Source: Roseovarius sp. (GTDB taxonomy: Bacteria; Pseudomonadota; Alphaproteobacteria; Rhodobacterales; Rhodobacteraceae). From it: a stretch of 64,000 nt of DNA. Location of the stretch: positions 186,001 to 250,000 of the forward strand of contig NZ_JAUCYU010000006.1 in assembly GCF_030373445.1 (NCBI RefSeq), read 5' to 3'. The notes beneath the pieces are model-generated. The model searched no databases. It had not been told where the DNA came from and saw nothing but the letters and a program-made list of their open reading frames with translations. Position 1 is the first letter of the stretch. Each line of letters begins with the position of its first letter. A program made the position numbers and the translations under genes. This document shows, piece after piece, positions 1 through 64,000 of this stretch.

Positions 1-2
1 CC

Positions 3-932
3 CAGCGCATCGTCGACCGGCTGGAGCCGAAAGTCACCGGCGCCGACGACCGGATCGCCAAGCTGCAGGCCGATCTCGAGGCGGCCGAGGAAGGCTCCTT
101 CGCCCAGATCCGCGCCGAGAAGGAGCTGGAAAAGGCGCAAGGCTCCAAGGTCTCCGACGCCGAGCGCCTCGAGAAGGCCCAGGCCGACCTCGACGCTGCC
201 GGCCCGGCGCTCGACAACGCCCGCGCCGCCCGCAAGCAATGGTCCGACTTCGCCTTCTACGCGCTCATGCTGCTTTGCGCGCTTATCGCCATCGACGCGG
301 TGCTGATCCCCGGCATGGTCCGCAAGGCCCAGGCCCGCGCCGATGCCGAGCCCGCGCCCGTCAGCCCGGCCGAGGCCCGGCTCGAACATATCGAGCAGGA
401 GGCAGAGAAGAAGGACCACGACCATATCGGCACCGGCTGGACCGGGGCGATCGACCGGATGTCCTATTTCTGCGGCGAGTTCGTCTCCTACTGGGCGGTC
501 ATCGCGGTCTTCGCCTATTACTTCGAGGTGGTCGCCCGCTACGTCTTCAACTCGCCCACCATCTGGGTGCATGAAGGCATGTTCCTGATGTTCGGGATGC
601 AATACCTCATCGCCGGCGCCTACGCGGCGCTCACCGACGCGCACGTGAAGGTCGACGTGTTCTACGCCGAGTGGTCGCCGCTCCGGAAGGCGGTGGTCGA
701 CCTCTTCACCTCGATCTTCTTCTTCATCTTCGCGGGCACCCTTCTGGTCACCGGCTGGATCTTCGCGATGGACGCGACGGTGGTGAACGAGATCTCCTTC
801 TCGGAATGGACGATCGCCTACTGGCCCTTCAAATGGGCCATCGTCGTGGGCGCGGTGCTGCTGATCCTGCAGGGGATCGCCAAGCTCGCCCGCGACGTCG
901 CAACCGTTCGTCACAGCATGCAGGCGGGGTAA
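3..932 (+). CDS. TRAP transporter small permease (DctQ-like) with long N-terminal extension, 5' end cut off
   Basis: The reading frame is open from the window edge, so the true start lies outside; 309 residues are visible. Residues 1-80 are charged and Ala/Glu/Lys/Arg-rich with coiled-coil character. A membrane segment follows at about 81-105, then a charged linker, then a standard DctQ domain (about 145-305) with four membrane helices, including the stretch around VARYVFNSPTIWVHEG. In TRAP systems the small permease pairs with the large DctM permease and a periplasmic solute-binding protein to import organic acids or similar solutes driven by an ion gradient. DctM follows after 3 bp, so the two are co-transcribed; no binding protein is visible here. 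The substrate cannot be told. The extra coiled-coil and fifth helix are unusual for DctQ, which is normally about 160-230 residues. Confidence 0.88.
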   Translation, partial: QRIVDRLEPKVTGADDRIAKLQADLEAAEEGSFAQIRAEKELEKAQGSKVSDAERLEKAQADLDAAGPALDNARAARKQWSDFAFYALMLLCALIAIDAVLIPGMVRKAQARADAEPAPVSPAEARLEHIEQEAEKKDHDHIGTGWTGAIDRMSYFCGEFVSYWAVIAVFAYYFEVVARYVFNSPTIWVHEGMFLMFGMQYLIAGAYAALTDAHVKVDVFYAEWSPLRKAVVDLFTSIFFFIFAGTLLVTGWIFAMDATVVNEISFSEWTIAYWPFKWAIVVGAVLLILQGIAKLARDVATVRHSMQAG

Positions 933-935
933 GCC

Positions 936-2291
936 ATGGGTATCGAGATTGACATTGCATGGCTGACGCTGCTGATGTTCGGCAGCCTCATCGTGCTCCT
1001 GATGGCCGGCCTGCCGCTGGCCTTCGTGACCGGCGGGCTGGCCTGCGTCTTCCTATTCATCCTGGGCGACGCGCGCACGCTCAACATCGTGCCGTCACGC
1101 ATCTTCCCCCTGATGACGAACTACCAGCTTTCGGCCATCCCGCTCTTCATATTCCTGGCGGCGATGCTGGAAAGGGCGGGCATCATCAACGAGATGTTCG
1201 ACGTCATCTACAAGCTGCTGGGCGGCGTGAAGGGCGGGCTCGCCTCGGCCACGATCATCGCCTCGACGATCCTTGCCGCCATGGTGGGCGTGATCGGCGC
1301 GGCGGTGGTCACCATGGGCATCATCGCGCTTCCGGCCATGCTCAAGCGCCATTACGACCCCAAGATCGCCATGGGCTCGATCATGGCGGGCGGCACGCTG
1401 GGCATCCTGATCCCGCCCTCGATCCTCGCCATCATCTACGCGGTGGTGGCCGAGCAATCGGTGGGCGAGCTGTTCATCGGCGCGGTGCTGCCGGGGCTGA
1501 TGCTGTCGGGCTTCTACATCCTATACGTCACGGTGATGTGCTACGCCAACCCGGCCAAGGGCCCGCCCATCCCGGTCGAGGAACGCGTCAGCAACGCCGA
1601 GAAACTGCGCCTGCTGGGCAACATGGCGGCGCCCATCACCCTGATCGCGGTGGTGCTCGGCGTGATCTTCACCGGCGTCGCCACGCCCGTGGAGGCGGCC
1701 GGCATCGGCACCTTCGGCGCCTTCATCGTCGCCGCCATCCACCGCAAGCTCGACTGGGCCACCGTGCGCGAGGCATGCCTGACCACGCTCAAGGCCTCGG
1801 CCATGGTCATCTGGATCATGTTCGGCGCCACCATCTTCGTCGGGCTCTACGTGCTCGAGGGCGGCCAGCAATTCGTCGAGGACACCATGACCGGTCTCGG
1901 CCTGGGCCCCTGGGGCATCCTGATCCTGATGCAGGTGATCCTGATCCTGCTGGGCATGTTCCTCGACTGGGTCGGCATCCTGCTTCTGGCGGTGCCGATC
2001 TTCGTGCCGATCATCAAGGCGCTGGGGGCCCAGGCCTTCGGCCTCGGCTCCGAAAGCGACCTGGTGCTGTGGTTCGGGGTGCTCTACCTCGTCAACATGC
2101 AGATGAGCTTCCTGTCGCCGCCCTTCGGCTATGCGCTGTTCTACCTGCGCGGGGTGGCGCCGCCGGAAATCCCGATGGGCGATATCTTCCGCTCGGCCCT
2201 GCCCTTCCTGTTACTGCAGGTGGTGGGGCTGGCGGCCTGCATGCTCTTCCCGCAGATCATCACCTGGCTGCCAAGGCTGGTTTACGGGTAG
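936..2291 (+). CDS. TRAP transporter large permease (DctM family)
   Basis: The 451-residue protein is hydrophobic throughout, with about 11-12 membrane helices, the normal DctM size. Typical DctM features include the GGTLGILIPPSI segment near residue 150 and the C-terminal FLSPPFGYALFY segment. It forms the ion-coupled translocation channel together with the DctQ subunit encoded 3 bp upstream. The start ATG sits immediately after the upstream stop, consistent with translational coupling. A strong hairpin-plus-T terminator follows the stop. The ligand is unknown because no binding protein lies in the window; the DctQ/DctM pair resembles the type annotated for mannitol/chloroaromatic compounds, a label that says little about the real substrate. 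Confidence 0.93.
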   Translation: MGIEIDIAWLTLLMFGSLIVLLMAGLPLAFVTGGLACVFLFILGDARTLNIVPSRIFPLMTNYQLSAIPLFIFLAAMLERAGIINEMFDVIYKLLGGVKGGLASATIIASTILAAMVGVIGAAVVTMGIIALPAMLKRHYDPKIAMGSIMAGGTLGILIPPSILAIIYAVVAEQSVGELFIGAVLPGLMLSGFYILYVTVMCYANPAKGPPIPVEERVSNAEKLRLLGNMAAPITLIAVVLGVIFTGVATPVEAAGIGTFGAFIVAAIHRKLDWATVREACLTTLKASAMVIWIMFGATIFVGLYVLEGGQQFVEDTMTGLGLGPWGILILMQVILILLGMFLDWVGILLLAVPIFVPIIKALGAQAFGLGSESDLVLWFGVLYLVNMQMSFLSPPFGYALFYLRGVAPPEIPMGDIFRSALPFLLLQVVGLAACMLFPQIITWLPRLVYG

Positions 2292-2315
2292 CCAGGGCCG
2301 ACTTGCGATACGAGG

Positions 2316-2347
2316 GGGCCGTCACAATCGTGGCGGCCCTTTCTTTA
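2316..2347 (+). terminator. rho-independent terminator after the TRAP genes
   Basis: GGGCCG-T-CAC pairs with GTG-G-CGGCCC across the loop AATC, followed by a T-rich tract (TTTCTTTAT). It lies 24 bp after the DctM stop. Confidence 0.8.
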
Positions 2348-2362
2348 TGCGCCGGTGAGAAG

Positions 2363-2568
2363 CCGCGCATCGACGGGCCGTGGTACGGCGAACCAACATT
2401 CGTGATGGGCACTTTGTGCCTGCCAAGTACATCCATCCTGCGAGCGTGCCACTCCAACTGCCAAATCGCCGTGCCGTCACGCCAGAGGCGTGCCGTGTAT
2501 AGCGGCGCACCTCCGGTGCGACGGGACGGCCCGTCGATGCGCGGCGGGCTTCGCCCTGGATTCCGCGC
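2363..2568. repeat. Intergenic inverted-repeat element, copy A (long form)
   Basis: The core is bounded by perfect 17-bp terminal inverted repeats, CCGCGCATCGACGGGCC at 2363-2379 and its reverse complement at 2528-2544. The interior closely matches the copies at 10344 and 53266. Copy A is 182 bp between outer TIR ends, against 138 bp for the others. The excess is an approximately 44-bp insert around 2479-2523 holding two small hairpins (ACGCC-AG-AGGCGT type and CGCACC-TCC-GGTGCG). A shared flank, GGGCTTCGCCC followed by GGATTCCGCGC, extends to 2568. Small reading frames cross it, but the same sequence occurs in both orientations at other loci, so I treat it as non-coding. It resembles a MITE; no target-site duplication is evident. 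Confidence 0.8.
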
Positions 2569-2610
2569 GAGCGCTTCATCGCGCCGTTCCGCATAACCGG
2601 GACAGCCCTT

Positions 2611-3531
2611 TCACTCCGGATTTCCCCCACCCCGCCGCAACCGCCGCTCGCGGAAGACGATCATCAATCCCCCGCCGACGATCAGAAGCGCCCCCGGCAT
2701 CAGCGTGTCGAATGGCGCCTCGTCGAAGAACAGCCAGCCAAAGACAAAGGCGATGGGAATCCCGAAATAGCTGAACGGCGCAAGGTTGCTGGGCTCGGTC
2801 ATCCGGAACGAGATCACCAGGCACAGCACCGCCGAGCCCCCGAACAGGCCCATCAGAAGGATCATCCCCGCATCCTGCCAGCTCGCCAGCGGGGTGAACC
2901 CGCCCAGGACAAAGGCCAGCGCCACCGACCCCACCGCCGCCGCGCCCGAGGAATAGAGGTTGAAGAGCGGCGTCGGCACACCTTCGTCGACCAGCCGCGC
3001 ACTCACCCCGGTATAGGCGTAAAGCGCCGAGGCCCCGAAAGGCAGCAGCATGACCCAGGCGAAATCCACCGTCCCCGGCCGCATGATCAGCACCACGCCC
3101 ACGAACCCGATCGCCACCGCTACCCAGCGGATCACCCCCACCCGCTCGCCCAGCAGCGGCACCGCCAGCGCGGTGGTGAAAAGCGCGGTCGTGTAGGAAA
3201 TCGTCGTCGCCGTGGCAAAGGCCATCAGCCCCAACGACAAATAGAACAGAAGCTGCGCCAGCGTCACCGCCAGCCCGCGGGCCACGGCCAGCCGCCACTG
3301 CCGCATGCGAAGGCTCCGGTCGCCGCGCCGCCACGCCGCCGTCATCCACAGCGCCACGGCGCTCGGCACCAGCCCGAAGAGATTGCGATAGGCCGACAGC
3401 TCCGCCGCCGCATAGCGCACCGACATCGCCTTGATGATCAGGGCCATGAAGTCGAACAGAACCAGCGCCACGATGCTGATCAGAATGCCCAGAACGGCAT
3501 TGTCGGTCCTGCCCGTCATCCCGGCCCTCAC
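2611..3531 (-). CDS. DMT-superfamily (EamA) membrane transporter
   Basis: The 306 residues contain about ten membrane helices arranged as two EamA repeats (about 17-150 and 160-295), the standard DMT exporter architecture. The second repeat ends in the typical [18 protein letters not shown] segment with a basic tail. Proteins of this family move metabolites such as amino acids, nucleosides or S-adenosylmethionine, and the substrate cannot be predicted from sequence. ATG at 3531 gives [10 protein letters not shown]; the internal ATG at 3519 is an equally plausible start. The gene stands alone between repeat element A and a palindrome cluster. Confidence 0.85.
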
Positions 3532-3630
3532 ACACGCTACCCGGGGTCAGGAAGCACGTTTGGCGGGGATAGTCGAGACTTGGCGATAACCAGATCGACT
3601 TCACCCACCCGAGGACGTCAGCGGGAACCC

Positions 3631-3813
3631 GGAATTTGCGCAAATTCCGGGATAGAGAATGCGCATTCTCTATTCTCGTTTTCCACGCGGAAAACGCAAA
3701 GGCGTCCGCCTCGGGACACACACATCCCTGACACACGGGACCCAAACGGAATTTTGCAGAATTCCGTCCCGGAAAATTCCAATTTTCCGACCCGTTTTCT
3801 TTTCAAGAAAACG
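3631..3813. repeat. Cluster of palindromes between the DMT gene and tRNA-Leu
   Basis: This fills most of the 3532-3863 gap, in which I see no gene. In order: an 18-bp perfect palindrome (3631-3648, GGAATTTGC and its complement), a 22-bp perfect palindrome (3652-3673, ATAGAGAATGC and complement), a hairpin with stem CGTTTTCC (3677-3696), a hairpin with stem CGGAATT (3747-3766), then GGAAAATT-CC-AATTTTCC (3771-3788) and CGTTTTCTT-TTC-AAGAAAACG (3793-3813). The last two have the same layout as the paired palindromes at 15896, 24718, 41925 and 46626. Confidence 0.85.
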
Positions 3814-3863
3814 CCTAACTCGCGCCGAAAGCGCGTCAAGCATCCTCGATGTCAGGGAGTATC

Positions 3864-3950
3864 TGGTGCGGTCGAGAAGACTCGAACTTCCACGGGTGTT
3901 ACCCCACAGCGACCTCAACGCTGCGCGTCTACCAATTCCGCCACGACCGC
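3864..3950 (-). tRNA. tRNA-Leu (anticodon GAG)
   Basis: The minus strand reads as an 87-nt tRNA including an encoded CCA end (3864-3866). The acceptor stem GCGGTCG pairs with CGACCGC. The D-arm has GGTAGAC, the anticodon stem CAGCG/CGCTG encloses the loop TTGAGGT (anticodon GAG), and a long variable arm typical of leucine tRNAs precedes the T-arm GTTCGAGTC. It decodes CUC/CUU leucine codons. Confidence 0.96.
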
Positions 3951-4164
3951 ACGTGATCAGGTAGGTGGGCGGCGTATACGCAATTGCCGGGGCGTTGTGA
4001 AGAGGAAAATTCCGCCTTTTTCACGCCCCCCGGACTCGAAGACGCGGCACGGGGTTTCCCCCATGCCGCGCATCGCCTGTGCCCTCCGCGGGACCGCTGG
4101 CTCGGGCCCCGCGGCGCACAGGCTACAGCCGGGTTACACAGGAGCGCCCTCCCGGCTGCGATCG

Positions 4165-5778
4165 TTATTCCGACAGCGTGAACACCGGCATCGACGAGCC
4201 CGTGCTCGACGCCGGCACCGGCATCGCCACGTCGCCGCCCGCCAGCCCCAGCGCCGCCTTGCGCAGCACCTCGACCCGGTCGGCCTGGCTCGGCGCAAAG
4301 ACCGGGGCCGCCCCGCCATCCAGCGCCGAGATCGCCACCTCGTACCATGCCAGCGCCATGTCGGCATTGTCATCCGTGCCGAACCCGCCATGCAGGTGGT
4401 GGCCCACCAGCTCGGCATAGGGCCGCTCGCCCAGCGCGGTCAGCAGCAGCGCCCCGCCCAGCGCGGCGGCCATCTTGTCCGACTGGTAGCCGCTCGCCAT
4501 GCAGATCTGCGCCGTGGTCCGAAGCTGCTCGGGCGTCATGCCGCTCTCCAGCACCAGCCCGCTCACATCGTTCAGCACCGCCTTGGGCGGCTTCGAGCCG
4601 AGCGCGCCGACATGCACGGCCATGCTCTGCCCGAAGGCGTCGCATTGCTGCTCGATCGCCGCCTGGCTCGCCCCCTGGACCGAGGCCATCATGTCCTCGC
4701 CCCTTGCCACGGCATAGGTCCGCGTCAGGCAAAGCTGTTCGTTCAGCGCGAAATCCGGGTTGCTGACATCGGCCACCGTGGTGAACCCGCCATTTGCGCT
4801 GGTCAGCAGGTTGACCTTGCTGCAATGGCTCGACAGCGATTTCTGCTTCGGCGCCGTGTTGAACACCGGCAGGGTCAGCCCGGCGGTGGCGCCGGTCTCG
4901 GGCTCCTCGGCCTTGGCCATCATCGTGTTGGCCTCGGGCTGCGCCGCGGGCGCCGCCTTCACCTGGCAGGTGCCGCCGATACAGTCGAAGCTCGCCGGCG
5001 TCGGCGAATGCAGCAGCAGGTCGTTCCGCCGGTACCCGTCCGAGGTCGAGGCAAAGACCATGGTCTTGCACTGCGAGGCGTTGCACCAGAAGCTGCTGCC
5101 GGCCAGCGCGGTGTCGATGATGTAATCCGTGCTGCCGTCGCCGTTGAGGTCGGCCAGCTGGATGAAGCCCGAGCGCTGCAGAAGCTGCTCGGCCGACGGG
5201 TCGGAACTGTCCGCCACCTCGTCCACCGCCTCCGACACCGCCATCGGCAGCCCGGCATAGCCGGTGGTGCGCGTGCCGGTCGTCCCGTCACGCTGGGCGA
5301 TCAGCAACGCCCGCGCGCCCTCGTTCGACTTGGCGATGATCTGGTTGACCTCGGCGCCGCCGGCCAGCGCCCGGTGATAGGCGCCCAGCAGCATGGTCTT
5401 CTCGTATTCCGAAAGCTGCCCGGTCGCCGGGTATCCCATGTACCCCTGGTAGCGCGAGATCGCCGCCCGCGACTGCCCGCCCAGAACCCCGTCCGCCGCG
5501 CCGGCATTGAAGCCGAAATAGTTCAGCGAGGTCTGGATTTCCCGTGCCTCCTGCCGCTGCGCCGAGGTGGCGCGCGGCTGGACATAGACGGTGCGCGTCC
5601 GCGTGGAGCGCGTCTGCGCCTTCTGGCGCTGCTGGTTGGCGATGCCGCTGCCGATCGCCCCGCCGATCAGCCCGCCGACAAGCCCGCCCACGAACTCGTC
5701 ACCGGCATGGGCGCGCCCGACGGGCACCATCAGCATGGCGGTCATCACCGCCGCACCCGTGATCCTCTTGAAAGCCAT
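4165..5778 (-). CDS. Secreted protein with glycine-zipper and peptidoglycan-binding domain
   Basis: The 537 residues begin with a Sec signal peptide (1-25, cleavage after GRAHA). A glycine-zipper stretch (about 30-48, [15 protein letters not shown]) is followed by a peptidoglycan_binding_1-like repeat (about 76-130, with [16 protein letters not shown] and a following R-A-I-S-R-Y-Q segment). The rest is a Cys-containing region (paired cysteines around WCNASQCK and DCIGGTCQ) of unknown fold with a stretch resembling an EF-hand/VCBS-like loop ([11 protein letters not shown]). It is probably periplasmic or outer-membrane-associated and bound to peptidoglycan. I do not recognise a specific function. 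It is a single gene; the start ATG follows AT-rich sequence. Confidence 0.75.
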
Positions 5779-5955
5779 TGCAATTATCCCCCTAGGTTCG
5801 AAAATTCCTTGATGCCGGCCATGCTAGCACGGGGTTTCGCGAATCCGTCACGCTTTTTTGCGCGCCAATTTGCACTTTCGGCTCAATGCGATACTCCATT
5901 CCCCAGGGGCAAAAGCCGGCGAATCGCCGGCCACAGCAAAGGGGCTGGCCACGCC

Positions 5956-6618
5956 ATGGTGAACTGGATCACCTCCCCCGGCCTGACCGGATATGACGAC
6001 GCCTGCCGCGAGATGGAGGCGCGCGCCGCCGCCATCGCCGAGGGCCGCGCCGACGAGGCGGTCTGGCTGGTCGAGCATCCGCCGCTCTACACCGCCGGCC
6101 CCTCGGCCAACCCCGCCGACCTGCGCGCGCCCGACCGGTTCCCGGTCCACCAGACCCGCCGGGGCGGGCAATACACCTATCACGGGCCGGGCCAGCGCGT
6201 GGTCTACGTCATGCTGAACGTGGGCCGCCGCGGCCGCGACCTGCGCCGCTTCGTCGAACAGCTCGAAACCTGGGTGATCGCCACGCTCGACCAGTTCAAC
6301 GTGAAGGGCGAAATCCGCCCCGGCCGGGTCGGCGTCTGGGTGGTGCGCGACGACAGGCCGCTCACCGCCACAGGCGCGAAACCCGAAGACAAGATCGCCG
6401 CCATCGGCATCAAGATGCACCGGTGGGTCAGCTTCCACGGCATCTCGATCAACGTCGAACCCGATCTCGAGCATTTCTCCGGCATCGTCCCCTGCGGCAT
6501 CGCCGAGCATGGCGTCACCTCGCTGGTCGATCTCGGCCTGCCGGTGGAAATGGGCGATGTCGACACGGCGCTGAAAAAGACCTTCCCCGCGATCTTCCCG
6601 GCCCGCGCCCCGGCATGA
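5956..6618 (+). CDS. lipB: Octanoyl-[acyl carrier protein]:protein octanoyltransferase LipB
   Basis: LipB moves the octanoyl group from ACP onto lipoyl domains of 2-oxoacid dehydrogenases and GcvH, the first step of de novo lipoylation. The 220 residues show the LipB signature [12 protein letters not shown] (about 69-80), the catalytic lysine region DKIAAIGIK (Lys146), FHGISINV, and the catalytic cysteine in SGIVPCGI (Cys180). The frame stays open far upstream, but homology begins at MVNWI, so I start at 5956; the upstream frame is a shadow across the tRNA and the preceding gene. lipA is not in this window. Confidence 0.95.
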
Positions 6619-6656
6619 GCCCGGCTTGAACACGGTTCCCTGCCGGACGTTTGCCC

Positions 6657-6693
6657 CGCCGGGCAGCGCCCGACCGCGGGTGGGCGCACCAAC
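6657..6693. repeat. 37-bp exact repeat (copy 1)
   Basis: This sequence, starting CGCCGGGCAGCGCCCGACCG and ending GGGCGCACCAAC, is identical to 57211-57247 after ptsP. Its first part, GCCGGGC-AGC-GCCCGAC, can fold on itself. Here it lies between lipB and the minus-strand gene's terminator. No inverted partner is seen nearby, unlike at the 57-kb locus. Confidence 0.8.
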
Positions 6694-6737
6694 ATCCGGG
6701 ATGCTTGCGCGGCCGAGCCCCGCAAATCCCGGCCCAC

Positions 6738-6780
6738 AAAAAAAAACCGACCCTTCCGCACTGTTGTGCGAAAGGGCCGG
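6738..6780 (-). terminator. rho-independent terminator for the HdeA-like gene
   Basis: Read on the minus strand, GGCCCTTTCGCAC pairs with TGCGGAAGGGTCGG and is followed by nine Ts. Confidence 0.85.
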
Positions 6781-6810
6781 CAACCTTGAAAAGCAACGGA
6801 TCCCCGGGCG

Positions 6811-7191
6811 TCAGCCGCCCTTCTCTTGGGGATCCATCATGGGATACGCCTCGGTGACGTCCATCGCGGGCGAACCCGAGCAGGCCTCGACGACCTGGAC
6901 ATACACGTCCGGCGCACCGGTGGCCTCTTCGCGGGCCTCTTCACGGCCGCCATCGGTGCTGTCGTCTTCCTTGACGGACACACCCTCGGCGGACGCATCT
7001 GCGCCCATGTCGCCGCGCGCCATCTCGCGCGCTTCCATGCGACCGGCATCGATGCCCATGACCCAGCCGCGCTGGCCGTCTTCGCTCATCGCGGAGAATT
7101 CCTCGCAGGTCATGGCGTTGGCGGGAAGGCCGACAAGCAGCGCGACCGTGGCAGCGGCGCCGGCCTTGGTAACTGTGTTCCAATGTTTCAT
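6811..7191 (-). CDS. Small periplasmic protein, HdeA/HdeB-like
   Basis: The 126 residues have a clear signal peptide (about 1-26, ending LPANA). The mature protein starts MTCEEFSAMSE, and a second cysteine falls in VEACSGSPAMDV near residue 107. The pair TCEEF...EAC and the size resemble HdeA/HdeB acid-stress chaperones, where the two cysteines form a disulfide. An acidic, low-complexity stretch rich in Glu/Asp/Ala (about 62-92) sits between them, which classical HdeA lacks. A role as an acid-stress chaperone is inference only. It is monocistronic with a strong terminator and a good upstream purine-rich ribosome site (GAGAGGAG). Confidence 0.65.
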   Translation of the reverse strand: MKHWNTVTKAGAAATVALLVGLPANAMTCEEFSAMSEDGQRGWVMGIDAGRMEAREMARGDMGADASAEGVSVKEDDSTDGGREEAREEATGAPDVYVQVVEACSGSPAMDVTEAYPMMDPQEKGG

Positions 7192-7397
7192 GAATAACTC
7201 CTCTCAAGTCTCTAACTGGTGAAGCGTCAACGTCACCCGGGTGTCTTTGTTCCGTCCGGTAGCAGGTGACCTGTGCCGTTTCCGCCTGAAAACAAACGAA
7301 AACCGCCCCGCGCCCGCCTCGTCTCACCGCTTCGTGTCCGCCGCACAAATCGGCGTGATCACAGGGAACCGCCCGGCCGGGGGTGCGACAATATTCA

Positions 7398-7411
7398 TTG
7401 ATCCATGTCAA
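7398..7411. promoter_or_regulatory. FnrL/FNR-type binding site upstream of ctaD
   Basis: TTGATCCATGTCAA matches the FNR/FnrL consensus TTGAT-N4-ATCAA at 9 of 10 conserved positions. It is centred about 113 bp before the ctaD start, in a 326-bp gap (7192-7517) that also holds the divergent promoter of the HdeA-like gene and no visible open gene. In Rhodobacter species FnrL controls respiratory oxidase genes according to oxygen; whether this site represses or activates ctaD cannot be read from its position. Confidence 0.6.
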
Positions 7412-7517
7412 ACTCATGCATTGCCCCTGTGACCGATGCATTCTAAAACCTGCACCAATTGCCGGTGCGTGACTCGACCGGTGACGCGCCACAGTAAGAT
7501 GCAGCAGGAGGCAGCCA

Positions 7518-9191
7518 ATGGCAGATGCGGCCATTCACGGCGACGGCCATGAAGACAACCGCGGGTTCTTCACCCGCTGGTTCATGTCCACCAACCACAA
7601 GGATATCGGTATCCTCTACCTGATCACCTCGGCCATCGTCGGGCTGATCTCGGTCATGTTCACCGTCTACATGCGGATGGAACTGATGGAGCCGGGCGTT
7701 CAGTACATGTGCCTCGAAGGCGCGCGCTTCATCGCGGCGGCGGCGGGCGAATGTACCCCGAACGGCCACCTCTGGAACGTGATGATCACCTATCACGGCG
7801 TCCTGATGATGTTCTTCGTGGTGATCCCGGCCCTCTTCGGCGGCTTCGGCAACTTCTTCATGCCGCTGCAGATCGGCGCGCCCGACATGGCGTTCCCGCG
7901 GATGAACAACCTGTCGTTCTGGCTCTACGTCGCCGGTACCTCGCTGGGCGTGGCCTCGCTGCTCTCTCCGGGCGGCAACGGCCAGTTGGGCTCTGGCGTG
8001 GGCTGGGTGCTCTACCCGCCGCTCTCGTCAAGCGAGGCCGGCATGTCGATGGACCTCGCGATCTTCGCGGTCCACGTCTCGGGCGCCTCGTCGATCCTCG
8101 GCGCGATCAACATGATCACCACCTTCCTGAACATGCGCGCGCCCGGCATGACGCTCTTCAAGGTGCCGCTCTTTTCGTGGTCGATCTTCGTCACGGCATG
8201 GCTCATCCTGCTGTCGCTGCCGGTCCTGGCGGGCGCCATCACCATGCTGCTGACCGACCGGAACTTCGGCACGACCTTCTTCGATCCGGCCGGTGGCGGT
8301 GACCCGATCCTCTACCAGCACATCCTGTGGTTCTTCGGCCACCCGGAAGTGTACATCATCATCCTGCCCGGCTTCGGCATCATCTCCCACGTGATCGCGA
8401 CCTTCTCGCGCAAACCGATCTTCGGCTACCTCCCGATGGTCTGGGCGCTGATCGCCATCGGCCTTCTCGGCTTCGTCGTGTGGGCGCACCACATGTACAC
8501 CGTGGGCATGTCGCTGACCCAGCAGAGCTACTTCATGCTGGCCACGATGGTCATCGCCGTGCCGACAGGGGTGAAGGTCTTCTCGTGGATCGCCACGATG
8601 TGGGGCGGATCGATCGAGTTCAAGACGCCGATGCTCTGGGCGTTCGGCTTCCTGTTCCTCTTCACCGTGGGCGGCGTGACCGGCATCGTCCTGTCGCAGG
8701 CCGGCATCGACCGCGCCTACCACGACACCTACTACGTGGTCGCGCACTTCCACTACGTGATGTCGCTGGGCGCCGTCTTCGCCATCTTCGCCGGGATCTA
8801 CTTCTACTTCGGCAAGATGACCGGGCGCCAATACCCGGAATGGGCGGGCAAGCTGCACTTCTGGGCGATGTTCCTCGGTGCGAACCTGACCTTCTTCCCG
8901 CAGCACTTCCTGGGCCGTCAGGGCATGCCGCGCCGCTATATCGACTACCCCGAGGCCTTCGCGGTCTGGAACTGGTGGTCCTCGCTCGGCGCGTTCATCT
9001 CCTTCGCCTCGTTCATCTTCTTCTTCGGCATCGTGTTCTACTCGCTGTTCCGGGGCGCCAAGGTGACCCAGAACAACTACTGGAACGAATACGCCGACAC
9101 GCTGGAATGGACGGTGGCCTCGCCCCCGCCCGAGCACACGTTCGAAATCCTCCCCAAGCAGGAGGAATGGGACAAGGGCCACGCCCACTAG
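7518..9191 (+). CDS. ctaD: Cytochrome c oxidase subunit I (aa3 type)
   Basis: This is the catalytic subunit of the proton-pumping aa3 terminal oxidase: it carries heme a and the heme a3/CuB site and reduces O2 to water at the inner membrane. The 557 residues contain about twelve helices. [13 protein letters not shown] near 275 includes the CuB His and the cross-linked Tyr; [12 protein letters not shown] holds the two further CuB histidines; [10 protein letters not shown] near 408 carries heme ligands. The C-terminal part beyond residue 520 is hydrophilic. The gene stands alone with its own terminator, which is usual in Rhodobacterales, where ctaCBGE are elsewhere. A GGAGG sequence ends 6 bp before the ATG. 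Confidence 0.97.
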
Positions 9192-9215
9192 GCGCCCGAC
9201 CCGCTCGACAGAAAG

Positions 9216-9246
9216 AAAGGCCCCGGCATCGCGCCGGGGCCTTTTT
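9216..9246 (+). terminator. rho-independent terminator of ctaD
   Basis: AAAGGCCCCGGC pairs perfectly with GCCGGGGCCTTT across a 5-nt loop, followed by TT. Confidence 0.92.
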
Positions 9247-9380
9247 GCTACAGCCTACGGACGAAAGCCTGCGTGCGGAGCTTCATCCGGGGCCAAACGC
9301 CGTCGTCATCCCCGATCCTCCCCACCATTGACCCGCCGGGCAGGTGCCAGGCAGCCCAGGGGAACGCACCCCCCGGGCGT

Positions 9381-10163
9381 TTACCCCAGCTCCCCGTGAT
9401 ACCAGTCATAGATCGTGACCTCGGTCTCGGCCCCGGCCTCCTCCAGCATCTTGGCAAAGGCCTCCGGGTCCTGCGTGCCGCCGTCGCGCCCGCGGTAATG
9501 GTAGGGGATCACCATCGCCGGCGCGAACGCGGCCACGGCATCCGCCGCCTGCTCCGCGGTCATGGTAAACGGCAGGTTCATGCAGACCAGCGCCAGGTCG
9601 ATATCCTCCAGCGCCCGCATCTCCTCCGTCCCCTCGGTGTCGCCCGAGATATACACGCGCGAGCCGTCCAGCGTCAGCACGAAGCCGATATCGCCCCGGT
9701 CCTGCGGGTGGAACTCCATCCGCCCCTCGGTGATGTTGTAGGCCGGCACCGCCTCGATCCCGACGCCCGCCATCTCGGTGCTGTCGCCCGCGGCGATCAC
9801 GTGGGCCCGCGCCTGCATGTCCTCGGGCATCATCGCGGTCACGTCCTCGTTGGTCAGGATCGGCGCCTTGGGCAGAACCCCCAGCAGGTCGGCGCTGAAA
9901 TGGTCGCCATGCCGGTGCGTGACAAGAATGAGGTCCGGCTCGGGCAGGTCCTCGTAGGCTGCATCCTCTCCAACGGGATCGACGTAGATCACCCCCGACG
10001 GCGTTTCCATCACGAAGGAGGCGTGCGAGATCGGATGGATGGTCAGCTTGCCGTCCATGAAGTTCAGGCTCGTCCCGTCCTCGGCGGCAAGCGCGAGCGA
10101 CGGCAGAACCGTGACCGTTCCGGCAGCGGCGCTGCCGATGAGGAAATTGCGTCTGGTCGTCAT
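9381..10163 (-). CDS. Tat-exported metallo-beta-lactamase-fold hydrolase
   Basis: The 260-residue protein starts MTTRRNFLIGSAAAG, a twin-arginine signal (about 1-28), so the folded protein should be exported to the periplasm. The mature part is a small MBL-fold domain with THRHGDH near residue 80 (metal ligands), ISGDTEG near 165 and YHYRGRDG near 225, as in the UlaG/UPF0173-like group. The substrate is unknown. ATG at 10163 was chosen because GGAGG lies 7 nt upstream and the Tat motif starts there, although the frame extends further. A distant paralogue without a signal lies at 28709-29401. No operon partner is seen. Confidence 0.85.
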   Translation of the reverse strand: MTTRRNFLIGSAAAGTVTVLPSLALAAEDGTSLNFMDGKLTIHPISHASFVMETPSGVIYVDPVGEDAAYEDLPEPDLILVTHRHGDHFSADLLGVLPKAPILTNEDVTAMMPEDMQARAHVIAAGDSTEMAGVGIEAVPAYNITEGRMEFHPQDRGDIGFVLTLDGSRVYISGDTEGTEEMRALEDIDLALVCMNLPFTMTAEQAADAVAAFAPAMVIPYHYRGRDGGTQDPEAFAKMLEEAGAETEVTIYDWYHGELG

Positions 10164-10343
10164 GTAGAACCTCCGGGTGTGTTGCGTGGCGTTGTCAGAC
10201 GTAGACGTCTCTAGGACTGTCTGCAGCATAGCATAGTGTGATCGGCCCGTGTGGCGAGGTGTGGATTGGCGGGACGGGCTCGCGCTTCACCGCCACCCGC
10301 AACGACACAGGTCGTGCACCGCGCGGCCGCCAACGTTGCGAAG

Positions 10344-10506
10344 CCGCGCATCGGCGGGCCGTGGTACGGCGATCCGACCTTGGTGATGGGCAATTTATGC
10401 CTGCCAAGCACATCCAACCCGCGCGCGTGCCACTCCACCCGCGAAATCGCCGTGCCGTCCGGGCGGCCCGTCGATGCGCGGCGGGCTGAAGCCCTTTGTT
10501 CCGCGC
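10344..10506. repeat. Intergenic inverted-repeat element, copy B
   Basis: It has terminal repeats CCGCGCATCGGCGGGCC (10344-10360) and GGCCCGTCGATGCGCGG (10465-10481), 16 of 17 paired, and a 138-bp core. The shared flank with GGGCTGAAGCCC and TTCCGCGC runs to 10506. It has the same orientation as copy A. Together with the 83-bp block at 10643 it fills much of the gene-free 10164-10826 interval; I see no other structure there. Confidence 0.82.
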
Positions 10507-10642
10507 AGACGGCCCAACAAACGCCTCGCCCACCCGCAGTCGGCCGCCGCCCGGCACCACTTCTCCCCCGTTGCGCCCAACACAACATCTCGCCTGTTGC
10601 GCCCGGAACGCCACATCAACCAACCGCTCCACAGCCCCGGAA

Positions 10643-10725
10643 ACCGACGCGATACCGACGGAATACCGACGTGATACCGACGTCACGATCCCTTCAAAAC
10701 AACGCCGTTAACCTTCGAATCGCCG
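10643..10725. repeat. 83-bp conserved block with four 11-bp units (copy 1)
   Basis: This block is identical base for base to 53495-53577. Read on the minus strand it holds GTCGGTATCAC, GTCGGTATTCC, GTCGGTATCGC and a partial fourth GTCGGT unit, spaced 11 bp. On that strand GTTAACG and ATCGTGAC precede the array. It ends 101 bp before the folB start. A diverged copy of the array lies at 24650. Confidence 0.85.
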
Positions 10726-10826
10726 CCCCCTGCCGTCTCCGCGCCCCGCCCCGTCGCATTCGCCCCTCCCCATCCGCCGCCCCCCATGCTATCTCCCGCC
10801 CCAACGACCCTGCCAGAGGACACCCC

Positions 10827-11756
10827 ATGTCCAACGAGATCCGCCTCGCCTTCGCCCACCCCTCGGCCCGCGCCGACGCCACCGCCCCCGACGGCCCGCT
10901 CGACCGCATTTCCGTCCGCGATCACGTGGTCGAGGTGGAAATCGGCGCCTTCCAGGCCGAGCGCGGCACCACCCAGCGCGTCGCCTTCAACGTCGTGGTC
11001 GAGGTGCGCCCCCTCACCGACCCGATCGACGACGATGTCGACCGCATCCTCAGCTACGACAAGGTGACCGAGGCGATCCATGCAGCGCTCGCCGAAGAAC
11101 GCCTGAACCTCCTTGAAACGCTGGCCGAGCGCATCGCCGAACGCATCCTGTGGGAGCCGCAGGCGGTACGCACCTTCGTCCGCATCGAGAAGCTCGACCG
11201 CGGGCCGGGCGCTCTCGGCGTCGAGATCGTCCGCTCCGTCTCGGACCTCAAGACCAAGCCCGTCACGCCTCACCACGCCACGGCCCCGCACCCGCACGTG
11301 GTCTACCTCACCAACGCCGCCATCCGCTCGCCCAACCTCGCCCGCTGGCTCGACCAGTTGCAGGCCCGGGCCGAGCCGGTGATCCTCTGCGTCGGCCATG
11401 CCGACACGCCCGCCCCGCAGACCGGCCACAAGATGACCCAGCGCCGCGTCGACCTGCTGGCCCTGGAACAGAACGCCTGGGTGCTCGCGGGGCGTGATGA
11501 CCGCTGCGTCGTCGTGGGCAGCCGGACCGAGCTCGACTGGGCCATGAAGAACGGCCAGATCAGCGTCTGGGCCCCCTCGAAGATCGTGCTCGACGCCGTC
11601 GACGGCCCCACCACCGGCCCCGACGACCCGGTCGCGCTCGCCTCGTGGTTCGCCGGCCATATCGACGCCTCCGACCTGCTGCTCATCGGCGAAACACCCC
11701 CTGCCGACCCGCCCGTCCCCGTGCTTGTCCAGGACATCGCCCAGTCGGGCCTGTAA
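10827..11756 (+). CDS. folB: Dihydroneopterin aldolase FolB with extra C-terminal domain
   Basis: FolB splits 7,8-dihydroneopterin into 6-hydroxymethyl-dihydropterin and glycolaldehyde in folate synthesis. Residues about 25-135 form the FolB domain: VEIGAFQAERGTTQRV, the ILSYDKV segment, LLETLAERIAERIL, and the conserved lysine in VRIEKLDR. The protein has 309 residues, about 2.5 times the usual 120; residues 140-309 are a second domain I do not recognise, with segments such as VVYLTNAAIRSPNLARWL and WVLAGRDDRCVVVGS. I chose ATG at 10827 (MSNEIRLAF), preceded by AGAGGA, though the frame is open upstream across the repeats. folP follows after 70 bp, making a folate pair. Confidence 0.88.
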   Translation: MSNEIRLAFAHPSARADATAPDGPLDRISVRDHVVEVEIGAFQAERGTTQRVAFNVVVEVRPLTDPIDDDVDRILSYDKVTEAIHAALAEERLNLLETLAERIAERILWEPQAVRTFVRIEKLDRGPGALGVEIVRSVSDLKTKPVTPHHATAPHPHVVYLTNAAIRSPNLARWLDQLQARAEPVILCVGHADTPAPQTGHKMTQRRVDLLALEQNAWVLAGRDDRCVVVGSRTELDWAMKNGQISVWAPSKIVLDAVDGPTTGPDDPVALASWFAGHIDASDLLLIGETPPADPPVPVLVQDIAQSGL

Positions 11757-11826
11757 GGGCCTCGCCCCGCAAAACGCCCCGTCCCGGCCCCCGAGCCGGG
11801 GCCTCTGACCCGACCCGTAGCCGCCC

Positions 11827-12837
11827 ATGACCTACTACCGCCCCATCCCCAGCACCGACCGCGCCCGCCCCACCGGCGCCTTCCCCCTTGCCGGCGGCTG
11901 GGCGTGGTTCGACACGGTCGAGGCCATGCACCGCGACGCCCCGTCCCGTCTCCTCCCCGCGGCCGACATCCCCGCTGACGCCCTTGAAAACCTGACCAAA
12001 CCCCGCGCCCCCATCACCGGTCTCAGCTTCGACGCACCGCGCCTCATGGGAATCCTCAACGTCACCCCCGACAGCTTCTCCGACGGCGGCGAGCACTTCT
12101 CCCCCGACGCCGCCCTCGCCCATGCCCGCGCCATGGCTGAACAGGGCGCCGACATCCTCGACATCGGCGGCGAATCCACCCGCCCCGGCTCGACCGAAGT
12201 CGATATCGAAGAGGAAATCCGCCGCACCGCCCCGGTGATCGGCGCCATAAGGGCCGAGATGGCCGTGCCCATCTCCATCGACACCCGCAAGGCCCCCGTC
12301 GCCCGCGCCGCCCATGAAGACGGCGCCGACCTCGTCAACGACGTGGCCGGCTTCACCTTCGACCCGGCCCTCGCCCCCTACTGCGCCGAGAACGGCCTGC
12401 CGGTCTGCGTCATGCACGCCCAGGGCACGCCCGATATCATGCAGAAGGACCCGCGCTACGACAACGTGGCGCTCGACGTCTACGACCACCTCGCCGCCCG
12501 CGTGACCGCGCTCGAAACCCTAGGCATCCCGCGTGAACGCATCATCGTCGACCCCGGCATCGGCTTCGGCAAGACGCTGGAACACAACCTGACGCTCCTG
12601 CAGAACCTCGCCCTCTTCCACGGGCTCGGCTGCGCCGTCCTCCTCGGCGCCTCGCGCAAGCGGTTCATCGGCACCATCGGCGGCTCGGATACCGCCCGCC
12701 ACCGCGCCCCCGGCTCCGTCGCCGTGGCGCTGGCGGGCGTGGCGCAGGGCGTCCAGCTCCTCCGCATCCACGACGTCCGCGAAACGACCGAGGCCCTCCG
12801 CCTCTGGCAGGCCGCCACCCTGGGCCGCCTGCCCTAG
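11827..12837 (+). CDS. folP: Dihydropteroate synthase
   Basis: This enzyme joins 6-hydroxymethyl-dihydropterin pyrophosphate and p-aminobenzoate to form dihydropteroate, and is the sulfonamide target. Of the 336 residues, the first 65 or so form an N-terminal extension. The TIM barrel then starts at LMGILNVTPDSFSDGG and continues with DILDIGGESTRPGS, the DLVNDVAGF segment and the late GASRKRFIG motif, all diagnostic. It is downstream of folB and probably co-transcribed. Its stop overlaps the stop region of the convergent DMT gene by 4 bp. Confidence 0.95.
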   Translation: MTYYRPIPSTDRARPTGAFPLAGGWAWFDTVEAMHRDAPSRLLPAADIPADALENLTKPRAPITGLSFDAPRLMGILNVTPDSFSDGGEHFSPDAALAHARAMAEQGADILDIGGESTRPGSTEVDIEEEIRRTAPVIGAIRAEMAVPISIDTRKAPVARAAHEDGADLVNDVAGFTFDPALAPYCAENGLPVCVMHAQGTPDIMQKDPRYDNVALDVYDHLAARVTALETLGIPRERIIVDPGIGFGKTLEHNLTLLQNLALFHGLGCAVLLGASRKRFIGTIGGSDTARHRAPGSVAVALAGVAQGVQLLRIHDVRETTEALRLWQAATLGRLP

Positions 12838-13751
12838 CGCCGGAACAACCGGCTGAGCGCCCCCCACTGGCTCAGCGCCACCCCGGCCAGGATAAGCCCC
12901 ATCGCCAGCACCAGGCTCGGCGGCAACGGTTCGGCCAGCAGCACGACACCGAAGATCACCGACCACACCGGCACCTGGTAATTCACGAGGCCGAGGAACA
13001 CCGGCCCCGCATCCCGGATCACCATCACCAGCAGGATCTGCGCCACCCCCGTCGGCAACAGCCCCAGGTACAGCAGCGCCGCCAAACTCAACCCCGGCAC
13101 ATCCCGCGGCCACCCCTCGACGGCCAAAGCCAACGGCGCGAACAGCACCGCCGCCACCAGCAGAACCGCCGCCGCCAGCGCCAGCAAATCCACCGCCGGG
13201 CACAGCCGCGTGAAGATCCCGCCAATCGCGTAACAACACGCCGCCCCCACGCAGGCCATCTTCGCCAAACTCTCGAAACTCTCGCCGGTCGAGGCAAACG
13301 CCCCCGGCCCGATCAGCACGATCACCCCCGCCGTCCCGATACAGAACCCCACCAGACGCCGCAGCGACATCACCTCGCCCGGCACGAACACATGCGCCAA
13401 GGGCAGCACCAAAAGCGGCACCACCGCCATGCACACGCCCGCAAAGCCCGACGCCACCACCTGCTGCCCCCAACTCAACAGCAGGAACGGCAACGCATTG
13501 GAAAACACCGCCATCGCCAGCACGAAGGCCCAGACCCGCCCGGCCGGCCGCCCCCTCACCGGCGGCAGCCCGTGCCCCAAGGCAAAGGACAGCACCACCA
13601 GGAACACCGCCCCCAACCCCAGACGCACCGCCACCACCGTCAGCGGCCCGACGCCCTCCAGCGCCACCGACACCGACATGAACGACGCCCCCCAGATCGC
13701 CGCCAGCACGACGATCCGAAGCCAGTTGACCGGCCTGATATCCTGCATCAT
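12834..13751 (-). CDS. DMT-superfamily (EamA) membrane transporter
   Basis: A protein of 305 residues with ten predicted helices in two EamA repeats, including IVVLAAIWGASFMSVSVAL at the first helix. The substrate cannot be predicted. The start is one of two adjacent ATGs (13751 or 13748), preceded on the minus strand by GGGGAGGGG; the frame continues upstream into the ilvC terminator, which argues against a longer form. It is not closely similar to the DMT protein at 2611-3531. It runs in the same direction as ilvC but is separated from it by a terminator. Confidence 0.85.
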   Translation of the reverse strand: MMQDIRPVNWLRIVVLAAIWGASFMSVSVALEGVGPLTVVAVRLGLGAVFLVVLSFALGHGLPPVRGRPAGRVWAFVLAMAVFSNALPFLLLSWGQQVVASGFAGVCMAVVPLLVLPLAHVFVPGEVMSLRRLVGFCIGTAGVIVLIGPGAFASTGESFESLAKMACVGAACCYAIGGIFTRLCPAVDLLALAAAVLLVAAVLFAPLALAVEGWPRDVPGLSLAALLYLGLLPTGVAQILLVMVIRDAGPVFLGLVNYQVPVWSVIFGVVLLAEPLPPSLVLAMGLILAGVALSQWGALSRLFRR

Positions 13752-13768
13752 TCCCCTCCCCGCGAATG

Positions 13769-13797
13769 AAAAAGGGGCGCCCGGCGGGGCGCCCCTC
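13769..13797 (-). terminator. rho-independent terminator of ilvC
   Basis: On the minus strand GAGGGGCGCCCC faces GGGCGCCCCTTTTT, a strong GC stem followed by five Ts, about 20 bp after the ilvC stop. Confidence 0.88.
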
Positions 13798-13818
13798 TGC
13801 TCGTCCAAGGGATAGCCC

Positions 13819-14844
<1,026 letters not shown>

Positions 14845-14969
14845 TCAGTCTCCTTTAACGTTCTCGCCGCACTCTCTGCCGGTCGGCGTGGAAAATCACA
14901 TCATTTACCCGTGCGTTTCGAAAAACCGCGTGGTATTCATTCTCCGTTAACCCGGATACGTGAATTTTC

Positions 14970-15425
14970 ATGCTCGACGACATCGACCGGCGCATCCTGC
15001 GCCACTACCAGCACGACGCGGCGCAGCCCGTCGCCGACCTGGCCGAGGCCGCGGGTGTGACGCCCGCCACCTGCGCCCGCCGGCTCGACCGGATGAAGGG
15101 CTCAGGGATCATCCGCGCCAACCGCGCGGTGATCGACTGGCGCGCGCTGGGGTACGAGGTCGAGGTCTCCCTGCGCGTCACGCTCGAAAAGTCCGAGCCG
15201 CGCGCCTTCGACGAATTCCTCGCCGCCGCGCGCGAGGTGCCCGAGGTCGTGGAAATCCAGACCTTCCTCGGCCGTGTCGACCTGCGCCTGTCGGTCATCG
15301 CCCGCGACATGGGCCACTACCAGGAGCTCTACCGCACCGCGATCCTCTCCCTGCCCCATATCGCCGATATCGAGGGCCTGATGCACGTCGCCCGCATCAA
15401 GACCGACGAAATCCTGCCCCTATGA
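14970..15425 (+). CDS. Lrp/AsnC family transcriptional regulator
   Basis: The protein is 151 residues long, with an N-terminal winged helix-turn-helix (LDDIDRRILRHYQHDAA, then VADLAEAAGVTPATCARRL) and a C-terminal ligand-binding domain of the AsnC/RAM type (about 70-148). Lrp-family proteins form octamers that sense amino acids. The position directly divergent from ilvC suggests control of branched-chain amino acid synthesis, which is inference. The stop overlaps the start of a second Lrp gene (ATGA), so the two are translated together and may form mixed oligomers. Confidence 0.9.
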   Translation: MLDDIDRRILRHYQHDAAQPVADLAEAAGVTPATCARRLDRMKGSGIIRANRAVIDWRALGYEVEVSLRVTLEKSEPRAFDEFLAAAREVPEVVEIQTFLGRVDLRLSVIARDMGHYQELYRTAILSLPHIADIEGLMHVARIKTDEILPL

Positions 15426-15880
15426 TCGAGCTCGACACCATCGACCGCCGCCTCCTGCGCGAACTGGTCCACGACGCCACCCAACCGGCCAGCACCCTCG
15501 GCCGCAAGCTCGGCCTGTCCCAACCCGCCACGTGGCGCCGCATCCGCCGCCTCTATGACAGCGGCGTCATCAAGGGCCAGCGCCTCGACCTCGACCATGA
15601 CAGGCTGGGCTTCGGCGTCACCGTCTTCCTCGGCGTGAAACTCGCCACCAAGGGCCGGGTCAGCATCGACGATTTCGAACGCGCCGTCTCGGCCATCCCC
15701 GAGGTGCAGACCGTGGAACATATCCTCGGCCTCTACGACTACCGCCTGCGCGTGGTGGCCCGCGACATCTCCGATTTCGAACGCGTCCTGCGCCGCCGCA
15801 TCATGATGCTGCCCGGCGTGGGCGACGTCGAGGCGAACGTCATCCTCTCCGAGGAACGCCGCCCCGGCCCCATCGGCTAA
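15422..15880 (+). CDS. Lrp/AsnC family transcriptional regulator, second of a tandem pair
   Basis: This is 152 residues with the same layout as its neighbour (LDTIDRRLLRELVHDATQ, helix-turn-helix GRKLGLSQPATWRRIRRL, and a C-terminal AsnC domain with HILGLYDYRLRVVARD). ATG at 15422 overlaps the upstream stop by 4 bp. The two paralogues are clearly different in sequence. Tandem overlapping Lrp genes suggest a heteromeric regulator, but that is not shown. Confidence 0.9.
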   Translation: MIELDTIDRRLLRELVHDATQPASTLGRKLGLSQPATWRRIRRLYDSGVIKGQRLDLDHDRLGFGVTVFLGVKLATKGRVSIDDFERAVSAIPEVQTVEHILGLYDYRLRVVARDISDFERVLRRRIMMLPGVGDVEANVILSEERRPGPIG

Positions 15881-15895
15881 CCACCTGGCACCACT

Positions 15896-15940
15896 CGATT
15901 TCTTGAAAAGAAATCGCCCCGAAATCTTTTCAAGATTTCG
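15896..15940. repeat. Paired palindromes
   Basis: Two adjacent hairpins: CGATTTCTT-GAA-AAGAAATCG (15896-15916) and CGAAATCTT-TTC-AAGATTTCG (15920-15940). They lie 15 bp after the second Lrp gene and belong to the same family as those at 3771, 24718, 41925 and 46626. They may also act as a terminator, but no T run follows. Confidence 0.85.
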
Positions 15941-16058
15941 CCCCGCCCCGCCCCGTTGTCGAAAACCACGCCCGCCCTGCCGCCTTTTGGGGATGTGGTT
16001 CCGCGCGCCCTCTGGTACATCCACCGCCAAACCCCTCTTGCCCGACAGGAGCCTGACC

Positions 16059-17186
16059 ATGACCGCCCTTCTCGACACTGTAGACCCCGACGGCCTGCTC
16101 GAATATTCCGTCGTCTTCACCGACCGCTCGCTCAACCACATGAGCCAGTCCTTCCAGCAGGTCATGCGCGACATCTCCGGCATGCTGAAAGAGGTCTACA
16201 ACGCCCGCTCCACCGCCATCATCCCCGGCGGCGGCACCTACGCGATGGAGGCCGTCGCCCGCCAGTTCGGCGCAGACGCCCACGCGCTCATCGTGCGCAA
16301 CGGCTGGTTCTCCTACCGCTGGTCGCAGATCTTCGACATGGGCAAATTCACCGCGGAAACAACCGTTTGCATGGCCCGCCAGACCGGCAACGGCGCCCAA
16401 TCCCCCTTCGCCCCGGCGCCGATCGAGGAGGTCACCGCCAAGATCCGCGAAGCGAAACCCGACGCCGTCTTCGCCCCCCATGTCGAAACCTCCGCCGGCA
16501 TCATCCTGCCCGACGACTACATCACCCAGCTGGCCGAGGCCGCCCATGACGTGGGCGCGCTGATGGTGCTCGACTGCATCGCCTCCGGCTGCGCCTGGGT
16601 CGACATGGAGAAAACCGGCGTCGACGTCCTCATCTCCGCCCCGCAAAAGGGCTGGTCCGCCTCCCCCTCCGCCGGGCTGGTGATGCTCTCCGACAAGGCC
16701 CTGGAACGGCTGGAGAAAACCACCTCCAACAGCTTTGCCATCGACCTGAAGAAGTGGCACCAGATCATGCAGGCCTATGAAAATGGCGGCCATGCCTACC
16801 ACGCCACCATGCCCACCGACGCCCTGCGCGCCTTCCGTGACACCATGCTCGAGACGAAGGAGTATGGCTTCGAGAAACTCCGGCAGGCGCAATGGGATCT
16901 CGGCAACGGCGTCCGCGCCATGCTGGCCGAAAAGGGCGTCACCTCCGTCGCCGCCGAGGGCTACGGCGCACCGGGCGTGGTGGTCAGCTACACGACGGAT
17001 CCCGACATCCAGAACGGCAAGAAATTCGCAGCCCAGGGCATGCAGATCGCCGCCGGCGTGCCGCTGGCCTGCGACGAACCCGAGGGCTTCATGACCTTCC
17101 GCCTCGGCCTCTTCGGCCTCGACAAGCTCTACGATACCGACGCCGCCAAAGCCCGCCTTCAGGCCGTAATCGACAAGGTGCTCTGA
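16059..17186 (+). CDS. Class V aminotransferase (alanine/serine-glyoxylate or phosphoserine type)
   Basis: A PLP-dependent aminotransferase of 375 residues. Visible features: IIPGGGTYAMEAVARQF near 49-65, the segment APHVETSAGI, the Asp of LMVLDCIASG that contacts the PLP ring, and the Schiff-base lysine in ISAPQKGWSAS (about Lys197). Fold-type I class V enzymes of this type swap an amino group between alanine or serine and glyoxylate, or act in serine metabolism; the exact substrate cannot be fixed. ATG at 16059 was chosen because AGGAG lies just upstream and homology begins at MTALLD; the frame extends upstream through a palindrome pair. Confidence 0.8.
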   Translation: MTALLDTVDPDGLLEYSVVFTDRSLNHMSQSFQQVMRDISGMLKEVYNARSTAIIPGGGTYAMEAVARQFGADAHALIVRNGWFSYRWSQIFDMGKFTAETTVCMARQTGNGAQSPFAPAPIEEVTAKIREAKPDAVFAPHVETSAGIILPDDYITQLAEAAHDVGALMVLDCIASGCAWVDMEKTGVDVLISAPQKGWSASPSAGLVMLSDKALERLEKTTSNSFAIDLKKWHQIMQAYENGGHAYHATMPTDALRAFRDTMLETKEYGFEKLRQAQWDLGNGVRAMLAEKGVTSVAAEGYGAPGVVVSYTTDPDIQNGKKFAAQGMQIAAGVPLACDEPEGFMTFRLGLFGLDKLYDTDAAKARLQAVIDKVL

Positions 17187-17190
17187 CCCC

Positions 17191-17880
17191 TCACCGCCAC
17201 GCGATATTGCTGCTCCGCCCCAGCCCCCGGCGCAGGCACAGCCAGATCACCCAGAGGCTCACCAAAAGCCACGCCCCGCCCCAGAACAGGGTGGGGCCGG
17301 CAAACTCCTCCGCCATCATCCGCGCATCCGACCTCAGATGCGCCCGCGCGATGGTATCGCTGAAGATATCGAGCGGCACGTAGATCATGCTGGCAAGGCC
17401 GATTACCCGCAAAACAAGGTCGTTCACGTCCCGCCGGAGGTACTTCGCCGCCCCGATCATCAGCACGCCCGTCACCACCCCGAACCCGATGGCAAAAAGG
17501 CTCCGCAAATACAGCAGCGTCACCGCCAGCAGCACCACGCCAAGCCCGCCGAGGATCACCCTGTCCCACCGCGTTTTCACCGCCGCAAGGAACAGCGCCA
17601 CCCCGATCAGCAAAGACCCGAGGTACCCCGCGCTCAGGATCACGAACCGCCACCCCCCGCGCGAGGTGACCGAGCCACCCTGCATCGGGTCCAGCGTCAT
17701 GCCCACCACCGACCCGCCGGTCAGCACCGTCGCCACCGCGTGCGACAGCTCGTGCAGGAAAACAACGAGGATTTTCAAAGGAATAACCACCGGCGTCCGC
17801 CACAGAATGGCGATCAGCACCACCAGCACCAGCAACTGCCAATGCCCCTTCAGCAGCCCTATGCCGCCCCGCAGGCTCAG
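17191..17880 (-). CDS. M50-like membrane metallopeptidase
   Basis: A protein of about 229 residues with roughly six membrane helices. The motif FLHELSHAVATVLTGG (about 41-56) is an HExxH zinc-protease site inside a membrane segment, as in site-2-protease-like M50 proteins, and matches the 'M50 family metallopeptidase' group common in alphaproteobacteria. The start is uncertain: the frame is open upstream inside the UbiH gene. I use a CTG at 17880 that overlaps the UbiH stop (CTGA); internal GTG or TTG codons near QLLVLVVL are alternatives, and no ATG fits. It is probably translated together with the hydroxylase gene upstream. The substrate is unknown. Confidence 0.7.
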   Translation of the reverse strand: MSLRGGIGLLKGHWQLLVLVVLIAILWRTPVVIPLKILVVFLHELSHAVATVLTGGSVVGMTLDPMQGGSVTSRGGWRFVILSAGYLGSLLIGVALFLAAVKTRWDRVILGGLGVVLLAVTLLYLRSLFAIGFGVVTGVLMIGAAKYLRRDVNDLVLRVIGLASMIYVPLDIFSDTIARAHLRSDARMMAEEFAGPTLFWGGAWLLVSLWVIWLCLRRGLGRSSNIAWR

Positions 17881-19070
17881 CCCCGCGCCCCAAGCCCGAG
17901 CTGCATCAGCGTCTTGCGCACCGGCGCCAGCGAATAGATCGCGTTGAGCCCCATCGCCCGCGCATCCCGCAAGGGCTGGGAATGCACCATCGAGGCCCGG
18001 TTCAGCATGTCGATCCCCGTCACACGCAATCGCACCTCCGGATGCCGCCGCCGGTGATACTCGTCCAGCATCGCCCGGTCGCCCAGCCGCTCCGGCGCCG
18101 CCTGCGCCAGCTCCAGCAGCACCCGCATGTCGCCCAGGCTCATGTTCAAACCCTGCGCCCCGATCGGCGGCACCACATGCGCGGCCTCCGCCACCAGCGC
18201 CACCCGCTCGGCCGCCATCCGTTCCGCCACCTGGCTGATGATCGGCCAGATCGTCCGCCGCGAGGCCAGTTTCAGCGGCCCGAACATCAAGCAGGACCGC
18301 TCGTTCATCGCCGCCTCGAACTCCGCCTCCGGCAGGTCTTTCAGCCGCACCGCCGCGGGCCCCTCCTCCATCCACACGATGGCCGACGAAGGCCGCCCGT
18401 CATAGTCCGGCAAGGGCACCAGCGTGAACGGCCCGCCCGAGCGGTGAATCTCGGTCGACACATGCTCATGCGGAATGGGATGCGTCACGGCAAAGGCCAG
18501 CGCCTTCTGGCCGTAGCGCGTGGTCTTCACCGGCACCCCCGCCGCCGCCCGCACCGGCGAGTTCCGCCCGTCCGCGGCAATCACCAGCCGGCAGCGCACC
18601 CGCGACCCGTCCGACAGGCCCACCCGCGCCTCGGCCTCCCGCGTGAACAGCGATGCCACCCCGGTTCCGGGCCGGAAATCCACGCTGTCCAGCCCCTCCA
18701 GGTGCGCCACCATCTCCCGCCTGAGCAGCCAGTTGGGCAGGTTCCACCCGAACGGCTTCTCCGAGATATCCCCGGCGTCGAATTCCTTGATGATCCGCGG
18801 CTCCGCCACCTCGCCCCCGGCATCGACGATGCGCATCACCTGCAACGGCTCGGCCTGGGGCGCCAGCCGCTCCCACAGCCCCGCCTCTTCAAGCAACGCC
18901 TGCGCGGGCTGCAGGAATGCGGTGGTCCGCAAATCCGACCCTTCCGCATCCCGCTCCGTCACCGGCGGGGCGGGGTCGACACAGGTCACCCGGAACCCGG
19001 CCCGGCCAAAGATCGCCGCCGCCGCAAGCCCGGCCACGCCGCCGCCCGAGATCAGGATATCCGCGTCCAT
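17877..19070 (-). CDS. UbiH/UbiF/Coq6-family FAD-dependent hydroxylase
   Basis: A flavoprotein monooxygenase, most likely for ubiquinone ring hydroxylation. The 397 residues begin with the FAD-binding motif ILISGGGVAGLAAAAIF (5-21). The segment RLVIAADGRNSPVR near 160-173 matches the DG motif, and VALVAEAAHVVPPIGAQGLN near 285-305 is the second FAD motif, with A-E-A replacing the more usual G-D-A. Alphaproteobacteria often have a single broad-range enzyme (UbiL/UbiM type), so which ring position it hydroxylates cannot be told. The M50 gene overlaps its stop. Confidence 0.85.
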   Translation of the reverse strand: MDADILISGGGVAGLAAAAIFGRAGFRVTCVDPAPPVTERDAEGSDLRTTAFLQPAQALLEEAGLWERLAPQAEPLQVMRIVDAGGEVAEPRIIKEFDAGDISEKPFGWNLPNWLLRREMVAHLEGLDSVDFRPGTGVASLFTREAEARVGLSDGSRVRCRLVIAADGRNSPVRAAAGVPVKTTRYGQKALAFAVTHPIPHEHVSTEIHRSGGPFTLVPLPDYDGRPSSAIVWMEEGPAAVRLKDLPEAEFEAAMNERSCLMFGPLKLASRRTIWPIISQVAERMAAERVALVAEAAHVVPPIGAQGLNMSLGDMRVLLELAQAAPERLGDRAMLDEYHRRRHPEVRLRVTGIDMLNRASMVHSQPLRDARAMGLNAIYSLAPVRKTLMQLGLGARG

Positions 19071-19098
19071 GCCGTTTGCGTCCTTTCGCCCTGCCCTG

Positions 19099-19326
19099 CT
19101 AGCCCAGCGTGATCCGCACGATGGTCAGCATGCAGACAGGCACCATGGCCACCGCCGGAATGTAAAGCCCCGGCAGGCCCCACGTTATCACCGCCGCGGC
19201 CCAGGCCGCCAGCACAAGCAGCAGGCCCAGCAGGATAAAGGCAACGGTCCGCCCTTCGTTCTCCTGTGCCTGCGCGTGAAGGTCCATTGCTTCCGCCGTT
19301 TCGAGATACGCCATATCACTCTCCAT
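19099..19326 (-). CDS. Small membrane protein of unknown function
   Basis: The 75 residues have a short acidic N-terminus (to about 26) and two hydrophobic segments (about 28-47 and 50-70). No family is recognised. It lies 28 bp upstream of the UbiH-type gene on the same strand and could share its transcript. The start may be ATG 19326 or the internal ATG 19314 (MAYLET). Confidence 0.6.
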   Translation of the reverse strand: MESDMAYLETAEAMDLHAQAQENEGRTVAFILLGLLLVLAAWAAAVITWGLPGLYIPAVAMVPVCMLTIVRITLG

Positions 19327-19400
19327 GTTCGCGTTCGTCCCGGGGCACAGATAAGCTCTTTGCGCCCGCGCGAAATGCGCGTTTCGACGCAGGGCCGCCC

Positions 19401-20045
19401 TCAGATCAACCGCGCGAGGAAGCCGGTCAGGTCGTCGGTGTGGTGGTGGATATGGTCGGCCACGTGCGGCGCCTCGGCCACGTGGACGGTGCGCATGCCC
19501 ATGGCGTGCGGTTCGGCCAGGTTGCGGGGGTCGTCCTCGAACATCGCGGCCTTTTCGGTCAGCACGCCATCCAGTGCGAAAACCGCGTCGAACGCCGCCC
19601 GGTCGGGCTTGGGGTGAAAGCCCGCGTGCTCGACCCCGTAGATCGCGTCGAACGCCCCGCCAAGCCCCCGCTTTTCCACGACTTTCTGTGCATATGGCGC
19701 GGTGCCGTTGGTATAGACGATCTTGCGCCCCGGCAGGCTCCGGATATGGGAATTGAGGTCGGCATCGGCCTCGAGATGATCGAGCGAGATGTCATGCACA
19801 TGGGTCAGGTACGGCCCCGGATCGACCCCGTGCACCCGCATCAGCCCGGCCAGCGTGGTGCCATGCTCGGCCCAGTACTGCTTGCGCAGGCGGTCCGCCT
19901 CGGCCCGGCCCACCTTCAGCGCGTCCATCACGAACTGCGTCATCCGCACCTCGATCTGGTCGAAAAGCCGGGCGCGGGGCGGGTAAAGCGTGTTGTCGAG
20001 GTCGAAAACCCAGGTTTCGACATGGGTAAAATACTGTTTCGGCAT
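19401..20045 (-). CDS. HAD-family pyrimidine 5'-nucleotidase (YjjG/Sdt1-like)
   Basis: The 214 residues carry the HAD motif I VFDLDNTLYPP (nucleophile Asp15, acid Asp17), motif II IVYTNG (about 109-114), motif III lysine in HPKPDRAAF, and motif IV FEDDPRNL (about 168-175). This pattern, with LDNTLYP, marks the pyrimidine 5'-nucleotidase group that removes phosphate from UMP/CMP-like nucleotides. It is a single gene between the small membrane protein and the divergent GntR gene. Confidence 0.88.
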   Translation of the reverse strand: MPKQYFTHVETWVFDLDNTLYPPRARLFDQIEVRMTQFVMDALKVGRAEADRLRKQYWAEHGTTLAGLMRVHGVDPGPYLTHVHDISLDHLEADADLNSHIRSLPGRKIVYTNGTAPYAQKVVEKRGLGGAFDAIYGVEHAGFHPKPDRAAFDAVFALDGVLTEKAAMFEDDPRNLAEPHAMGMRTVHVAEAPHVADHIHHHTDDLTGFLARLI

Positions 20046-20135
20046 GGCGGCAGGATAGGCGCGCGCGCCGCCCGCTGCAACGCCAAGGCTTGATTGCCCG
20101 GCTGCCCCGCGCGTAAGGTCCGGCGGATAACGATA

Positions 20136-20810
20136 ATGCCAATGACCGCAGGGACACCGGAGCCGATGAAATCGCCGATCAAGGACGCCTACACGCTCAT
20201 CCTCGAAGCCATCGACATGGGCATCTTCAAGCCCGGCGACCGCCTTGTAGAAAGCGACCTGGCAGAGCGCTTCGGCGTCTCCCGCACACCCATCCGCGAG
20301 GCGCTGCAGCGGCTTGAAACCCAGTCCCTACTGGCTCGCGACGGCCGCAGCCTGATCGTGGCCTCGCTCGATCACAACCAGCTGGCCGAGCTTTACGTGG
20401 TCCGGGCCGAACTCGAGGGGCTCGCTGCCAGCCTCGCCGCCCGCCACGCCACCGAGGAAGAGGTCCGCGTTCTGCGCGACATGGTCGATGACGACCGCCA
20501 GCTTCTGGACGACCCTCAGGCGCTGGCCCGCGCCAACCGGCGGTTCCACAAGCAGATCCACCTTGCCTCGCACAACCGCTTCCTCGTCCAGCAGCTCGAT
20601 CTCGTGCACCGCTCGATGGCGCTGATGGCCACCACGTCGCTGGCCGCACGGGGCCGCGACGAGGATGCCCTGCGCGAACATGACGCCATCGTCTCGGCCA
20701 TCGAGTCGCGCGATGCCGACACCGCCGGAGAGGCCCTGCGCGCCCATATTTCCAAGGCCTTCGTGACCCGGCTGAAACTCGATTCAGGGGAAGTCGAAAG
20801 CACCGTCTGA
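20136..20810 (+). CDS. GntR-family regulator, FCD (FadR-like) subfamily
   Basis: A 224-residue protein. The winged helix (about 15-80) holds LAERFGVSRTPIREALQRLE, the standard GntR DNA-binding pattern. Residues 85-215 form an all-helical FCD effector domain with Asp/His metal-site candidates (RRFHKQIHLASHNRFL, and REHDAIVSAI near 185). Such proteins usually regulate catabolism of an organic acid; the target is not evident here. The start is either ATG 20136 or ATG 20142. The last 27 bp overlap the end of the convergent glycosyltransferase gene. Confidence 0.88.
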   Translation: MPMTAGTPEPMKSPIKDAYTLILEAIDMGIFKPGDRLVESDLAERFGVSRTPIREALQRLETQSLLARDGRSLIVASLDHNQLAELYVVRAELEGLAASLAARHATEEEVRVLRDMVDDDRQLLDDPQALARANRRFHKQIHLASHNRFLVQQLDLVHRSMALMATTSLAARGRDEDALREHDAIVSAIESRDADTAGEALRAHISKAFVTRLKLDSGEVESTV

Positions 20811-22703
20811 CCCGCGCGGCAACGCCCGCCGCAGGTGGCCGGCCCCCTGCGACAGCCCATGCTGCGTCTTGTCCCAGAAGAACGGTTTCAGCACCAGTTC
20901 ATAGAGCGCCTTGTACGCCGCCACCGCCCCCAGCGGACCATAGAAATGCATGGTCGGCGTCCACAGGATGAGGTGCTTGTGCCGCGCCCGCGCCACCGCC
21001 GTGGCATGAATCGTCAGGTTGACCACCTCGATCGTCAGGAAGAGCGACCCCAGCACCACCATCACCCAATGCGGCAGCACCGGGTCGAGCGGGTGCGGCA
21101 AGCCCAGCAGCACCAGCCAGAACGACCACAGGAAGGGGGCAAGGAACACCTGCGACAGCGCCGTCACGAAATGCGCCTGGAAGCCCAGGAAACGCCATGT
21201 TCCCAACTGCCGCAGCAACTCGCGCGGCCGCCGCATATGGACAAGGTAGGTGGTCATGTACCCTTTCAGCCATCGCGAACGCTGCTTGATCCACGGCCAT
21301 GGCAGGCAATTGGCCTCCTCCGCCGTCACGGTCGCCAGCATCTCCGTCCGGTAGCCGTGCCGCGCCAGCCGGAAGCCCAGGTCGGCATCCTCGGTCACGT
21401 TGTGCGAATCCCAGGCCCCCACCCGTTCCAGCGCCTCGCGGCGGCAGAACACCGTGGTGCCCCCAAGCGGGATCGCCAGCCCCATCCGCGCCATGCCCGG
21501 CAGGATCATCCGGAACCACGTGGCATATTCGATGGTGAAACACCGCGCCAGCCAGTTCTGGCGCGGGTTGTAATAGTCGAGGTAGCCCTGCACGCAGGCC
21601 ATCTCGGGCGGTGAGGCGCCGAACCTGCGCACCACCTGCATGATCTGATCCGGCGCCGGCGCATCCTCGGCGTCGTAGATGCCGATGATGTCGCCATCGC
21701 AGAAATCGAGCGCGTAATTCATCGCCCGCGGCTTCGTTCGCGGCGTGCCATCGGGCACTACCACGGCCCGGATCCACGGCGGCAGGTCGATCCCCGCCAG
21801 GGCCTCGCGCGTTTCGCCATCCTCCTCCTCCAGCACGAGGATCACGTCCAGCAGGCTTTTCGGATAGGTCAGCCGCGTCAGCCGCGCCACCAGCTCGTGC
21901 ACGATCTCGGTTTCCCGGAAAAGCGGCACCAGCACCGACACCCGCGGCAGCGGCAGCTTCCGCAGGGGCTGGGGTGCCGGGGGCTCCGGCGGTCCGACCA
22001 CCAGGCCGGTCACGAAGGCCGCCATCTTGAACAGGGCCGAAATGATCAGCGTGACCACCGCCCAGCCCGCCAGCACCCCGAAGACGAGCCGCGGCTGAAG
22101 CACCGTCACCAGCGCCAGAGCCAGCAACAGCAGCGCCACCGCCGTCAGCCGGACCTCCCGCCGCTGCCCCCATGTGCGGCAGCTTTCCTCTTCCGGCACG
22201 CGGGTCACCATCGCCTGTGTCAGCGCGGGGCGGTGCAGCTCCGCCAGCCGGCCCTGGATCACCGGCCGCGAGGAAAACAGAACCCGCGCCGGCTTGAGCG
22301 CCATCGGCAGGTGCGGCCGGATCGCATCGCTGCTGCGCCGGTCGCTGCAGACGATGGCAGCCTTCCCGTCGCGGTCGACCACCGGCAGCACCGCGTGCCG
22401 GATCAGGGTTTCGACCGGCGTATCGACGTGAAACTGCTTTAGCTGCGCCAGCTCCCCCTTCGACAGGCAGCGCGACTTGAACGCGCGCGCATTCGCCTCC
22501 AGCAACTCGGCCTCGCTGGCCAGCCCCTCGGCGCTCAGGATCCGGTCAAGCGTGGCGTCCGACCGCGCCCCGACCCAGCCCGCCCGCTCGAGGTCGTCAC
22601 GGCTGACGGTTCCCCTGGCCAGCAAATCCCTTTCCAGCGCCGACGGAGCTGTGCCGGCGGCGCGTTTTACCGGACCAAGGTGACGTAATTCCGAAATGCC
22701 CAT
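20784..22703 (-). CDS. Membrane glycosyltransferase family 2 with N-terminal MshEN/GspE-N-like region
   Basis: A protein of 639 residues. Residues about 20-100 contain two LxxxLLxxGxxxxxxL-type repeats (ERDLLARGTVSRDDLERA and LDRILSAEGLASEAELLEA), resembling the N-terminal domain of GspE/MshE. Two helices follow (about 185-230). A GT-A domain has VSVLVPLFRETEIV, the DxD-like IYDAEDAPAPDQ, TEDADLGFRL and QRSRWLKGYM (QxxRW), the signature of processive GT2 enzymes. C-terminal helices complete the membrane part. It probably polymerises or exports an exopolysaccharide; NfrB-type proteins combine the same modules. A CtrA-like box lies 45 bp upstream of the start. Confidence 0.85.
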   Translation of the reverse strand: MGISELRHLGPVKRAAGTAPSALERDLLARGTVSRDDLERAGWVGARSDATLDRILSAEGLASEAELLEANARAFKSRCLSKGELAQLKQFHVDTPVETLIRHAVLPVVDRDGKAAIVCSDRRSSDAIRPHLPMALKPARVLFSSRPVIQGRLAELHRPALTQAMVTRVPEEESCRTWGQRREVRLTAVALLLLALALVTVLQPRLVFGVLAGWAVVTLIISALFKMAAFVTGLVVGPPEPPAPQPLRKLPLPRVSVLVPLFRETEIVHELVARLTRLTYPKSLLDVILVLEEEDGETREALAGIDLPPWIRAVVVPDGTPRTKPRAMNYALDFCDGDIIGIYDAEDAPAPDQIMQVVRRFGASPPEMACVQGYLDYYNPRQNWLARCFTIEYATWFRMILPGMARMGLAIPLGGTTVFCRREALERVGAWDSHNVTEDADLGFRLARHGYRTEMLATVTAEEANCLPWPWIKQRSRWLKGYMTTYLVHMRRPRELLRQLGTWRFLGFQAHFVTALSQVFLAPFLWSFWLVLLGLPHPLDPVLPHWVMVVLGSLFLTIEVVNLTIHATAVARARHKHLILWTPTMHFYGPLGAVAAYKALYELVLKPFFWDKTQHGLSQGAGHLRRALPRGSDGAFDFP

Positions 22704-22747
22704 TTGCCGCTCCTCGCGGTCTCAAACGGACGCGAGGATGACCGGAC

Positions 22748-22766
22748 ATGGTTAAGGAAGCGTAAA
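22748..22766 (-). promoter_or_regulatory. CtrA-like binding site before the glycosyltransferase gene
   Basis: On the minus strand TTTA-CGCTTCC-TTAACCAT matches the CtrA consensus TTAA-N7-TTAACCAT with one mismatch. It is centred about 54 bp upstream of the ATG, a position suited to activation. Confidence 0.45.
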
Positions 22767-22796
22767 CAAAGGGTTAACGCCCAATAGGCGAAAAGG

Positions 22797-23945
22797 TTAA
22801 CGGTCCATCGACGCCGCGAAGCGCTCGAACAGGTAGAAGCTGTCCTGCGGGCCGGGGCTGGCCTCGGGGTGGTGCTGGACCGAGAAGACCGGGCGGCCAT
22901 CCAGCCGGATGCCGCAGTTCGAGCCGTCGAAGAGCGACACGTGCGTCTCCGTCACGCCCTTGGGCAGGGTCTGGCTGTCGACCGCGAAGCCGTGGTTCAT
23001 CGAGGTGATCTCGACCTTGCCGGTCTCCAGCTCCTGCACCGGGTGGTTGGCGCCGTGGTGGCCGTGGTTCATCTTGACCGTCTTCGCGCCCAGCGCCAGC
23101 CCCAGCATCTGGTGGCCGAGGCAGATGCCGAAGATCGGCAGCCCCTTGTCCATCACGCCCTGGATCATCGGCACGGCGTACTCCCCCGTCGCCGCCGGGT
23201 CGCCGGGGCCGTTCGACAGGAACACGCCGTCGGGGTTCTGTGCCAGCACGTCCTCGGCGGTGGAGGTGGCGGGCATCACCGTCACCTCGCAGCCGGCGCT
23301 GGCAAGACAGCGCAGGATGTTGCGCTTGGCGCCGTAATCCACCGCCACGACCTTGTGCCGCGCCTCTTTCTGGCGGCTATAGCCATCGGGCCAGGCCCAG
23401 CGCATCTCGTCCCAGCGGTAGGATTGCGCACAGCTCACCCGCTTGGCGAGGTCCATCCCCTCGAGCCCGGCAAACCCGCGGGCGTGGCTGATCAGCGCGC
23501 CAACATCGAAATTCCCGTCCGGGTCATGGGCCAGCGCCACGTGCGGCGCGCCCTGCTGCCGGATCGCCCGGGTCAGCCGGCGGGTGTCCACGCCGCCGAT
23601 CGCCACGCGGCCGCGCCGCGCCAGCCAGTCCGACAGCCGTTCGGCCGAGCGCCAGTTACTGGGCTCGGTCGGGTCCCATTTCACCACCATGCCCTCGGCC
23701 ACCGGGTCGGCGGTCTCGTCATCCTCGGGGTTCACGCCGACATTGCCGATATGGGGAAAGGTGAAGGTGACGACCTGCCCCGCATAGGAAGGGTCGGTCA
23801 TGATCTCCTGGTAGCCGGTCATGGCGGTGTTGAAGCAAAGCTCTGCCGTGACCTGCCCGGTCGCCCCGAACCCCTTGCCATAGAAGACGGACCCGTCGGC
23901 CAGGACAAGGCAGGCGGTCGGGCGCTTTTGGGGCGAGTGGGCCAT
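22797..23945 (-). CDS. carA: Carbamoyl-phosphate synthase small (glutaminase) subunit
   Basis: CarA hydrolyses glutamine and passes ammonia to CarB for carbamoyl phosphate, the precursor of pyrimidines and arginine. The 382 residues have the N-terminal CPSase small domain (GYQEIMTDPSYAGQ near 44-57) and a class I glutaminase domain: VVAVDYGAKRNILR, the nucleophile in GICLGHQMLGLA (about Cys275) and the HHPEASPGP His/Glu pair near the C-terminus. ATG at 23945 fits homology. carB is not in the window. It is divergent from yqeY across 197 bp. Confidence 0.96.
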   Translation of the reverse strand: MAHSPQKRPTACLVLADGSVFYGKGFGATGQVTAELCFNTAMTGYQEIMTDPSYAGQVVTFTFPHIGNVGVNPEDDETADPVAEGMVVKWDPTEPSNWRSAERLSDWLARRGRVAIGGVDTRRLTRAIRQQGAPHVALAHDPDGNFDVGALISHARGFAGLEGMDLAKRVSCAQSYRWDEMRWAWPDGYSRQKEARHKVVAVDYGAKRNILRCLASAGCEVTVMPATSTAEDVLAQNPDGVFLSNGPGDPAATGEYAVPMIQGVMDKGLPIFGICLGHQMLGLALGAKTVKMNHGHHGANHPVQELETGKVEITSMNHGFAVDSQTLPKGVTETHVSLFDGSNCGIRLDGRPVFSVQHHPEASPGPQDSFYLFERFAASMDR

Positions 23946-24142
23946 GGCGAAAGAATCTCCGGGGGTGCAAATTGGCCGGAAACTATGGTCGCGGCCCCCG
24001 AGGGTCAAGGGCACAACCGCGCTGTTGCACCGCTGCCATCTGCAGGCCCGCCCGGTATGCCGTGACGTCAGGCGCGGTTGCCACCCCTTGCGCTTTCCGA
24101 TAGGTTGACGGTCTTGCCAGCGGCCATGGGGAAAATACGTCG

Positions 24143-24601
24143 ATGGGATTGAGAGAGCAGGTCAACACTGCGCTGAAGCAGGCCATGAAAGAGAAGGACA
24201 GCGCGCGCCTCGCGACGCTGCGGCTGATCAACGCGGCCATCAAGGACCAGGACATCGCCCGGCGCGGCGCCGATGGCGACACCGACCTGACCGATGCCGA
24301 CATCATGGCCATTCTCGGCAAGATGACCAAGCAGCGCCAGGAAAGCGTCCGCGCCTACGAGGAGGGCGGCCGGCTCGACCTGGCCGAGCGCGAGCAGCGC
24401 GAGATCGAGATCATCGCCGAGTTCCTGCCCCGTGCGCTCGACGAGGCCGAGGTGGATGCCGCCATCGACAAGGCGATCAAGGACACCGGGGCCACCTCGA
24501 TCCGGGACATGGGCAAGATCATGGGCCGGCTGAAAGAGAAATACACCGGCCAGATGGATTTCGGCACGGTGGGTCCGAAGGTTAAGGAACGGCTGGCCTG
24601 A
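24143..24601 (+). CDS. GatB/YqeY domain protein
   Basis: This 152-residue protein matches YqeY along its whole length (LREQVNTALKQAMKEKDSARLATLRLINAAIKDQ at the start and the GKIMGRLKEKYTGQMD tail). The domain resembles the tRNA-binding tail of GatB, but as a stand-alone protein its role is not established. It lies divergent from carA, a common neighbourhood in Rhodobacterales. The start is preceded by a weak GGGGAAAA sequence. Confidence 0.88.
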   Translation: MGLREQVNTALKQAMKEKDSARLATLRLINAAIKDQDIARRGADGDTDLTDADIMAILGKMTKQRQESVRAYEEGGRLDLAEREQREIEIIAEFLPRALDEAEVDAAIDKAIKDTGATSIRDMGKIMGRLKEKYTGQMDFGTVGPKVKERLA

Positions 24602-24649
24602 CGGGAACCGGCCTTCGCCCGCGTTAACGAACTCGGCCGCAATCGCGAC

Positions 24650-24693
24650 GTCGGTATCGCGTCGGTATAACGTCGGTATTTCGTCGGTGTTTT
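24650..24693. repeat. Tandem 11-bp repeat array (diverged third copy)
   Basis: Four contiguous units on the plus strand: GTCGGTATCGC, GTCGGTATAAC, GTCGGTATTTC, GTCGGTGTTTT. ATCGCGAC lies directly before the array and GTTAACG about 25 bp upstream, matching the layout of the 83-bp blocks at 10643 and 53495, which are in the opposite orientation. Confidence 0.82.
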
Positions 24694-24717
24694 TTCCCGA
24701 GACGTGGCGGTTCGGGG

Positions 24718-24763
24718 CGATATCTTGAAAAGATATCGGGTCGAATTCTTTTCAAGAATTCGA
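24718..24763. repeat. Paired palindromes
   Basis: CGATATCTT-GAA-AAGATATCG (24718-24738) and TCGAATTCTT-TTC-AAGAATTCGA (24741-24763), the same family and spacing as at 15896. They lie between the 11-bp array and the convergent DUF2244 gene. Confidence 0.85.
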
Positions 24764-24809
24764 TGCGTTGTGGCCTCGGGCCCAGGTGCGGGGCGGGGCG
24801 GGGGTGAAT

Positions 24810-24826
24810 GGTGGGTTGCACCCACC
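24810..24826. terminator. Short hairpin directly after the DUF2244 stop
   Basis: GGTGGGT-TGC-ACCCACC forms a perfect 7-bp stem abutting the stop of the minus-strand gene. No T run follows on either strand, so it is a weak terminator candidate or an RNA-end hairpin. Confidence 0.4.
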
Positions 24827-25327
24827 CTACGATTTCACCGCCTGCCGCAGCGCATCGGACAGCTCGCCGTAGAGCGCCTTGCGCTCGTCCTCCGACAGGA
24901 AGGCCCCGATCTCGACCTCGCGGCCCTTGCCGCTCAGCGTCACGTAATACGGCACCGGCCCGCCCTTCTCGTGCATGGCGGCCCTGGCCCAGTAGCTCTG
25001 GCAGGCCCATTCCTGCGTTGCGCCGCGCGGGTCGGTGCGGGTCAGGCGAACCTCCTCGGAATCGATGGAAAGGTCCTCGTTCAGCCGGGCATCGCGATAG
25101 GACCGTTCCAGCCCCCACCAGAGCCCCGCCACCGCCAGCAACAGGAAGGGCAGAAGCCCCCACAGCACGATCGTGCCCAGAAGCGGATAAAGCGGGATGG
25201 TGATCAGCGTGAAGGTCGCGAGGATGAAGGCCGCGAATCCCCGCCGCGGCAATGACCGGTGCGGCCAGAGACGCAGGCGGCGCACGGTGCCGCCGGGATC
25301 TGTCGTTGCGCTCCACTCGTAAGGCAT
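24827..25327 (-). CDS. DUF2244 membrane protein
   Basis: The 166 residues have two membrane helices near the N-terminus (about 30-50 and 53-72, FAAFILATFTLITIPLYPLL and an LPFLLLAVAGLWWGL stretch), then a soluble domain with the WACQSYWARAAMHE segment typical of DUF2244. The function is unknown. It is the last gene of a likely cupin-dtd-DUF2244 operon (55 bp after dtd). Confidence 0.8.
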   Translation of the reverse strand: MPYEWSATTDPGGTVRRLRLWPHRSLPRRGFAAFILATFTLITIPLYPLLGTIVLWGLLPFLLLAVAGLWWGLERSYRDARLNEDLSIDSEEVRLTRTDPRGATQEWACQSYWARAAMHEKGGPVPYYVTLSGKGREVEIGAFLSEDERKALYGELSDALRQAVKS

Positions 25328-25382
25328 GACCCTATCCTAGCGTGGCCGACGGAAAGGGAAACCGCGCCGATGCGCGCGGGTC

Positions 25383-25820
25383 TCAGCTTTCCATCCAGAT
25401 CGTCACCGGCCCGTCATTGAGCAGCTCGACCTTCATGTCGGCGCCGAACCGGCCCGTCTCGACCGGCACGCCCTGCGCGGCCAGTTGCCCGGCGAAATAT
25501 TCGTAGAGGCGCTCCCCCTCCTCCGGCGGCGCGGCGGTGGAAAAGCCGGGGCGATTGCCGCGGCTGGTGTCGGCGGCCAGCGTGAACTGGCTGACGACCA
25601 GCGCGGCGCCGCCCATGTCGCGCACCGAGAGGTTCATCTTGCCGGCCGCGTCGGGAAAGATGCGGAGTTTCGCGACCTTGGCGGCCAGCTGGTCGGCCTG
25701 CGCCTCGGCGTCGCCCTGCATGGCGCAGACGAGGATCAGCAGGCCCGGACCGGTCTGACCGATCACCTCGCCCTCGACCGTGACCGAGGCATGGGCCACC
25801 CGTTGCAGCAATGCGCGCAT
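25383..25820 (-). CDS. dtd: D-aminoacyl-tRNA deacylase
   Basis: Dtd removes D-amino acids (and glycine from tRNA-Ala) mischarged on tRNA. The 145 residues match the family length: [15 protein letters not shown] start, the SQFTLAAD motif (about 77-84), the [16 protein letters not shown] segment, and the C-terminal [11 protein letters not shown] with the conserved Gly-Pro cis motif. ATG at 25820 was chosen on the conserved N-terminus; the frame is open further upstream. The cupin gene ends 13 bp upstream. Confidence 0.95.
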
Positions 25821-25833
25821 GTCCGGCCCCTTT

Positions 25834-26190
25834 TCAGATCCGCGGCTTCGGCGCCGGCTCGCGGTCGGCATCGCCGGAGTTGGGCTCGCCCTTCGGCTCG
25901 ATCAGCAGCACGCTGACCTCCTGCTCGGCGCGCGGGCGGTGGACCACGCCCTGCGGCACCACGATCATTTCCCCGGCGCGGAGGGTCTGGTTCGGGCGGT
26001 CCTCGAACTCCATCACCATCTCGCCCTCGAGCACGAGGAAGAAATCATCGGTCGTGTCGTGCTTGTGAAAGGGAAACTCCCCCTGGAATTTCACCACCAT
26101 GACGTCGTTGTCGTTGTAATCGGCCACGACATGCGGATCCCAGTGAGTGGTAAACCGCGCCAGTTTTTCCGCCAGGTTGATCGTGCCCAT
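25834..26190 (-). CDS. Single-domain cupin protein
   Basis: A cupin of 118 residues with motif 1 [20 protein letters not shown] (metal ligands His, His, Glu) and motif 2 [13 protein letters not shown] (His). The N-terminus is [23 protein letters not shown]. It probably binds a divalent metal; the substrate is unknown. It is first in the operon with dtd and DUF2244, and divergent from the GlxA-type gene across 97 bp. ATG at 26190 is where homology starts. Confidence 0.82.
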
Positions 26191-26287
26191 ACGTGCCCTC
26201 CGCCAACAGCCTGTTTCGCCCAGCCATGCCCAAGCCGCCCCGCCGGCGCAAGGAATTTTGCACATACGCGCGCCACGGTGCTAAGCC

Positions 26288-27316
26288 ATGCCCATGCAAG
26301 ACCGCTCTTTCGTGCCCCGGGGCGCCGCCAGCCTCAAGATCGCCTATGACGGGCCGCCGCGGGATTACCATTTCCTGCTGTTGCCGAAGCTGACGCTACT
26401 GGCCTTCACCTCGGCGCTGGAGCCGTTGCGCGTGGCCAACCAGGTGACCGGCAAGGAGCTGTACCGCTGGTACGTGATGACCGAGGACGATGCCACGGTC
26501 ACCTGCTCCTGTGGGGTCACCATCACGCCCGACACCCCCCTGCGCGACGTGCCGCGCGGCGGGGCGGCTTTCGTCTGCGGCGGGATCGAGCCCAACGAGA
26601 GCACGTCGCGCCGGGCGGTGGGCTGGGTCAGCCGGCAGAGGGCCTTCGGCGCGCGGGTGGGCGGTATCTGCACCGGGGCGTTCGCGCTGGCGCGGGCGGG
26701 GCTGCTGGAGGGGCGGCGGTTCACCCTGCACTGGGAGAACCAGCCGGCCTTCGTCGAGACCTTCCTGGACCTGGAGCCGACCGAGAACCTCTACGAGAAC
26801 GACGACGGCCTGCTGACCTGCGGCGGGGGTAGTGCGGCGACGGACATGATGCTGGCGATCATCGAGGCGGATTTCGGCGGCGAGCTGGCGACGATCGTGG
26901 CCGACATGTGCCTGCACAGCCGGTCGGAGAACCGCGCGGTGCCGCAGCGGACGGCCTATGCCTCGGCCATCGGGAGCCGGAACCCGCGGCTGATCGCGGC
27001 GGTGGAGTTCATGCGGGCGCATCTCGAGGACCCGGTGGAGATGGCGGACGTGGCGGACCATATCGGGCTGTCGAAGCGGCAGCTGGAGCGGCTGTTCCAG
27101 CGGTATATCCGGGCGAGCCCGGCGCAGTTCTACCTCGATCTGCGGGTGACGCGGGCGCATGCGCTGTTGAACGAGACGAACATGACGGTGGCCGACGTGG
27201 CAGCGGCAACGGGGTTCACCAGTTCGTCGCAGCTGTCGCAGCGGTTCCGGAAGCGGTACGGCAAGAGCCCGAGCGCCTATCGCAAGGGGTGGACGCAGCC
27301 GGTGGCGGGGGGCTGA
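26288..27316 (+). CDS. GlxA-family transcriptional regulator (DJ-1/PfpI plus AraC domain)
   Basis: A protein of 342 residues: an N-terminal DJ-1/PfpI-like domain (about 25-190, with GARVGGICTGAFALARAGLL carrying the Cys equivalent of the glutaminase-like nucleophile elbow) and a C-terminal AraC DNA-binding domain (about 225-330, two helix-turn-helix motifs, MADVADHIGLSKRQLERLF and VADVAAATGFTSSSQLSQRF). Relatives regulate catabolism of betaine, carnitine, arginine or other amines. No target is evident here. The start is ATG 26288 or 26294. Confidence 0.88.
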   Translation: MPMQDRSFVPRGAASLKIAYDGPPRDYHFLLLPKLTLLAFTSALEPLRVANQVTGKELYRWYVMTEDDATVTCSCGVTITPDTPLRDVPRGGAAFVCGGIEPNESTSRRAVGWVSRQRAFGARVGGICTGAFALARAGLLEGRRFTLHWENQPAFVETFLDLEPTENLYENDDGLLTCGGGSAATDMMLAIIEADFGGELATIVADMCLHSRSENRAVPQRTAYASAIGSRNPRLIAAVEFMRAHLEDPVEMADVADHIGLSKRQLERLFQRYIRASPAQFYLDLRVTRAHALLNETNMTVADVAAATGFTSSSQLSQRFRKRYGKSPSAYRKGWTQPVAGG

Positions 27317-27317
27317 G

Positions 27318-28124
27318 TTACCGGCGTTTCGGGCGGCGGGTGCGCTGGGGAACGGGTTTGGCGTCGGGCTTGCCACTCTTGCCGGGCCTGTCGTCCTTCA
27401 GCCCCAACTGCTCGCGCATCACGCGGGGGCGCACCTCTTCCACCGCGCCGGGCTTGAGCTGGCCAAGCTGGAACGGGCCGTAGGAGACGCGGATGAGGCG
27501 GTTGACGGAAAGGCCCACGGCCTCCATCGCGCGGCGGATCTCGCGGTTCTTGCCCTCGCGGATCGACACCGTGGCCCATGCGTTGGCGCCCTGCTGGCGG
27601 TCGAGGGTCACGGTCATCGGCTGGAACCGCTCGCCGTCAAGCTCCAGCCCCTTGCGGAGCGGCTCGAAGGTCTCGTCCCTGGGCCGGCCCTTCACCCGCA
27701 CGCGGTAGCGGCGCATCCAGCCGGTCGAGGGCAGTTCCAGCTTGCGCTTCACCCCCCCATCATTGGTCAGCAGCAGCAAGCCTTCGGAGTTGATGTCGAG
27801 CCGGCCGACGCTGAGGACGCGCGGCATGTCCTCGGGCAGGTCGTCGAAGATGGTGGCGCGGCCCTGCTCGTCCTTCGTGGTGGTCACGAGGCCGGTGGGC
27901 TTGTGGTAGAGCCACAGCCGCGGCGGCTCGGGCGCGTCGAGGGGCTTGCCGTCGACCGTCACCTTGTCCTTGTCGGTCACGTTCAGGGCGGCGCGGTCGA
28001 TCACCTTGCCGTTCACCGTCACGCGGCCGGCCTCGATCATCCGCTCGGCCTCGCGCCGGCTGGCCACGCCCGCCCGGGCGATCACCTTGGCGATGCGCTC
28101 GCCATCTGGGGTCTTGCTGTTCAT
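27318..28124 (-). CDS. RsuA/RluB-family rRNA pseudouridine synthase
   Basis: A protein of 268 residues: an S4 RNA-binding domain (about 8-55, [21 protein letters not shown]), then the pseudouridine synthase domain with the catalytic Asp in [19 protein letters not shown] (about Asp108), and [12 protein letters not shown] basic, Lys/Arg/Pro-rich tail (about 240-268) may add RNA contacts. The family modifies 16S or 23S rRNA; RluB is the likeliest assignment but RsuA-like specificity cannot be excluded. It is divergent from tadA across 63 bp. Confidence 0.88.
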
Positions 28125-28187
28125 GGAAGGCCGCTTAGCGCAAAAGCCGCGCTTGCGAAAGCGTCATGCGCGGGGCATGGAAGGGGG

Positions 28188-28637
28188 ATGACGTTCAAGA
28201 GCCATATGGAGACCGCGCTGGCCGAGGCGCGCGCGGCGGGCGACCGGGGCGAGGTGCCGGTGGGCGCGGTGCTCGTCGATGCGACTGGTGCCGTTGTGGC
28301 GCAGGCGGGCAACCGGACGCGCGAGAGGAACGACCCGACGGCCCATGCCGAGATACTGGTGCTGCGCGCCGCCTGCCAACTGGCAGAAAGCGAGCGCCTG
28401 CCCGGCTACAGCCTCTATGTCACGCTGGAACCCTGCCCGATGTGCGCGGCGGCGATCTCCTTCGCCCGCATCGCCCGGCTCTACTACGGCGCGGCCGACC
28501 CGAAATCGGGCGGCGTCGCGCAGGGGCCGCGCATTTTCACCCATCCGCAGTGCCACCACGTGCCGGAGGTCTATGACGGGATCGCCGCGGAAGAGGCCGA
28601 GGCGTTGCTCAGAGCCTTCTTCGCCGCGCGGCGCTGA
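28188..28637 (+). CDS. tadA: tRNA(adenine34) deaminase
   Basis: TadA converts A34 to inosine in tRNA-Arg(ACG). The 149 residues contain the zinc site HAEILVLRAA (His, catalytic Glu) and EPCPMCAAAI (two Cys), plus GEVPVGAVLVD near 21-31. Start ATG 28188 has AAGGGGG just upstream and gives the usual length; the frame extends upstream antisense to the pseudouridine synthase gene. Confidence 0.95.
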   Translation: MTFKSHMETALAEARAAGDRGEVPVGAVLVDATGAVVAQAGNRTRERNDPTAHAEILVLRAACQLAESERLPGYSLYVTLEPCPMCAAAISFARIARLYYGAADPKSGGVAQGPRIFTHPQCHHVPEVYDGIAAEEAEALLRAFFAARR

Positions 28638-28668
28638 GCCCTTCGTATTCGAGTATTTTCGGAAAGAT

Positions 28669-28691
28669 GAAAGGGCGGGTGCCGCCCCTTC
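28669..28691 (-). terminator. rho-independent terminator of the UPF0173 gene
   Basis: On the minus strand GGGGCGG-CAC-CCGCCC is followed by TTTC, 18 bp after the stop. Confidence 0.65.
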
Positions 28692-28708
28692 TTCCTGTTC
28701 CGTGCAAC

Positions 28709-29401
28709 TCAGAGGTCGAACGGCTTCATCACCTCGGGTTCGATCACCTTCACGCCCGGCAACGCCTTGGTCAGCGCCTCGGCCGATTGCTCGAGGAAGG
28801 GGAAGGTCTTGTAGTGGCAGGGGATGACCGTCTTGAAGTCGAAGAAGGTCTTGGCCGCGTAGGCCGCGCGCTTCATGTCCATGGTGAAATGCCCGCCCGC
28901 GCAAAGGATGCCGATATCGGGCTTGTGCAGGTCGTTGAAGATTTTCATGTCGGCGATCACGTCGGTGTCGCCCGAGACATAGATCGTGTGGCCGTCGCCC
29001 TCGATCACGAAGCCGCATTCCGTGCCGGGCACGTTGGGCCCGTCATCCGTGCCGAAGCTCGAGGAATGGACGGCGTGGACCATCGTGACCTTCACCCCGC
29101 CAAGGTCGACCGTGCCGCCCTTGTTGAAGCCGACGGTGGCGATCTTCTCCTTGTCCTCCCAATAGCCCATCAGGTCGTACTGCCCGACCACCGGGATATC
29201 GAGCTTGCGGGACAGGCCGACCGTGTCGGCCACGTGGTCGAAATGCGCATGGGTCAGCAGGATATGCGTCGCGCCCTCGACCGCCGCGTCGTGCTGATCC
29301 TCGGTCAGCATCGGGTTGCCGGTCAGCCACGGGTCGATCAGCAGGACCTGCCCGCCGATGGCGATCTTGAAAGACGCGTGTCCGAGGAATGTGATTTGCA
29401 T
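28709..29401 (-). CDS. UPF0173-family metal-dependent hydrolase
   Basis: A cytoplasmic metallo-beta-lactamase-fold protein of 230 residues: MQITFLGHASFKI, LLTHAHFDHVAD (His/Asp metal ligands near 49-56), YVSGDTDV near 145 and VIPCHYKTFPFL near 196. The family is widely conserved but has no established substrate. A distant relative carrying a Tat signal is at 9381-10163. It is a single gene with a terminator. Confidence 0.9.
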   Translation of the reverse strand: MQITFLGHASFKIAIGGQVLLIDPWLTGNPMLTEDQHDAAVEGATHILLTHAHFDHVADTVGLSRKLDIPVVGQYDLMGYWEDKEKIATVGFNKGGTVDLGGVKVTMVHAVHSSSFGTDDGPNVPGTECGFVIEGDGHTIYVSGDTDVIADMKIFNDLHKPDIGILCAGGHFTMDMKRAAYAAKTFFDFKTVIPCHYKTFPFLEQSAEALTKALPGVKVIEPEVMKPFDL

Positions 29402-29459
29402 GATGTTCTCCCTATCTTTGGCAGGTAACGTAGTGGCTCCTGCGCGCGAGGAAACCCCG

Positions 29460-30122
29460 ATGGACTGGTTTGCGTCAATCGACGGATATTGCGAACGGCT
29501 CGGGCCCGCCTACTGGGCCGAGCCGGTGAACGCGGTCACGAACCTCGCTTTCCTCGTCGCGGCAACAGTGATGGCTTGGCGGCTGCGCGGCGCGCACCTG
29601 CCGCTGGCCAAAGCGATGGTGGTGCTGCTGGCGGTGATCGGGATCGGCAGCTTCCTGTTCCACACCCATGCCGAGCGTTGGGCGGCGCTCGCCGATACCA
29701 CGCCGATCCTGGCCTTCATCCTGGTGTATCTCTATGCCTCGAGCCGCGATTACCTGCGGCTGTCGAAGCCCTGGTCGCTGGTGTCTGTCGGGCTGTTCTT
29801 TCCCTTTGCCGCGGTCCTTGTGCCGCTCTTCGCGCAGGTGCCGGTGCTGTCGGCCTCGGCCGGGTATTTGCCCGTCGTCGTGCTGATCGCCGGATACGCG
29901 GTGGTTCTCGCCCGCCGCGCGTCCGAGACCGCGCGCGGCCTCGCTCTCGGAGCGGGGCTGCTTTTCGTCTCGATCACCCTGCGCAGCCTCGACATGCCGC
30001 TCTGCGAAAGCTGGCCCATCGGCACCCATTTCGCATGGCATCTGCTCAATGGCCTGCTGCTGGGCTGGATGATCGAGGTCTACCGCCGTCACATGCTTGC
30101 GCGCCGCCCGCACGGGGGGTAA
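29460..30122 (+). CDS. Ceramidase-domain membrane protein
   Basis: The 220 residues have about seven membrane helices. Motifs fit the alkaline ceramidase/CREST family: DGYCERLGPAYWAEPVNAVTN at the N-terminus, SFLFHTHAERWAALADTTPI near 64-83 (His and Asp ligands), and HFAWHLLNGLLL near 195 (two His). In eukaryotes these are Zn-dependent amide hydrolases that cleave ceramide; in roseobacters the lipid substrate is unknown. The start ATG was chosen at the homologous MDWF. gatC follows 39 bp later. Confidence 0.82.
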   Translation: MDWFASIDGYCERLGPAYWAEPVNAVTNLAFLVAATVMAWRLRGAHLPLAKAMVVLLAVIGIGSFLFHTHAERWAALADTTPILAFILVYLYASSRDYLRLSKPWSLVSVGLFFPFAAVLVPLFAQVPVLSASAGYLPVVVLIAGYAVVLARRASETARGLALGAGLLFVSITLRSLDMPLCESWPIGTHFAWHLLNGLLLGWMIEVYRRHMLARRPHGG

Positions 30123-30161
30123 ACGCTGGCGTCAGACCCGAGCACCGCGAAGAGGCCCGAA

Positions 30162-30449
30162 ATGTCGATCGATCTGGAAACCGCCGCCCGCGTGGCCAAG
30201 CTCGCCCGCATCCGCGTGGACGAGGACGACCTGCCGGCGCTGGCGAATGAATTCAACACCATCCTCGGCTTCATCGAACAGCTGGGCGAGGTGGATGTCG
30301 AGGGCGTCGAGCCGATGACCAGCGTGACGCCCATGCGCCTGAAGCGGCGCGAGGACAAGGTGACCGACGGGCACCAGCAGAAGAAGGTGCTGTCGAACGC
30401 GCCGGACGCGCGCGAAGGCTTTTTCGCGGTTCCCAAGGTGGTGGAGTAA
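30162..30449 (+). CDS. gatC: Asp-tRNA(Asn)/Glu-tRNA(Gln) amidotransferase subunit C
   Basis: A short 95-residue subunit ([19 protein letters not shown], then an [14 protein letters not shown] helix and [20 protein letters not shown]) that holds GatA and GatB together. It sits 2 bp before gatA, so the two are translationally linked. gatB is outside the window. Confidence 0.95.
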
Positions 30450-30451
30450 GC

Positions 30452-31939
30452 ATGACCGACCTGAATACCCTCACCATCGCCGAGGCGCGCGACAAGCTGC
30501 GCGCGGGCGAAGTGACGTCGAGCGAACTGACGGAGGCGTGCCTGACCGCCATCGAGGGCGCGGGCGCGCTCAATGCCTTCGTGCACAACACGCCCGAGAT
30601 CGCGCGGGAGCAGGCGAAGTTCGCCGATGCGCGGCTGCAGAAGGGCGACGATGCGCCGATGTGCGGGATTCCGTTGGGGATCAAGGATCTGTTCTGCACC
30701 AAGGGCGTGCCGAGCCAGGCGGCGAGCGGGATCCTGAAAGGGTTCAAGCCGGAATACGAATCGACGGTCACGCAGAACCTGTTCGATGCGGGCGCGGTGA
30801 TGCTGGGCAAGCTCAACATGGACGAGTTCGCCATGGGCTCGTCGAACGAGACATCCGTCTATGGCAACGCGGTGAACCCGTGGCGGCGCGGCAATGACGA
30901 GACGGCGCTGACGCCCGGCGGGTCTTCGGGGGGCTCGGCTTCAGCCGTCTCCGCCGACCTGTGTTTGGCCGCAACGGGCACCGATACCGGCGGGTCGATC
31001 CGCCAGCCCGCGGCCTTTACCGGCATCACCGGCATCAAGCCCACCTATGGGCGGTGCTCGCGCTGGGGGATCGTGGCGTTTGCCTCCTCGCTCGACCAGG
31101 CCGGGCCGATGACCAAGTCGGTGCGGGATGCCGCGATCATGCTGGAGGCGATGTGCGGGCATGACCCGAAGGATTCGACCTCGGCCGACCTGGCCGTGCC
31201 GGATTTCGAGGCGATGCTGACGGGCGACATCAAGGGCAAGGTCATCGGAATTCCCAAGGAATACCGGATGGACGGGATGCCCGAGGAGATCGAGAAACTC
31301 TGGGCCGACGGCACCGCGATGCTGAAGGATGCGGGCGCCGAGATCCGCGATATTTCCCTGCCGCATACGAAATACGCCCTGCCCGCCTATTACGTGATCG
31401 CGCCGGCCGAGGCGTCGTCGAACCTCGCCCGCTATGACGGGGTGCGTTATGGCCACCGGGCGAAGCTGGAACAGGGCGACGGCATCACCGAGATGTACGA
31501 GAAGACCCGCGCCGAAGGCTTCGGCCACGAGGTGCAGCGCCGGGTGATGGTGGGCACCTACGTGCTGTCGGCGGGGTTCTACGACGCCTATTACAACAAG
31601 GCCCGCAAGGTGCGGACGCTGATCAAGAAGGATTTCGAGGATGTGTTTGCCGACGGCATCGACGCGATCCTGACGCCGGCGACCCCGTCTGCCGCCTTCG
31701 GGCTGGGCGAGATGGCCGAGGCCGATCCGGTGCAGATGTATCTCAACGACGTCTTCACCGTCACCGTGAACCTCGCCGGGCTGCCCGGCATCGCCGTGCC
31801 TGCGGGGCTTGACCGGCAGGGGCTGCCGCTGGGCCTGCAACTGATCGGGCGGCCGTGGGAAGAGGGCGATCTCCTCAACACGGCCTACGCGCTCGAGCAG
31901 GCGGCGGGATATGTGGCAAAACCGGCCAAATGGTGGTAA
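30452..31939 (+). CDS. gatA: Asp-tRNA(Asn)/Glu-tRNA(Gln) amidotransferase subunit A
   Basis: GatA hydrolyses glutamine to supply ammonia for converting Glu-tRNA(Gln) (and Asp-tRNA(Asn)) to the amidated form. The 495 residues show the amidase-signature triad: Lys in [10 protein letters not shown] (about 76), cis-Ser in [11 protein letters not shown] (about 152) and nucleophile Ser in [13 protein letters not shown] (about 176). The length is standard. It is downstream of gatC. Confidence 0.97.
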
Positions 31940-31974
31940 ACTGTCCAAAACGATAGATGGCAGGACATAAGCAG

Positions 31975-32724
31975 ATGCGTTTCACAATCCTCGTTGCGGC
32001 CCTGGCGGCCGTCTCGGCCTGTTCGCCCGGCATTCCCGACAGCGCGGCGGGCGTCGGCTTCGACGATTACAGCGAGTACGAGGCCAAGCGGCAGGCGCGC
32101 GAGGTCGTGCTGACCGGCGCCAGCGCCGTCCCGCCCGCCGGGGCCATGTCGGACGAAACCAGCGGCACCGCCGGGTCCGCCAGCATCGCCTCGGCCTCCT
32201 CCGACGACACCGACAGTGCGACGCTGGCGCGGGAAACGCAGGCCGCGCTGGCCGCGACGCGCGCCGACTCCGCCCAGCAACCGTTGCGCGCCAGCCCCGG
32301 CAACCCGCCCCCGGAAACGGTCGAATCCGCCTCCGGCATCTCGACCGAGAACGATTTCAACGCCGTGGGCGATGCCCGCTCGATCGAGAGCGATGCCGCG
32401 CTGATCGCCCGCAACCGCGAACAGTACCAGGTGGTGCAGCCCACCGCCCTGCCCTCGCGCTCGGGCAATACCGGGCCGAACATCGTGGAATACGCGCTGG
32501 CCACCAAGCACCCGGTCGGCACCAAGGTCTACAACCGGATCGGCCTCAACAAGCAGAGCCGGTTCGAGCGCAACTGCGCCAAGTATTCCTCGCCCGACCG
32601 TGCGCAGATCGACTTTCTCGCCAATGGCGGCCCGAACCGCGACAAGATGGGCCTCGACCCCGATGGCGACGGATATGCCTGCGCGTGGAACCCGGCCCCC
32701 TTCCGCATCGCGGTCAACGGCTGA
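31975..32724 (+). CDS. Lipoprotein with C-terminal Excalibur-like calcium loop
   Basis: ATG 31975 gives MRFTILVAALAAVSAC, a lipoprotein signal with the lipobox cysteine at about residue 16. Residues 20-160 are low-complexity, Ala/Ser/Asp/Pro-rich and probably disordered. The C-terminus (about 195-249) has a conserved part, with CAKYSSPDRAQIDFLANGGP and NRDKMGLDPDGDGYACAWNP, which resembles the Excalibur domain (DxDxDGxxC). It is probably anchored in the outer membrane; the function is unknown. The amidase gene begins 2 bp after the stop, so a cell-wall role is plausible. Confidence 0.75.
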   Translation: MRFTILVAALAAVSACSPGIPDSAAGVGFDDYSEYEAKRQAREVVLTGASAVPPAGAMSDETSGTAGSASIASASSDDTDSATLARETQAALAATRADSAQQPLRASPGNPPPETVESASGISTENDFNAVGDARSIESDAALIARNREQYQVVQPTALPSRSGNTGPNIVEYALATKHPVGTKVYNRIGLNKQSRFERNCAKYSSPDRAQIDFLANGGPNRDKMGLDPDGDGYACAWNPAPFRIAVNG

Positions 32725-32725
32725 C

Positions 32726-33415
32726 GTGACGCCCGACCACCCGTCGGCCACGGCCCACCCCTCGCCCAATTGCGGCGCGCGGCGGGGCGGCGCGCGGCCG
32801 GACATGATCGTGCTGCATTACACCGGCATGGAAAGCCGTGCCGCGGCGCAGGAGCGCCTCTGCGACCCGGACGCCGAGGTGTCGGCGCATTACCTTGTTT
32901 CCGAGACCGGCGCGCTCTGGCAGCTGGTGCCCGAGGCGCAGCGGGCGTGGCACGCGGGCGCGGGCCACTGGGCAGGGGTCACGGATGTCAATTCCCGCTC
33001 CATCGGGATCGAGCTGGTCAATACCGGCAACGCCCCCTTCCCCGAGCCGCAGATGGCCATGCTCGAGCAGTTGATGACGGGGATCATGGCCCGCTGGTCG
33101 ATCGAGGCGCACCGGGTGATCGCCCATTCCGACATGGCCCCCGACCGCAAGTTCGACCCCGGCCCCCGGTTCGACTGGCGGCGGCTGGCGCTGTCTGGGC
33201 TGTCGGTGTGGCCGGAGCCTGCGGACGGCGGCGAATTCCTCGACGCCGCCCGCCGCTTCGGCTATCCGCCCGAGGCCACGCCGGAGGAGGTCCTTCACGC
33301 CTTCCGCCTGCGCTTCCGGCCCTGGGCCAGCGGGCCCGCCGATGAAACCGATGCCGCGCTGGCCGCGGACCTGGCCCGCCGCTTTCCCGTTGACCGGGAC
33401 GCGCCGAACGCCTAA
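32726..33415 (+). CDS. N-acetylmuramoyl-L-alanine amidase (AmpD/AmiD, amidase_2 family)
   Basis: A zinc amidase of 229 residues that cuts between muramic acid and the stem peptide. HPSPNCGARRGGARPDMIVL, then HYTGMES with the first Zn His, SIGIELVNTG, and VIAHSDMAPDRKFDPGPRF with the second His, Lys and Asp are all typical. The conserved PSPN-RRG stretch precedes the first ATG, so I start at GTG 32726; starting at ATG 32804 would remove it. There is no signal peptide, so it probably recycles cytoplasmic anhydro-muropeptides. rnpB starts 9 bp after its stop. Confidence 0.88.
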   Translation: MTPDHPSATAHPSPNCGARRGGARPDMIVLHYTGMESRAAAQERLCDPDAEVSAHYLVSETGALWQLVPEAQRAWHAGAGHWAGVTDVNSRSIGIELVNTGNAPFPEPQMAMLEQLMTGIMARWSIEAHRVIAHSDMAPDRKFDPGPRFDWRRLALSGLSVWPEPADGGEFLDAARRFGYPPEATPEEVLHAFRLRFRPWASGPADETDAALAADLARRFPVDRDAPNA

Positions 33416-33424
33416 CTGCCACAG

Positions 33425-33803
33425 ATGCGCGGAGGGCCGGATGGCCGCACCACCGCAAGGTGGCGAGGAAAGTCCGGACTCCACAAGGCGACGGTGCCGG
33501 GTAACGCCCGGCCGGGGCAACCCGAGGGAAAGCGCCACAGAAAACAGACCGCCCTGCAATCCGTTCGCGGATCACACGGGGTAAGGGTGAAACGGTGGGG
33601 TAAGAGCCCACCGCGGGACGGGCAACCGGACCGGCACGGCAAGCCCCACCGGGAGCAATGCCGAATAGGGACCGCATCACGGGCCGGCCTTGGCCCCGCG
33701 GTCCGGGTTGGCAGCACGAGCCTGTTGGCGACAGCAGGCCCAGATGAATGGTCATCCCCGGGGCAACCCGGGACAGAATCCGGCTTACAGGCCCTCCGCG
33801 CAT
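33425..33803 (+). ncRNA. rnpB: RNase P RNA (class A)
   Basis: The catalytic RNA of RNase P, which matures the 5' ends of tRNAs. The 5' and 3' ends pair as P1 (ATGCGCGGAGGGCC at 33425 with GGCCCTCCGCGCAT ending 33803). The universally conserved P4 strands are present: GAGGAAAGTCCGG at 33465 and ACAGAATCCGGCTTACAG at 33773. A TTTTCT tract follows P1 and may help termination. The start lies only 9 bp after the amidase gene, so its promoter must be inside that gene or it is processed from a joint transcript. Confidence 0.97.
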
Positions 33804-33835
33804 TTTCTGATCTATTCACACCAGTGAGCCGACTC

Positions 33836-33912
33836 GCGCGGAATCAAGGAGCGCCTTAGCGCTCCGCCGCGCGATCGCCCGCTGCCCGGCAGGCGATTGC
33901 AAGGCAATCGCC
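33836..33912. repeat. Hairpin-rich sequence after rnpB sharing a motif with the inverted-repeat elements
   Basis: GCGCGGAATCAAGG at 33836-33849 is identical to the flank of element copy C (53242-53255). It is followed by hairpins GGAGCGC-CTTA-GCGCTCC (33848-33865) and GGCGATTGC-AAG-GCAATCGCC (33892-33912). Only this flank motif, not the TIR core, is present. I see no gene between rnpB and 33973. Confidence 0.55.
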
Positions 33913-33972
33913 GAGAGGGGGCCGCCCCGACGGGCTGGCAATCGCGCGGCTCCATCACCCGGCAGTTTCACC

Positions 33973-35229
33973 CTACCCCAGCAATTCCTCCTCGAACGGA
34001 AACCGCGACAACAGCTCCACCCCGCTCTCCGTCACCAGCACCTGCTGCTCCAGCTTCACGCCCTCCTTGCCGCCGTCCTCGCCGATGTAACTCTCGACGC
34101 ACAACGTCATGCCGGGCTTGATCTCGCCGTCATAGCCCGCATCGGGGAAATCGCCCCGGTGGTACAGGTAGGGATACTCCCCCGTCATCCCGCAGCCATG
34201 CGCCGAAAGGTAATAGCGGTTGGCATGGTACTTCTCCGGAATGTCCCAGGCCGCATCGGCGTAATCGCGGAACGACATGCCCGGCCGCAGGATGCCGAGA
34301 TTGTGCGACACCTGCTCATGCGCCACGCGGTACAGCTCGCGCTGCTCCGCCGTGGGCTTGCCCGGCCCGGAATGGAAGGTGCGCGAGAAATCGGAGTAAT
34401 AGCCGTGACAGCCCACCACGTCCGTATCGAGCGCGATCAGCTCGTTTTCCCCGATCACCTTGTCGCTCGTCTCCTGGAACCACGGGTTCGTCCGCGCCCC
34501 GGCGTTGAGAAGCCGCGTCTCGACGTAATCGCCGTTCTGGGCGATCACCGACTGGTGCAGGACCGACCACAATTCCGCCTCCGTCAGCCCCGGCCGGATC
34601 GCCTCGCGCAGCTTGGCCACGCCCCGTTCGGTTGCGCGCAGCGAGGCGTTGACGCATTTCATCTCTTCGTCGGACTTGATCGCGCGGGCCATCTCGACCG
34701 GCGCCTGCGCGTCGACCACGTGCACGCCCGCCTCGTGCAGGGCAATGGCGGCGCCCGCGTTCATCCGCTCCAGCCCCACGGTGGCGCGCTTGCCGGCAAG
34801 CTCCTCGACCAGCGCCGCCATGTCCCGCGCCCAGGCCACCTCGCGCTCGGCAATCTTCGGGCCGGCGGCGACGAAGCTTGCCGTTTTCGCGGGGCGCACC
34901 TCGTCGACCGTCTCGAACCCGTCGGCCAGGTGCAGGCAGCCGGTGAATTCGAACAGGACCGAACGGTCGGCGGTCAACAACAGGTAGCGCGACGGGCCGT
35001 TGCGCATGGAGAAGACCTGCATGTTGCGGGTGCCGGTGGCGTAGCGGATGTTCACCGGGTCGCTCAGGATCACCGCGTCGATGCCGTGGCGCCCCATCTC
35101 GCGGCGCACCTGCGCCTGCCGGTACTGGCGCACCGCCTTGAGGTCGATGCCCTCGCCCTCGGGGCTGCGGTCAAGCTGGGCGAGGCCCTGCAAATCGGCG
35201 CGCTCCGCGTGCCAGTCGAATTCTGCCAT
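33973..35229 (-). CDS. M24-family metallopeptidase-like protein related to DddP
   Basis: The 418 residues have an N-terminal creatinase-type domain (IDAVILSDPVNIRYATGTRN) and a C-terminal pita-bread domain. Metal ligands are in place: ALDTDVVGCHGYYSDFSR (two Asp), SAHGCGMTGEYPYL (His), MTLCVESYIGEDGG (Glu) and GVKLEQQVLV (Glu). The block with VETRLLNAGARTNPWFQE strongly resembles DMSP lyase DddP. However, the Asp that I recall as the catalytic base of DddP (HGVGLCD in that enzyme) is Gly here (HGCGMTG), so I call it an Xaa-Pro-peptidase-like relative and not a DMSP lyase. AAGGAG sits upstream of ATG 35229. Confidence 0.78.
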   Translation of the reverse strand: MAEFDWHAERADLQGLAQLDRSPEGEGIDLKAVRQYRQAQVRREMGRHGIDAVILSDPVNIRYATGTRNMQVFSMRNGPSRYLLLTADRSVLFEFTGCLHLADGFETVDEVRPAKTASFVAAGPKIAEREVAWARDMAALVEELAGKRATVGLERMNAGAAIALHEAGVHVVDAQAPVEMARAIKSDEEMKCVNASLRATERGVAKLREAIRPGLTEAELWSVLHQSVIAQNGDYVETRLLNAGARTNPWFQETSDKVIGENELIALDTDVVGCHGYYSDFSRTFHSGPGKPTAEQRELYRVAHEQVSHNLGILRPGMSFRDYADAAWDIPEKYHANRYYLSAHGCGMTGEYPYLYHRGDFPDAGYDGEIKPGMTLCVESYIGEDGGKEGVKLEQQVLVTESGVELLSRFPFEEELLG

Positions 35230-35522
35230 GTCGTCTCCTTGCGCGCGGCACCGCGCGTCATTTCGTTTTGAAACCTCGGGGAAGTTGGCCCTTGCTACCA
35301 TGCGCCGCGCGGCCCCGCGTATCCCGGATCGACATCGCGCGGCGGGCGATGCGACATGGCCCGCGGGCCCGGACCGCGGACAGACCATTAACCGGGCCCG
35401 GCGCCGGTTCTTCCATCATCCGCCCGCCTCTCCGCCCGCTTGCGTACAGTTCTGCCCAGAATTGACTTGACGGGGCAGCCCCGCCTCAACACAGTCGATC
35501 AGGTTTTCCAACAGCCGGGAGG
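35230..35522. other. Gene-free divergent region
   Basis: This 293-bp interval between the M24 gene and argE presumably holds both promoters. It contains several GC-rich inverted stretches (around CGCGCGGC and CCGCGGGCCC) but no convincing open frame or known RNA. Confidence 0.5.
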
Positions 35523-36692
35523 GTGCGCGTGACAACACAGCTTTCCGATACGGTGGCGCTTCTGGGCGACCTGATCGCCTTTCCCACCGTTTCCGAGTTC
35601 AGCAATATCGACATGATCGCCTTCCTGGCGTACCGGCTGGAAGAGGCCGGCGCCCGGGTCGATGTCTTTCATGACGATATCGGGCATAAAGCCAACCTTT
35701 TCGCGACGATAGGCCCCGAAGTTGACGGGGGCATCGTGCTGTCGGGCCATTCCGACGTCGTGCCCGCCGACCCGCAGGACTGGGTCTCCGATCCGTTCGA
35801 GATGATCGAGCACGAGGGCCGGCTCTACGGGCGCGGCACCTGTGACATGAAGGGCTTCATCGCGGCCGCGACGGCCATGGCCCCGGTCTTTGCCGAGCGG
35901 GTGAAGGACCGGCCGGTGCATTTCGCCTTCACCTATGACGAGGAGGTCGGCTGTTTCGGGGCGCAGTCCCTGGTAAAGAGCCTGAAATCCAGGGGGTTGC
36001 GGCCCGGCGTTGCGGTGATCGGAGAGCCCACCTCGATGCGGATCATCGAAGGCCACAAGGGGTGCTATGAATACACCACCCGCTTCTCGGGCCTTGCCGG
36101 CCACGGCTCGGCCCCCGACCGGGGCGTGAACGCGGTGGAATACGCGGTGCGCTACGTGAACCGCCTTCTGGAGCTGAAGGACGCCCTGCGCGCCCGCGCG
36201 CCGGCCGGCAGCCGCTTCGAGCCGCCCTGGACCACCATCAACACCGGCAGCCTGCAGGGCGGCGTGGCGCATAACGTCATCGCCGGCCATGCCGAGGTGC
36301 AGTGGGAAATGCGGCCCGTCCAGCTATCCGACGCGGATTTCGTCAAGGACGACCTGCGCGAGTATTGCCTGACCCACCTGCTGCCCGCGATGAAGGCTGT
36401 CTGCCCCGATGCCGACATCGTCACCGAGGTGATCGGCGAGGTGGAAGGCCTTGAACCGGTTGACGAAAACGAGGCCAGGGACATCGTGATGGAGCTGACC
36501 GGCGCCAACTCGGTCGACGTGGTGCCGTTCGGCACCGAGGCGGGGATTTTCCAGACGTTCGGCATGTCGTCGGTGATCTGCGGGCCAGGCTCGATCGACC
36601 AGGCCCACAAGCCCGACGAGTTCGTCTCGATCGACCAGCTGCAGCAATGCCTCGACATGCTGGACCGGCTGGGCGGGAAGCTGGCGGCCTGA
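35523..36692 (+). CDS. argE: Acetylornithine deacetylase
   Basis: A member of the M20 family that removes acetate from N-acetylornithine in arginine synthesis. The 389 residues show LSGHSDVVPAD (first Zn His/Asp), GRGTCDMKGFIAA (bridging Asp), the EEVGC Glu pair near 140, VIGEPTSMRIIEGHKG and the late HKPDEFVS His. These motifs fit ArgE better than DapE. The start is GTG 35523 (or GTG 35529), with GGGAGG upstream; there is no ATG near the conserved N-terminus. A strong hairpin follows. Confidence 0.9.
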   Translation: MRVTTQLSDTVALLGDLIAFPTVSEFSNIDMIAFLAYRLEEAGARVDVFHDDIGHKANLFATIGPEVDGGIVLSGHSDVVPADPQDWVSDPFEMIEHEGRLYGRGTCDMKGFIAAATAMAPVFAERVKDRPVHFAFTYDEEVGCFGAQSLVKSLKSRGLRPGVAVIGEPTSMRIIEGHKGCYEYTTRFSGLAGHGSAPDRGVNAVEYAVRYVNRLLELKDALRARAPAGSRFEPPWTTINTGSLQGGVAHNVIAGHAEVQWEMRPVQLSDADFVKDDLREYCLTHLLPAMKAVCPDADIVTEVIGEVEGLEPVDENEARDIVMELTGANSVDVVPFGTEAGIFQTFGMSSVICGPGSIDQAHKPDEFVSIDQLQQCLDMLDRLGGKLAA

Positions 36693-36706
36693 GATCCCGC
36701 GCGCCG

Positions 36707-36755
36707 GGCCTGACCCGGGGCCTCGCTTCTTGCCGCTGAGGTCCCGGGTCAGGCC
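36707..36755. terminator. Large bidirectional hairpin between argE and trmB
   Basis: GGCCTGACCCGGGGCCTC (36707-36724) pairs with GAGGTCCCGGGTCAGGCC (36738-36755) with one mismatch and a 13-nt loop. It lies between convergent genes. There is no T run, so it is either a terminator or a REP-like sequence. Confidence 0.6.
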
Positions 36756-36801
36756 CGGGACGGGTGTTGAACAGCGACGTGTAAGCCTCTGACCTGAAAC
36801 C

Positions 36802-37518
36802 CTAACCTTCCCGCCGGAATGTCAGGTAATGCGGCACGCGCCTCTCGCGCAGGGCCTTCTGCTCGTAGCGTGTCGACAGCCAGTCATCCCACGGCTCGCG
36901 CCAGTCCGCCGGCCCCTCGGCCAGCCATTCGAACCCGTGTTTCGGTACCTGTTGCAGGGTCTGGCGGACGTAATCGGGAATGTCCGTCGCCACCCGGAAG
37001 ATCGCCCCCGGTTTCAGCACCTGCGCCAGCGGCTCCAGGTGCTCGGGCGTCACGAAGCGGCGGCGGTGGTGGCGCTTCTTGGGCCACGGATCGGGATAGA
37101 GGAGAAAGGCGCGATCCACTGATTTCTCTGGCAAAACATCGAACAGGTCGCGCACGTCGCCGGGGTGGATGCGGATGTTCTCGCACCCCTCCTCGCGGAT
37201 CTTGCCCAGCAGCATGGCCACTCCGTTAATATACGGCTCGCAGCCGATGAAGCCCATTTCGGGGTTCCGCGCGGCCTGGTGCACCATGTGCTCCCCGCCG
37301 CCGAAGCCGATTTCCAGCCAGACGGGCCGGTCGCCAAAAAGCGCTTTCAGGTCAAGCGCTTCCCGCTCGGGGTTCACGTCCCAGTCGACCTTGCCGGGAG
37401 ATAGCGTGGCAAGATCCTCGTCGATATAGACCTTCTGCGACTTGCGCAGCGACTTGCCTTTCAGCCGCCCGTAGAAATTGCGCCACGGTGCGCCGGAGGG
37501 ATGGGATTTATCGTTCAT
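36802..37518 (-). CDS. trmB: tRNA (guanine-N7-)-methyltransferase
   Basis: TrmB methylates G46 of tRNA. The 238 residues include the SAM-binding motif LEIGFGGGEHMVHQA (about 68-82), GCEPYINGVAML, YPDPWPKKRHHRRRFV (the family signature, about 140-155) and ATDIPDYV. ATG at 37518 gives a start that matches relatives (GRLKGKSLRKSQ near the N-terminus). It is downstream of metK on the same strand but behind a terminator. Confidence 0.95.
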   Translation of the reverse strand: MNDKSHPSGAPWRNFYGRLKGKSLRKSQKVYIDEDLATLSPGKVDWDVNPEREALDLKALFGDRPVWLEIGFGGGEHMVHQAARNPEMGFIGCEPYINGVAMLLGKIREEGCENIRIHPGDVRDLFDVLPEKSVDRAFLLYPDPWPKKRHHRRRFVTPEHLEPLAQVLKPGAIFRVATDIPDYVRQTLQQVPKHGFEWLAEGPADWREPWDDWLSTRYEQKALRERRVPHYLTFRREG

Positions 37519-37646
37519 GGGACACCCGTTTCCGGTCAGATATGAGCGAGACAAGCTTGTACATTTCACACACGGGAAGGCGCTCAATTTGCAAATCGAC
37601 ACGACATCCTTTAAGTTTCCCGGCTTTACCCATGCTTCCTCCACAG

Positions 37647-37674
37647 AAAAGGGCGGCGCCCGGCGCCGCCCCTT
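37647..37674 (-). terminator. rho-independent terminator of metK
   Basis: On the minus strand AAGGGGCGGCGCC faces GGCGCCGCCCTTTT, with a T-ending 3' arm, about 19 bp past the stop. Confidence 0.8.
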
Positions 37675-37692
37675 CGATCCTGTTCCGAAACG

Positions 37693-38874
37693 TCAGACGG
37701 CTTTCTTCAGCGCCTCGACAAGGTCGGTCCGTTCCCAGCTGAATCCGCCATCGGCCTCCGGCTCGCGCCCGAAATGGCCGTAGGCCGCGGTGCGCTGGTA
37801 GATCGGCTTGTTCAGCTCAAGCTGTTCGCGAATGCCGCGCGGCGTCAGGCTCATCGAGGCGCGGATTGCCTTCTCGATCTCCTCCTCCGGGATCTCGCCC
37901 GTGCCGTGGGTCTCGGCATAGATCGACAGCGGCTCGGCCACCCCGATGGCATAGGACAGCTGGATCGTGCAGCGCTCGGCCATGCCGGCGGCGACGACGT
38001 TCTTGGCCAGGTAGCGCGCGGCATAGGCGGCCGAGCGGTCGACCTTCGTCGGGTCCTTGCCCGAGAACGCCCCGCCCCCGTGCGGCGCAGCGCCGCCATA
38101 GGTGTCGACGATGATCTTGCGCCCGGTCAGGCCCGCGTCGCCATCCGGCCCGCCGATCACGAACTTGCCCGTGGGATTCACGTGCCAGACCGTCTCGTCC
38201 GACAGCCAGTCCTGCGGCAGAACCTCGCGGATATAGGGCTCGACGATCTCGCGGATGTTGTCGCTGGTCAGGTCCTCGTCGAGGTGCTGTGTCGACAGCA
38301 CAACCTGGGTCACGCCCACCGGCTTGCCACCCTCGTAGCGCACCGAAAGCTGCGACTTGGCATCCGGTCCCAGCGCCGGTTCCTTGCCCGATTTCCGCAC
38401 CTCGGCCAGCCGCCGCAGGATCGCGTGCGAGAACTGGATCGGCGCCGGCATCAGCGCGTCGGTCTCGTTCGTGGCAAAGCCGAACATGATCCCCTGGTCG
38501 CCCGCGCCTTCGTCGCGGTTGCCCTCGCCGGTGACGCCCTGGGCGATATGCGCCGACTGTTCGTGCAACAGGTTCAGCACGTTGCAGGTCTGCCAGTGGA
38601 ACTTGTCCTGCTCGTAGCCGATATCGCGGATGCAATCGCGGGCGATATCCTCGATCCGGCCCATGTAGTCGCGCAGCTTGTCCTGGTCCGTCAGGCCCAC
38701 CTCGCCGCCGATGACGACCTGGTTGGTGGTGGCGAAGGTCTCGCAGGCCACGCGGGCCAGCGCATCCTCGGCCAGGAAGGCATCGAGCACGGCATCGGAA
38801 ATGCGGTCGCACACCTTGTCGGGGTGCCCCTCCGAAACGGATTCGGAGGTGAAGGTATAGTTCTGACGGGACAT
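37693..38874 (-). CDS. metK: S-adenosylmethionine synthetase
   Basis: MetK makes SAM from methionine and ATP. The 393 residues have the standard three-domain layout: [24 protein letters not shown] with the ATP-binding His and Asp, [16 protein letters not shown] (about 125-140) and the [20 protein letters not shown]-loop-like motif (about 267-285). The translation start is 6 nt downstream of a SAM/SAH-type riboswitch whose 3' end contains the Shine-Dalgarno sequence, so expression should fall when SAM is plentiful. Confidence 0.97.
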
Positions 38875-38880
38875 GAAAAA

Positions 38881-38927
38881 CGCTCCATTAAGATTTTCCC
38901 GTCACGTCAGGAAGCCGTTGTGACGGG
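38881..38927 (-). promoter_or_regulatory. SAM/SAH riboswitch in front of metK
   Basis: On the minus strand the leader reads CCCGTCACAACGGCTTCCTG, then ACGTGACGGG, then a short A/T-rich joint and TAATGGAGCG. The stem CCCGTCAC/GTGACGGG, the conserved internal loop AACGGCTTCCTG-CG and the downstream TAATGGAGC pseudoknot strand match the SAM/SAH class described from Rhodobacterales metK leaders. The GGAG of the pseudoknot strand is the ribosome-binding site, implying translational control. Confidence 0.92.
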
Positions 38928-38966
38928 TCAAGACTGCTTAGGCTGGCCCCGCCGGGGCGTCAACGC

Positions 38967-40475
38967 CTAAACGCCGGCGCCCCGGCGCCTGTGATAAAGA
39001 AAGGAAAGAAGGAGCAGAAAGAAGGCAAAGCCCACGATCGGCGCATCGCCCGTCCGGGCATAGGCCGTGGGCGGCAGTGCGGGCGGCAGGGCGGTGTCGA
39101 TCAGCCCGGCCTCGCCCAGCGGCAGGTGCGCGGTCACCTGCCCGTTGGCGTCGATCATCGCCGAGACGCCGGTATTGGCCACCCGGATCATCGGCAGCCC
39201 CTGTTCGGCACTGCGCAGGCGGGCCTGGGCCAGGTGCTGGTAGGGCCCGAGGATGTTGCCGAACCAGGCGTCGTTGGTGATCAGCAAAAGCAGGTCGGGC
39301 CGCTGGTCATAGGCACCCACGTCCTGCGGGAAAACCCCTTCGTAGCAGATGAGCGGCAGGGCGAGGCCCAGCCTGCCCAGCTCGATCACCTGCGGGCCGG
39401 GGCCGGCGGAATAGCCGTTCCCCTCGTTCGAGGCGAGGCCGTAAATGCCGAAATTCGCTAGGAAATCCCCCAGCGGCATGTATTCCCCGAAGGGCACGAG
39501 ATGGTGCTTGTCGTAAAGCGCCGTCACCTCGCCGCCCCGGTCGAGCCGGATGAGCGAGTTGAAATAGCGCCGCCCCTCGAAGCGTTGCAGGCCGAGGACG
39601 ACCGGCGTCTCGCCCGCCGCCTCGGAGATCGCGTCGAGCGCCGGGCCGGCCCGCTCGAGCACCCAGGGGATCGCCGTTTCTGGCCAGACGATCAGGTCGG
39701 GCGCCTTCTCCTGCGGGGCGGCCGCCGTGTAATCGAGCTGCCGGCGGAAGAAGCCCACGGCCTTCTCCGGGTCCCATTTCTCGTCCTGCGGGGCGTTGGG
39801 CTGGACAAGGCGGATGGTGGCGGCGTCGGCCTCGGCCCCGGCATCGGGCAGAAGCGGGATCGCCGCGGCCCACAGCAGAAGCGGCAGCGCGGTCAGCGGC
39901 ACGCCCGCCCGCCAGCGCCCGGCCATCAGCATCCAGAGCCCGCTTGCGCCCGCCAGGACCAGCGCGGTCAGGCCGAGCGAGCCGCTCCACGAGGCCCAGT
40001 AGAGCAGCCCGGTGTCGATCAGCCCGTGGCCGATCTGCGCCCAGGGAAAACCGGTCAGCAGGTAGGTGCGGGCGGCCTCGATCAGCATGAAGCTGGCGAT
40101 GAAGGGCGCCGCGCGCCCGCCCAGCGCCCGGGTCACCGCCAGCGCGCCGGCCCAGAAGCTGCCCAGCCCGATGGCGAGGAAGACAAGCGCGAAAGGCGCC
40201 ATCCAGCCATGGCGCGGGGCGTCGATGAAGAAGGGCTCGACGATCCAGAACAGCGCCAGCATGTAATACCCGGTGCCCGCGGCCCAGCCCAGCAGGCCGG
40301 CCCGGCGCCAGCCCGGCGCTGCCCGGCCCAGCCCGTAGACCAGCGCGAGGGAGAGAAACGTGGCAGGCCAGATGTTGAGCGGCGCCTGCCCCAGCGCGCC
40401 CAGCGCGCCGGCCAGCACCGCCAGGGCCACCTGCGCGCGTGCGCCCAGCGCCCGAACGGTTTCCGGGGCGCGCAT
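38967..40475 (-). CDS. lnt: Apolipoprotein N-acyltransferase
   Basis: Lnt adds the third acyl chain to lipoproteins in the inner membrane. The 502 residues have about seven membrane helices plus a periplasmic nitrilase domain with the Glu-Lys-Cys triad in LIVWPETAIPW (about 266), ALYDKHHLVPFGEYMP (about 327) and LALPLICYEGVFPQ (about 376). A last helix ends in a basic tail (LLLLSFLYHRRR). It lies 5 bp after corC, as in many alphaproteobacteria, and 92 bp before metK. Confidence 0.95.
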   Translation of the reverse strand: MRAPETVRALGARAQVALAVLAGALGALGQAPLNIWPATFLSLALVYGLGRAAPGWRRAGLLGWAAGTGYYMLALFWIVEPFFIDAPRHGWMAPFALVFLAIGLGSFWAGALAVTRALGGRAAPFIASFMLIEAARTYLLTGFPWAQIGHGLIDTGLLYWASWSGSLGLTALVLAGASGLWMLMAGRWRAGVPLTALPLLLWAAAIPLLPDAGAEADAATIRLVQPNAPQDEKWDPEKAVGFFRRQLDYTAAAPQEKAPDLIVWPETAIPWVLERAGPALDAISEAAGETPVVLGLQRFEGRRYFNSLIRLDRGGEVTALYDKHHLVPFGEYMPLGDFLANFGIYGLASNEGNGYSAGPGPQVIELGRLGLALPLICYEGVFPQDVGAYDQRPDLLLLITNDAWFGNILGPYQHLAQARLRSAEQGLPMIRVANTGVSAMIDANGQVTAHLPLGEAGLIDTALPPALPPTAYARTGDAPIVGFAFFLLLLSFLYHRRRGAGV

Positions 40476-40480
40476 CCGCC

Positions 40481-41380
40481 CTAGGCGTCCGTATGTCCGG
40501 GCAGTCGCACGCGCAGCCGCTTGATGCGGCGCGGGTCGGCCTCGACCACCTCGAAGACCGTGCCGTCGGGGTGCTCGACCATCTCGCCACGCACCGGCAC
40601 CCGGCCAAGCAGCATGAAGACCAGCCCGCCCAGCGTGTCGATCTCTTCCTCGTCCACCTCCTCGGCCTCGGTCAGCGACTGGCCGATCTCCTCCTCGAAC
40701 TCGTCGAGCGGGGTCTTGGCCTGCGCGAGGTAGGTGCCCGGTTTCTCCTGCATCCAGTAGGTGTCGTCGCCGGTGTCGTGCTCGTCCTCGATCTCGCCCA
40801 CGACCTGTTCGATCAGGTCCTCGATCGTGACCAGCCCGTCGACCCCGCCGTATTCGTCGATCACCAGCGCCATGTGGCGCCGCTCGTTCTGCATGTTCTG
40901 CAGCAGCACGCCGATCGGCATCGACGGCGGCACGTAAAGCAGCGGCCGCACCAGCGGCTTGAGCGAAAACCTGCCGCCCTTGCCGTTGAACCCGTAGCTC
41001 AGCGCGAAATCCTTCAGGTGCGCCATGCCCACGGGCGAATCGAGCGTGCCGTCATAGACCGGCAGCCGGGTCTTGCCGCTGTCGCGGAAGACGCTCACAA
41101 GCTCGTCCTTGGTGATGTCGATGGGCACCGCCACGATATCGGCCTTGGGCACCGACACGTCCTCGACCGTCAGGGTCCGCAGGTTGCCGAGGCCCGGCGC
41201 GGCCGAGCGCGGGGCGCTTGCCCCCTCGTCCTCGCCATTCTCCTCGCCTGTGCTGAACGCATCGAATATGCGGCGGAAAAATCCGCCCTGCTCTTCCTCG
41301 CTCTCGTGGCTGTCCACCTGCGCGCAACGCGCCGCGTTAGAAGATCCGTCTGTGCTGTCGCCCATCGTCATTTGGTCCAA
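40481..41380 (-). CDS. CBS-pair plus CorC_HlyC domain protein (CorC-like)
   Basis: The 299 residues have no membrane domain: an acidic N-terminus, two CBS domains (about 80-205, with [24 protein letters not shown] and [30 protein letters not shown]) and a C-terminal CorC_HlyC domain (about 218-298). Such proteins (CorC/YbeX, TlyC) are linked to Mg/Co efflux and appear with ybeY, phoH and lnt, exactly as here. The start may be ATG 41380, 41371 or 41365. The spacing to ybeY is 39 bp. Confidence 0.88.
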
Positions 41381-41419
41381 AAAAAGGTGGGGCGTGCATA
41401 CACGCGCCCCGCAGATGTT

Positions 41420-41908
41420 TCAATATGGGTCAGGCAGACCCAGCTTGCCAAGTATCGCCACCTCGGTTGCTTCCATCAAAGTGGCATCTTGGTCACGCAG
41501 ATGATCATAGCCCAGAAGATGTAACAGCGCGTGAACGATCAGGTGGGTGACGTGGTCGGCCATCGGCTTGCCCGCCGCCGCGGCCTCGCGTGCGCAGGTG
41601 TCATAGGCGATGGCGATGTCGCCCAGCTCGGGGTCGGGGCCCGGTTCGGGCAGGTCGGGCACGGCGCCGGGGTCGTCCGGGGCCCGCTCCTTCGACGGCC
41701 AGGAGAGCACGTTGGTGGGCGTGGGCTTGGCGCGGAAATCCTCGTTCAGCACGGCAATCCGGGCATCGTCGCAGGCGAGAAGGGAGACCTCCCACTCGTC
41801 GGGCACAATCCCGAGGTGCAGGAGCGTCGCCTCCGCCGCACGCTTGGCCAGAGGGCCGAGCCCTGCCGCTTCCCAGCGGTCGTCCTCGTAGAGAATGTCG
41901 ATCTGCAT
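41420..41908 (-). CDS. ybeY: Endoribonuclease YbeY
   Basis: A zinc-dependent RNase for 16S rRNA 3' maturation and ribosome quality control. The 162 residues contain HLIVHALLHLLGYDH near the C-terminus (H-x3-H-x5-H metal site) and LNEDFRAKPTPTNVLSWP. It is part of the phoH-ybeY-corC-lnt gene order. A palindrome pair lies in the short gap to phoH. Confidence 0.95.
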   Translation of the reverse strand: MQIDILYEDDRWEAAGLGPLAKRAAEATLLHLGIVPDEWEVSLLACDDARIAVLNEDFRAKPTPTNVLSWPSKERAPDDPGAVPDLPEPGPDPELGDIAIAYDTCAREAAAAGKPMADHVTHLIVHALLHLLGYDHLRDQDATLMEATEVAILGKLGLPDPY

Positions 41909-41924
41909 CGCTTACCGCGGGCGC

Positions 41925-41969
41925 CCGGAAAATTCGAATTTTCCGGCCCGTTTTCTTCGAAGAAAACGG
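41925..41969. repeat. Paired perfect palindromes inside the phoH-ybeY operon
   Basis: CCGGAAAATTC and complement form a 22-bp perfect palindrome (41925-41946). CCGTTTTCTTC and complement form another (41948-41969). They belong to the same family as at 46626. They lie between co-directional genes only 70 bp apart, so they probably do not act as a full terminator. Confidence 0.85.
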
Positions 41970-41978
41970 CGCCCCGCC

Positions 41979-42992
41979 TCACACGTCCTTCTCATAGGCC
42001 TCGATGATCTTCGCCACCAGCGGGTGGCGCACCACGTCCTTCGAGGTGAAGTAGTTGAAAGAGATGTTGGGGATATCCCGCAACAGCCGCTCGGCATCGT
42101 GCAGCCCGCTGGTCACGCCGCGCGGCAGGTCGACCTGACTGCGGTCGCCGGTGATCACCATGCGGCTGCCCTCGCCCAGGCGGGTCAGGAACATCTTCAT
42201 CTGCATCGAGGTGGCGTTCTGCGCCTCGTCCAGCACCACGAAGGCATTGGCCAGCGTCCGGCCCCGCATGAAGGCGAGCGGCGCGATCTCGATCCGCTTC
42301 TCCTCGATCAGCTTGCCGGCCTGTTTCGCCGGGAAGAAATCGTTCAGCGCGTCGTAGAGCGGCTGCATGTAGGGGTCGACCTTCTCCTTCATGTCGCCGG
42401 GCAGGTAGCCCAGCTTCTCGCCCGCCTCGACCGCCGGGCGCGCAAGGATGATCCGGTCGACATGGCCCTCGATGAACATCGAAACGCCCACCGCCACGGC
42501 AAGATAGGTCTTGCCGGTGCCCGCCGGGCCGATGCCGAAGGCCATCTCGTTGTTGAAGAGCGACAGCACGTAAGCCTTCTGCGCGTCCGTCCGCGGCTCG
42601 ACCAGCTTCTTGCGGGTCTTGATCTCGACCGGGCCGCCCTTGAACATCTCGAGCTGGTCGCCGTCGCGGCTTTCGGTCTGCCGCTCGGCCCCGCCGCCGC
42701 CCATGCGCAGCTCGCGGTCGATATCGGCCGCTTCCACCGGGCGCCCCGCCTCGAGCCGGGCGTAAAGCGCGGTCAGCACGCCGACGCCTTCCTTGACCAG
42801 CGGCTCCTCTCCCACCACCGAGAGCTGATTCCCCCGCCGCATGATCTGCACGCCCAACTGGCGCTCGATCTCGGCCAGGTTGCGGTCATGCTCGCCGCAC
42901 AGGTCTATGAGGAGGAAATTATCGGGAAATTCAACGGTCTCTTCATGCAGGGCGGAAGAGTCGTCCATCGGGGGCAGCGCGGTTGTAGCCAA
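41979..42992 (-). CDS. PhoH-family ATPase (PhoH-like, YbeZ)
   Basis: A 337-residue P-loop protein: an N-terminal KH-like region (about 20-90), then [16 protein letters not shown] (Walker A, about 150), an [17 protein letters not shown] segment, and [20 protein letters not shown] (Walker B, about 250). It is the usual partner of YbeY in RNA metabolism. I start at TTG 42992 because AGGAG lies 7 nt before it; ATG 42968 (MDDSSALH) has no ribosome site. An RNA role is known for the family; the biochemical activity is uncertain. Confidence 0.88.
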
Positions 42993-43083
42993 ACAGATCT
43001 CCTGAACCAGCGTGTGGTATATATGGTGCCAAGATGCCGGCGCAACTGCAAGATAAAGGGATCGATTGTCACGTTCGTGGCAC

Positions 43084-43117
43084 AAAAAAAGCCGCAGGCG
43101 CCCTGCCTGCGGCTTTT
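43084..43117. terminator. Bidirectional terminator between the lipoprotein gene and phoH
   Basis: GCCGCAGGC and GCCTGCGGC form a perfect 9-bp stem with seven As on one side and TTTT on the other, 20 bp after the lipoprotein stop on the minus strand. Confidence 0.9.
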
Positions 43118-43137
43118 CGATGCGTATGCGGCCCCGA

Positions 43138-43437
43138 TCAGATCGGGTCGGCCACGGGCGAGCCCCGCTTGAAGGCGCCGGTCGCCACGTTCGGCGGCGC
43201 GGTGCCCGAGCAGACGGGCTTGCCGTACTGGTCGAGACGCTGCGAGAGATAGCCCTCGATCCCGTCGTCGATGATCCAGTGGTCACACCCGTTCGGGTCG
43301 ACCCAGATGCCGGCCTGGAGCTGGCTCAGGTGCTTGCTGTCGAAGCCACGGTCGACGGTCTTGTTCTGCTTGGAGCCGACACAGCCGGTCACCAGCACGG
43401 CGGCACCAAGAACGGCGCAGATGTTCACGATCTTCAT
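43138..43437 (-). CDS. Small lipoprotein sharing a domain with its OmpA-like neighbour
   Basis: The 99 residues begin with a lipoprotein signal (MKIVNICAVLGAAVLVTGC, lipobox Cys about 19). Residues 43-78 (GIWVDPNGCDHWIIDDGIEG, then YL and later PVC) match the segment IWVDPDGCEHWVMDDGWEGY...PVC in the upstream OmpA-like protein. So this is a membrane-anchored, stand-alone form of that domain. It starts 9 bp after the OmpA-like gene and is followed by a terminator, giving a two-gene operon. The function is unknown. Confidence 0.8.
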   Translation of the reverse strand: MKIVNICAVLGAAVLVTGCVGSKQNKTVDRGFDSKHLSQLQAGIWVDPNGCDHWIIDDGIEGYLSQRLDQYGKPVCSGTAPPNVATGAFKRGSPVADPI

Positions 43438-43446
43438 GGTATCCCC

Positions 43447-44025
43447 CTAGCGGATGCAGATGATTTCGACGCGGCGGTTCTGCTGCATGCCGGCGGCCGT
43501 CGAGTTCGGCGCTTTCGGCATACGCTCGCCATACCCGCGCACATCCGCGATCCGCGCGCCGGTCGAGGCCGCAACCGAGGCGACCGAGTTGGCACGGCGC
43601 AGGGACAGGTCGAGGTTGTACTCGTCCGAGGCCCGGCTGTCGGTGTGCCCGACGATGATGTAGGAAATCGCCTGGGTCTGCTGGAAGAAGCTGGCCAGCC
43701 GCTGGCGCCCGGCGGCATTGATATGCGCGCTGTCGGTCGCGAAAAGCTGGTCCGAGTTCATCACGCCGCAGACATTGCCGCGGCGGCAGACGGGGATGCC
43801 CTGGCGCGTCACGTGGGGGGACATGTACCCCTCCCAGCCATCGTCCATCACCCAATGTTCACAGCCATCGGGATCGACCCAGATCGTAGGAACGTACCGT
43901 TCGCCGACAACCACGCGCTGGCCGCTCTGGGCCTCGGCAAAACTTGCCGTCACTGAAATACCAATGACGGCGGCAGCAAGCCCGCCGAGGATGCCGCGAA
44001 CTGTTTTCGAAAGATATTCGGTCAC
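43447..44025 (-). CDS. OmpA-family periplasmic protein with paired-cysteine N-terminal domain
   Basis: The 192 residues start with a signal sequence (to about 32, TASFAEA). A 45-residue domain follows (about 46-92, IWVDPDGCEHWVMDDGWEGY, GIPVCRRGNVCGV), then an OmpA C-terminal peptidoglycan-binding domain (about 100-190) with SYIIVGHTDSRASDEYNLDL, RRANSVASV, VRGYGE and MQQNRRVEIICI. GTG 44025 is chosen because AAGGA lies 8 nt upstream; GTG 44031 is too close to it. It probably links the outer membrane to peptidoglycan. Confidence 0.85.
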   Translation of the reverse strand: MTEYLSKTVRGILGGLAAAVIGISVTASFAEAQSGQRVVVGERYVPTIWVDPDGCEHWVMDDGWEGYMSPHVTRQGIPVCRRGNVCGVMNSDQLFATDSAHINAAGRQRLASFFQQTQAISYIIVGHTDSRASDEYNLDLSLRRANSVASVAASTGARIADVRGYGERMPKAPNSTAAGMQQNRRVEIICIR

Positions 44026-44257
44026 AGCCACTGTCCTTATGTTAACCCCCCAGATCGCACGAAGAAAATGAGCAGAGAATCCGTGCGAAATGAAATTATT
44101 GTTTGAGTGTAACAAGTTTCGTTTTGTTGTGAAGCCTAAATGAAGCCACATTGTCGCCACGTGGGAAACAACCCCGTTCCGATCCGGGGCCGGAAGGGGC
44201 GATTCAGGGTTTATTCATTGACAATACGGCCTTAGCCGACAGTCTTGAATCACCGGG
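44026..44257. promoter_or_regulatory. AT-rich intergenic region upstream of the OmpA-like gene
   Basis: About 230 bp between miaB and the OmpA-like gene. The part at 44085-44150 is clearly AT-richer than the surroundings and likely holds the promoter of the OmpA-like gene. I could not fix -35/-10 boxes with confidence and see no gene. Confidence 0.35.
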
Positions 44258-45613
44258 TTAAGAGGCGTCCACGACGGGGCGCGCGGCCTGCGAAACCGGC
44301 TTCCCGGCCAGCGAATTGGCCCCGCTTTCGATGATTTCGACCTCGGAAAGCTCGCCCGGCTGCGCATCAGATTCGGCCACGTGGACGGCATGCAGGTAGT
44401 CCGACTTGCCCACCATCTGGCCGGGCAGGCGCCCCGGTTTCTCGAACAGCACCTTCACCCGGCGGCCGACCATCGAATCCTGCACCGCGCGCTGCTGGCG
44501 GGTGATCAGCGCCTGCAGCCGCTGCAGCCGCTCCGACGCCTCGTCCTCGTCGACCATCGCCCGTTCCGCGGCGGGCGTGCCGGGGCGCGGGGAGTACTTG
44601 AAGGAAAAGGCGTAACCGTACTGAACTTCCTCGATCAGGTCGAGCGTCGCCTGGAAATCGGCCTCGGTCTCCTCCGGGAAACCGACGATGAAATCTCCGG
44701 ACATCAGGATATCGGGCCGCGCCGCGCGGATCCGCTCGATCAACCGCAGGTAGCTCTCGGCGGTGTGGCTCCGGTTCATGCGTTTCAGGATCCGGTCGCT
44801 GCCGGACTGCACGGGAAGGTGCAGGTAGGGCATCAGCTTCTCGCATGCGCCATGGGCCGCGATCAGGTCGTCGCTCATGTCGTTGGGGTGCGAGGTGGTA
44901 AATCGGATGCGCTCCAGCCCGTCGATGTCGTTGAGCGCCCAGATCAGCCGCGCCAGCGACCAGTCGCCGCCATCCGGGCCCGGCCCGTGATAGGCGTTGA
45001 CGTTCTGGCCCAGCAGGGTGATCTCGCGCACGCCACGCTCGACCAGGTCGCGCGCCTCGTCCAGCACGCGGGCCGCAGGCCGGCTGACCTCGGCACCGCG
45101 GGTGTAAGGAACGACGCAGAAGGCGCAGAACTTGTCGCAGCCTTCCTGCACCGTCAGGAAGGCGGTCGGGCCGCGCTTGGCCTTGGGCCGGCCTTTCAGC
45201 GCGTCGAACTTGTCCTCGACCGGGAAATCGGTGTCGAGCGCCTTGGCCCCGCCCCGCGCCTTGGCCTCCAGCTCGGGCAGCCGGTGATAGCTTTGCGGGC
45301 CGACGACGAGGTCGACCATCGGCTGGCGGCGCATGATCTCCTCGCCCTCGGCCTGCGCCACGCAGCCCGCCACGCCGATCTTGAGATCGGGCCGCGCCTC
45401 CTTCAGCCCGCGGAACCGGCCCAGCTCGGAATAGACCTTCTCGGCCGCCTTCTCGCGGATATGACAGGTGTTCAGCAGGATCATGTCGGCATCGTCGGGC
45501 GATTGCGTCTCGACATAGCCCGCGCCGCCCATGGCCTCGGCCATGCGCTCGCTGTCATAGACGTTCATCTGGCATCCATAGGTCTTGATGTAGAGTTTCT
45601 TCGCCTCGGCCAT
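44258..45613 (-). CDS. miaB: tRNA-2-methylthio-N6-dimethylallyladenosine synthase
   Basis: A radical-SAM methylthiotransferase that adds a methylthio group to i6A37 in tRNA. The 451 residues have the UPF0004 domain ([47 protein letters not shown] for the auxiliary cluster Cys), the radical SAM site [17 protein letters not shown] (Cys x3 Cys x2 Cys) and a C-terminal TRAM domain (about 375-440). It is a single gene, divergent from the next. Confidence 0.96.
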
Positions 45614-45745
45614 CGTATCTCGCGCCCCGGAGCTTGTGAGAAGGATCAGGGCGTTTCCCTACATCAAGGCCGGGGTCACTTGCAATGCATCGCGAATTGG
45701 CCGATTCTCGGGGCCGGGCCGCCAGGGGACAGACAGGGACGAGAA

Positions 45746-46615
45746 ATGCGCCATTCCAGCCTCAACGCATTCCTGTCGAACGGCGCCGCGCTGCTGGCGA
45801 AAGGGCCGGTCGCGCTGATCTTCGTCGAGGACGAGATCGAGATCGACAGCACCCTGCGCCACCATGTCGACCTGGGCTTCAAACAGGTGGTGGCCCTGAT
45901 GCCCCCGGCCTTCCCGCTGGCGGCCGACATCGCCCGCAAGGTCATCCGCGTCGACCACGACATCAAGCGCGCGGCGGGGTTCACCGACGTCATCAACCGG
46001 GTGATCGCGGCGGCGCCGGGCATCTGGCTCTATTACTGCTTCAACGCCGAGTACCTGTTCTTCCCGTTCTGCGAATCCCGCACCGTGGGCGAGCTGGCCA
46101 CCTTCCATGGCGAGGAGCGGCGCGACGCGATGCTCACCTACGTGATCGACATCTACGCGGGCGACCTGCATCGTCACGCCAACGCGGTCGCGCTGGAGGA
46201 CGCGAATCTCGACAAGTCGGGCTATTACGCGCTCGCCCGCACCGATCCCGACAATCACAACCACCCCAGGGAACGGCAGCTCGATTTCTACGGCGGCCTG
46301 CGCTGGCGCTACGAGGAGCATATCCCGCCCGAGCGGCGCAAGATCGACCGGATCTCGCTCTTCAAGGCCAAGCCCGGCCTTGTCCTGCGCGAAAACCACA
46401 CGTTTTCCGACGAGGAATACAACACCTATGCCTGCCCCTGGCACAACAACCTGACGGCGGCGGTGGTATCCTTCCGCACCGCCAAGGCGCTCAAGACCAA
46501 CCCGGGCTCGACCTTCGACATCCACGATTTCCGCTGGCACAACTCGGCCCCGTTCGAATGGCATTCGCGCCAGCTGCTCGACCTCGGCCTGATGGAGCCG
46601 GGCCAGTGGTTCTAG
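45746..46615 (+). CDS. Uncharacterised protein, possibly glycosyltransferase-like
   Basis: The 289 residues are soluble with no signal peptide. The beginning (GPVALIFVEDEIEIDSTLRHHVDLGFKQVVALMPPAF) has the alternating pattern of a GT-A nucleotide-binding start. The remainder is rich in His, Trp and Tyr (NTYACPWHNNL, STFDIHDFRWHNSAPFEWHS). The whole is typical of a conserved roseobacter family sometimes labelled 'glycosyltransferase family 2', which I cannot confirm. I chose ATG 45746 (MRHSSLNAF); the same frame is open far upstream only as a shadow of miaB. Confidence 0.6.
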   Translation: MRHSSLNAFLSNGAALLAKGPVALIFVEDEIEIDSTLRHHVDLGFKQVVALMPPAFPLAADIARKVIRVDHDIKRAAGFTDVINRVIAAAPGIWLYYCFNAEYLFFPFCESRTVGELATFHGEERRDAMLTYVIDIYAGDLHRHANAVALEDANLDKSGYYALARTDPDNHNHPRERQLDFYGGLRWRYEEHIPPERRKIDRISLFKAKPGLVLRENHTFSDEEYNTYACPWHNNLTAAVVSFRTAKALKTNPGSTFDIHDFRWHNSAPFEWHSRQLLDLGLMEPGQWF

Positions 46616-46625
46616 ACGCAAGCCC

Positions 46626-46671
46626 CCGAAATCTTTAAAAGATTTCGGCCCGTTTTCTTTTCAAGAAAACG
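46626..46671. repeat. Paired palindromes
   Basis: CCGAAATCTTT-A-AAAGATTTCGG (46626-46648) followed by CGTTTTCTT-TTC-AAGAAAACG (46651-46671). The second half is identical to that at 3793-3813. Confidence 0.87.
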
Positions 46672-46773
46672 CCCCACCCCCCCTGTATCGCCCTGAAATT
46701 GGCCCAATCCGGTCGACCCCGCGCCCATTTCGCCCGTCATACCCCGCCCCGAGGCAGTCATGAGGGTGGCAGA

Positions 46774-47820
46774 ATGACCATGCAGACCGATATCCTGGCC
46801 GGCGGATCGGCGATCGGCCCGGCGCTCTGGCGCATCCGGCTGCTGATCGGGCTTGTTGCCCTGCACTTCCTCGGCATCTACGCCGCCTGCCTGCTCCTTG
46901 GCCACCCGTTCGGCTCGGGCACCGCCGCGACGCTGATCAGCCTGCTGCAACTGCAGGTGCCGCTCTTCCTGGTGATCCTGCTCTTCTGGCGCTTCGGCTG
47001 GATGATCGTCAAAGTCCGCCCCAGGCGCCCGATCACGTGGTTCGCCAACGACCTCAAGGACACCCTCCTCGACCGCGACCGCATCTTCACCGGCATCTTC
47101 GCCTTCCTCGCCATGTGCCTCTTTGCCGGCAGTTTCACGGTGGGCAAGGACCTGATCCCGCTGATCAACCCGTTCTCGTGGGATCCCACCTTCGCCTGGC
47201 TCGACCGCGCGCTGCACGGCGGCACCGACCCGTGGCAACTGCTCTTCCACCTCACCGGCACGCCCGCCATCACCACGGCGATCAACGCCGCCTATCACCT
47301 CTGGCTGATGCTGGCCTATTTCCTGATCTTCGTGGCCTGCTTCAACGTCTCGCGCCACGACAAGCACCGCCACTACCTGGTGGCCGACGTGCTCTGCTGG
47401 GTGATCGGCGGCAACATCCTCGCCACGCTCTTCTCCTCCGTCGGCCCGGTCTATTACGAGGCCTTCGGCTACGGCGCGGATTTCGTGCCCCTGATGGACA
47501 CGCTCCGCGCCTTCCACGAGATCAGCCCGGTCTGGGCGCTCGACCTGCAGGCGATGCTGCTCGACGGCTACATGAATGACGGCCCGGTCCGGGGCATCTC
47601 GGCCATGCCCTCGATGCACGTGGCCTCGACCGTGACGATGACGCTCTACGCCTTCTCGGTCTCCCGCGTCTTCGGCTGGATCATGACCGGGTTCGCGGCG
47701 CTGATCCTGGTGGGTTCGGTCCAGCTTGGCTGGCACTACGCCATCGACGGGTACTTTTCCATCGCCCTGTCGCTCGGCTGCTGGGCCCTCGCCCGCCGGT
47801 TGCTGCGCGGCTTCGCCTGA
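46774..47820 (+). CDS. PAP2-superfamily membrane phosphatase/transferase
   Basis: A 348-residue protein with about six to seven helices. Motifs match the PAP2/inositolphosphotransferase group: ISAMPSMHVASTVTM (about 275-289, catalytic His) and LGWHYAIDGYFSIAL (about 313-327, second His). Such enzymes act on lipid phosphates or undecaprenyl-linked substrates at the membrane. ATG 46774 (MTMQTDIL) was chosen over the longer frame because the hydrophobic core starts soon after. It is convergent with ribE. Confidence 0.82.
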   Translation: MTMQTDILAGGSAIGPALWRIRLLIGLVALHFLGIYAACLLLGHPFGSGTAATLISLLQLQVPLFLVILLFWRFGWMIVKVRPRRPITWFANDLKDTLLDRDRIFTGIFAFLAMCLFAGSFTVGKDLIPLINPFSWDPTFAWLDRALHGGTDPWQLLFHLTGTPAITTAINAAYHLWLMLAYFLIFVACFNVSRHDKHRHYLVADVLCWVIGGNILATLFSSVGPVYYEAFGYGADFVPLMDTLRAFHEISPVWALDLQAMLLDGYMNDGPVRGISAMPSMHVASTVTMTLYAFSVSRVFGWIMTGFAALILVGSVQLGWHYAIDGYFSIALSLGCWALARRLLRGFA

Positions 47821-47827
47821 GGGGCGC

Positions 47828-47897
47828 GTGCCGGGCTGAAGCCCGGCCTACGACGGCCACACGCCCGGCTCCCGTAGGCCGGGCTTCAGCCCGGCAC
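47828..47897. repeat. Perfect 25-bp inverted repeat between convergent PAP2 and ribE
   Basis: Arms at 47828-47852 and 47873-47897 are exact reverse complements, beginning GTGCCGGGCTGAAGCCCGGC. Each arm is itself a palindrome (GCCGGGCT-GA-AGCCCGGC), so the sequence can form either one long or two short hairpins. It is a REP/BIME-like layout and likely terminates both genes. Confidence 0.85.
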
Positions 47898-47931
47898 CAC
47901 CGGCCCTACCGACCCGCCACCACGCGCGCCC

Positions 47932-48525
47932 TCACCCTGCCACGACCTCCTGCAACCGCGCCACGTACCGCGCCAGGGTGTCGATCTCGAGGTTCACCCG
48001 GTCGCCGACCGTCACGTCGCCCCAGGTCGTCACCTCCTTGGTATGGGGGATGAAGTTGATGCCGAAGTCGCGCCCCTCAACCTCGTTCACCGTCAGCGAC
48101 GTGCCGTTCAGCGCCACCGAGCCCTTGGGCGCGATGAACCGCTCCAGCCCCTCGGGCGCCCGAAGCGTCACCCGCGTGCTGTCGCCCTCGTCGTGCAGCT
48201 CGACCACCTCGGCAATCCCGTCGACATGGCCCGACACGATATGCCCGCCCAGCTCGTCGCCCACCTTCAGCGACCGCTCGAGATTCACCCGTTTCCCCTC
48301 GGCCCAGCTATCGAGGTTGGTCTTCGACACCGTCTCGGCCGAGATATCCACGTCGAACCAGCCATCGCCCTTGCCGACCACCGTCAGGCACACCCCGTCG
48401 CAGCAGATCGAGGCGCCCATGTCGACCCGGGCCATGTCGTAGCGCGTGCCGATCCGGGCGCGCAGGTCGCCGCGCTGCTCGGTCTGCCGCACCTCGCCCA
48501 CATCCGTGATGATCCCCGTGAACAT
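47932..48525 (-). CDS. ribE: Riboflavin synthase alpha chain
   Basis: The enzyme converts two 6,7-dimethyl-8-ribityllumazine molecules to riboflavin. The 197 residues hold two lumazine-binding repeats: MFTGIITDVGEVRQ...SICCDGVCLTVVG and HIVSGHVDG...VALNGTSLTVNEV. MFTGII at ATG 48525 is the invariant N-terminus; the frame extends upstream but without homology. The alternative symbol ribC is used in some genomes. No other rib gene is in the window. Confidence 0.96.
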   Translation of the reverse strand: MFTGIITDVGEVRQTEQRGDLRARIGTRYDMARVDMGASICCDGVCLTVVGKGDGWFDVDISAETVSKTNLDSWAEGKRVNLERSLKVGDELGGHIVSGHVDGIAEVVELHDEGDSTRVTLRAPEGLERFIAPKGSVALNGTSLTVNEVEGRDFGINFIPHTKEVTTWGDVTVGDRVNLEIDTLARYVARLQEVVAG

Positions 48526-48667
48526 GCGCCGCCTCCTTTGGCCATCGTCCCGCCTGCACCTACCGCCCGGCAGCCCTGCGAACAAGACCGCACACCGATT
48601 AAGACTTAATTTCGCCCCACTCCCATACTAGTAAACACGGGAACGAGGTAGTGGGTATGATGTGACC

Positions 48668-49954
48668 ATGGTTTCGGGCAACGAACGGGTTTTCCTGTTT
48701 CTGCAAGGGCCGCACGGGCCGTTCTTCAGCAAGCTGGGCCGGATGATCCGGCGCACCGGCGCGGCCGTCTGGCGCGTCGGCTTCAACGCGGGCGACCGCG
48801 CCTTCTGGAAAGACGGCAAAAGCTACATCCCCTATACCCAACCCGCCAGCGAATGGCCCGACCGCTTCCGCGCCATCGTCGCCGAGAAGGGCGTGACCGA
48901 CCTTGTCCTCTACGGCGACATGCGCCCCATCCATGCCGAGGCCGTCGCGGCGGCCAAAAAGCTCGGCCTTACGGTGCATGTGTTCGAGGAAGGCTACATG
49001 CGCCCGTACTGGGTCACATACGAACGCGGCGGCTCCAACGGCAATTCCCGGCTGATGGAGATGAGCGTCTCGCACATGCGCAAGGCGCTGGAAAACTCCG
49101 ACATGGACACCGCCCTGCCCCCGGCAAGCTGGGGCGACATGCGCCAGCACATCTTCTACGGCGCGGCCTATCACGGCTGCGTGCTCCTGCTGAACCGGCG
49201 CTACCGCGGCTTCCGGCCCCACCGCGCCATGACCGTCCGGCAGGAATTCGCCCTCTACCTCAAGCGGCTCCTGCTGATGCCCGCCCAGGCCATCGAACGC
49301 CGTATCGCCACCCTGCGCATCCGCCATGGCGGCTTTCCCTACCACCTCGCGCTCCTGCAGCTCGAACACGATTCCTCGTTCCAGTCGCACTCCCCCTTCT
49401 CGACCATGTCCGACTTCCTCGAAACCGTGGTCGAGGCCTTCTCGCAAGGCGCGCCGCAACATCACCACCTTGTCGTCAAGGCCCACCCGCTCGAAGACGG
49501 CCGCGTGCCGATCCGCCGCGACCTGCGCCGCCTCGCCCGCCAGTACGGCATCTATGACCGCGTGCATTTCGTCCGCGGCGGCAAGCTTGCCCAGCTCCTC
49601 GACGAGGCCCGCAGCGCCGTCACCGTCAATTCCACCGCCGCCCAGCAGGTGCTCTGGCGCGGCATCCCGCTCAAGACCTTCGGCGACGCGGTCTACGCCA
49701 AACCCGAGTTCGTCTCCACCAAGCCCCTGCGCGATTTCTTCCAGCTGGCCGAACGGCCCGACCGCAAGGCCTATGCCGATTACCGCCGCTACCTCCTCGA
49801 AACCAGCCAGGTCGCGGGCGGCTTCTACTCCGCCTCCGGCCGCCGCCAGCTCCTCCGGCAGGCCGTCGACATGATGCTCATCCCCGAGGACCCCTACGAG
49901 GCACTCGAGTCGGGAACCGCGGCCCCGAGGCAACAGTTGCGGGTCGTTACCTGA
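48668..49954 (+). CDS. kpsS: Capsular polysaccharide export protein KpsS (beta-Kdo transferase)
   Basis: KpsS adds the first Kdo of the poly-Kdo linker joining group 2-type capsules to a lipid. The 428 residues open with VFLFLQGPHGPFFSKLGRMI, then GFNAGDRAF, VFEEGYMRPYWVTYERGG (about 108-125, highly characteristic), KAHPLEDG and VTVNSTAAQQVLWRGIPLKT in the second Rossmann half. The start is uncertain: ATG 48668 or GTG 48662; no good ribosome site is seen. It is first of the kpsS, Wza/KpsD-like, kpsC group. Confidence 0.9.
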   Translation: MVSGNERVFLFLQGPHGPFFSKLGRMIRRTGAAVWRVGFNAGDRAFWKDGKSYIPYTQPASEWPDRFRAIVAEKGVTDLVLYGDMRPIHAEAVAAAKKLGLTVHVFEEGYMRPYWVTYERGGSNGNSRLMEMSVSHMRKALENSDMDTALPPASWGDMRQHIFYGAAYHGCVLLLNRRYRGFRPHRAMTVRQEFALYLKRLLLMPAQAIERRIATLRIRHGGFPYHLALLQLEHDSSFQSHSPFSTMSDFLETVVEAFSQGAPQHHHLVVKAHPLEDGRVPIRRDLRRLARQYGIYDRVHFVRGGKLAQLLDEARSAVTVNSTAAQQVLWRGIPLKTFGDAVYAKPEFVSTKPLRDFFQLAERPDRKAYADYRRYLLETSQVAGGFYSASGRRQLLRQAVDMMLIPEDPYEALESGTAAPRQQLRVVT

Positions 49955-49977
49955 CGGGCACAATTTCTAGCGCTGGA

Positions 49978-50012
49978 TTTTTCCTCCGGATTCCGTTACC
50001 TTGGAGGAAAAA
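49978..50012. terminator. Symmetric A/T-flanked hairpin between kpsS and the export lipoprotein gene
   Basis: TTTTTCCTCC (49978-49987) and GGAGGAAAAA (50003-50012) are exact complements around a 15-nt loop. The plus-strand transcript ends the stem with As and not Us, so it is a poor plus-strand terminator; on the minus strand it would end in Us. It may instead be a leader structure. Confidence 0.5.
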
Positions 50013-50050
50013 CCTGAGGCAGAATAATAATAGGTCGAGGAGACCGAGCA

Positions 50051-51196
50051 GTGAAAACCCGTTCAACCCGCTGGGCGAGAACCGTCGCCCTGACTCTCGT
50101 TGTGGCGATGGTCGCCTCCTGTGGCCTGCCGCGCGTCGGTCCCAACAAGCGTGAAATCTACGCCGGCTCGGTCCAGCGGCAGGGCGATGCCTTCGTCGTC
50201 GCCGTGAACGATCGCGTCACCCGCGCCACCGCCGTCCAGCCCGCCCTGGGCTTCACCGAGGACTTCAAGCGCGCCGGCCTCGTCGGCTCCGACACGATCC
50301 GCCCGGGCGACACGCTCGGCATCACCGTGTGGGAAAACGTCGAGGACGGCCTGCTCGTCAACGAGGGCGTCTCCGCCGCCGTGCTCGACGAGGTGCAGGT
50401 CGACGGCGCCGGGTTCATATTCATTCCCTACGCCGGCCGCATCCGCGCCGCCGGCAACACGCCCGAGGCGATCCGCCGGATCATCACCCAGAAGCTCGAC
50501 GTGCAGACCCCCGACCCCCAGGTCGAGGTGCGCCGCCTGGCGGGTGACGGGGCGACCGTCTCGCTGATCGGCTCGGTCGGCGCCCAGGGCGTCTACCCGA
50601 TCGAACGGCCCACCCGCACGCTCTCGACCATGCTGGCCGCCGCCGGCGGCGTCACGGTCGAACCCGAGGTGGCCCAGATCACAGTCATGCGCGGCGACCA
50701 GCGCTCCAAGGTCTGGTTCCAGGACCTCTTCAAGCATCCCGGCTTCGACATCGCCCTGCGCGGCGGCGACCGGATCCTTGTCGAGGAAGACACCCGCGCC
50801 TTCACCGCCCTCGGCGCCACCGGCGCCCAGGCCCGCCTGCCCTTCGACAGCCCGACCCTCTCGGCGGTCGAGGCCATCGCCCAGGTGGGCGGCCTGCAAT
50901 CGTCGACCGCCGACCCGACGGGCGTCTTCATCCTGCGCAACGAGCCGGCGGAAATCGCCAACATGGTGCTCGGCCGCAACGACCTCATCGGCGCCCAGCG
51001 CATGGTCTACGTGCTCGACCTGACCCGCCCCAACGGCATGTTCATGGCCCGCGACTTCGCGGTGCGCGACGATGACACGATCTACGTGACCGAGGCGCCC
51101 TTCGCCCAGTGGAGCAAGGTGATCTCGGCCCTGACCGGCTCGCTCGGCTCGATCGGTTCCGTGGCCACGGCGGTCGATACGCTCGGCGGATCGTGA
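50051..51196 (+). CDS. Outer-membrane polysaccharide export lipoprotein (Wza/KpsD-like)
   Basis: The 381 residues begin with a lipoprotein signal (MKTRSTRWARTVALTLVVAMVASCG, lipobox Cys about 24). A Poly_export domain follows (about 80-165, DTIRPGDTLGITVWEN, GFIFIPYAGRIRAAGNTPE), then SLBB-like repeats (about 170-260 and 270-370, VSLIGSVGAQGVYPI, RGGDRILVEEDTRAFTALGATG). Proteins of this type form the outer-membrane channel for capsule export. AGGAGA lies before the ATG. The stop overlaps the GTG start of kpsC. Confidence 0.9.
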   Translation: MKTRSTRWARTVALTLVVAMVASCGLPRVGPNKREIYAGSVQRQGDAFVVAVNDRVTRATAVQPALGFTEDFKRAGLVGSDTIRPGDTLGITVWENVEDGLLVNEGVSAAVLDEVQVDGAGFIFIPYAGRIRAAGNTPEAIRRIITQKLDVQTPDPQVEVRRLAGDGATVSLIGSVGAQGVYPIERPTRTLSTMLAAAGGVTVEPEVAQITVMRGDQRSKVWFQDLFKHPGFDIALRGGDRILVEEDTRAFTALGATGAQARLPFDSPTLSAVEAIAQVGGLQSSTADPTGVFILRNEPAEIANMVLGRNDLIGAQRMVYVLDLTRPNGMFMARDFAVRDDDTIYVTEAPFAQWSKVISALTGSLGSIGSVATAVDTLGGS

Positions 51197-53220
51197 CACC
51201 AGACCAGAACGACGGCAAACCCGCCGGCCACGCAGGTGACCGGCGGGTTTTCTATTTCAACGCCGGGTTCTTCCGCCAGGCCCGCGTCCGCCGGATCATG
51301 GAACTGGCAGGCTACCCCCTCCGCCTCGGCAAGCCCGGCCCCGACGATCTGATCGCCGTCTGGGGCCACTCCCCCTACGCCACCCGGGGCGAGAAAATCG
51401 CCGAAGCCACCGGCGCCGGCCTCATCCGGATCGAGGACATCTTCCTCCGCTCCCTCTTCCCCGGCCGCAGCGGCGAACCGCCGCTCGGCCTCGCCATCGA
51501 CAGCCAGGGCGTCCATTTCAACCCCAACACCCCCTCCGACCTCGAAACCCTGCTGGCCACCCACCCGCTCGACGACACCGTGCTGATGGATCGTGCCCGC
51601 GGCGCCATCGCCCGCATCCACGAGGCGCATCTCACCAAGTACACCGGCTTCGACGCCGGGCACCCCGTGCCGGAGCCCGGCTACGTCCTCGTCATCGACC
51701 AGACCAAGGGCGATGCCAGCGTCACCCACGGCAACGCCGACGCCAACACCTTCCGCGAGATGCTCTACTACGCGCAGGAGGAAAACCCCGGCGCCCGCAT
51801 CCTGGTCAAGATCCATCCCGAAACCCAGCACGCCCACCGCGACGGCTATTTCTCCGGCGAAGACGAATCCGGGCGCGTCCGGCTGTTCTCCGACGCGGTC
51901 AGCCCCTGGGCCCTGCTCGAGGGCGCCATCGCCGTCTATACCGTCTCCTCGCAACTGGGCTTCGAGGCGATCTTCGCCGGCCACCGCCCCCGCGTCTTCG
52001 GCCAGCCCTTCTATGCCGGCTGGGGCCTCACCGACGACCGCCACCCGCTCAATCTCCCCCGCCGCGGCCGCCGCCTCTCCAAGGCGCAACTCTTCGCCGC
52101 CACGATGATCCTTTACCCCCGCTGGTACGACCCCTACCGCGACCGGCTAGGCACGTTGGAAGACGCCATTTCCGCGCTCGAGGCGCAAACCCGCGCCTGG
52201 CGCGAAGACCGCCACGGCTGGGCCGCCTACGCCATGCGCCTGTGGAAACGCAAACCCCTGCAACGCTTCTTCGGCCGGCACGAGGCCCTGCGCTTCGCCG
52301 CCGACTCCCTGCCCGCCGGGCCCCGCCCCGCCATGGTCTGGGCCTCGAAACCGCAGGTCGCCCCCGAAGGCGCGGTCCGGGTGGAAGACGGCTTCCTGCG
52401 CTCCCGCGGCCTCGGCGCCGACCTGATCCCGCCCCTGTCGCTCGTCTGCGACGATCTCGGCATCTACTACGACCCCTCGACGGAAAGCCGCCTCGAACGC
52501 CTCATCGCCCAGCGCGCCGAACTGCGCCCCGACCAGCAGGCCCGCGCCGAGGCCCTGATCAAGACGCTGACCCGCCAGCGCCTCAGCAAGTACAACCTCG
52601 GCGACACCGCCCCCGACCTGCCCTCGGGCCACCTGATCCTCGTGCCCGGACAGGTCGAGGATGACGCCTCCATCAAGCTCGGCGCGGGCGAGATCCACAC
52701 CAACCTCGCGCTGCTGGAAAAAGCCCGCGCCGAGAACCCCGACGCCGTGATCCTCTACAAGCCGCACCCGGACGTCGAAGCGGGCCTCCGCACCGGCCAC
52801 GTCGCCCAAACCGACCTCGACCGCCTCGCCGACATGGTCCTGCCCCGCACCAACCCCGCCGACCTCCTCGACCGGGTCGACGAGGTCTGGACCATGACCT
52901 CGCTGATGGGCTTCGAGGCCCTGCTGCGCGGCGTCAAGGTCACCACCACCGGCGCGCCCTTCTACGCCGGCTGGGGCCTCACCCGAGACCTCGGCCGGAC
53001 CCCCGCCCGCCGCGCGGCCCGGCCGTCTCTCGAAGGCCTCGTCCACGCCACCCTCATCGACTACCCCCGCTACCACGACCCGGTCACCGACCTCCCCTGC
53101 CCGGTCGAGGTGGTGGCCGACCGATTGGCCGCGGGCACCGTGCCCCGCCCCTCCCGCGCCAATAGGGCGCTGGCGAAACTGCAGGGGGTGTTCGCGTCTT
53201 ACGCGGGGTGGTGGCGGTAG
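51193..53220 (+). CDS. kpsC: Capsular polysaccharide biosynthesis protein KpsC (poly-Kdo linker synthase)
   Basis: KpsC extends the Kdo linker with alternating beta-2,4 and beta-2,7 bonds. The 675 residues are two related glycosyltransferase halves: SSQLGFEAIFAGHRPRVFGQ followed by PFYAGWGLT (about 255-285), and TSLMGFEALLRGVKV followed by TTTGAPFYAGWGLT (about 570-600). GTG 51193 is chosen because it overlaps the previous stop (GTGA) and homology starts soon after (VFYFNAGFFRQARVRRIMEL); the ATG at 51109 would lie deep in the preceding gene. ABC transporter genes (kpsM/T/E) are not in the window. Confidence 0.92.
   Translation: MTPDQNDGKPAGHAGDRRVFYFNAGFFRQARVRRIMELAGYPLRLGKPGPDDLIAVWGHSPYATRGEKIAEATGAGLIRIEDIFLRSLFPGRSGEPPLGLAIDSQGVHFNPNTPSDLETLLATHPLDDTVLMDRARGAIARIHEAHLTKYTGFDAGHPVPEPGYVLVIDQTKGDASVTHGNADANTFREMLYYAQEENPGARILVKIHPETQHAHRDGYFSGEDESGRVRLFSDAVSPWALLEGAIAVYTVSSQLGFEAIFAGHRPRVFGQPFYAGWGLTDDRHPLNLPRRGRRLSKAQLFAATMILYPRWYDPYRDRLGTLEDAISALEAQTRAWREDRHGWAAYAMRLWKRKPLQRFFGRHEALRFAADSLPAGPRPAMVWASKPQVAPEGAVRVEDGFLRSRGLGADLIPPLSLVCDDLGIYYDPSTESRLERLIAQRAELRPDQQARAEALIKTLTRQRLSKYNLGDTAPDLPSGHLILVPGQVEDDASIKLGAGEIHTNLALLEKARAENPDAVILYKPHPDVEAGLRTGHVAQTDLDRLADMVLPRTNPADLLDRVDEVWTMTSLMGFEALLRGVKVTTTGAPFYAGWGLTRDLGRTPARRAARPSLEGLVHATLIDYPRYHDPVTDLPCPVEVVADRLAAGTVPRPSRANRALAKLQGVFASYAGWWR
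51218..51254 (+). promoter_or_regulatory. Terminator-like hairpin at the start of kpsC
   Basis: AACCCGCCGG (51218-51227) and CCGGCGGGTT (51240-51249) are perfect complements around a 12-nt loop, followed by TTCTATTT. It lies within codons 9-21 of kpsC and may reduce or regulate transcription into kpsC (attenuation or polarity). Function is inferred only from shape. Confidence 0.5.
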
Positions 53221-53241
53221 GGGAACGGTCCCGAAGACCCT

Positions 53242-53403
53242 GCGCGGAATCAAGGGCGAAGCCCGCCGCGCATCGGCGGGCCGTCCCGACGGCACGGCGA
53301 TTTGGCAATTGAAGTGCCACGCTCGAACGATGGAAGTACTTGGCAGACATAAACTGCCCCTCACCACCGTCGGTTCGCCGCACCACGGCCCGCCGATGCG
53401 CGG
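53242..53403. repeat. Intergenic inverted-repeat element, copy C (inverted)
   Basis: It has perfect 17-bp TIRs CCGCGCATCGGCGGGCC (53266-53282) and GGCCCGCCGATGCGCGG (53387-53403) and a 138-bp core. It is in the opposite orientation to copies A and B: its reverse complement aligns with copy B along the full length. The shared flank GCGCGGAATCAAGGGC begins at 53242. It lies in the gene-free 53221-53656 interval between kpsC and lysC, together with the 83-bp block. Confidence 0.83.
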
Positions 53404-53494
53404 CTCCTCACCCTGTGCGCAAAATCCTCCGACCCACATCTCGTGGCTTACCCCACCGCACGCCACATTCACCCTCGCCCGATACCGCCCCCGC

Positions 53495-53577
53495 ACCGAC
53501 GCGATACCGACGGAATACCGACGTGATACCGACGTCACGATCCCTTCAAAACAACGCCGTTAACCTTCGAATCGCCG
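53495..53577. repeat. 83-bp conserved block with four 11-bp units (copy 2)
   Basis: Identical to 10643-10725 and in the same orientation relative to the gene downstream; it ends 79 bp before the lysC start. The 91 bp between element C and this block do not match the corresponding spacer at the folB locus, so the block is a unit of its own. Confidence 0.85.
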
Positions 53578-53656
53578 ACCTCCCGCATCGCCGCCACTTG
53601 CGCCGGTCTCAAACCGCGCGTAAACCGCCCCCGGACCAAGCCCAAGGATGCGCCCC

Positions 53657-54895
53657 ATGCCCATTCTCGTCATGAAATTCGGCGGCACCTCCGTCGCCAA
53701 CATCGACCGCATCCGCCGGGCGGCAAAACGCGTGGGCGTCGAGGTGGCCAAGGGCTACGACGTCATCGTCATCGTCTCCGCCATGGCTGGCCGCACCAAC
53801 GAGCTGGTCGGCTGGGTGGACGAGATCTCGCCCTTCTACGACGCCCGCGAATACGACGCCGTGGTCAGCTCGGGCGAGAACATCACCGCCGGCCTCATGG
53901 CGCTCACCTTGCAGGAAATGGATGTCCCCGCCCGAAGCTGGCAGGGCTGGCAGGTGCCTTTGAAAACCACCTCCGCCCACTCCGCCGCCCGGATCGAGGA
54001 GATCCCCACCGACAACATCAACGCCAAGTTCTCCGAAGGCATGCGCGTGGCCGTTGTCGCCGGTTTCCAGGGCGTCAGCCCCGAGGGCCGGATCACCACG
54101 CTGGGCCGGGGCGGCTCCGACACCACGGCCGTGGCCTTCGCCGCCGCCTTCGATGCCGAGCGCTGCGACATCTACACCGATGTCGACGGCGTCTACACAA
54201 CCGACCCGCGGATCACCGCCAAGGCCCGCAAGCTTGACAAGATCGCGTTCGAGGAGATGCTGGAACTGGCCAGCCTCGGCGCCAAGGTGCTGCAAACCCG
54301 CTCGGTCGAACTGGCCATGCGTTACAATGTAAAACTGCGCGTTCTCAGCAGTTTCGAGGAACAGTCGGACACCGCGGGCACGCTGGTCTGTGCCGAGGAG
54401 GAAATCATGGAATCAAACGTCGTCAACGGCATCGCCTATTCCCGCGACGAGGCGAAGATGACCCTCGTCTCGGTCGCCGACCGCCCCGGCATCGCCGCGG
54501 CCATCTTCGGCCCCCTCTCGGATGCCGGCGTCAACGTCGACATGATCGTCCAGAACATCTCGGAGGAAGGTCGCACCGACATGACCTTCTCCTGCCCCGT
54601 GGGCCAGGTCACCCGCGCCGAGAAGGCCCTGCGCGAGGCCAAGACCCGCGGCGACATCAACTTCCACGACCTGATCGCCGACACCGAGGTGGCCAAGGTC
54701 TCCGCCGTCGGCATCGGCATGCGCAGCCAGTCGGGCGTCGCCGCCCGCATGTTCAAGACGCTCAGCGCCGAGGGAATAAACATCAAGGTGATTGCAACCT
54801 CCGAGATCAAGATTTCCGTGCTGATCGACCGGAAATATATGGAACTCGCGGTCCAGGCCCTGCATGATGCCTTCGGATTGGAAAAGGCGGCCTGA
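53657..54895 (+). CDS. lysC: Aspartate kinase
   Basis: LysC phosphorylates aspartate, the entry to lysine, threonine, methionine and diaminopimelate. The 412 residues show MKFGGTSVANIDRIRRAAK at the N-terminus, SSGENITAGLMALTL, TLGRGGSDTTAVAFAAAF (about 145-165) and ATP-site YTDVDGVYTTDPR. Two C-terminal ACT domains follow (about 265-405), consistent with feedback control by lysine/threonine. The start at ATG 53657 (MPILVMKF) is preferred; ATG 53648 is three codons earlier. Confidence 0.96.
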   Translation: MPILVMKFGGTSVANIDRIRRAAKRVGVEVAKGYDVIVIVSAMAGRTNELVGWVDEISPFYDAREYDAVVSSGENITAGLMALTLQEMDVPARSWQGWQVPLKTTSAHSAARIEEIPTDNINAKFSEGMRVAVVAGFQGVSPEGRITTLGRGGSDTTAVAFAAAFDAERCDIYTDVDGVYTTDPRITAKARKLDKIAFEEMLELASLGAKVLQTRSVELAMRYNVKLRVLSSFEEQSDTAGTLVCAEEEIMESNVVNGIAYSRDEAKMTLVSVADRPGIAAAIFGPLSDAGVNVDMIVQNISEEGRTDMTFSCPVGQVTRAEKALREAKTRGDINFHDLIADTEVAKVSAVGIGMRSQSGVAARMFKTLSAEGINIKVIATSEIKISVLIDRKYMELAVQALHDAFGLEKAA

Positions 54896-54953
54896 CAATC
54901 CCCCCGGGGCATGACAGGGTCGGGCCGCCAGAAGGACAGGTCCCGCAAAGCGC

Positions 54954-57203
54954 ATGACGGCACCGCAGGAACATCAGACCGACAGCCGGCAGATGCTCGG
55001 CCGCCTGCGCTCGGTGATGGCCGAGGACGCGGCCGGCCAGACGCGCCTTGACCGCATTACCGCGCTGATCGCCGAGGAAATGCATTGCGAGGTCTGCTCG
55101 ATCTACCTCTTCCGCGACGAGGACACGCTCGAGCTTTGCGCCACCGAGGGCCTCAAGCCCGAGGCCGTCCACCAGACCCGCATGCGCCTTGGCGAGGGGC
55201 TCGTCGGCCGCATCGCCCAGCGCGGCCACATCATCAACACCGACGACGCCCCCGGCACCCGCGGCTTCCGCTACATGCCCGAGACGGGCGAGGAAGCGTA
55301 TTGCTCCATGCTCGGCGTCCCCGTCCAGCGGCTGGGCGAAACCCTCGGCGTGCTGGTCGTCCAGTCGAAAGACGCCCGCATCTTCTCCGAGGAAGAGGTC
55401 TACGCCGTCGAGGTCGTCGCCATGGTCCTGGCCGAGATGGCCGAGCTCGGCGCCTTCGTGGGCGAAGGCGCGGCGATGAAGGCCCGCCACCAGCAGGCCG
55501 TGCTCTTCCACGGCGCCACCGGGCAGGAAGGCGCGGCCCAGGGCCGGGTCTGGCTGCACGAGCCGCGAGTCGTCGTCACCAACCCCATCGCCGACGACCC
55601 GCACCGCGAGATGGAACGCCTCACCACCGCGGTCGACGAACTCCGCGTCGGCGTCGACCGCATGCTGTCCAACGCCAAGACCGGCGACAGCGAACAGCTC
55701 CAGGTGCTCGAGGCCTACCGCATGTTCGCCAATTCCAAGGGCTGGATGCGCCGGATGGAGGAAGACATCTCCCGCGGCCTCTCGGCCGAGGCGGCGGTGG
55801 AAAAGGAACAATCCGCCGCCCGCGCGCGCATGGCGCAGGTGACCGACCCCTACCTGCGCGACCGGCTGCACGACCTCGACGACCTGTCGAACCGCCTGCT
55901 GCGCATCCTCACCGGGCAGGGCAACGAGACCGGCGCCGAAATGCCGCCCGACCCGATCCTCATCGCCCGCAATATCGGCCCCGGCGAACTGCTCGACTAT
56001 GGCCGCCGCCTCAAGGGTATCGTGCTCGAGGAAGGCTCGGTCGGCAGCCACGCCGCCATCGTCGCCCGGGCGCTCGCCATCCCCCTCGTCATCCATGCCG
56101 AGCGCATCACCACCGAGGCCCTGAACGGCGACCTGATCCTTGTCGACGGCGACCAGGGCGTCGCCCACCTGCGCCCCGACGAATCCGTCGTGAACGCCTT
56201 CCGCGACAAGATGGCGATGGCCGCCAAGGCCCAGGAACGCTACGCCTCGATCCGCGACAAGCCCGCCGAAACCGTCTGCGGCACGCGCATTTCGCTGCTG
56301 ATGAACGCCGGTCTCATGGCCGACCTGCCCAGCCTCGACGGCTCCGGCGCCGAGGGCGTGGGCCTCTTCCGCACGGAACTGCAGTTCCTCATCCGCAACC
56401 ACATGCCCAAGCGGGCCGAGCTGAGCGAGCTCTACGCCCGCGTGATGGACGCCGCCCACGACAAGCGCGTCATCTTCCGCACGCTCGACATCGGCTCCGA
56501 CAAGGTGCTGCCCTACATGACCGCCACCGACGAGCCCAACCCGGCGCTCGGCTGGCGGGCGGTGCGCGTGGGTCTCGACAAGCCCGGCGTCATGCGGATG
56601 CAGCTCCAGGCGCTCATTCGCGCCGCCAATGGCCGGCCGCTTTCCGTCATGTTCCCCTTCGTCGCCCAGCGCGAGGAATTCACCGCCGCCCGCGCCGAGA
56701 TGGACATGGCCCTCGAACGCGAGCGCATCCTCGGGCACAACCTGCCCTCCTCGCTCGAGGTCGGTGCGATGCTGGAAACCCCGTCGCTCGCCTTCGCCCC
56801 CGACAGCTTCTACCGCGAGGTCGATTTCCTCTCGATCGGCGGCAACGACCTGAAACAGTTCTTCTTCGCCGCCGACCGCGAGAACGAGCTGGTCCGCAAG
56901 CGCTACGACACGCTCAACGTCAGCTTCCTGACCTTCCTCGAAGGCATCGTCGACCGCTGCAACCGGCTGGAAACACCCCTCTCCTTCTGCGGAGAGGATG
57001 CCGGCCGCCCGGTCGAGGCCGCCTGCATGGCCGCCATCGGCCTGCGCTCGCTCTCGATGCGCCCGGCCTCCATCGGGCCGGTCAAGTCGATCCTGCGGCG
57101 CACCGATCTCTCCGAACTCCGCGAGGTGATCCACGAGGCGCGCGAGGCCGGCGTCCAGTCCGTCCGCCCGCAGGTGATGGAGTACCTGCGCGGGAAGCTG
57201 TAG
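54954..57203 (+). CDS. ptsP: PEP-protein phosphotransferase PtsP (nitrogen PTS enzyme I)
   Basis: PtsP takes phosphate from PEP and starts the regulatory PTS-Ntr relay. The 749 residues have an N-terminal GAF domain (about 15-165), an enzyme I N-terminal domain, the phospho-histidine swivel site VLEEGSVGSHAAIVARAL (about 358-375), and the PEP-utilising TIM barrel (GVGLFRTELQFL, VMFPFVAQREEF, SIGGNDLKQFFFAADREN, and the catalytic Cys in PLSFCGEDAG). It sits 58 bp after lysC, a gene order common in alphaproteobacteria. The GAF domain may sense glutamine or 2-oxoglutarate, as reported in relatives. Confidence 0.95.
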   Translation: MTAPQEHQTDSRQMLGRLRSVMAEDAAGQTRLDRITALIAEEMHCEVCSIYLFRDEDTLELCATEGLKPEAVHQTRMRLGEGLVGRIAQRGHIINTDDAPGTRGFRYMPETGEEAYCSMLGVPVQRLGETLGVLVVQSKDARIFSEEEVYAVEVVAMVLAEMAELGAFVGEGAAMKARHQQAVLFHGATGQEGAAQGRVWLHEPRVVVTNPIADDPHREMERLTTAVDELRVGVDRMLSNAKTGDSEQLQVLEAYRMFANSKGWMRRMEEDISRGLSAEAAVEKEQSAARARMAQVTDPYLRDRLHDLDDLSNRLLRILTGQGNETGAEMPPDPILIARNIGPGELLDYGRRLKGIVLEEGSVGSHAAIVARALAIPLVIHAERITTEALNGDLILVDGDQGVAHLRPDESVVNAFRDKMAMAAKAQERYASIRDKPAETVCGTRISLLMNAGLMADLPSLDGSGAEGVGLFRTELQFLIRNHMPKRAELSELYARVMDAAHDKRVIFRTLDIGSDKVLPYMTATDEPNPALGWRAVRVGLDKPGVMRMQLQALIRAANGRPLSVMFPFVAQREEFTAARAEMDMALERERILGHNLPSSLEVGAMLETPSLAFAPDSFYREVDFLSIGGNDLKQFFFAADRENELVRKRYDTLNVSFLTFLEGIVDRCNRLETPLSFCGEDAGRPVEAACMAAIGLRSLSMRPASIGPVKSILRRTDLSELREVIHEAREAGVQSVRPQVMEYLRGKL

Positions 57204-57210
57204 GGGCTAA

Positions 57211-57350
57211 CGCCGGGCAGCGCCCGACCGCGGGTGGGCGCACCAACGGTCTTGATGGTTGATTTATGGTGCGGCCAACATCCGACCTTCGCTCTGCATG
57301 GCCCCGTTGCAGAAGCGCCCGCCCTGGGGGCGGTCGGGCGCTGCCCGGCG
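57211..57350. repeat. Inverted-repeat structure containing the 37-bp exact repeat (copy 2)
   Basis: The 37-bp unit at 57211-57247 is identical to 6657-6693. Its first 20 bases, CGCCGGGCAGCGCCCGACCG, recur as the exact reverse complement at 57331-57350. The arms enclose about 100 bp, so a long stem-loop can form just after the ptsP stop, and termination is possible. The rest of the 57351-57702 gap shows GCCGCGCC-TTTG-GGCGCGGC and GTGAC-TTTTCA-GTCAC hairpins and CtrA-like sites but no clear gene. Confidence 0.8.
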
Positions 57351-57518
57351 CCGCGCCTTTGGCGCGGCTTTGCTCCGGGCTGAAAGTGCCCTGAAGCGAA
57401 AGCCATGAAAATCTCCCCCACCGCTGTGACTTTTCAGTCACCGCAAGAATCGGGGCCTGCATTCGGGGCCAATACCACGGGTTGTACCCCCTGCCCCGAA
57501 CGACTCGAAAACCGGTCC

Positions 57519-57682
57519 TTAACCATCTGATTCACAATCTGAATAATATCACCCGGCTTGAGGAACAAACCGTGTCCTGCTACCGTTCATTCCAAGGCGC
57601 AACCATAGCGCCACCATTGAGGACGACAGCACCATGGCTCTTCCGGGCACTTCCCCCCATCCGTTAACCTCTTGTTTACCAT
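57519..57682 (+). promoter_or_regulatory. CtrA-like sites upstream of the small gene at 57703
   Basis: TTAA-CCTCTTG-TTTACCAT at 57664-57682 matches TTAA-N7-TTAACCAT with one mismatch, ending 20 bp before ATG 57703. A half site TTAACCAT lies at 57519-57526. Position and near-consensus suggest CtrA control, but no -10 region could be fixed. Confidence 0.45.
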
Positions 57683-57702
57683 CGCTCCGGCGGCCGGCCT
57701 CC

Positions 57703-58098
57703 ATGTCGCTGCCCGTGCCCGACCCGGCCAATCGCCATATCCCGGCCGATGCCGCCGACCTCGCCACCCTGCCGCGCCGCGAGCGGGTGGAACAGGCCTT
57801 CGCCGACATCCCCCTCACGCCCAACGAGCGCCGCGCCATCCAGGCCCTGCTCGACGCCCCCGACAGCACGGCGCCCGAACTCGGCGCCGCCTGCGGCTGG
57901 CAGAACGCCGCATGGCGCACCCAGATGATCCTGCTCTGCCAGCGTCGCCGCCGCTATTTCTGGCCGAACGGCATGGGCGCAGACATCACCAACGGCGCCA
58001 TCATCGGGGCGCTGACCGTGTATGACAGCGCCACGCTGGGCTTCAGCCCGCAACCGGATATCCTGCACATCCTCTACGAGGCGGTCGACGCGGGCTGA
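57703..58098 (+). CDS. Small conserved-looking protein of unknown function
   Basis: The 131-residue soluble protein from ATG 57703 (MSLPVPDPANRHI) lacks membrane segments. LTPNERRAIQALLDAPDST and LGAACGWQNAAWRTQMILLCQRR suggest a helix-turn-helix-like helical region (about 40-80), followed by YFWPNGMGADITNGAIIGALTVYDS. I do not recognise a family. The frame continues to ATG 57634, but that longer form would run through the CtrA-like site and looks less protein-like. It ends 1 bp before the convergent EcsC gene. Confidence 0.65.
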   Translation: MSLPVPDPANRHIPADAADLATLPRRERVEQAFADIPLTPNERRAIQALLDAPDSTAPELGAACGWQNAAWRTQMILLCQRRRRYFWPNGMGADITNGAIIGALTVYDSATLGFSPQPDILHILYEAVDAG

Positions 58099-58099
58099 C

Positions 58100-58867
58100 C
58101 TAGGCCCGCTTCACCGGCGCCTCGACGAACTGGCGGAAATCCTCGATCAGCTCGCCATGCGGTTTCCCGGCATCGATCGCCAGCCGCCGCAGGCCGAAAT
58201 GCACATGCGCCATCTGCTGGTAGTAGCTGGTATAGGCGTAATTCGTCGCCGCCCCCGCCGCGGCGCCCAGCACCGGCACCGTCTGCGCCGCCAGCTTCTG
58301 GCCAAGCACCGTCGCCAGCCGCGGCGCGACCTTGGCGATCAGCGACCGGATCGCCGTGCCCGTCACCGCCATCCGCGTGCTCAGAAACGCCAGGTCCGAC
58401 CCGTCGTCATGATCCAGCGGCCCGGCCGCGGCGAACACCTGGATGCAGTCATACTGCACCCCCGGCTCGGCCGGGTCGAACCCGTGCTCCACCGCCACGT
58501 CCTGGATGGCCCGAAGCAGCACCGTCACCGTCACCGGCAGTTCCGCCAGCGCCGTGGGCAGGCCGCCCATGCCGCCCAGCCCGCCCATCGCGGTGGTCAG
58601 CGCCCGGCTCATCCAGCCGGGGCTCACCTCGATCACCCCGCGCGAGCGATGCGCGGCATCCATCGCGAGGTTCAGCGCCTGGTCGGTGCGCTCGGCCAAC
58701 TGCATGCGCACGCCCGAGGGCAGCCGGTTCAACAGCGTTTCCGCCTGTCCGCCGATCACGTTCAGCACCTGGATACCCACGTTGCCGGCCCGCGCATGGC
58801 GCTGCGCCAGAACTTTCAGCCGCGCTTCCACGGCCTCGGGCGTAATCGGGGCTTCGAGAATTTCCAT
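58100..58867 (-). CDS. EcsC-family protein
   Basis: A 255-residue helical protein rich in Ala/Gly. The central PGWMSRALTTAMGGLGGMGGL and AELPVTVTVLLRAIQDVAVEHGFDP segments and the C-terminal GAAAGAATNYAYTSYYQQMAHVHFGLRRL fit EcsC domain proteins. The family's biochemical role is not established; the EcsC name comes from an ABC-transporter operon in Bacillus. Amphipathic and hydrophobic stretches suggest membrane association. It may share a promoter with the GNAT gene upstream (53 bp gap). Confidence 0.8.
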   Translation of the reverse strand: MEILEAPITPEAVEARLKVLAQRHARAGNVGIQVLNVIGGQAETLLNRLPSGVRMQLAERTDQALNLAMDAAHRSRGVIEVSPGWMSRALTTAMGGLGGMGGLPTALAELPVTVTVLLRAIQDVAVEHGFDPAEPGVQYDCIQVFAAAGPLDHDDGSDLAFLSTRMAVTGTAIRSLIAKVAPRLATVLGQKLAAQTVPVLGAAAGAATNYAYTSYYQQMAHVHFGLRRLAIDAGKPHGELIEDFRQFVEAPVKRA

Positions 58868-58920
58868 TCGCCACTCCTTCGAAGGCTACCCCCTGAAGAT
58901 CGGCACAATCGCCCGCCGTT

Positions 58921-59403
58921 TCAAGCGCAGCGTGTCACCTGGCCGGTGACCCCGTCCCACGCCCCCTCGGCAAGCGCGACGCCCAGGACCCTTGCGGGGT
59001 TGGTCGGCGGCGGCATCTCGACCCCCTCCAGCCGGTGAAACCCGAACCGCCCGTAATAGGGCTCGTCCCCCACCAGCATCGCCCTCTGCCAGCCCAGATC
59101 CCGCGCCCGGTCGAGGCTTTCGAGGATCAGGAAACCGCCCAGCCCTTCGCCCTGGTGCGTCGGGTGCACCGCCACGGGGCCCAGCAGCAGCACCCGGCTC
59201 TCGCCCACCAGCACCGGCCAGAACCGGATCGCGCCCGCCACGATCCCCTCCTCGCGCGCCACCAGGCACAGCTCCGGCACGCGCGCCACGCCCTCGCGCA
59301 GCCGGTACGAGGACAGCGCCTCCCGCCCCGGCGCAAAGCAAAGGTCGTAGAGCGCCTCGACCTCCCACCAGTCGTCGGAGGTTTCTTCCTTGAGTGAAAA
59401 CAC
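58921..59403 (-). CDS. GNAT-family N-acetyltransferase
   Basis: A 160-residue acetyl-CoA-dependent enzyme. The acetyl-CoA pyrophosphate loop is in LLGPVAVHPTHQGEGLGGFL (about 73-92, Q-x-x-G-x-G pattern). The DEPYYGRFGFHRLEGVEMPP segment is typical of the YhbS-like subgroup. The substrate is unknown. It is on the same strand as EcsC and divergent from the flavin reductase gene. Confidence 0.85.
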   Translation of the reverse strand: MFSLKEETSDDWWEVEALYDLCFAPGREALSSYRLREGVARVPELCLVAREEGIVAGAIRFWPVLVGESRVLLLGPVAVHPTHQGEGLGGFLILESLDRARDLGWQRAMLVGDEPYYGRFGFHRLEGVEMPPPTNPARVLGVALAEGAWDGVTGQVTRCA

Positions 59404-59506
59404 CGCCCGCCCCTCGAAAAACAGGTAGATAGTCGCGTATCACGCGGTTAGGGCTGGTTCAAACCGCAACTTCAGGCGGGGTGCAACCCCCGCGCAGAGG
59501 AGCCCC

Positions 59507-60112
59507 ATGTTCTACAAACCCGAAGACGGCCACGGCCTGCCCCATAACCCGTTCAACGCCATCGTCACGCCCCGGCCCATCGGCTGGATCTCGACCCGCG
59601 GCACCGACGGGCAGGACAACATCGCCCCCTATTCCTTCTTCAACGCCGTGGCCTACGTGCCGCCGCAGGTGATGTTCGCCTCCACCTCCGCCAAGGACGA
59701 TCGCGACGGCACCAAGGACAGCGTCGCCAACATCCGCGACACCGGCTTTTTCTGCGTCAACATCGTCGAATACGCCATGCGCGACGTGATGAACAAATCC
59801 TCCGGCCCGTGGGAGCGCGACGTCGACGAGTTCGAGCTTGCCGGGATCGAGCGCACCGAGTGTGAAACCGTCCCCTGCTCGCGCGTGGCCAACGCGCCCG
59901 CCGCGCTCGAATGCAAGCTCACCCAGATCGTGCAATTGCCCGGAGAGGCCAACTTCACCGTCTTCGGCGAGGTCACCGGCATCCACATGCGCGACGACTG
60001 CCTCGTCGACGGCATCTTCGACGTGCTCCGCTTCAACCCGCTGGCGCGCATGGGCTACCGCGACTACTCCGTCGTGCGCGAGAAATTCTCGCTCAAACGC
60101 CCCGGGGAATAA
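59507..60112 (+). CDS. Flavin reductase-family (DIM6/NTAB-like) FMN-binding protein
   Basis: A 201-residue split-barrel protein with NAIVTPRPIGWISTRGTDG (about 13-31), NIAPYSFFNAVAYVPPQVMFAS and IRDTGFFCVNIVEYAM, the usual FMN-binding segments of this group. It could supply reduced flavin to a monooxygenase or act as a stand-alone oxidoreductase; the partner is unknown. GAGGAG precedes the start ATG. It is convergent with the TPR gene, 2 bp apart. Confidence 0.85.
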   Translation: MFYKPEDGHGLPHNPFNAIVTPRPIGWISTRGTDGQDNIAPYSFFNAVAYVPPQVMFASTSAKDDRDGTKDSVANIRDTGFFCVNIVEYAMRDVMNKSSGPWERDVDEFELAGIERTECETVPCSRVANAPAALECKLTQIVQLPGEANFTVFGEVTGIHMRDDCLVDGIFDVLRFNPLARMGYRDYSVVREKFSLKRPGE

Positions 60113-60114
60113 CC

Positions 60115-61425
60115 TCAACCGGGGTGTTTCGCGCGGATCGCGATGGCATGCATGAAATACCCCGCCCCGACCAGTTCGCCGGCGAACTCGCTGATCCCGT
60201 TTCTCGAAAGGCCCAGGGCCATCGCCTCCTCGAAGCGGGCAATGGCCGCCTCGACGCCGACCTCTTCCTGCAACATCAGCAGGGCATCCAGCAGCACGGC
60301 CGAGGCAATCGTCGCGTCCAGGTCAAGCGAGTGATCGATCGCGCGCCGCGCCGCGGCCATGTCCTTCCTGTTGTACTCGATATAGCCCAGTAGCTCGTAG
60401 TCGTAGTTATCGACCTCGTCCCCGGCGATGTTGCGGCCGATCTGAAGCGCCGCCGTCTCGTACTGGCCGTGATGCATCATCAGCTTGGCGCGCCAGTAGA
60501 CGACGAAGATGTCCGGCCCCAGGATCTCCTCGGCAGAGGCCAGGTAGGCCAGCGCGTCACTTCCGCGACCAAGTGCCGACATGGCCCGCGCGCGCCAGAT
60601 ATATCCCTCGTGCGTTTCCGGGGACACCTCGACCAGGGCGTCGGCATCGCGGATCACCTGCCGGTACCGCTCCAGCACGAACAGCGATCCGATCCGCAGG
60701 TCAAGGAAATAGGCCGGGTCCATGTCGTCCTCCAGCGCCCGGCCGGTCTGTTCGATCACCTTCTCGTGCTCGCCCAGCGCCTTGTAGGACTTGGTCAGGC
60801 CGGCCAGCGCGTTCGCGTCCCACGGGGCCTCCTCGAGGAACGTGGCGAAGAGGTCGCGCGCCTCCGCGGCACGGTCCACCTCCAGAAGCCGCCATCCCTT
60901 CTCGCGCCGGGCCCAGTCATAGCCGGGGTTTATCGCCAGCGCCGCATCCAGGTAGGTCATCAACTCGTCGAAGCCGATCTGCTCCAGGTCCCAAAGGCTC
61001 AGGCCCAGCCCGGCAAGTGCCGAGGCCGACGCGGAAATATCCAGCGCGCGGCGAAACTGGTCCGCCGCGGCCGCATAATCCCCCTTGTCATGAAGCACCC
61101 AGCCAAGCCCGCGGATGGCCCTGTCCTCGTCCGGGTCGCGCGCCAGCGTCGCCTCGAAAACCGCCCGCGCCTCCTCCAGCCGGTCGGTTTCGTAATAGGC
61201 GATGCCCAGCGATTCCTCCATCCTGGCAAGCTCTTCGGAGGTATGGCCCGACCCGGAAAGGGCGATGCCGCAAATCTCGAGCAACCGCTCCGCCGTATCG
61301 GACGACCCGATACAGACCGAGGCATGGGTCTCCTCCGAGCTGTCGATAAGCGGAAAGCCCGCGGCCGGGGCGGCGCAAAGGGTGAAAAGAACTCTGGAAA
61401 CAACGGGCAAGCGCAAGGGCGCCAT
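60115..61425 (-). CDS. Tetratricopeptide-repeat protein, probably secreted
   Basis: A 436-residue protein: a hydrophobic N-terminus (about 1-24, VVSRVLFTLCAAPAAGFPLI) looks like a signal peptide. The rest is about nine to ten TPR-like helix pairs (for example ESLGIAYYETDRLEEARAVF, RGLGWVLHDKGDYAAAADQF, SLFVLERYRQVIRDADALVE). Probably a periplasmic scaffold; the function is unknown. It stands alone and follows the epimerase gene on the same strand (73 bp gap). Confidence 0.78.
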   Translation of the reverse strand: MAPLRLPVVSRVLFTLCAAPAAGFPLIDSSEETHASVCIGSSDTAERLLEICGIALSGSGHTSEELARMEESLGIAYYETDRLEEARAVFEATLARDPDEDRAIRGLGWVLHDKGDYAAAADQFRRALDISASASALAGLGLSLWDLEQIGFDELMTYLDAALAINPGYDWARREKGWRLLEVDRAAEARDLFATFLEEAPWDANALAGLTKSYKALGEHEKVIEQTGRALEDDMDPAYFLDLRIGSLFVLERYRQVIRDADALVEVSPETHEGYIWRARAMSALGRGSDALAYLASAEEILGPDIFVVYWRAKLMMHHGQYETAALQIGRNIAGDEVDNYDYELLGYIEYNRKDMAAARRAIDHSLDLDATIASAVLLDALLMLQEEVGVEAAIARFEEAMALGLSRNGISEFAGELVGAGYFMHAIAIRAKHPG

Positions 61426-61498
61426 GTGAAAATCTCCGAACCTTCAATCAACCCGAAGCTTACCCGCGGCCTGCACAAGATCAACCGCCCTGCGCCCC

Positions 61499-62512
61499 CT
61501 ACTTCCCGTAATACTCCCGGAACCACGCCACGAACCGCGCGATCCCCTCGCGCAAATCCGTTTCGGGGCGATAGCCCGTCAGGCTCTGCAACAGGCTGGC
61601 ATCGGCCCAGGTGGCCGGCACGTCGCCCTTCTGCATCTCCATCAGGTTGCGTTGCGCCTTTTTCCCCAGCGCCTCCTCGATCGCGTCGACGAAATCCAGC
61701 AGGCGCACGGTCTGCGAATTGCCGATATTGACCACCCGGTAGGGCGCCACGGGCGACAGGCTGTCGCCTTCGGCAATGTCCTCGGGGCTCTCGGGGCGTA
61801 CCGGCGCCGCGTCGATCAGCAGCCGGATCCCCCGCACGAGGTCGTCGACATAGGTGAAATCCCGGTACATCTCGCCGTGGTTATAGACGTCGATCGGCCG
61901 GTCCTCGAGGATCGCGTCGACGAACTTGTAAAGCGCCATGTCCGGCCGCCCCCAGGGCCCGTAGACGGTGAAGAACCGGAACATCGTCGTCGGCAGGTTC
62001 CACAGGTGCGCATAGGAATGGCCCATCGCCTCGCAGGCCTTCTTGGTGGCCGCGTAGATCGTCATCTGCGTGTCGGCCTTCTGCGTCTCGCGATAGGGCA
62101 TCTCCGTCTCGGCCCCGTAGACCGAGCTGGTCGAGGCCATCAGCAGGTGCCGCACCTCGTGCCGCCGCGCCGCCTCCATCACGTTGAACGTGCCGACCAC
62201 GTTGGCATCGATATAGGCCCGTGGCGCCTCGAGGCTGTAGCGCACCCCGGCCTGCGCCGCGAGGTGCACGATCACGTCCGGTTTGAACGCATCCGCCGCC
62301 GCATCCAGAGCATCCTGATCTTCCAGCATCGCCTCGGTCGCGGCAAAGCCCGGCTTCTGGTGCAACATCTGGTGGCGGCGTTGCTTCAGGCTGACATCGT
62401 AGTAATCCGTCATCCCGTCGAAGCCATGCACCTCGATCCCCTCGTCCAGCAAAAGGCTGGCCAGGTGATAGCCGATGAACCCGGCCGTGCCGGTGATGAA
62501 TACCCGTGTCAT
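61499..62512 (-). CDS. NAD-dependent epimerase, UDP-glucuronate 4-epimerase type
   Basis: The 337-residue short-chain dehydrogenase has the NAD motif VFITGTAGFIGYHLA (3-17), VIHLAAQAGVRYSLE near 78, MASTSSVYGAETEMPY (about 124-139) and catalytic YAATKKACE (about 152-160). The block YAHLWNLPTTMFRFFTVYGPWGRPDMAL is characteristic of UDP-GlcA 4-epimerases, which make UDP-galacturonate for surface polysaccharide. ATG 62512 (MTRVFIT) is used; the frame extends upstream without homology. It is distant from the Kps genes, but fits the same theme. Confidence 0.85.
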   Translation of the reverse strand: MTRVFITGTAGFIGYHLASLLLDEGIEVHGFDGMTDYYDVSLKQRRHQMLHQKPGFAATEAMLEDQDALDAAADAFKPDVIVHLAAQAGVRYSLEAPRAYIDANVVGTFNVMEAARRHEVRHLLMASTSSVYGAETEMPYRETQKADTQMTIYAATKKACEAMGHSYAHLWNLPTTMFRFFTVYGPWGRPDMALYKFVDAILEDRPIDVYNHGEMYRDFTYVDDLVRGIRLLIDAAPVRPESPEDIAEGDSLSPVAPYRVVNIGNSQTVRLLDFVDAIEEALGKKAQRNLMEMQKGDVPATWADASLLQSLTGYRPETDLREGIARFVAWFREYYGK

Positions 62513-62596
62513 GCCCGCTCCCGCCCCGATTATTCTTGTATCGAATCGATAGCCCCTGGGCCCTCGCGGCACAAGCTTTGCCGCGGGCGCAGGCGG

Positions 62597-63640
62597 TTAC
62601 CCCGGCCGGCCGGCCCCCATTTGCCCCAGTTCGGGCGTGTAAAGCCGGTAGATACCCCGCCCCGCCGCCTTGGCCGCGTATAGCGCGGTGTCGGCGTCAT
62701 GCATCATCCGTACCGGGTCGAGCGGGTCATATCCCCGGCTCAGGCTCGCGCCGATGCTGGCCGACACCGTCAGCCGCCGGTCGCCGTAAGGTATCGGCCG
62801 GGCGATTTCCCCGATCAGGCGGTGCGCCAGGTCGGCCACCGCCTCGGTCCGCGACTGCTCGGGCAGGACCAACAGGAACTCGTCCCCGCCGATGCGGATC
62901 AGCGTGTCGCGGTCGCGTGTGCCGCTCGTCAGCCGGCAGGCCACGGCCTGCAGCACCGCGTCTCCTGCGGCATGGCCAAAGGTGTCGTTCACGCCCTTGA
63001 AGTGGTCGAGGTCGAGATGCATCAGGGCGAAATCCGCCCGCGTCTCGGCCATGCGCGTCAGCACCGGCTCCAGCGCGCGGCGGTTGCGCAGCCCGGTCAG
63101 CTTGTCGGTCACCGACGCCTCCAGCGCCTCGATCCGCGCGCCGTCGAGCCGGGTGTTCAGCCGACGCAACTCCTCCATCGCGGCCGATTTCGCCTCGACG
63201 AGGTAGAGCATCTCGATGGCCAGGTCGGTGGCCGCGAAATCGGCGCTGGTCAGGGCGAAATCCCGCACCGCGTCGACGATCGAGATGCCGAAGGACAGGT
63301 TCAGCACCGCGCCCGCCGGCGCTTCGCCGCCCGCCCCCGCCTCCGACGGCAACGGCACCAGCACGCCCTTCAGCTCGGTCCGCGGCGGCATGCGCAGCGC
63401 GAAGTGCAGCTTCCGTCCCGCCAGCGCCAGCAGGGCCTCCATCCGGTCCGAGGCGCGGGGGCGGCGCAGGTCCAGGAGCTCGGCCAGGTGCATCCCTTCC
63501 GGCGCGCCGCCGGGGCTCAGCTTGCGCATGGCCGGGCCGGCGTGGCGGATATGCCCCGTGCCATCCAGCAGCAGGTGCATCGGGCAGAGCGTGTCGAGCA
63601 CCGCGCCAAGCTTCACAGAGTCCAGCGCCACGAAACTCAT
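62597..63640 (-). CDS. HNOBA-like sensor plus GGDEF diguanylate cyclase
   Basis: The 347 residues have an N-terminal region (about 10-170) resembling the H-NOX-associated (HNOBA) domain: PMHLLLDGTGHIRHAGPAMR, ELLDLRRPRA and LSFGISIVDAVRDFALTSAD. A coiled helix follows (about 150-175) and then a GGDEF domain (about 180-340) with the active-site IRIGGDEFLLVL and DLDHFKGVNDTFGHAAGD. It is predicted to synthesise c-di-GMP under control of the H-NOX protein, whose gene overlaps it by 4 bp (ATGA). An RxxD inhibitory site is not apparent directly before GGDEF. Confidence 0.85.
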   Translation of the reverse strand: MSFVALDSVKLGAVLDTLCPMHLLLDGTGHIRHAGPAMRKLSPGGAPEGMHLAELLDLRRPRASDRMEALLALAGRKLHFALRMPPRTELKGVLVPLPSEAGAGGEAPAGAVLNLSFGISIVDAVRDFALTSADFAATDLAIEMLYLVEAKSAAMEELRRLNTRLDGARIEALEASVTDKLTGLRNRRALEPVLTRMAETRADFALMHLDLDHFKGVNDTFGHAAGDAVLQAVACRLTSGTRDRDTLIRIGGDEFLLVLPEQSRTEAVADLAHRLIGEIARPIPYGDRRLTVSASIGASLSRGYDPLDPVRMMHDADTALYAAKAAGRGIYRLYTPELGQMGAGRPG

Positions 63641-64000
63641 GGCGCCCGCGCCCCGAGGTCGAAACGCCGGCCCTCGGCAAAGGACGCCTCCAGCAGCATG
63701 ATCGCGATGATCTCGCGCCCCGGGCTTGCGCCCATGTGCTCCATCACCACCAGCGCGCCGTAATCATCCGCCATCGCCCGCAACAGGCCCACCATCACGT
63801 GCCCGAACCACGGCTTGCCCGCCCCTTCCGTGCGCACCACGAAGCTGAACGACCGCGCCCCGTGCTCGCGCAGCTCCATCTGCGGCAGCTCCAGCTCCGG
63901 CACCGCCAGCCTGACCCGCGCGGGCAGGTCGTCCAGCGAAAGAAGGAAATCGACGAACCCGGTCCCCCCGAAGCGCAGCAGCCGGCGAAGCGCCCCGGTC
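63637..64000 (-). CDS. H-NOX (heme nitric-oxide binding) domain protein, cut by the window edge
   Basis: Only the C-terminal ~121 residues are visible; the start and the heme-ligand His lie beyond 64000. The visible part, with LLRFGGTGFVDFLLSLDDLP, LELPQMELREHGARSFSF, WFGHVMVGLLRAMADDYGAL and REIIAIMLLEAS, fits the C-terminal half of bacterial H-NOX proteins, which sense NO (or O2) via heme and regulate a partner cyclase. I do not see an intact YxSxR heme-propionate motif in the expected place (SFSFVVRTEG instead). The stop overlaps the start of the GGDEF gene. Confidence 0.7.
   Translation of the reverse strand, partial: TGALRRLLRFGGTGFVDFLLSLDDLPARVRLAVPELELPQMELREHGARSFSFVVRTEGAGKPWFGHVMVGLLRAMADDYGALVVMEHMGASPGREIIAIMLLEASFAEGRRFDLGARAP

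Follow-up and report, generated by a model that had tools for sequence, protein, structure and literature searches.

Arrays of an 11-bp direct repeat dispersed through Rhodobacteraceae genomes are accompanied by a polar local GC skew

Chi sites are short polar signals of 5-8 nt, present about once per few kb, that act over several kb as hotspots for RecBCD or AddAB, with single-stranded DNA on their 5' side and synthesis on their 3' side. The pho box and the operators of OmpR-PhoB regulators in general are built of 11-bp head-to-tail direct repeats. Bacterial GC skew is commonly interpreted as reflecting the replication fork and gene direction. In PMC3269016, Chi is given as an octamer in E. 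coli and KOPS as FtsK-orienting polar sequences; excerpts of PMC3532100 and PMC4679880 present the STAR elements of staphylococci and the TAACTGA repeats of Beggiatoaceae, respectively, as interspersed intergenic direct repeats.

The arrays analysed here were found in a 64-kb stretch of Roseovarius sp. DNA (the window, i.e. the whole stretch of 64,000 nucleotides) and share some traits with each of these systems. Their polar skew footprint from about -2 to +8 kb, a compositional proxy and not recombination, may correspond to the polar action of Chi, but they measure 39-44 bp and occur 93 times per 4.8 Mb (about one per 50 kb), whereas Chi is short and frequent. They are dispersed and oriented as KOPS are, yet they are long, agree weakly with the replication arms and carry a local skew footprint. 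They consist of 11-bp direct repeats like the OmpR/PhoB operators, but without promoter association. As with STAR and TAACTGA repeats, so far as the excerpts describe them, there are many intergenic direct-repeat copies, whereas the arrays have a nearly fixed unit number and a polar skew footprint. New here is that third-position skew is raised on the GTCGGTAT strand around the arrays. The array was not found described among the listed matches from the open-access literature (subscription journals and preprints lying outside this scope), for the topics covered, i.e. the motif, Roseobacter-group repeats, polar motifs and local skew around repeats; among the literature matches listed for either 8-mer, all were unrelated.

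The window holds three arrays, with the following features.

10643-10681, minus strand: array copy 1, near folB, made of three complete GTCGGTATNNC units with a partial fourth, GTCGGT.
10604-10725, minus strand: profile match covering copy 1 (model R1, 91.7 bits).
10682-10725, minus strand: leader of copy 1, 44 bp, carrying a GATTCG..GGTTAACG box.
10604-10642, minus strand: downstream flank of copy 1, carrying a GGTTGATGTGGCG box (limits from the model and alignments).
53495-53533, minus strand: array copy 2, near lysC, same sequence as copy 1.
53455-53577, minus strand: profile match covering copy 2 (model R1, 86.6 bits).
53534-53577, minus strand: leader of copy 2, 44 bp, identical to that of copy 1.
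53455-53494, minus strand: downstream flank of copy 2, carrying a GTGAATGTGGCG box (limits from the model and alignment).
24650-24693, plus strand: array copy 3, four units, located where yqeY and a DUF2244-like gene converge with their 3' ends (57.2 bits).

The segments 10643-10725 and 53495-53577 are identical at 83/83 bp, as the earlier note had stated, inside a looser match of 111 bp at 89%. On the minus strand, this block reads as the 44-bp leader, three full units and a partial fourth (GTCGGTATCAC GTCGGTATTCC GTCGGTATCGC GTCGGT). Its placement upstream of two genes also holds, copy 1 lying ~100 bp from the folB ATG (10828) and copy 2 70-80 bp from the lysC start (53648 or 53657, depending on start choice); folB, lysC, yqeY and DUF2244-like are probable names judged from sequence. 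The third copy indeed has four units of this type, on the opposite (plus) strand, but no gene-upstream position goes with it, as it sits between convergent 3' ends. Judged by coordinates, its counterparts in the sister species (genome G016) and in Pseudooceanicola spongiae lie at or within ~100 bp of the matching place, in the same relative orientation. A two-unit pattern with up to 3 mismatches gave 9 matches in the window versus a mean of 0.05 in 100 shuffles, none of which reached 9.

Two other kinds of repeat were seen in the window. A 160-nt repeat, in inverted copies at 82% identity (10328-10487 and 53260-53419), lies close to both identical blocks and is separate from the array element. 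Palindrome-rich repeats with TTTTCAAGA/TCTTGAAAA-like cores (15896-15940, 24713-24765, 46627-46680 and 41941-41978) seem to form a family of their own, terminator- or REP-like.

The repeat family is thus real, but it is not limited to the three copies first noticed: a sequence-model search, with 19 of 21 distinct elements aligned, retrieved 93 copies in the 4.8-Mb genome at E<1e-9, the next match being at 0.002. Two-unit matches with up to 2 mismatches numbered 119 + 102 in this genome, and the reversed pattern gave 0. Read in its own orientation, the consensus is GTCGGTATNNN three times, then a last unit GTCGGTG, for 39-44 bp in all. Four units are present in 80 of the 93 copies, five in 11 (the fifth being mostly loose) and three in 2. 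Unit columns carry 1.65-2.0 bits and spacer columns 0.45-1.2, except position 10 (1.85). An upstream leader box (GAATCRGGGTTAA or GATTCGNNGGTTAA, up to 2 changes, within 50 bp) accompanies 37/93 copies, a downstream GGTTAATGTGGCG box (up to 3 changes, within 60 bp) 38/93, and both together 31/93; the downstream box was met in 1/465 random 60-mers. Contig C7 has no half-decayed tail of arrays, since no window in it exceeds 20/30 unit matches away from its 17 arrays. The proposal that the 11-bp, roughly helix-phased units are under strong constraint is borne out by these near-invariant units, by the variability of most spacers and by the lack of half-decayed copies in C7; from their sequence, the units fit binding by a protein. 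A structured RNA element is not supported, as 0/10 predicted pairs had a kept two-sided change and Rfam gave no match around copy 1. No inverted ends were noticed by eye in the aligned elements, and k-mers enriched near arrays were mostly G-rich words, with no shared second motif recognised.

Using our own gene finder, inspected on the window, we placed 34 copies in convergent gaps, 39 in tandem gaps, 18 in divergent gaps and 2 inside coding sequence, within genes that we take to be transketolase-like and CHAT/TPR-like. Convergent gaps are over-used (34 of the 91 intergenic copies versus 21% of C7 intergenic bases, p=4e-4) and divergent gaps are not (18/91 versus 27%, p=0.16). The earlier note had read the arrays as operators of biosynthetic genes and named scatter without relation to gene starts as the finding that would speak against a regulatory array. 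Such scatter is what the copies show and, as they are not tied to gene starts, a set of promoter operators is not supported. The inert repeat that it offered instead is disfavoured as well, because a polar strand asymmetry is found locally with the arrays, both in many species and when orthologues are compared.

In both the own genome (G000) and the sister species, an array inside a divergent transketolase-like gene is read in frame, with no net gain of length relative to distant paralogues. That the array had been cleanly inserted into this gene was considered and dropped, the own protein being 2 residues shorter there than the paralogues; this test is weak because the paralogues are only 46-49% identical.

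Within the genus, 12/24 genomes (own included) had a match at up to 1 mismatch, compared with 0/16 genomes of other families. Among Rhodobacteraceae sampled at nearly one genome per genus, 23/394 (own included) had an exact two-unit match, in a patchy distribution. Exact three-unit matches were found in 2/385 genomes of an Alphaproteobacteria class sample, our own and one other of Rhodobacteraceae, and in 0/380 Alphaproteobacteria outside this family. A scan of named genomes gave at least 110 stretches with arrays; the names among the 80 listed were all Rhodobacteraceae-type, Rhodobacterales or Alphaproteobacteria, and the listed matches included Pseudooceanicola, Salinihabitans, Shimia, Roseovarius, Boseongicola and Silicimonas. 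Among 60 of 80 neighbour clusters, several arrays lie at the same gene neighbourhood across genera, some of them flipped relative to the gene. Over 12 hand-picked cross-genus pairs, ungapped identity was 82% in units, 38% in spacers and 27-28% in flanks, the unit value being an underestimate where the register slid and the loci having been pre-selected for perfect units. A blastn search of 72,556 plasmid records, which is insensitive to such short repeats, gave no element and one weak 34-base Sphingopyxis match.

On the array strand, the GC skew over 5.7 kb is positive at 89/93 own copies and the third-codon-position skew at 91/93, the latter leaning toward the array strand in genes of both directions. 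In other Rhodobacteraceae-type genomes, the local skew is positive in array orientation at 97 of 110 copies. Within about -2 to +8 kb of an array, G exceeds C at third positions of the GTCGGTAT strand for genes on either strand, and this excess is the footprint. At the 110 loci of other genomes, the mean of the two gene directions gives a third-position profile of 0.07-0.10 between -5 and -2 kb, 0.19-0.22 between -1 and 0 kb, 0.16-0.18 downstream to +4 kb and 0.12 at 4-5 kb; the upstream ramp has p=5e-8 for own copies and p=3e-5 for other species. Over 12 kb, downstream skew exceeds upstream skew at 1 of the 3 window arrays, 13/17 arrays of C7 and 11/12 of P. spongiae; within 2.8 kb, the two sides do not differ at the own copies. 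At fourfold sites of the array strand, C falls and G rises. Fourfold-site G+C near arrays is not above that of the flanks in C7 and only slightly so in P. spongiae (0.87-0.88 versus 0.84-0.88, the rise there being relative to the upstream flank), which gives little indication of GC-biased gene conversion.

Skew domains of tens of kb alternate along C7, and 17/17 arrays point with their domain. As this agreement alone could result from rearrangement, a local component was tested on the 17 arrays of C7 and on 12 arrays in 400 kb of P. spongiae. Centre (-2 to +8 kb) minus flanks, corrected for gene strand, was positive at 15/17 arrays of C7 (circular-shift p=0.0024) and at 12/12 of P. spongiae (circular-shift p=0.001). 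Genome G003 also has skew domains of tens of kb, with 0 array matches and, in 400 kb, no period-11 array except one coding-like match; rearrangement therefore explains part of the correlation seen in the own genome. The sign flips every few tens of kb, G003 included, suggest that both genomes are heavily rearranged or of unusual skew, as they seem to be.

Comparison of orthologues with and without a nearby array bears on the same question. Pairs were best matches within a stretch, taken without gene-by-gene synteny check and from few genomes, and an array was held testable with at least 2 near and 3 far pairs, which left 11 of the 40 arrays in the compared stretches. In nine of these 11, the skew is displaced in the direction of the array (mean over the 11, +0.195; p=0.0034 by Wilcoxon test), the two without effect being the folB array and that at 562.8 kb of P. 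spongiae. In a regression over 449 orthologue pairs, which share genomes and so are not independent, the slope was 0.157 versus a rotation null sd of 0.026, and 0/3000 rotations gave one as large. The yqeY and folB arrays of the window scored +0.25 and -0.04, respectively, and an array of G014 showed hardly any effect. The folB array, seen only in the own genome and the sister species among six genomes, may for this reason be young, a proposal made to rescue the case. The footprints expected in the window are as follows.

2681-12681, minus strand: expected footprint of copy 1, with strong total skew and no array-specific shift versus relatives (-0.04).
45533-55533, minus strand: expected footprint of copy 2, with total skew mostly -0.1 to -0.2 and too few orthologue pairs.
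22650-32650, plus strand: expected footprint of copy 3, with a third-position shift of about +0.25 versus four relatives, after subtraction of the rest-of-block difference and from only the 3 genes left of the ~25.3-kb synteny break.

This break, at about 25.35 kb of the window in 5/6 other genomes, is about 650 bp from the yqeY array.

Individual loci of P. spongiae were compared with G003. For the plus array at 427 kb, values in the three genes closest to it are +0.25 to +0.42 versus -0.02 to -0.14 in G003, and the next genes beyond show a smaller difference. The minus array at 542.5 kb lies in a plus region and has a reversed footprint, with -0.18 to +0.11 on its downstream side versus +0.11 to +0.21 in G003. 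No difference from G003 was found at 562.8 kb and at 593 kb, the latter comparison covering mostly the upstream side. G003 and G009 share the 540-560 kb segment in collinear order and a single orientation; given this collinearity and the orthologue contrast, large inversions were dropped as the whole explanation.

With replication origins placed by parS sites, array orientation agrees with the replication arm at 54/90 listed copies of P. spongiae and at 26/37 listed copies of G007 (chromosome length assumed), and it tracks the local skew far better than the arm. Strict replication polarity, our first reading, was dropped after this weak concordance. Polar fork arrest, which depends on fork direction, was rejected because the footprint is reversed at the minus array that lies in a plus region. 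From a bidirectional origin one would expect a change of sign in the skew, which instead is the same on both sides, and a promoter leaves the 5' skew ramp unexplained. A replication terminator of Ter/Tus type was set aside as well, the listed copies being spread across the whole P. spongiae chromosome and not over its terminus half.

Several other explanations have to be weighed. The near-invariant units, 11 bp long, head-to-tail and with 8 conserved positions as in a pho box, would suit a family of operators through which an OmpR/PhoB-type regulator controls neighbouring genes, but the preference for convergent over divergent gaps and the two genic copies speak against it, and it leaves a 10-kb polar skew independent of gene strand unexplained; we regard it as unlikely. 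We think it similarly improbable that the arrays are a non-functional mobile repeat, inserted in a preferred orientation relative to local strand asymmetry, with skew as cause rather than consequence. Dispersal in about 90 copies, the recent origin of an identical pair and a patchy presence in the genus would be expected of such a repeat, whereas orthologous genes in array-free genomes mostly lack the local skew, C7 holds no half-decayed copies, units are conserved when most spacers are not and, in a number of cases, the same gene neighbourhoods are occupied across genera.

A directional effect on downstream DNA would also arise if arrays started long transcription or R-loops, running several kb in their own direction, with transcription-linked damage producing the skew, the non-template strand then losing C. 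Since the skew already starts to ramp up ~2 kb before the array and the downstream gene is opposed in 55/91 cases, we give this explanation only a slim chance. A site of chromosome organisation or segregation, i.e. a KOPS- or parS-like loader or guide of a translocase, would agree with the regular density, the use of both strands, the conserved places and the plasmid records without the element, as far as that insensitive search reaches. The low agreement with replication arms, at the listed copies of P. spongiae and of G007 under its assumed length, argues against it, and we know of no mutational footprint of KOPS- or parS-like sites; it appears very unlikely to us.

A Chi-like site fits best, owing to the ~2-kb 5' ramp that peaks at the array and the several-kb 3' plateau of the same sign, in either orientation. 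We tentatively favour, at somewhat less than an even chance and from sequence comparison, the reading of the arrays as putative protein-binding sites starting a polar DNA transaction, most likely Chi-like recombination or restart, the Chi-like step itself being what we infer. A dedicated candidate protein would bind the array as head-to-tail subunits, and the array would start or polarise a one-directional transaction. An end-resecting enzyme may arrive from the 3' side and leave a 3' single strand ending at the array, from which re-synthesis would run downstream; halting of this enzyme by the array-bound protein is one possible way among others. Ectopic gene conversion between arrays could then generate identical 83-bp blocks.

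The sister species bears on this last point. Its DNA identity with the own genome is 91% in folB and 95% in lysC, and it carries arrays at both genes, that at lysC having three units; each differs from its counterpart in the own genome. The outer flanks at the own lysC are orthologous to those of the sister species, and the 83-bp core is that of the own folB. Since both loci of this relative carry an array and neither array matches its counterpart, the folB/lysC identity has the appearance of recent ectopic copying, for which gene conversion would be the simplest route; of the two explanations first given for the perfect identity, recent copying thus gains from a gene-conversion-like tract at lysC. 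Array sequences, as compared here, seem to be exchanged among copies. Within about 1.5 kb of the folB and lysC loci, no array was found in G021, G003, G014 and P. spongiae.

More broadly, it is possible, though we would sooner doubt it, that Rhodobacteraceae possess a previously undescribed class of long-range polar elements, in the form of multi-unit putative protein-binding arrays about every 50 kb. Such arrays would direct one-way recombination-coupled synthesis through ~10 kb and so set a local mutational strand asymmetry, independently of replication arm and gene direction; base composition integrates over long times, and sequence comparison cannot separate mutation from selection in such an asymmetry. 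They would point to a protein and a DNA transaction common to a major family of marine bacteria. A short, mappable site, naturally present or absent and linked to the sign of the local skew, would offer a handle on the origin of strand asymmetry, and origin or terminus calls based on GC skew can mislead in these genomes.

Arrays were also found in 6 viral contigs. One of them (IMGVR_UViG_2740892180_000006, 7972-7999) has its array just before portal- and protease-like genes that resemble a gene-transfer-agent cluster, whence the idea of arrays as packaging sites of such agents; the GTA-like portal had no match among array-neighbour genes or in the searched part of the own genome. In P. spongiae, many arrays have a species-specific form, in which the later units read AACGGT, as if the copies had shifted together.
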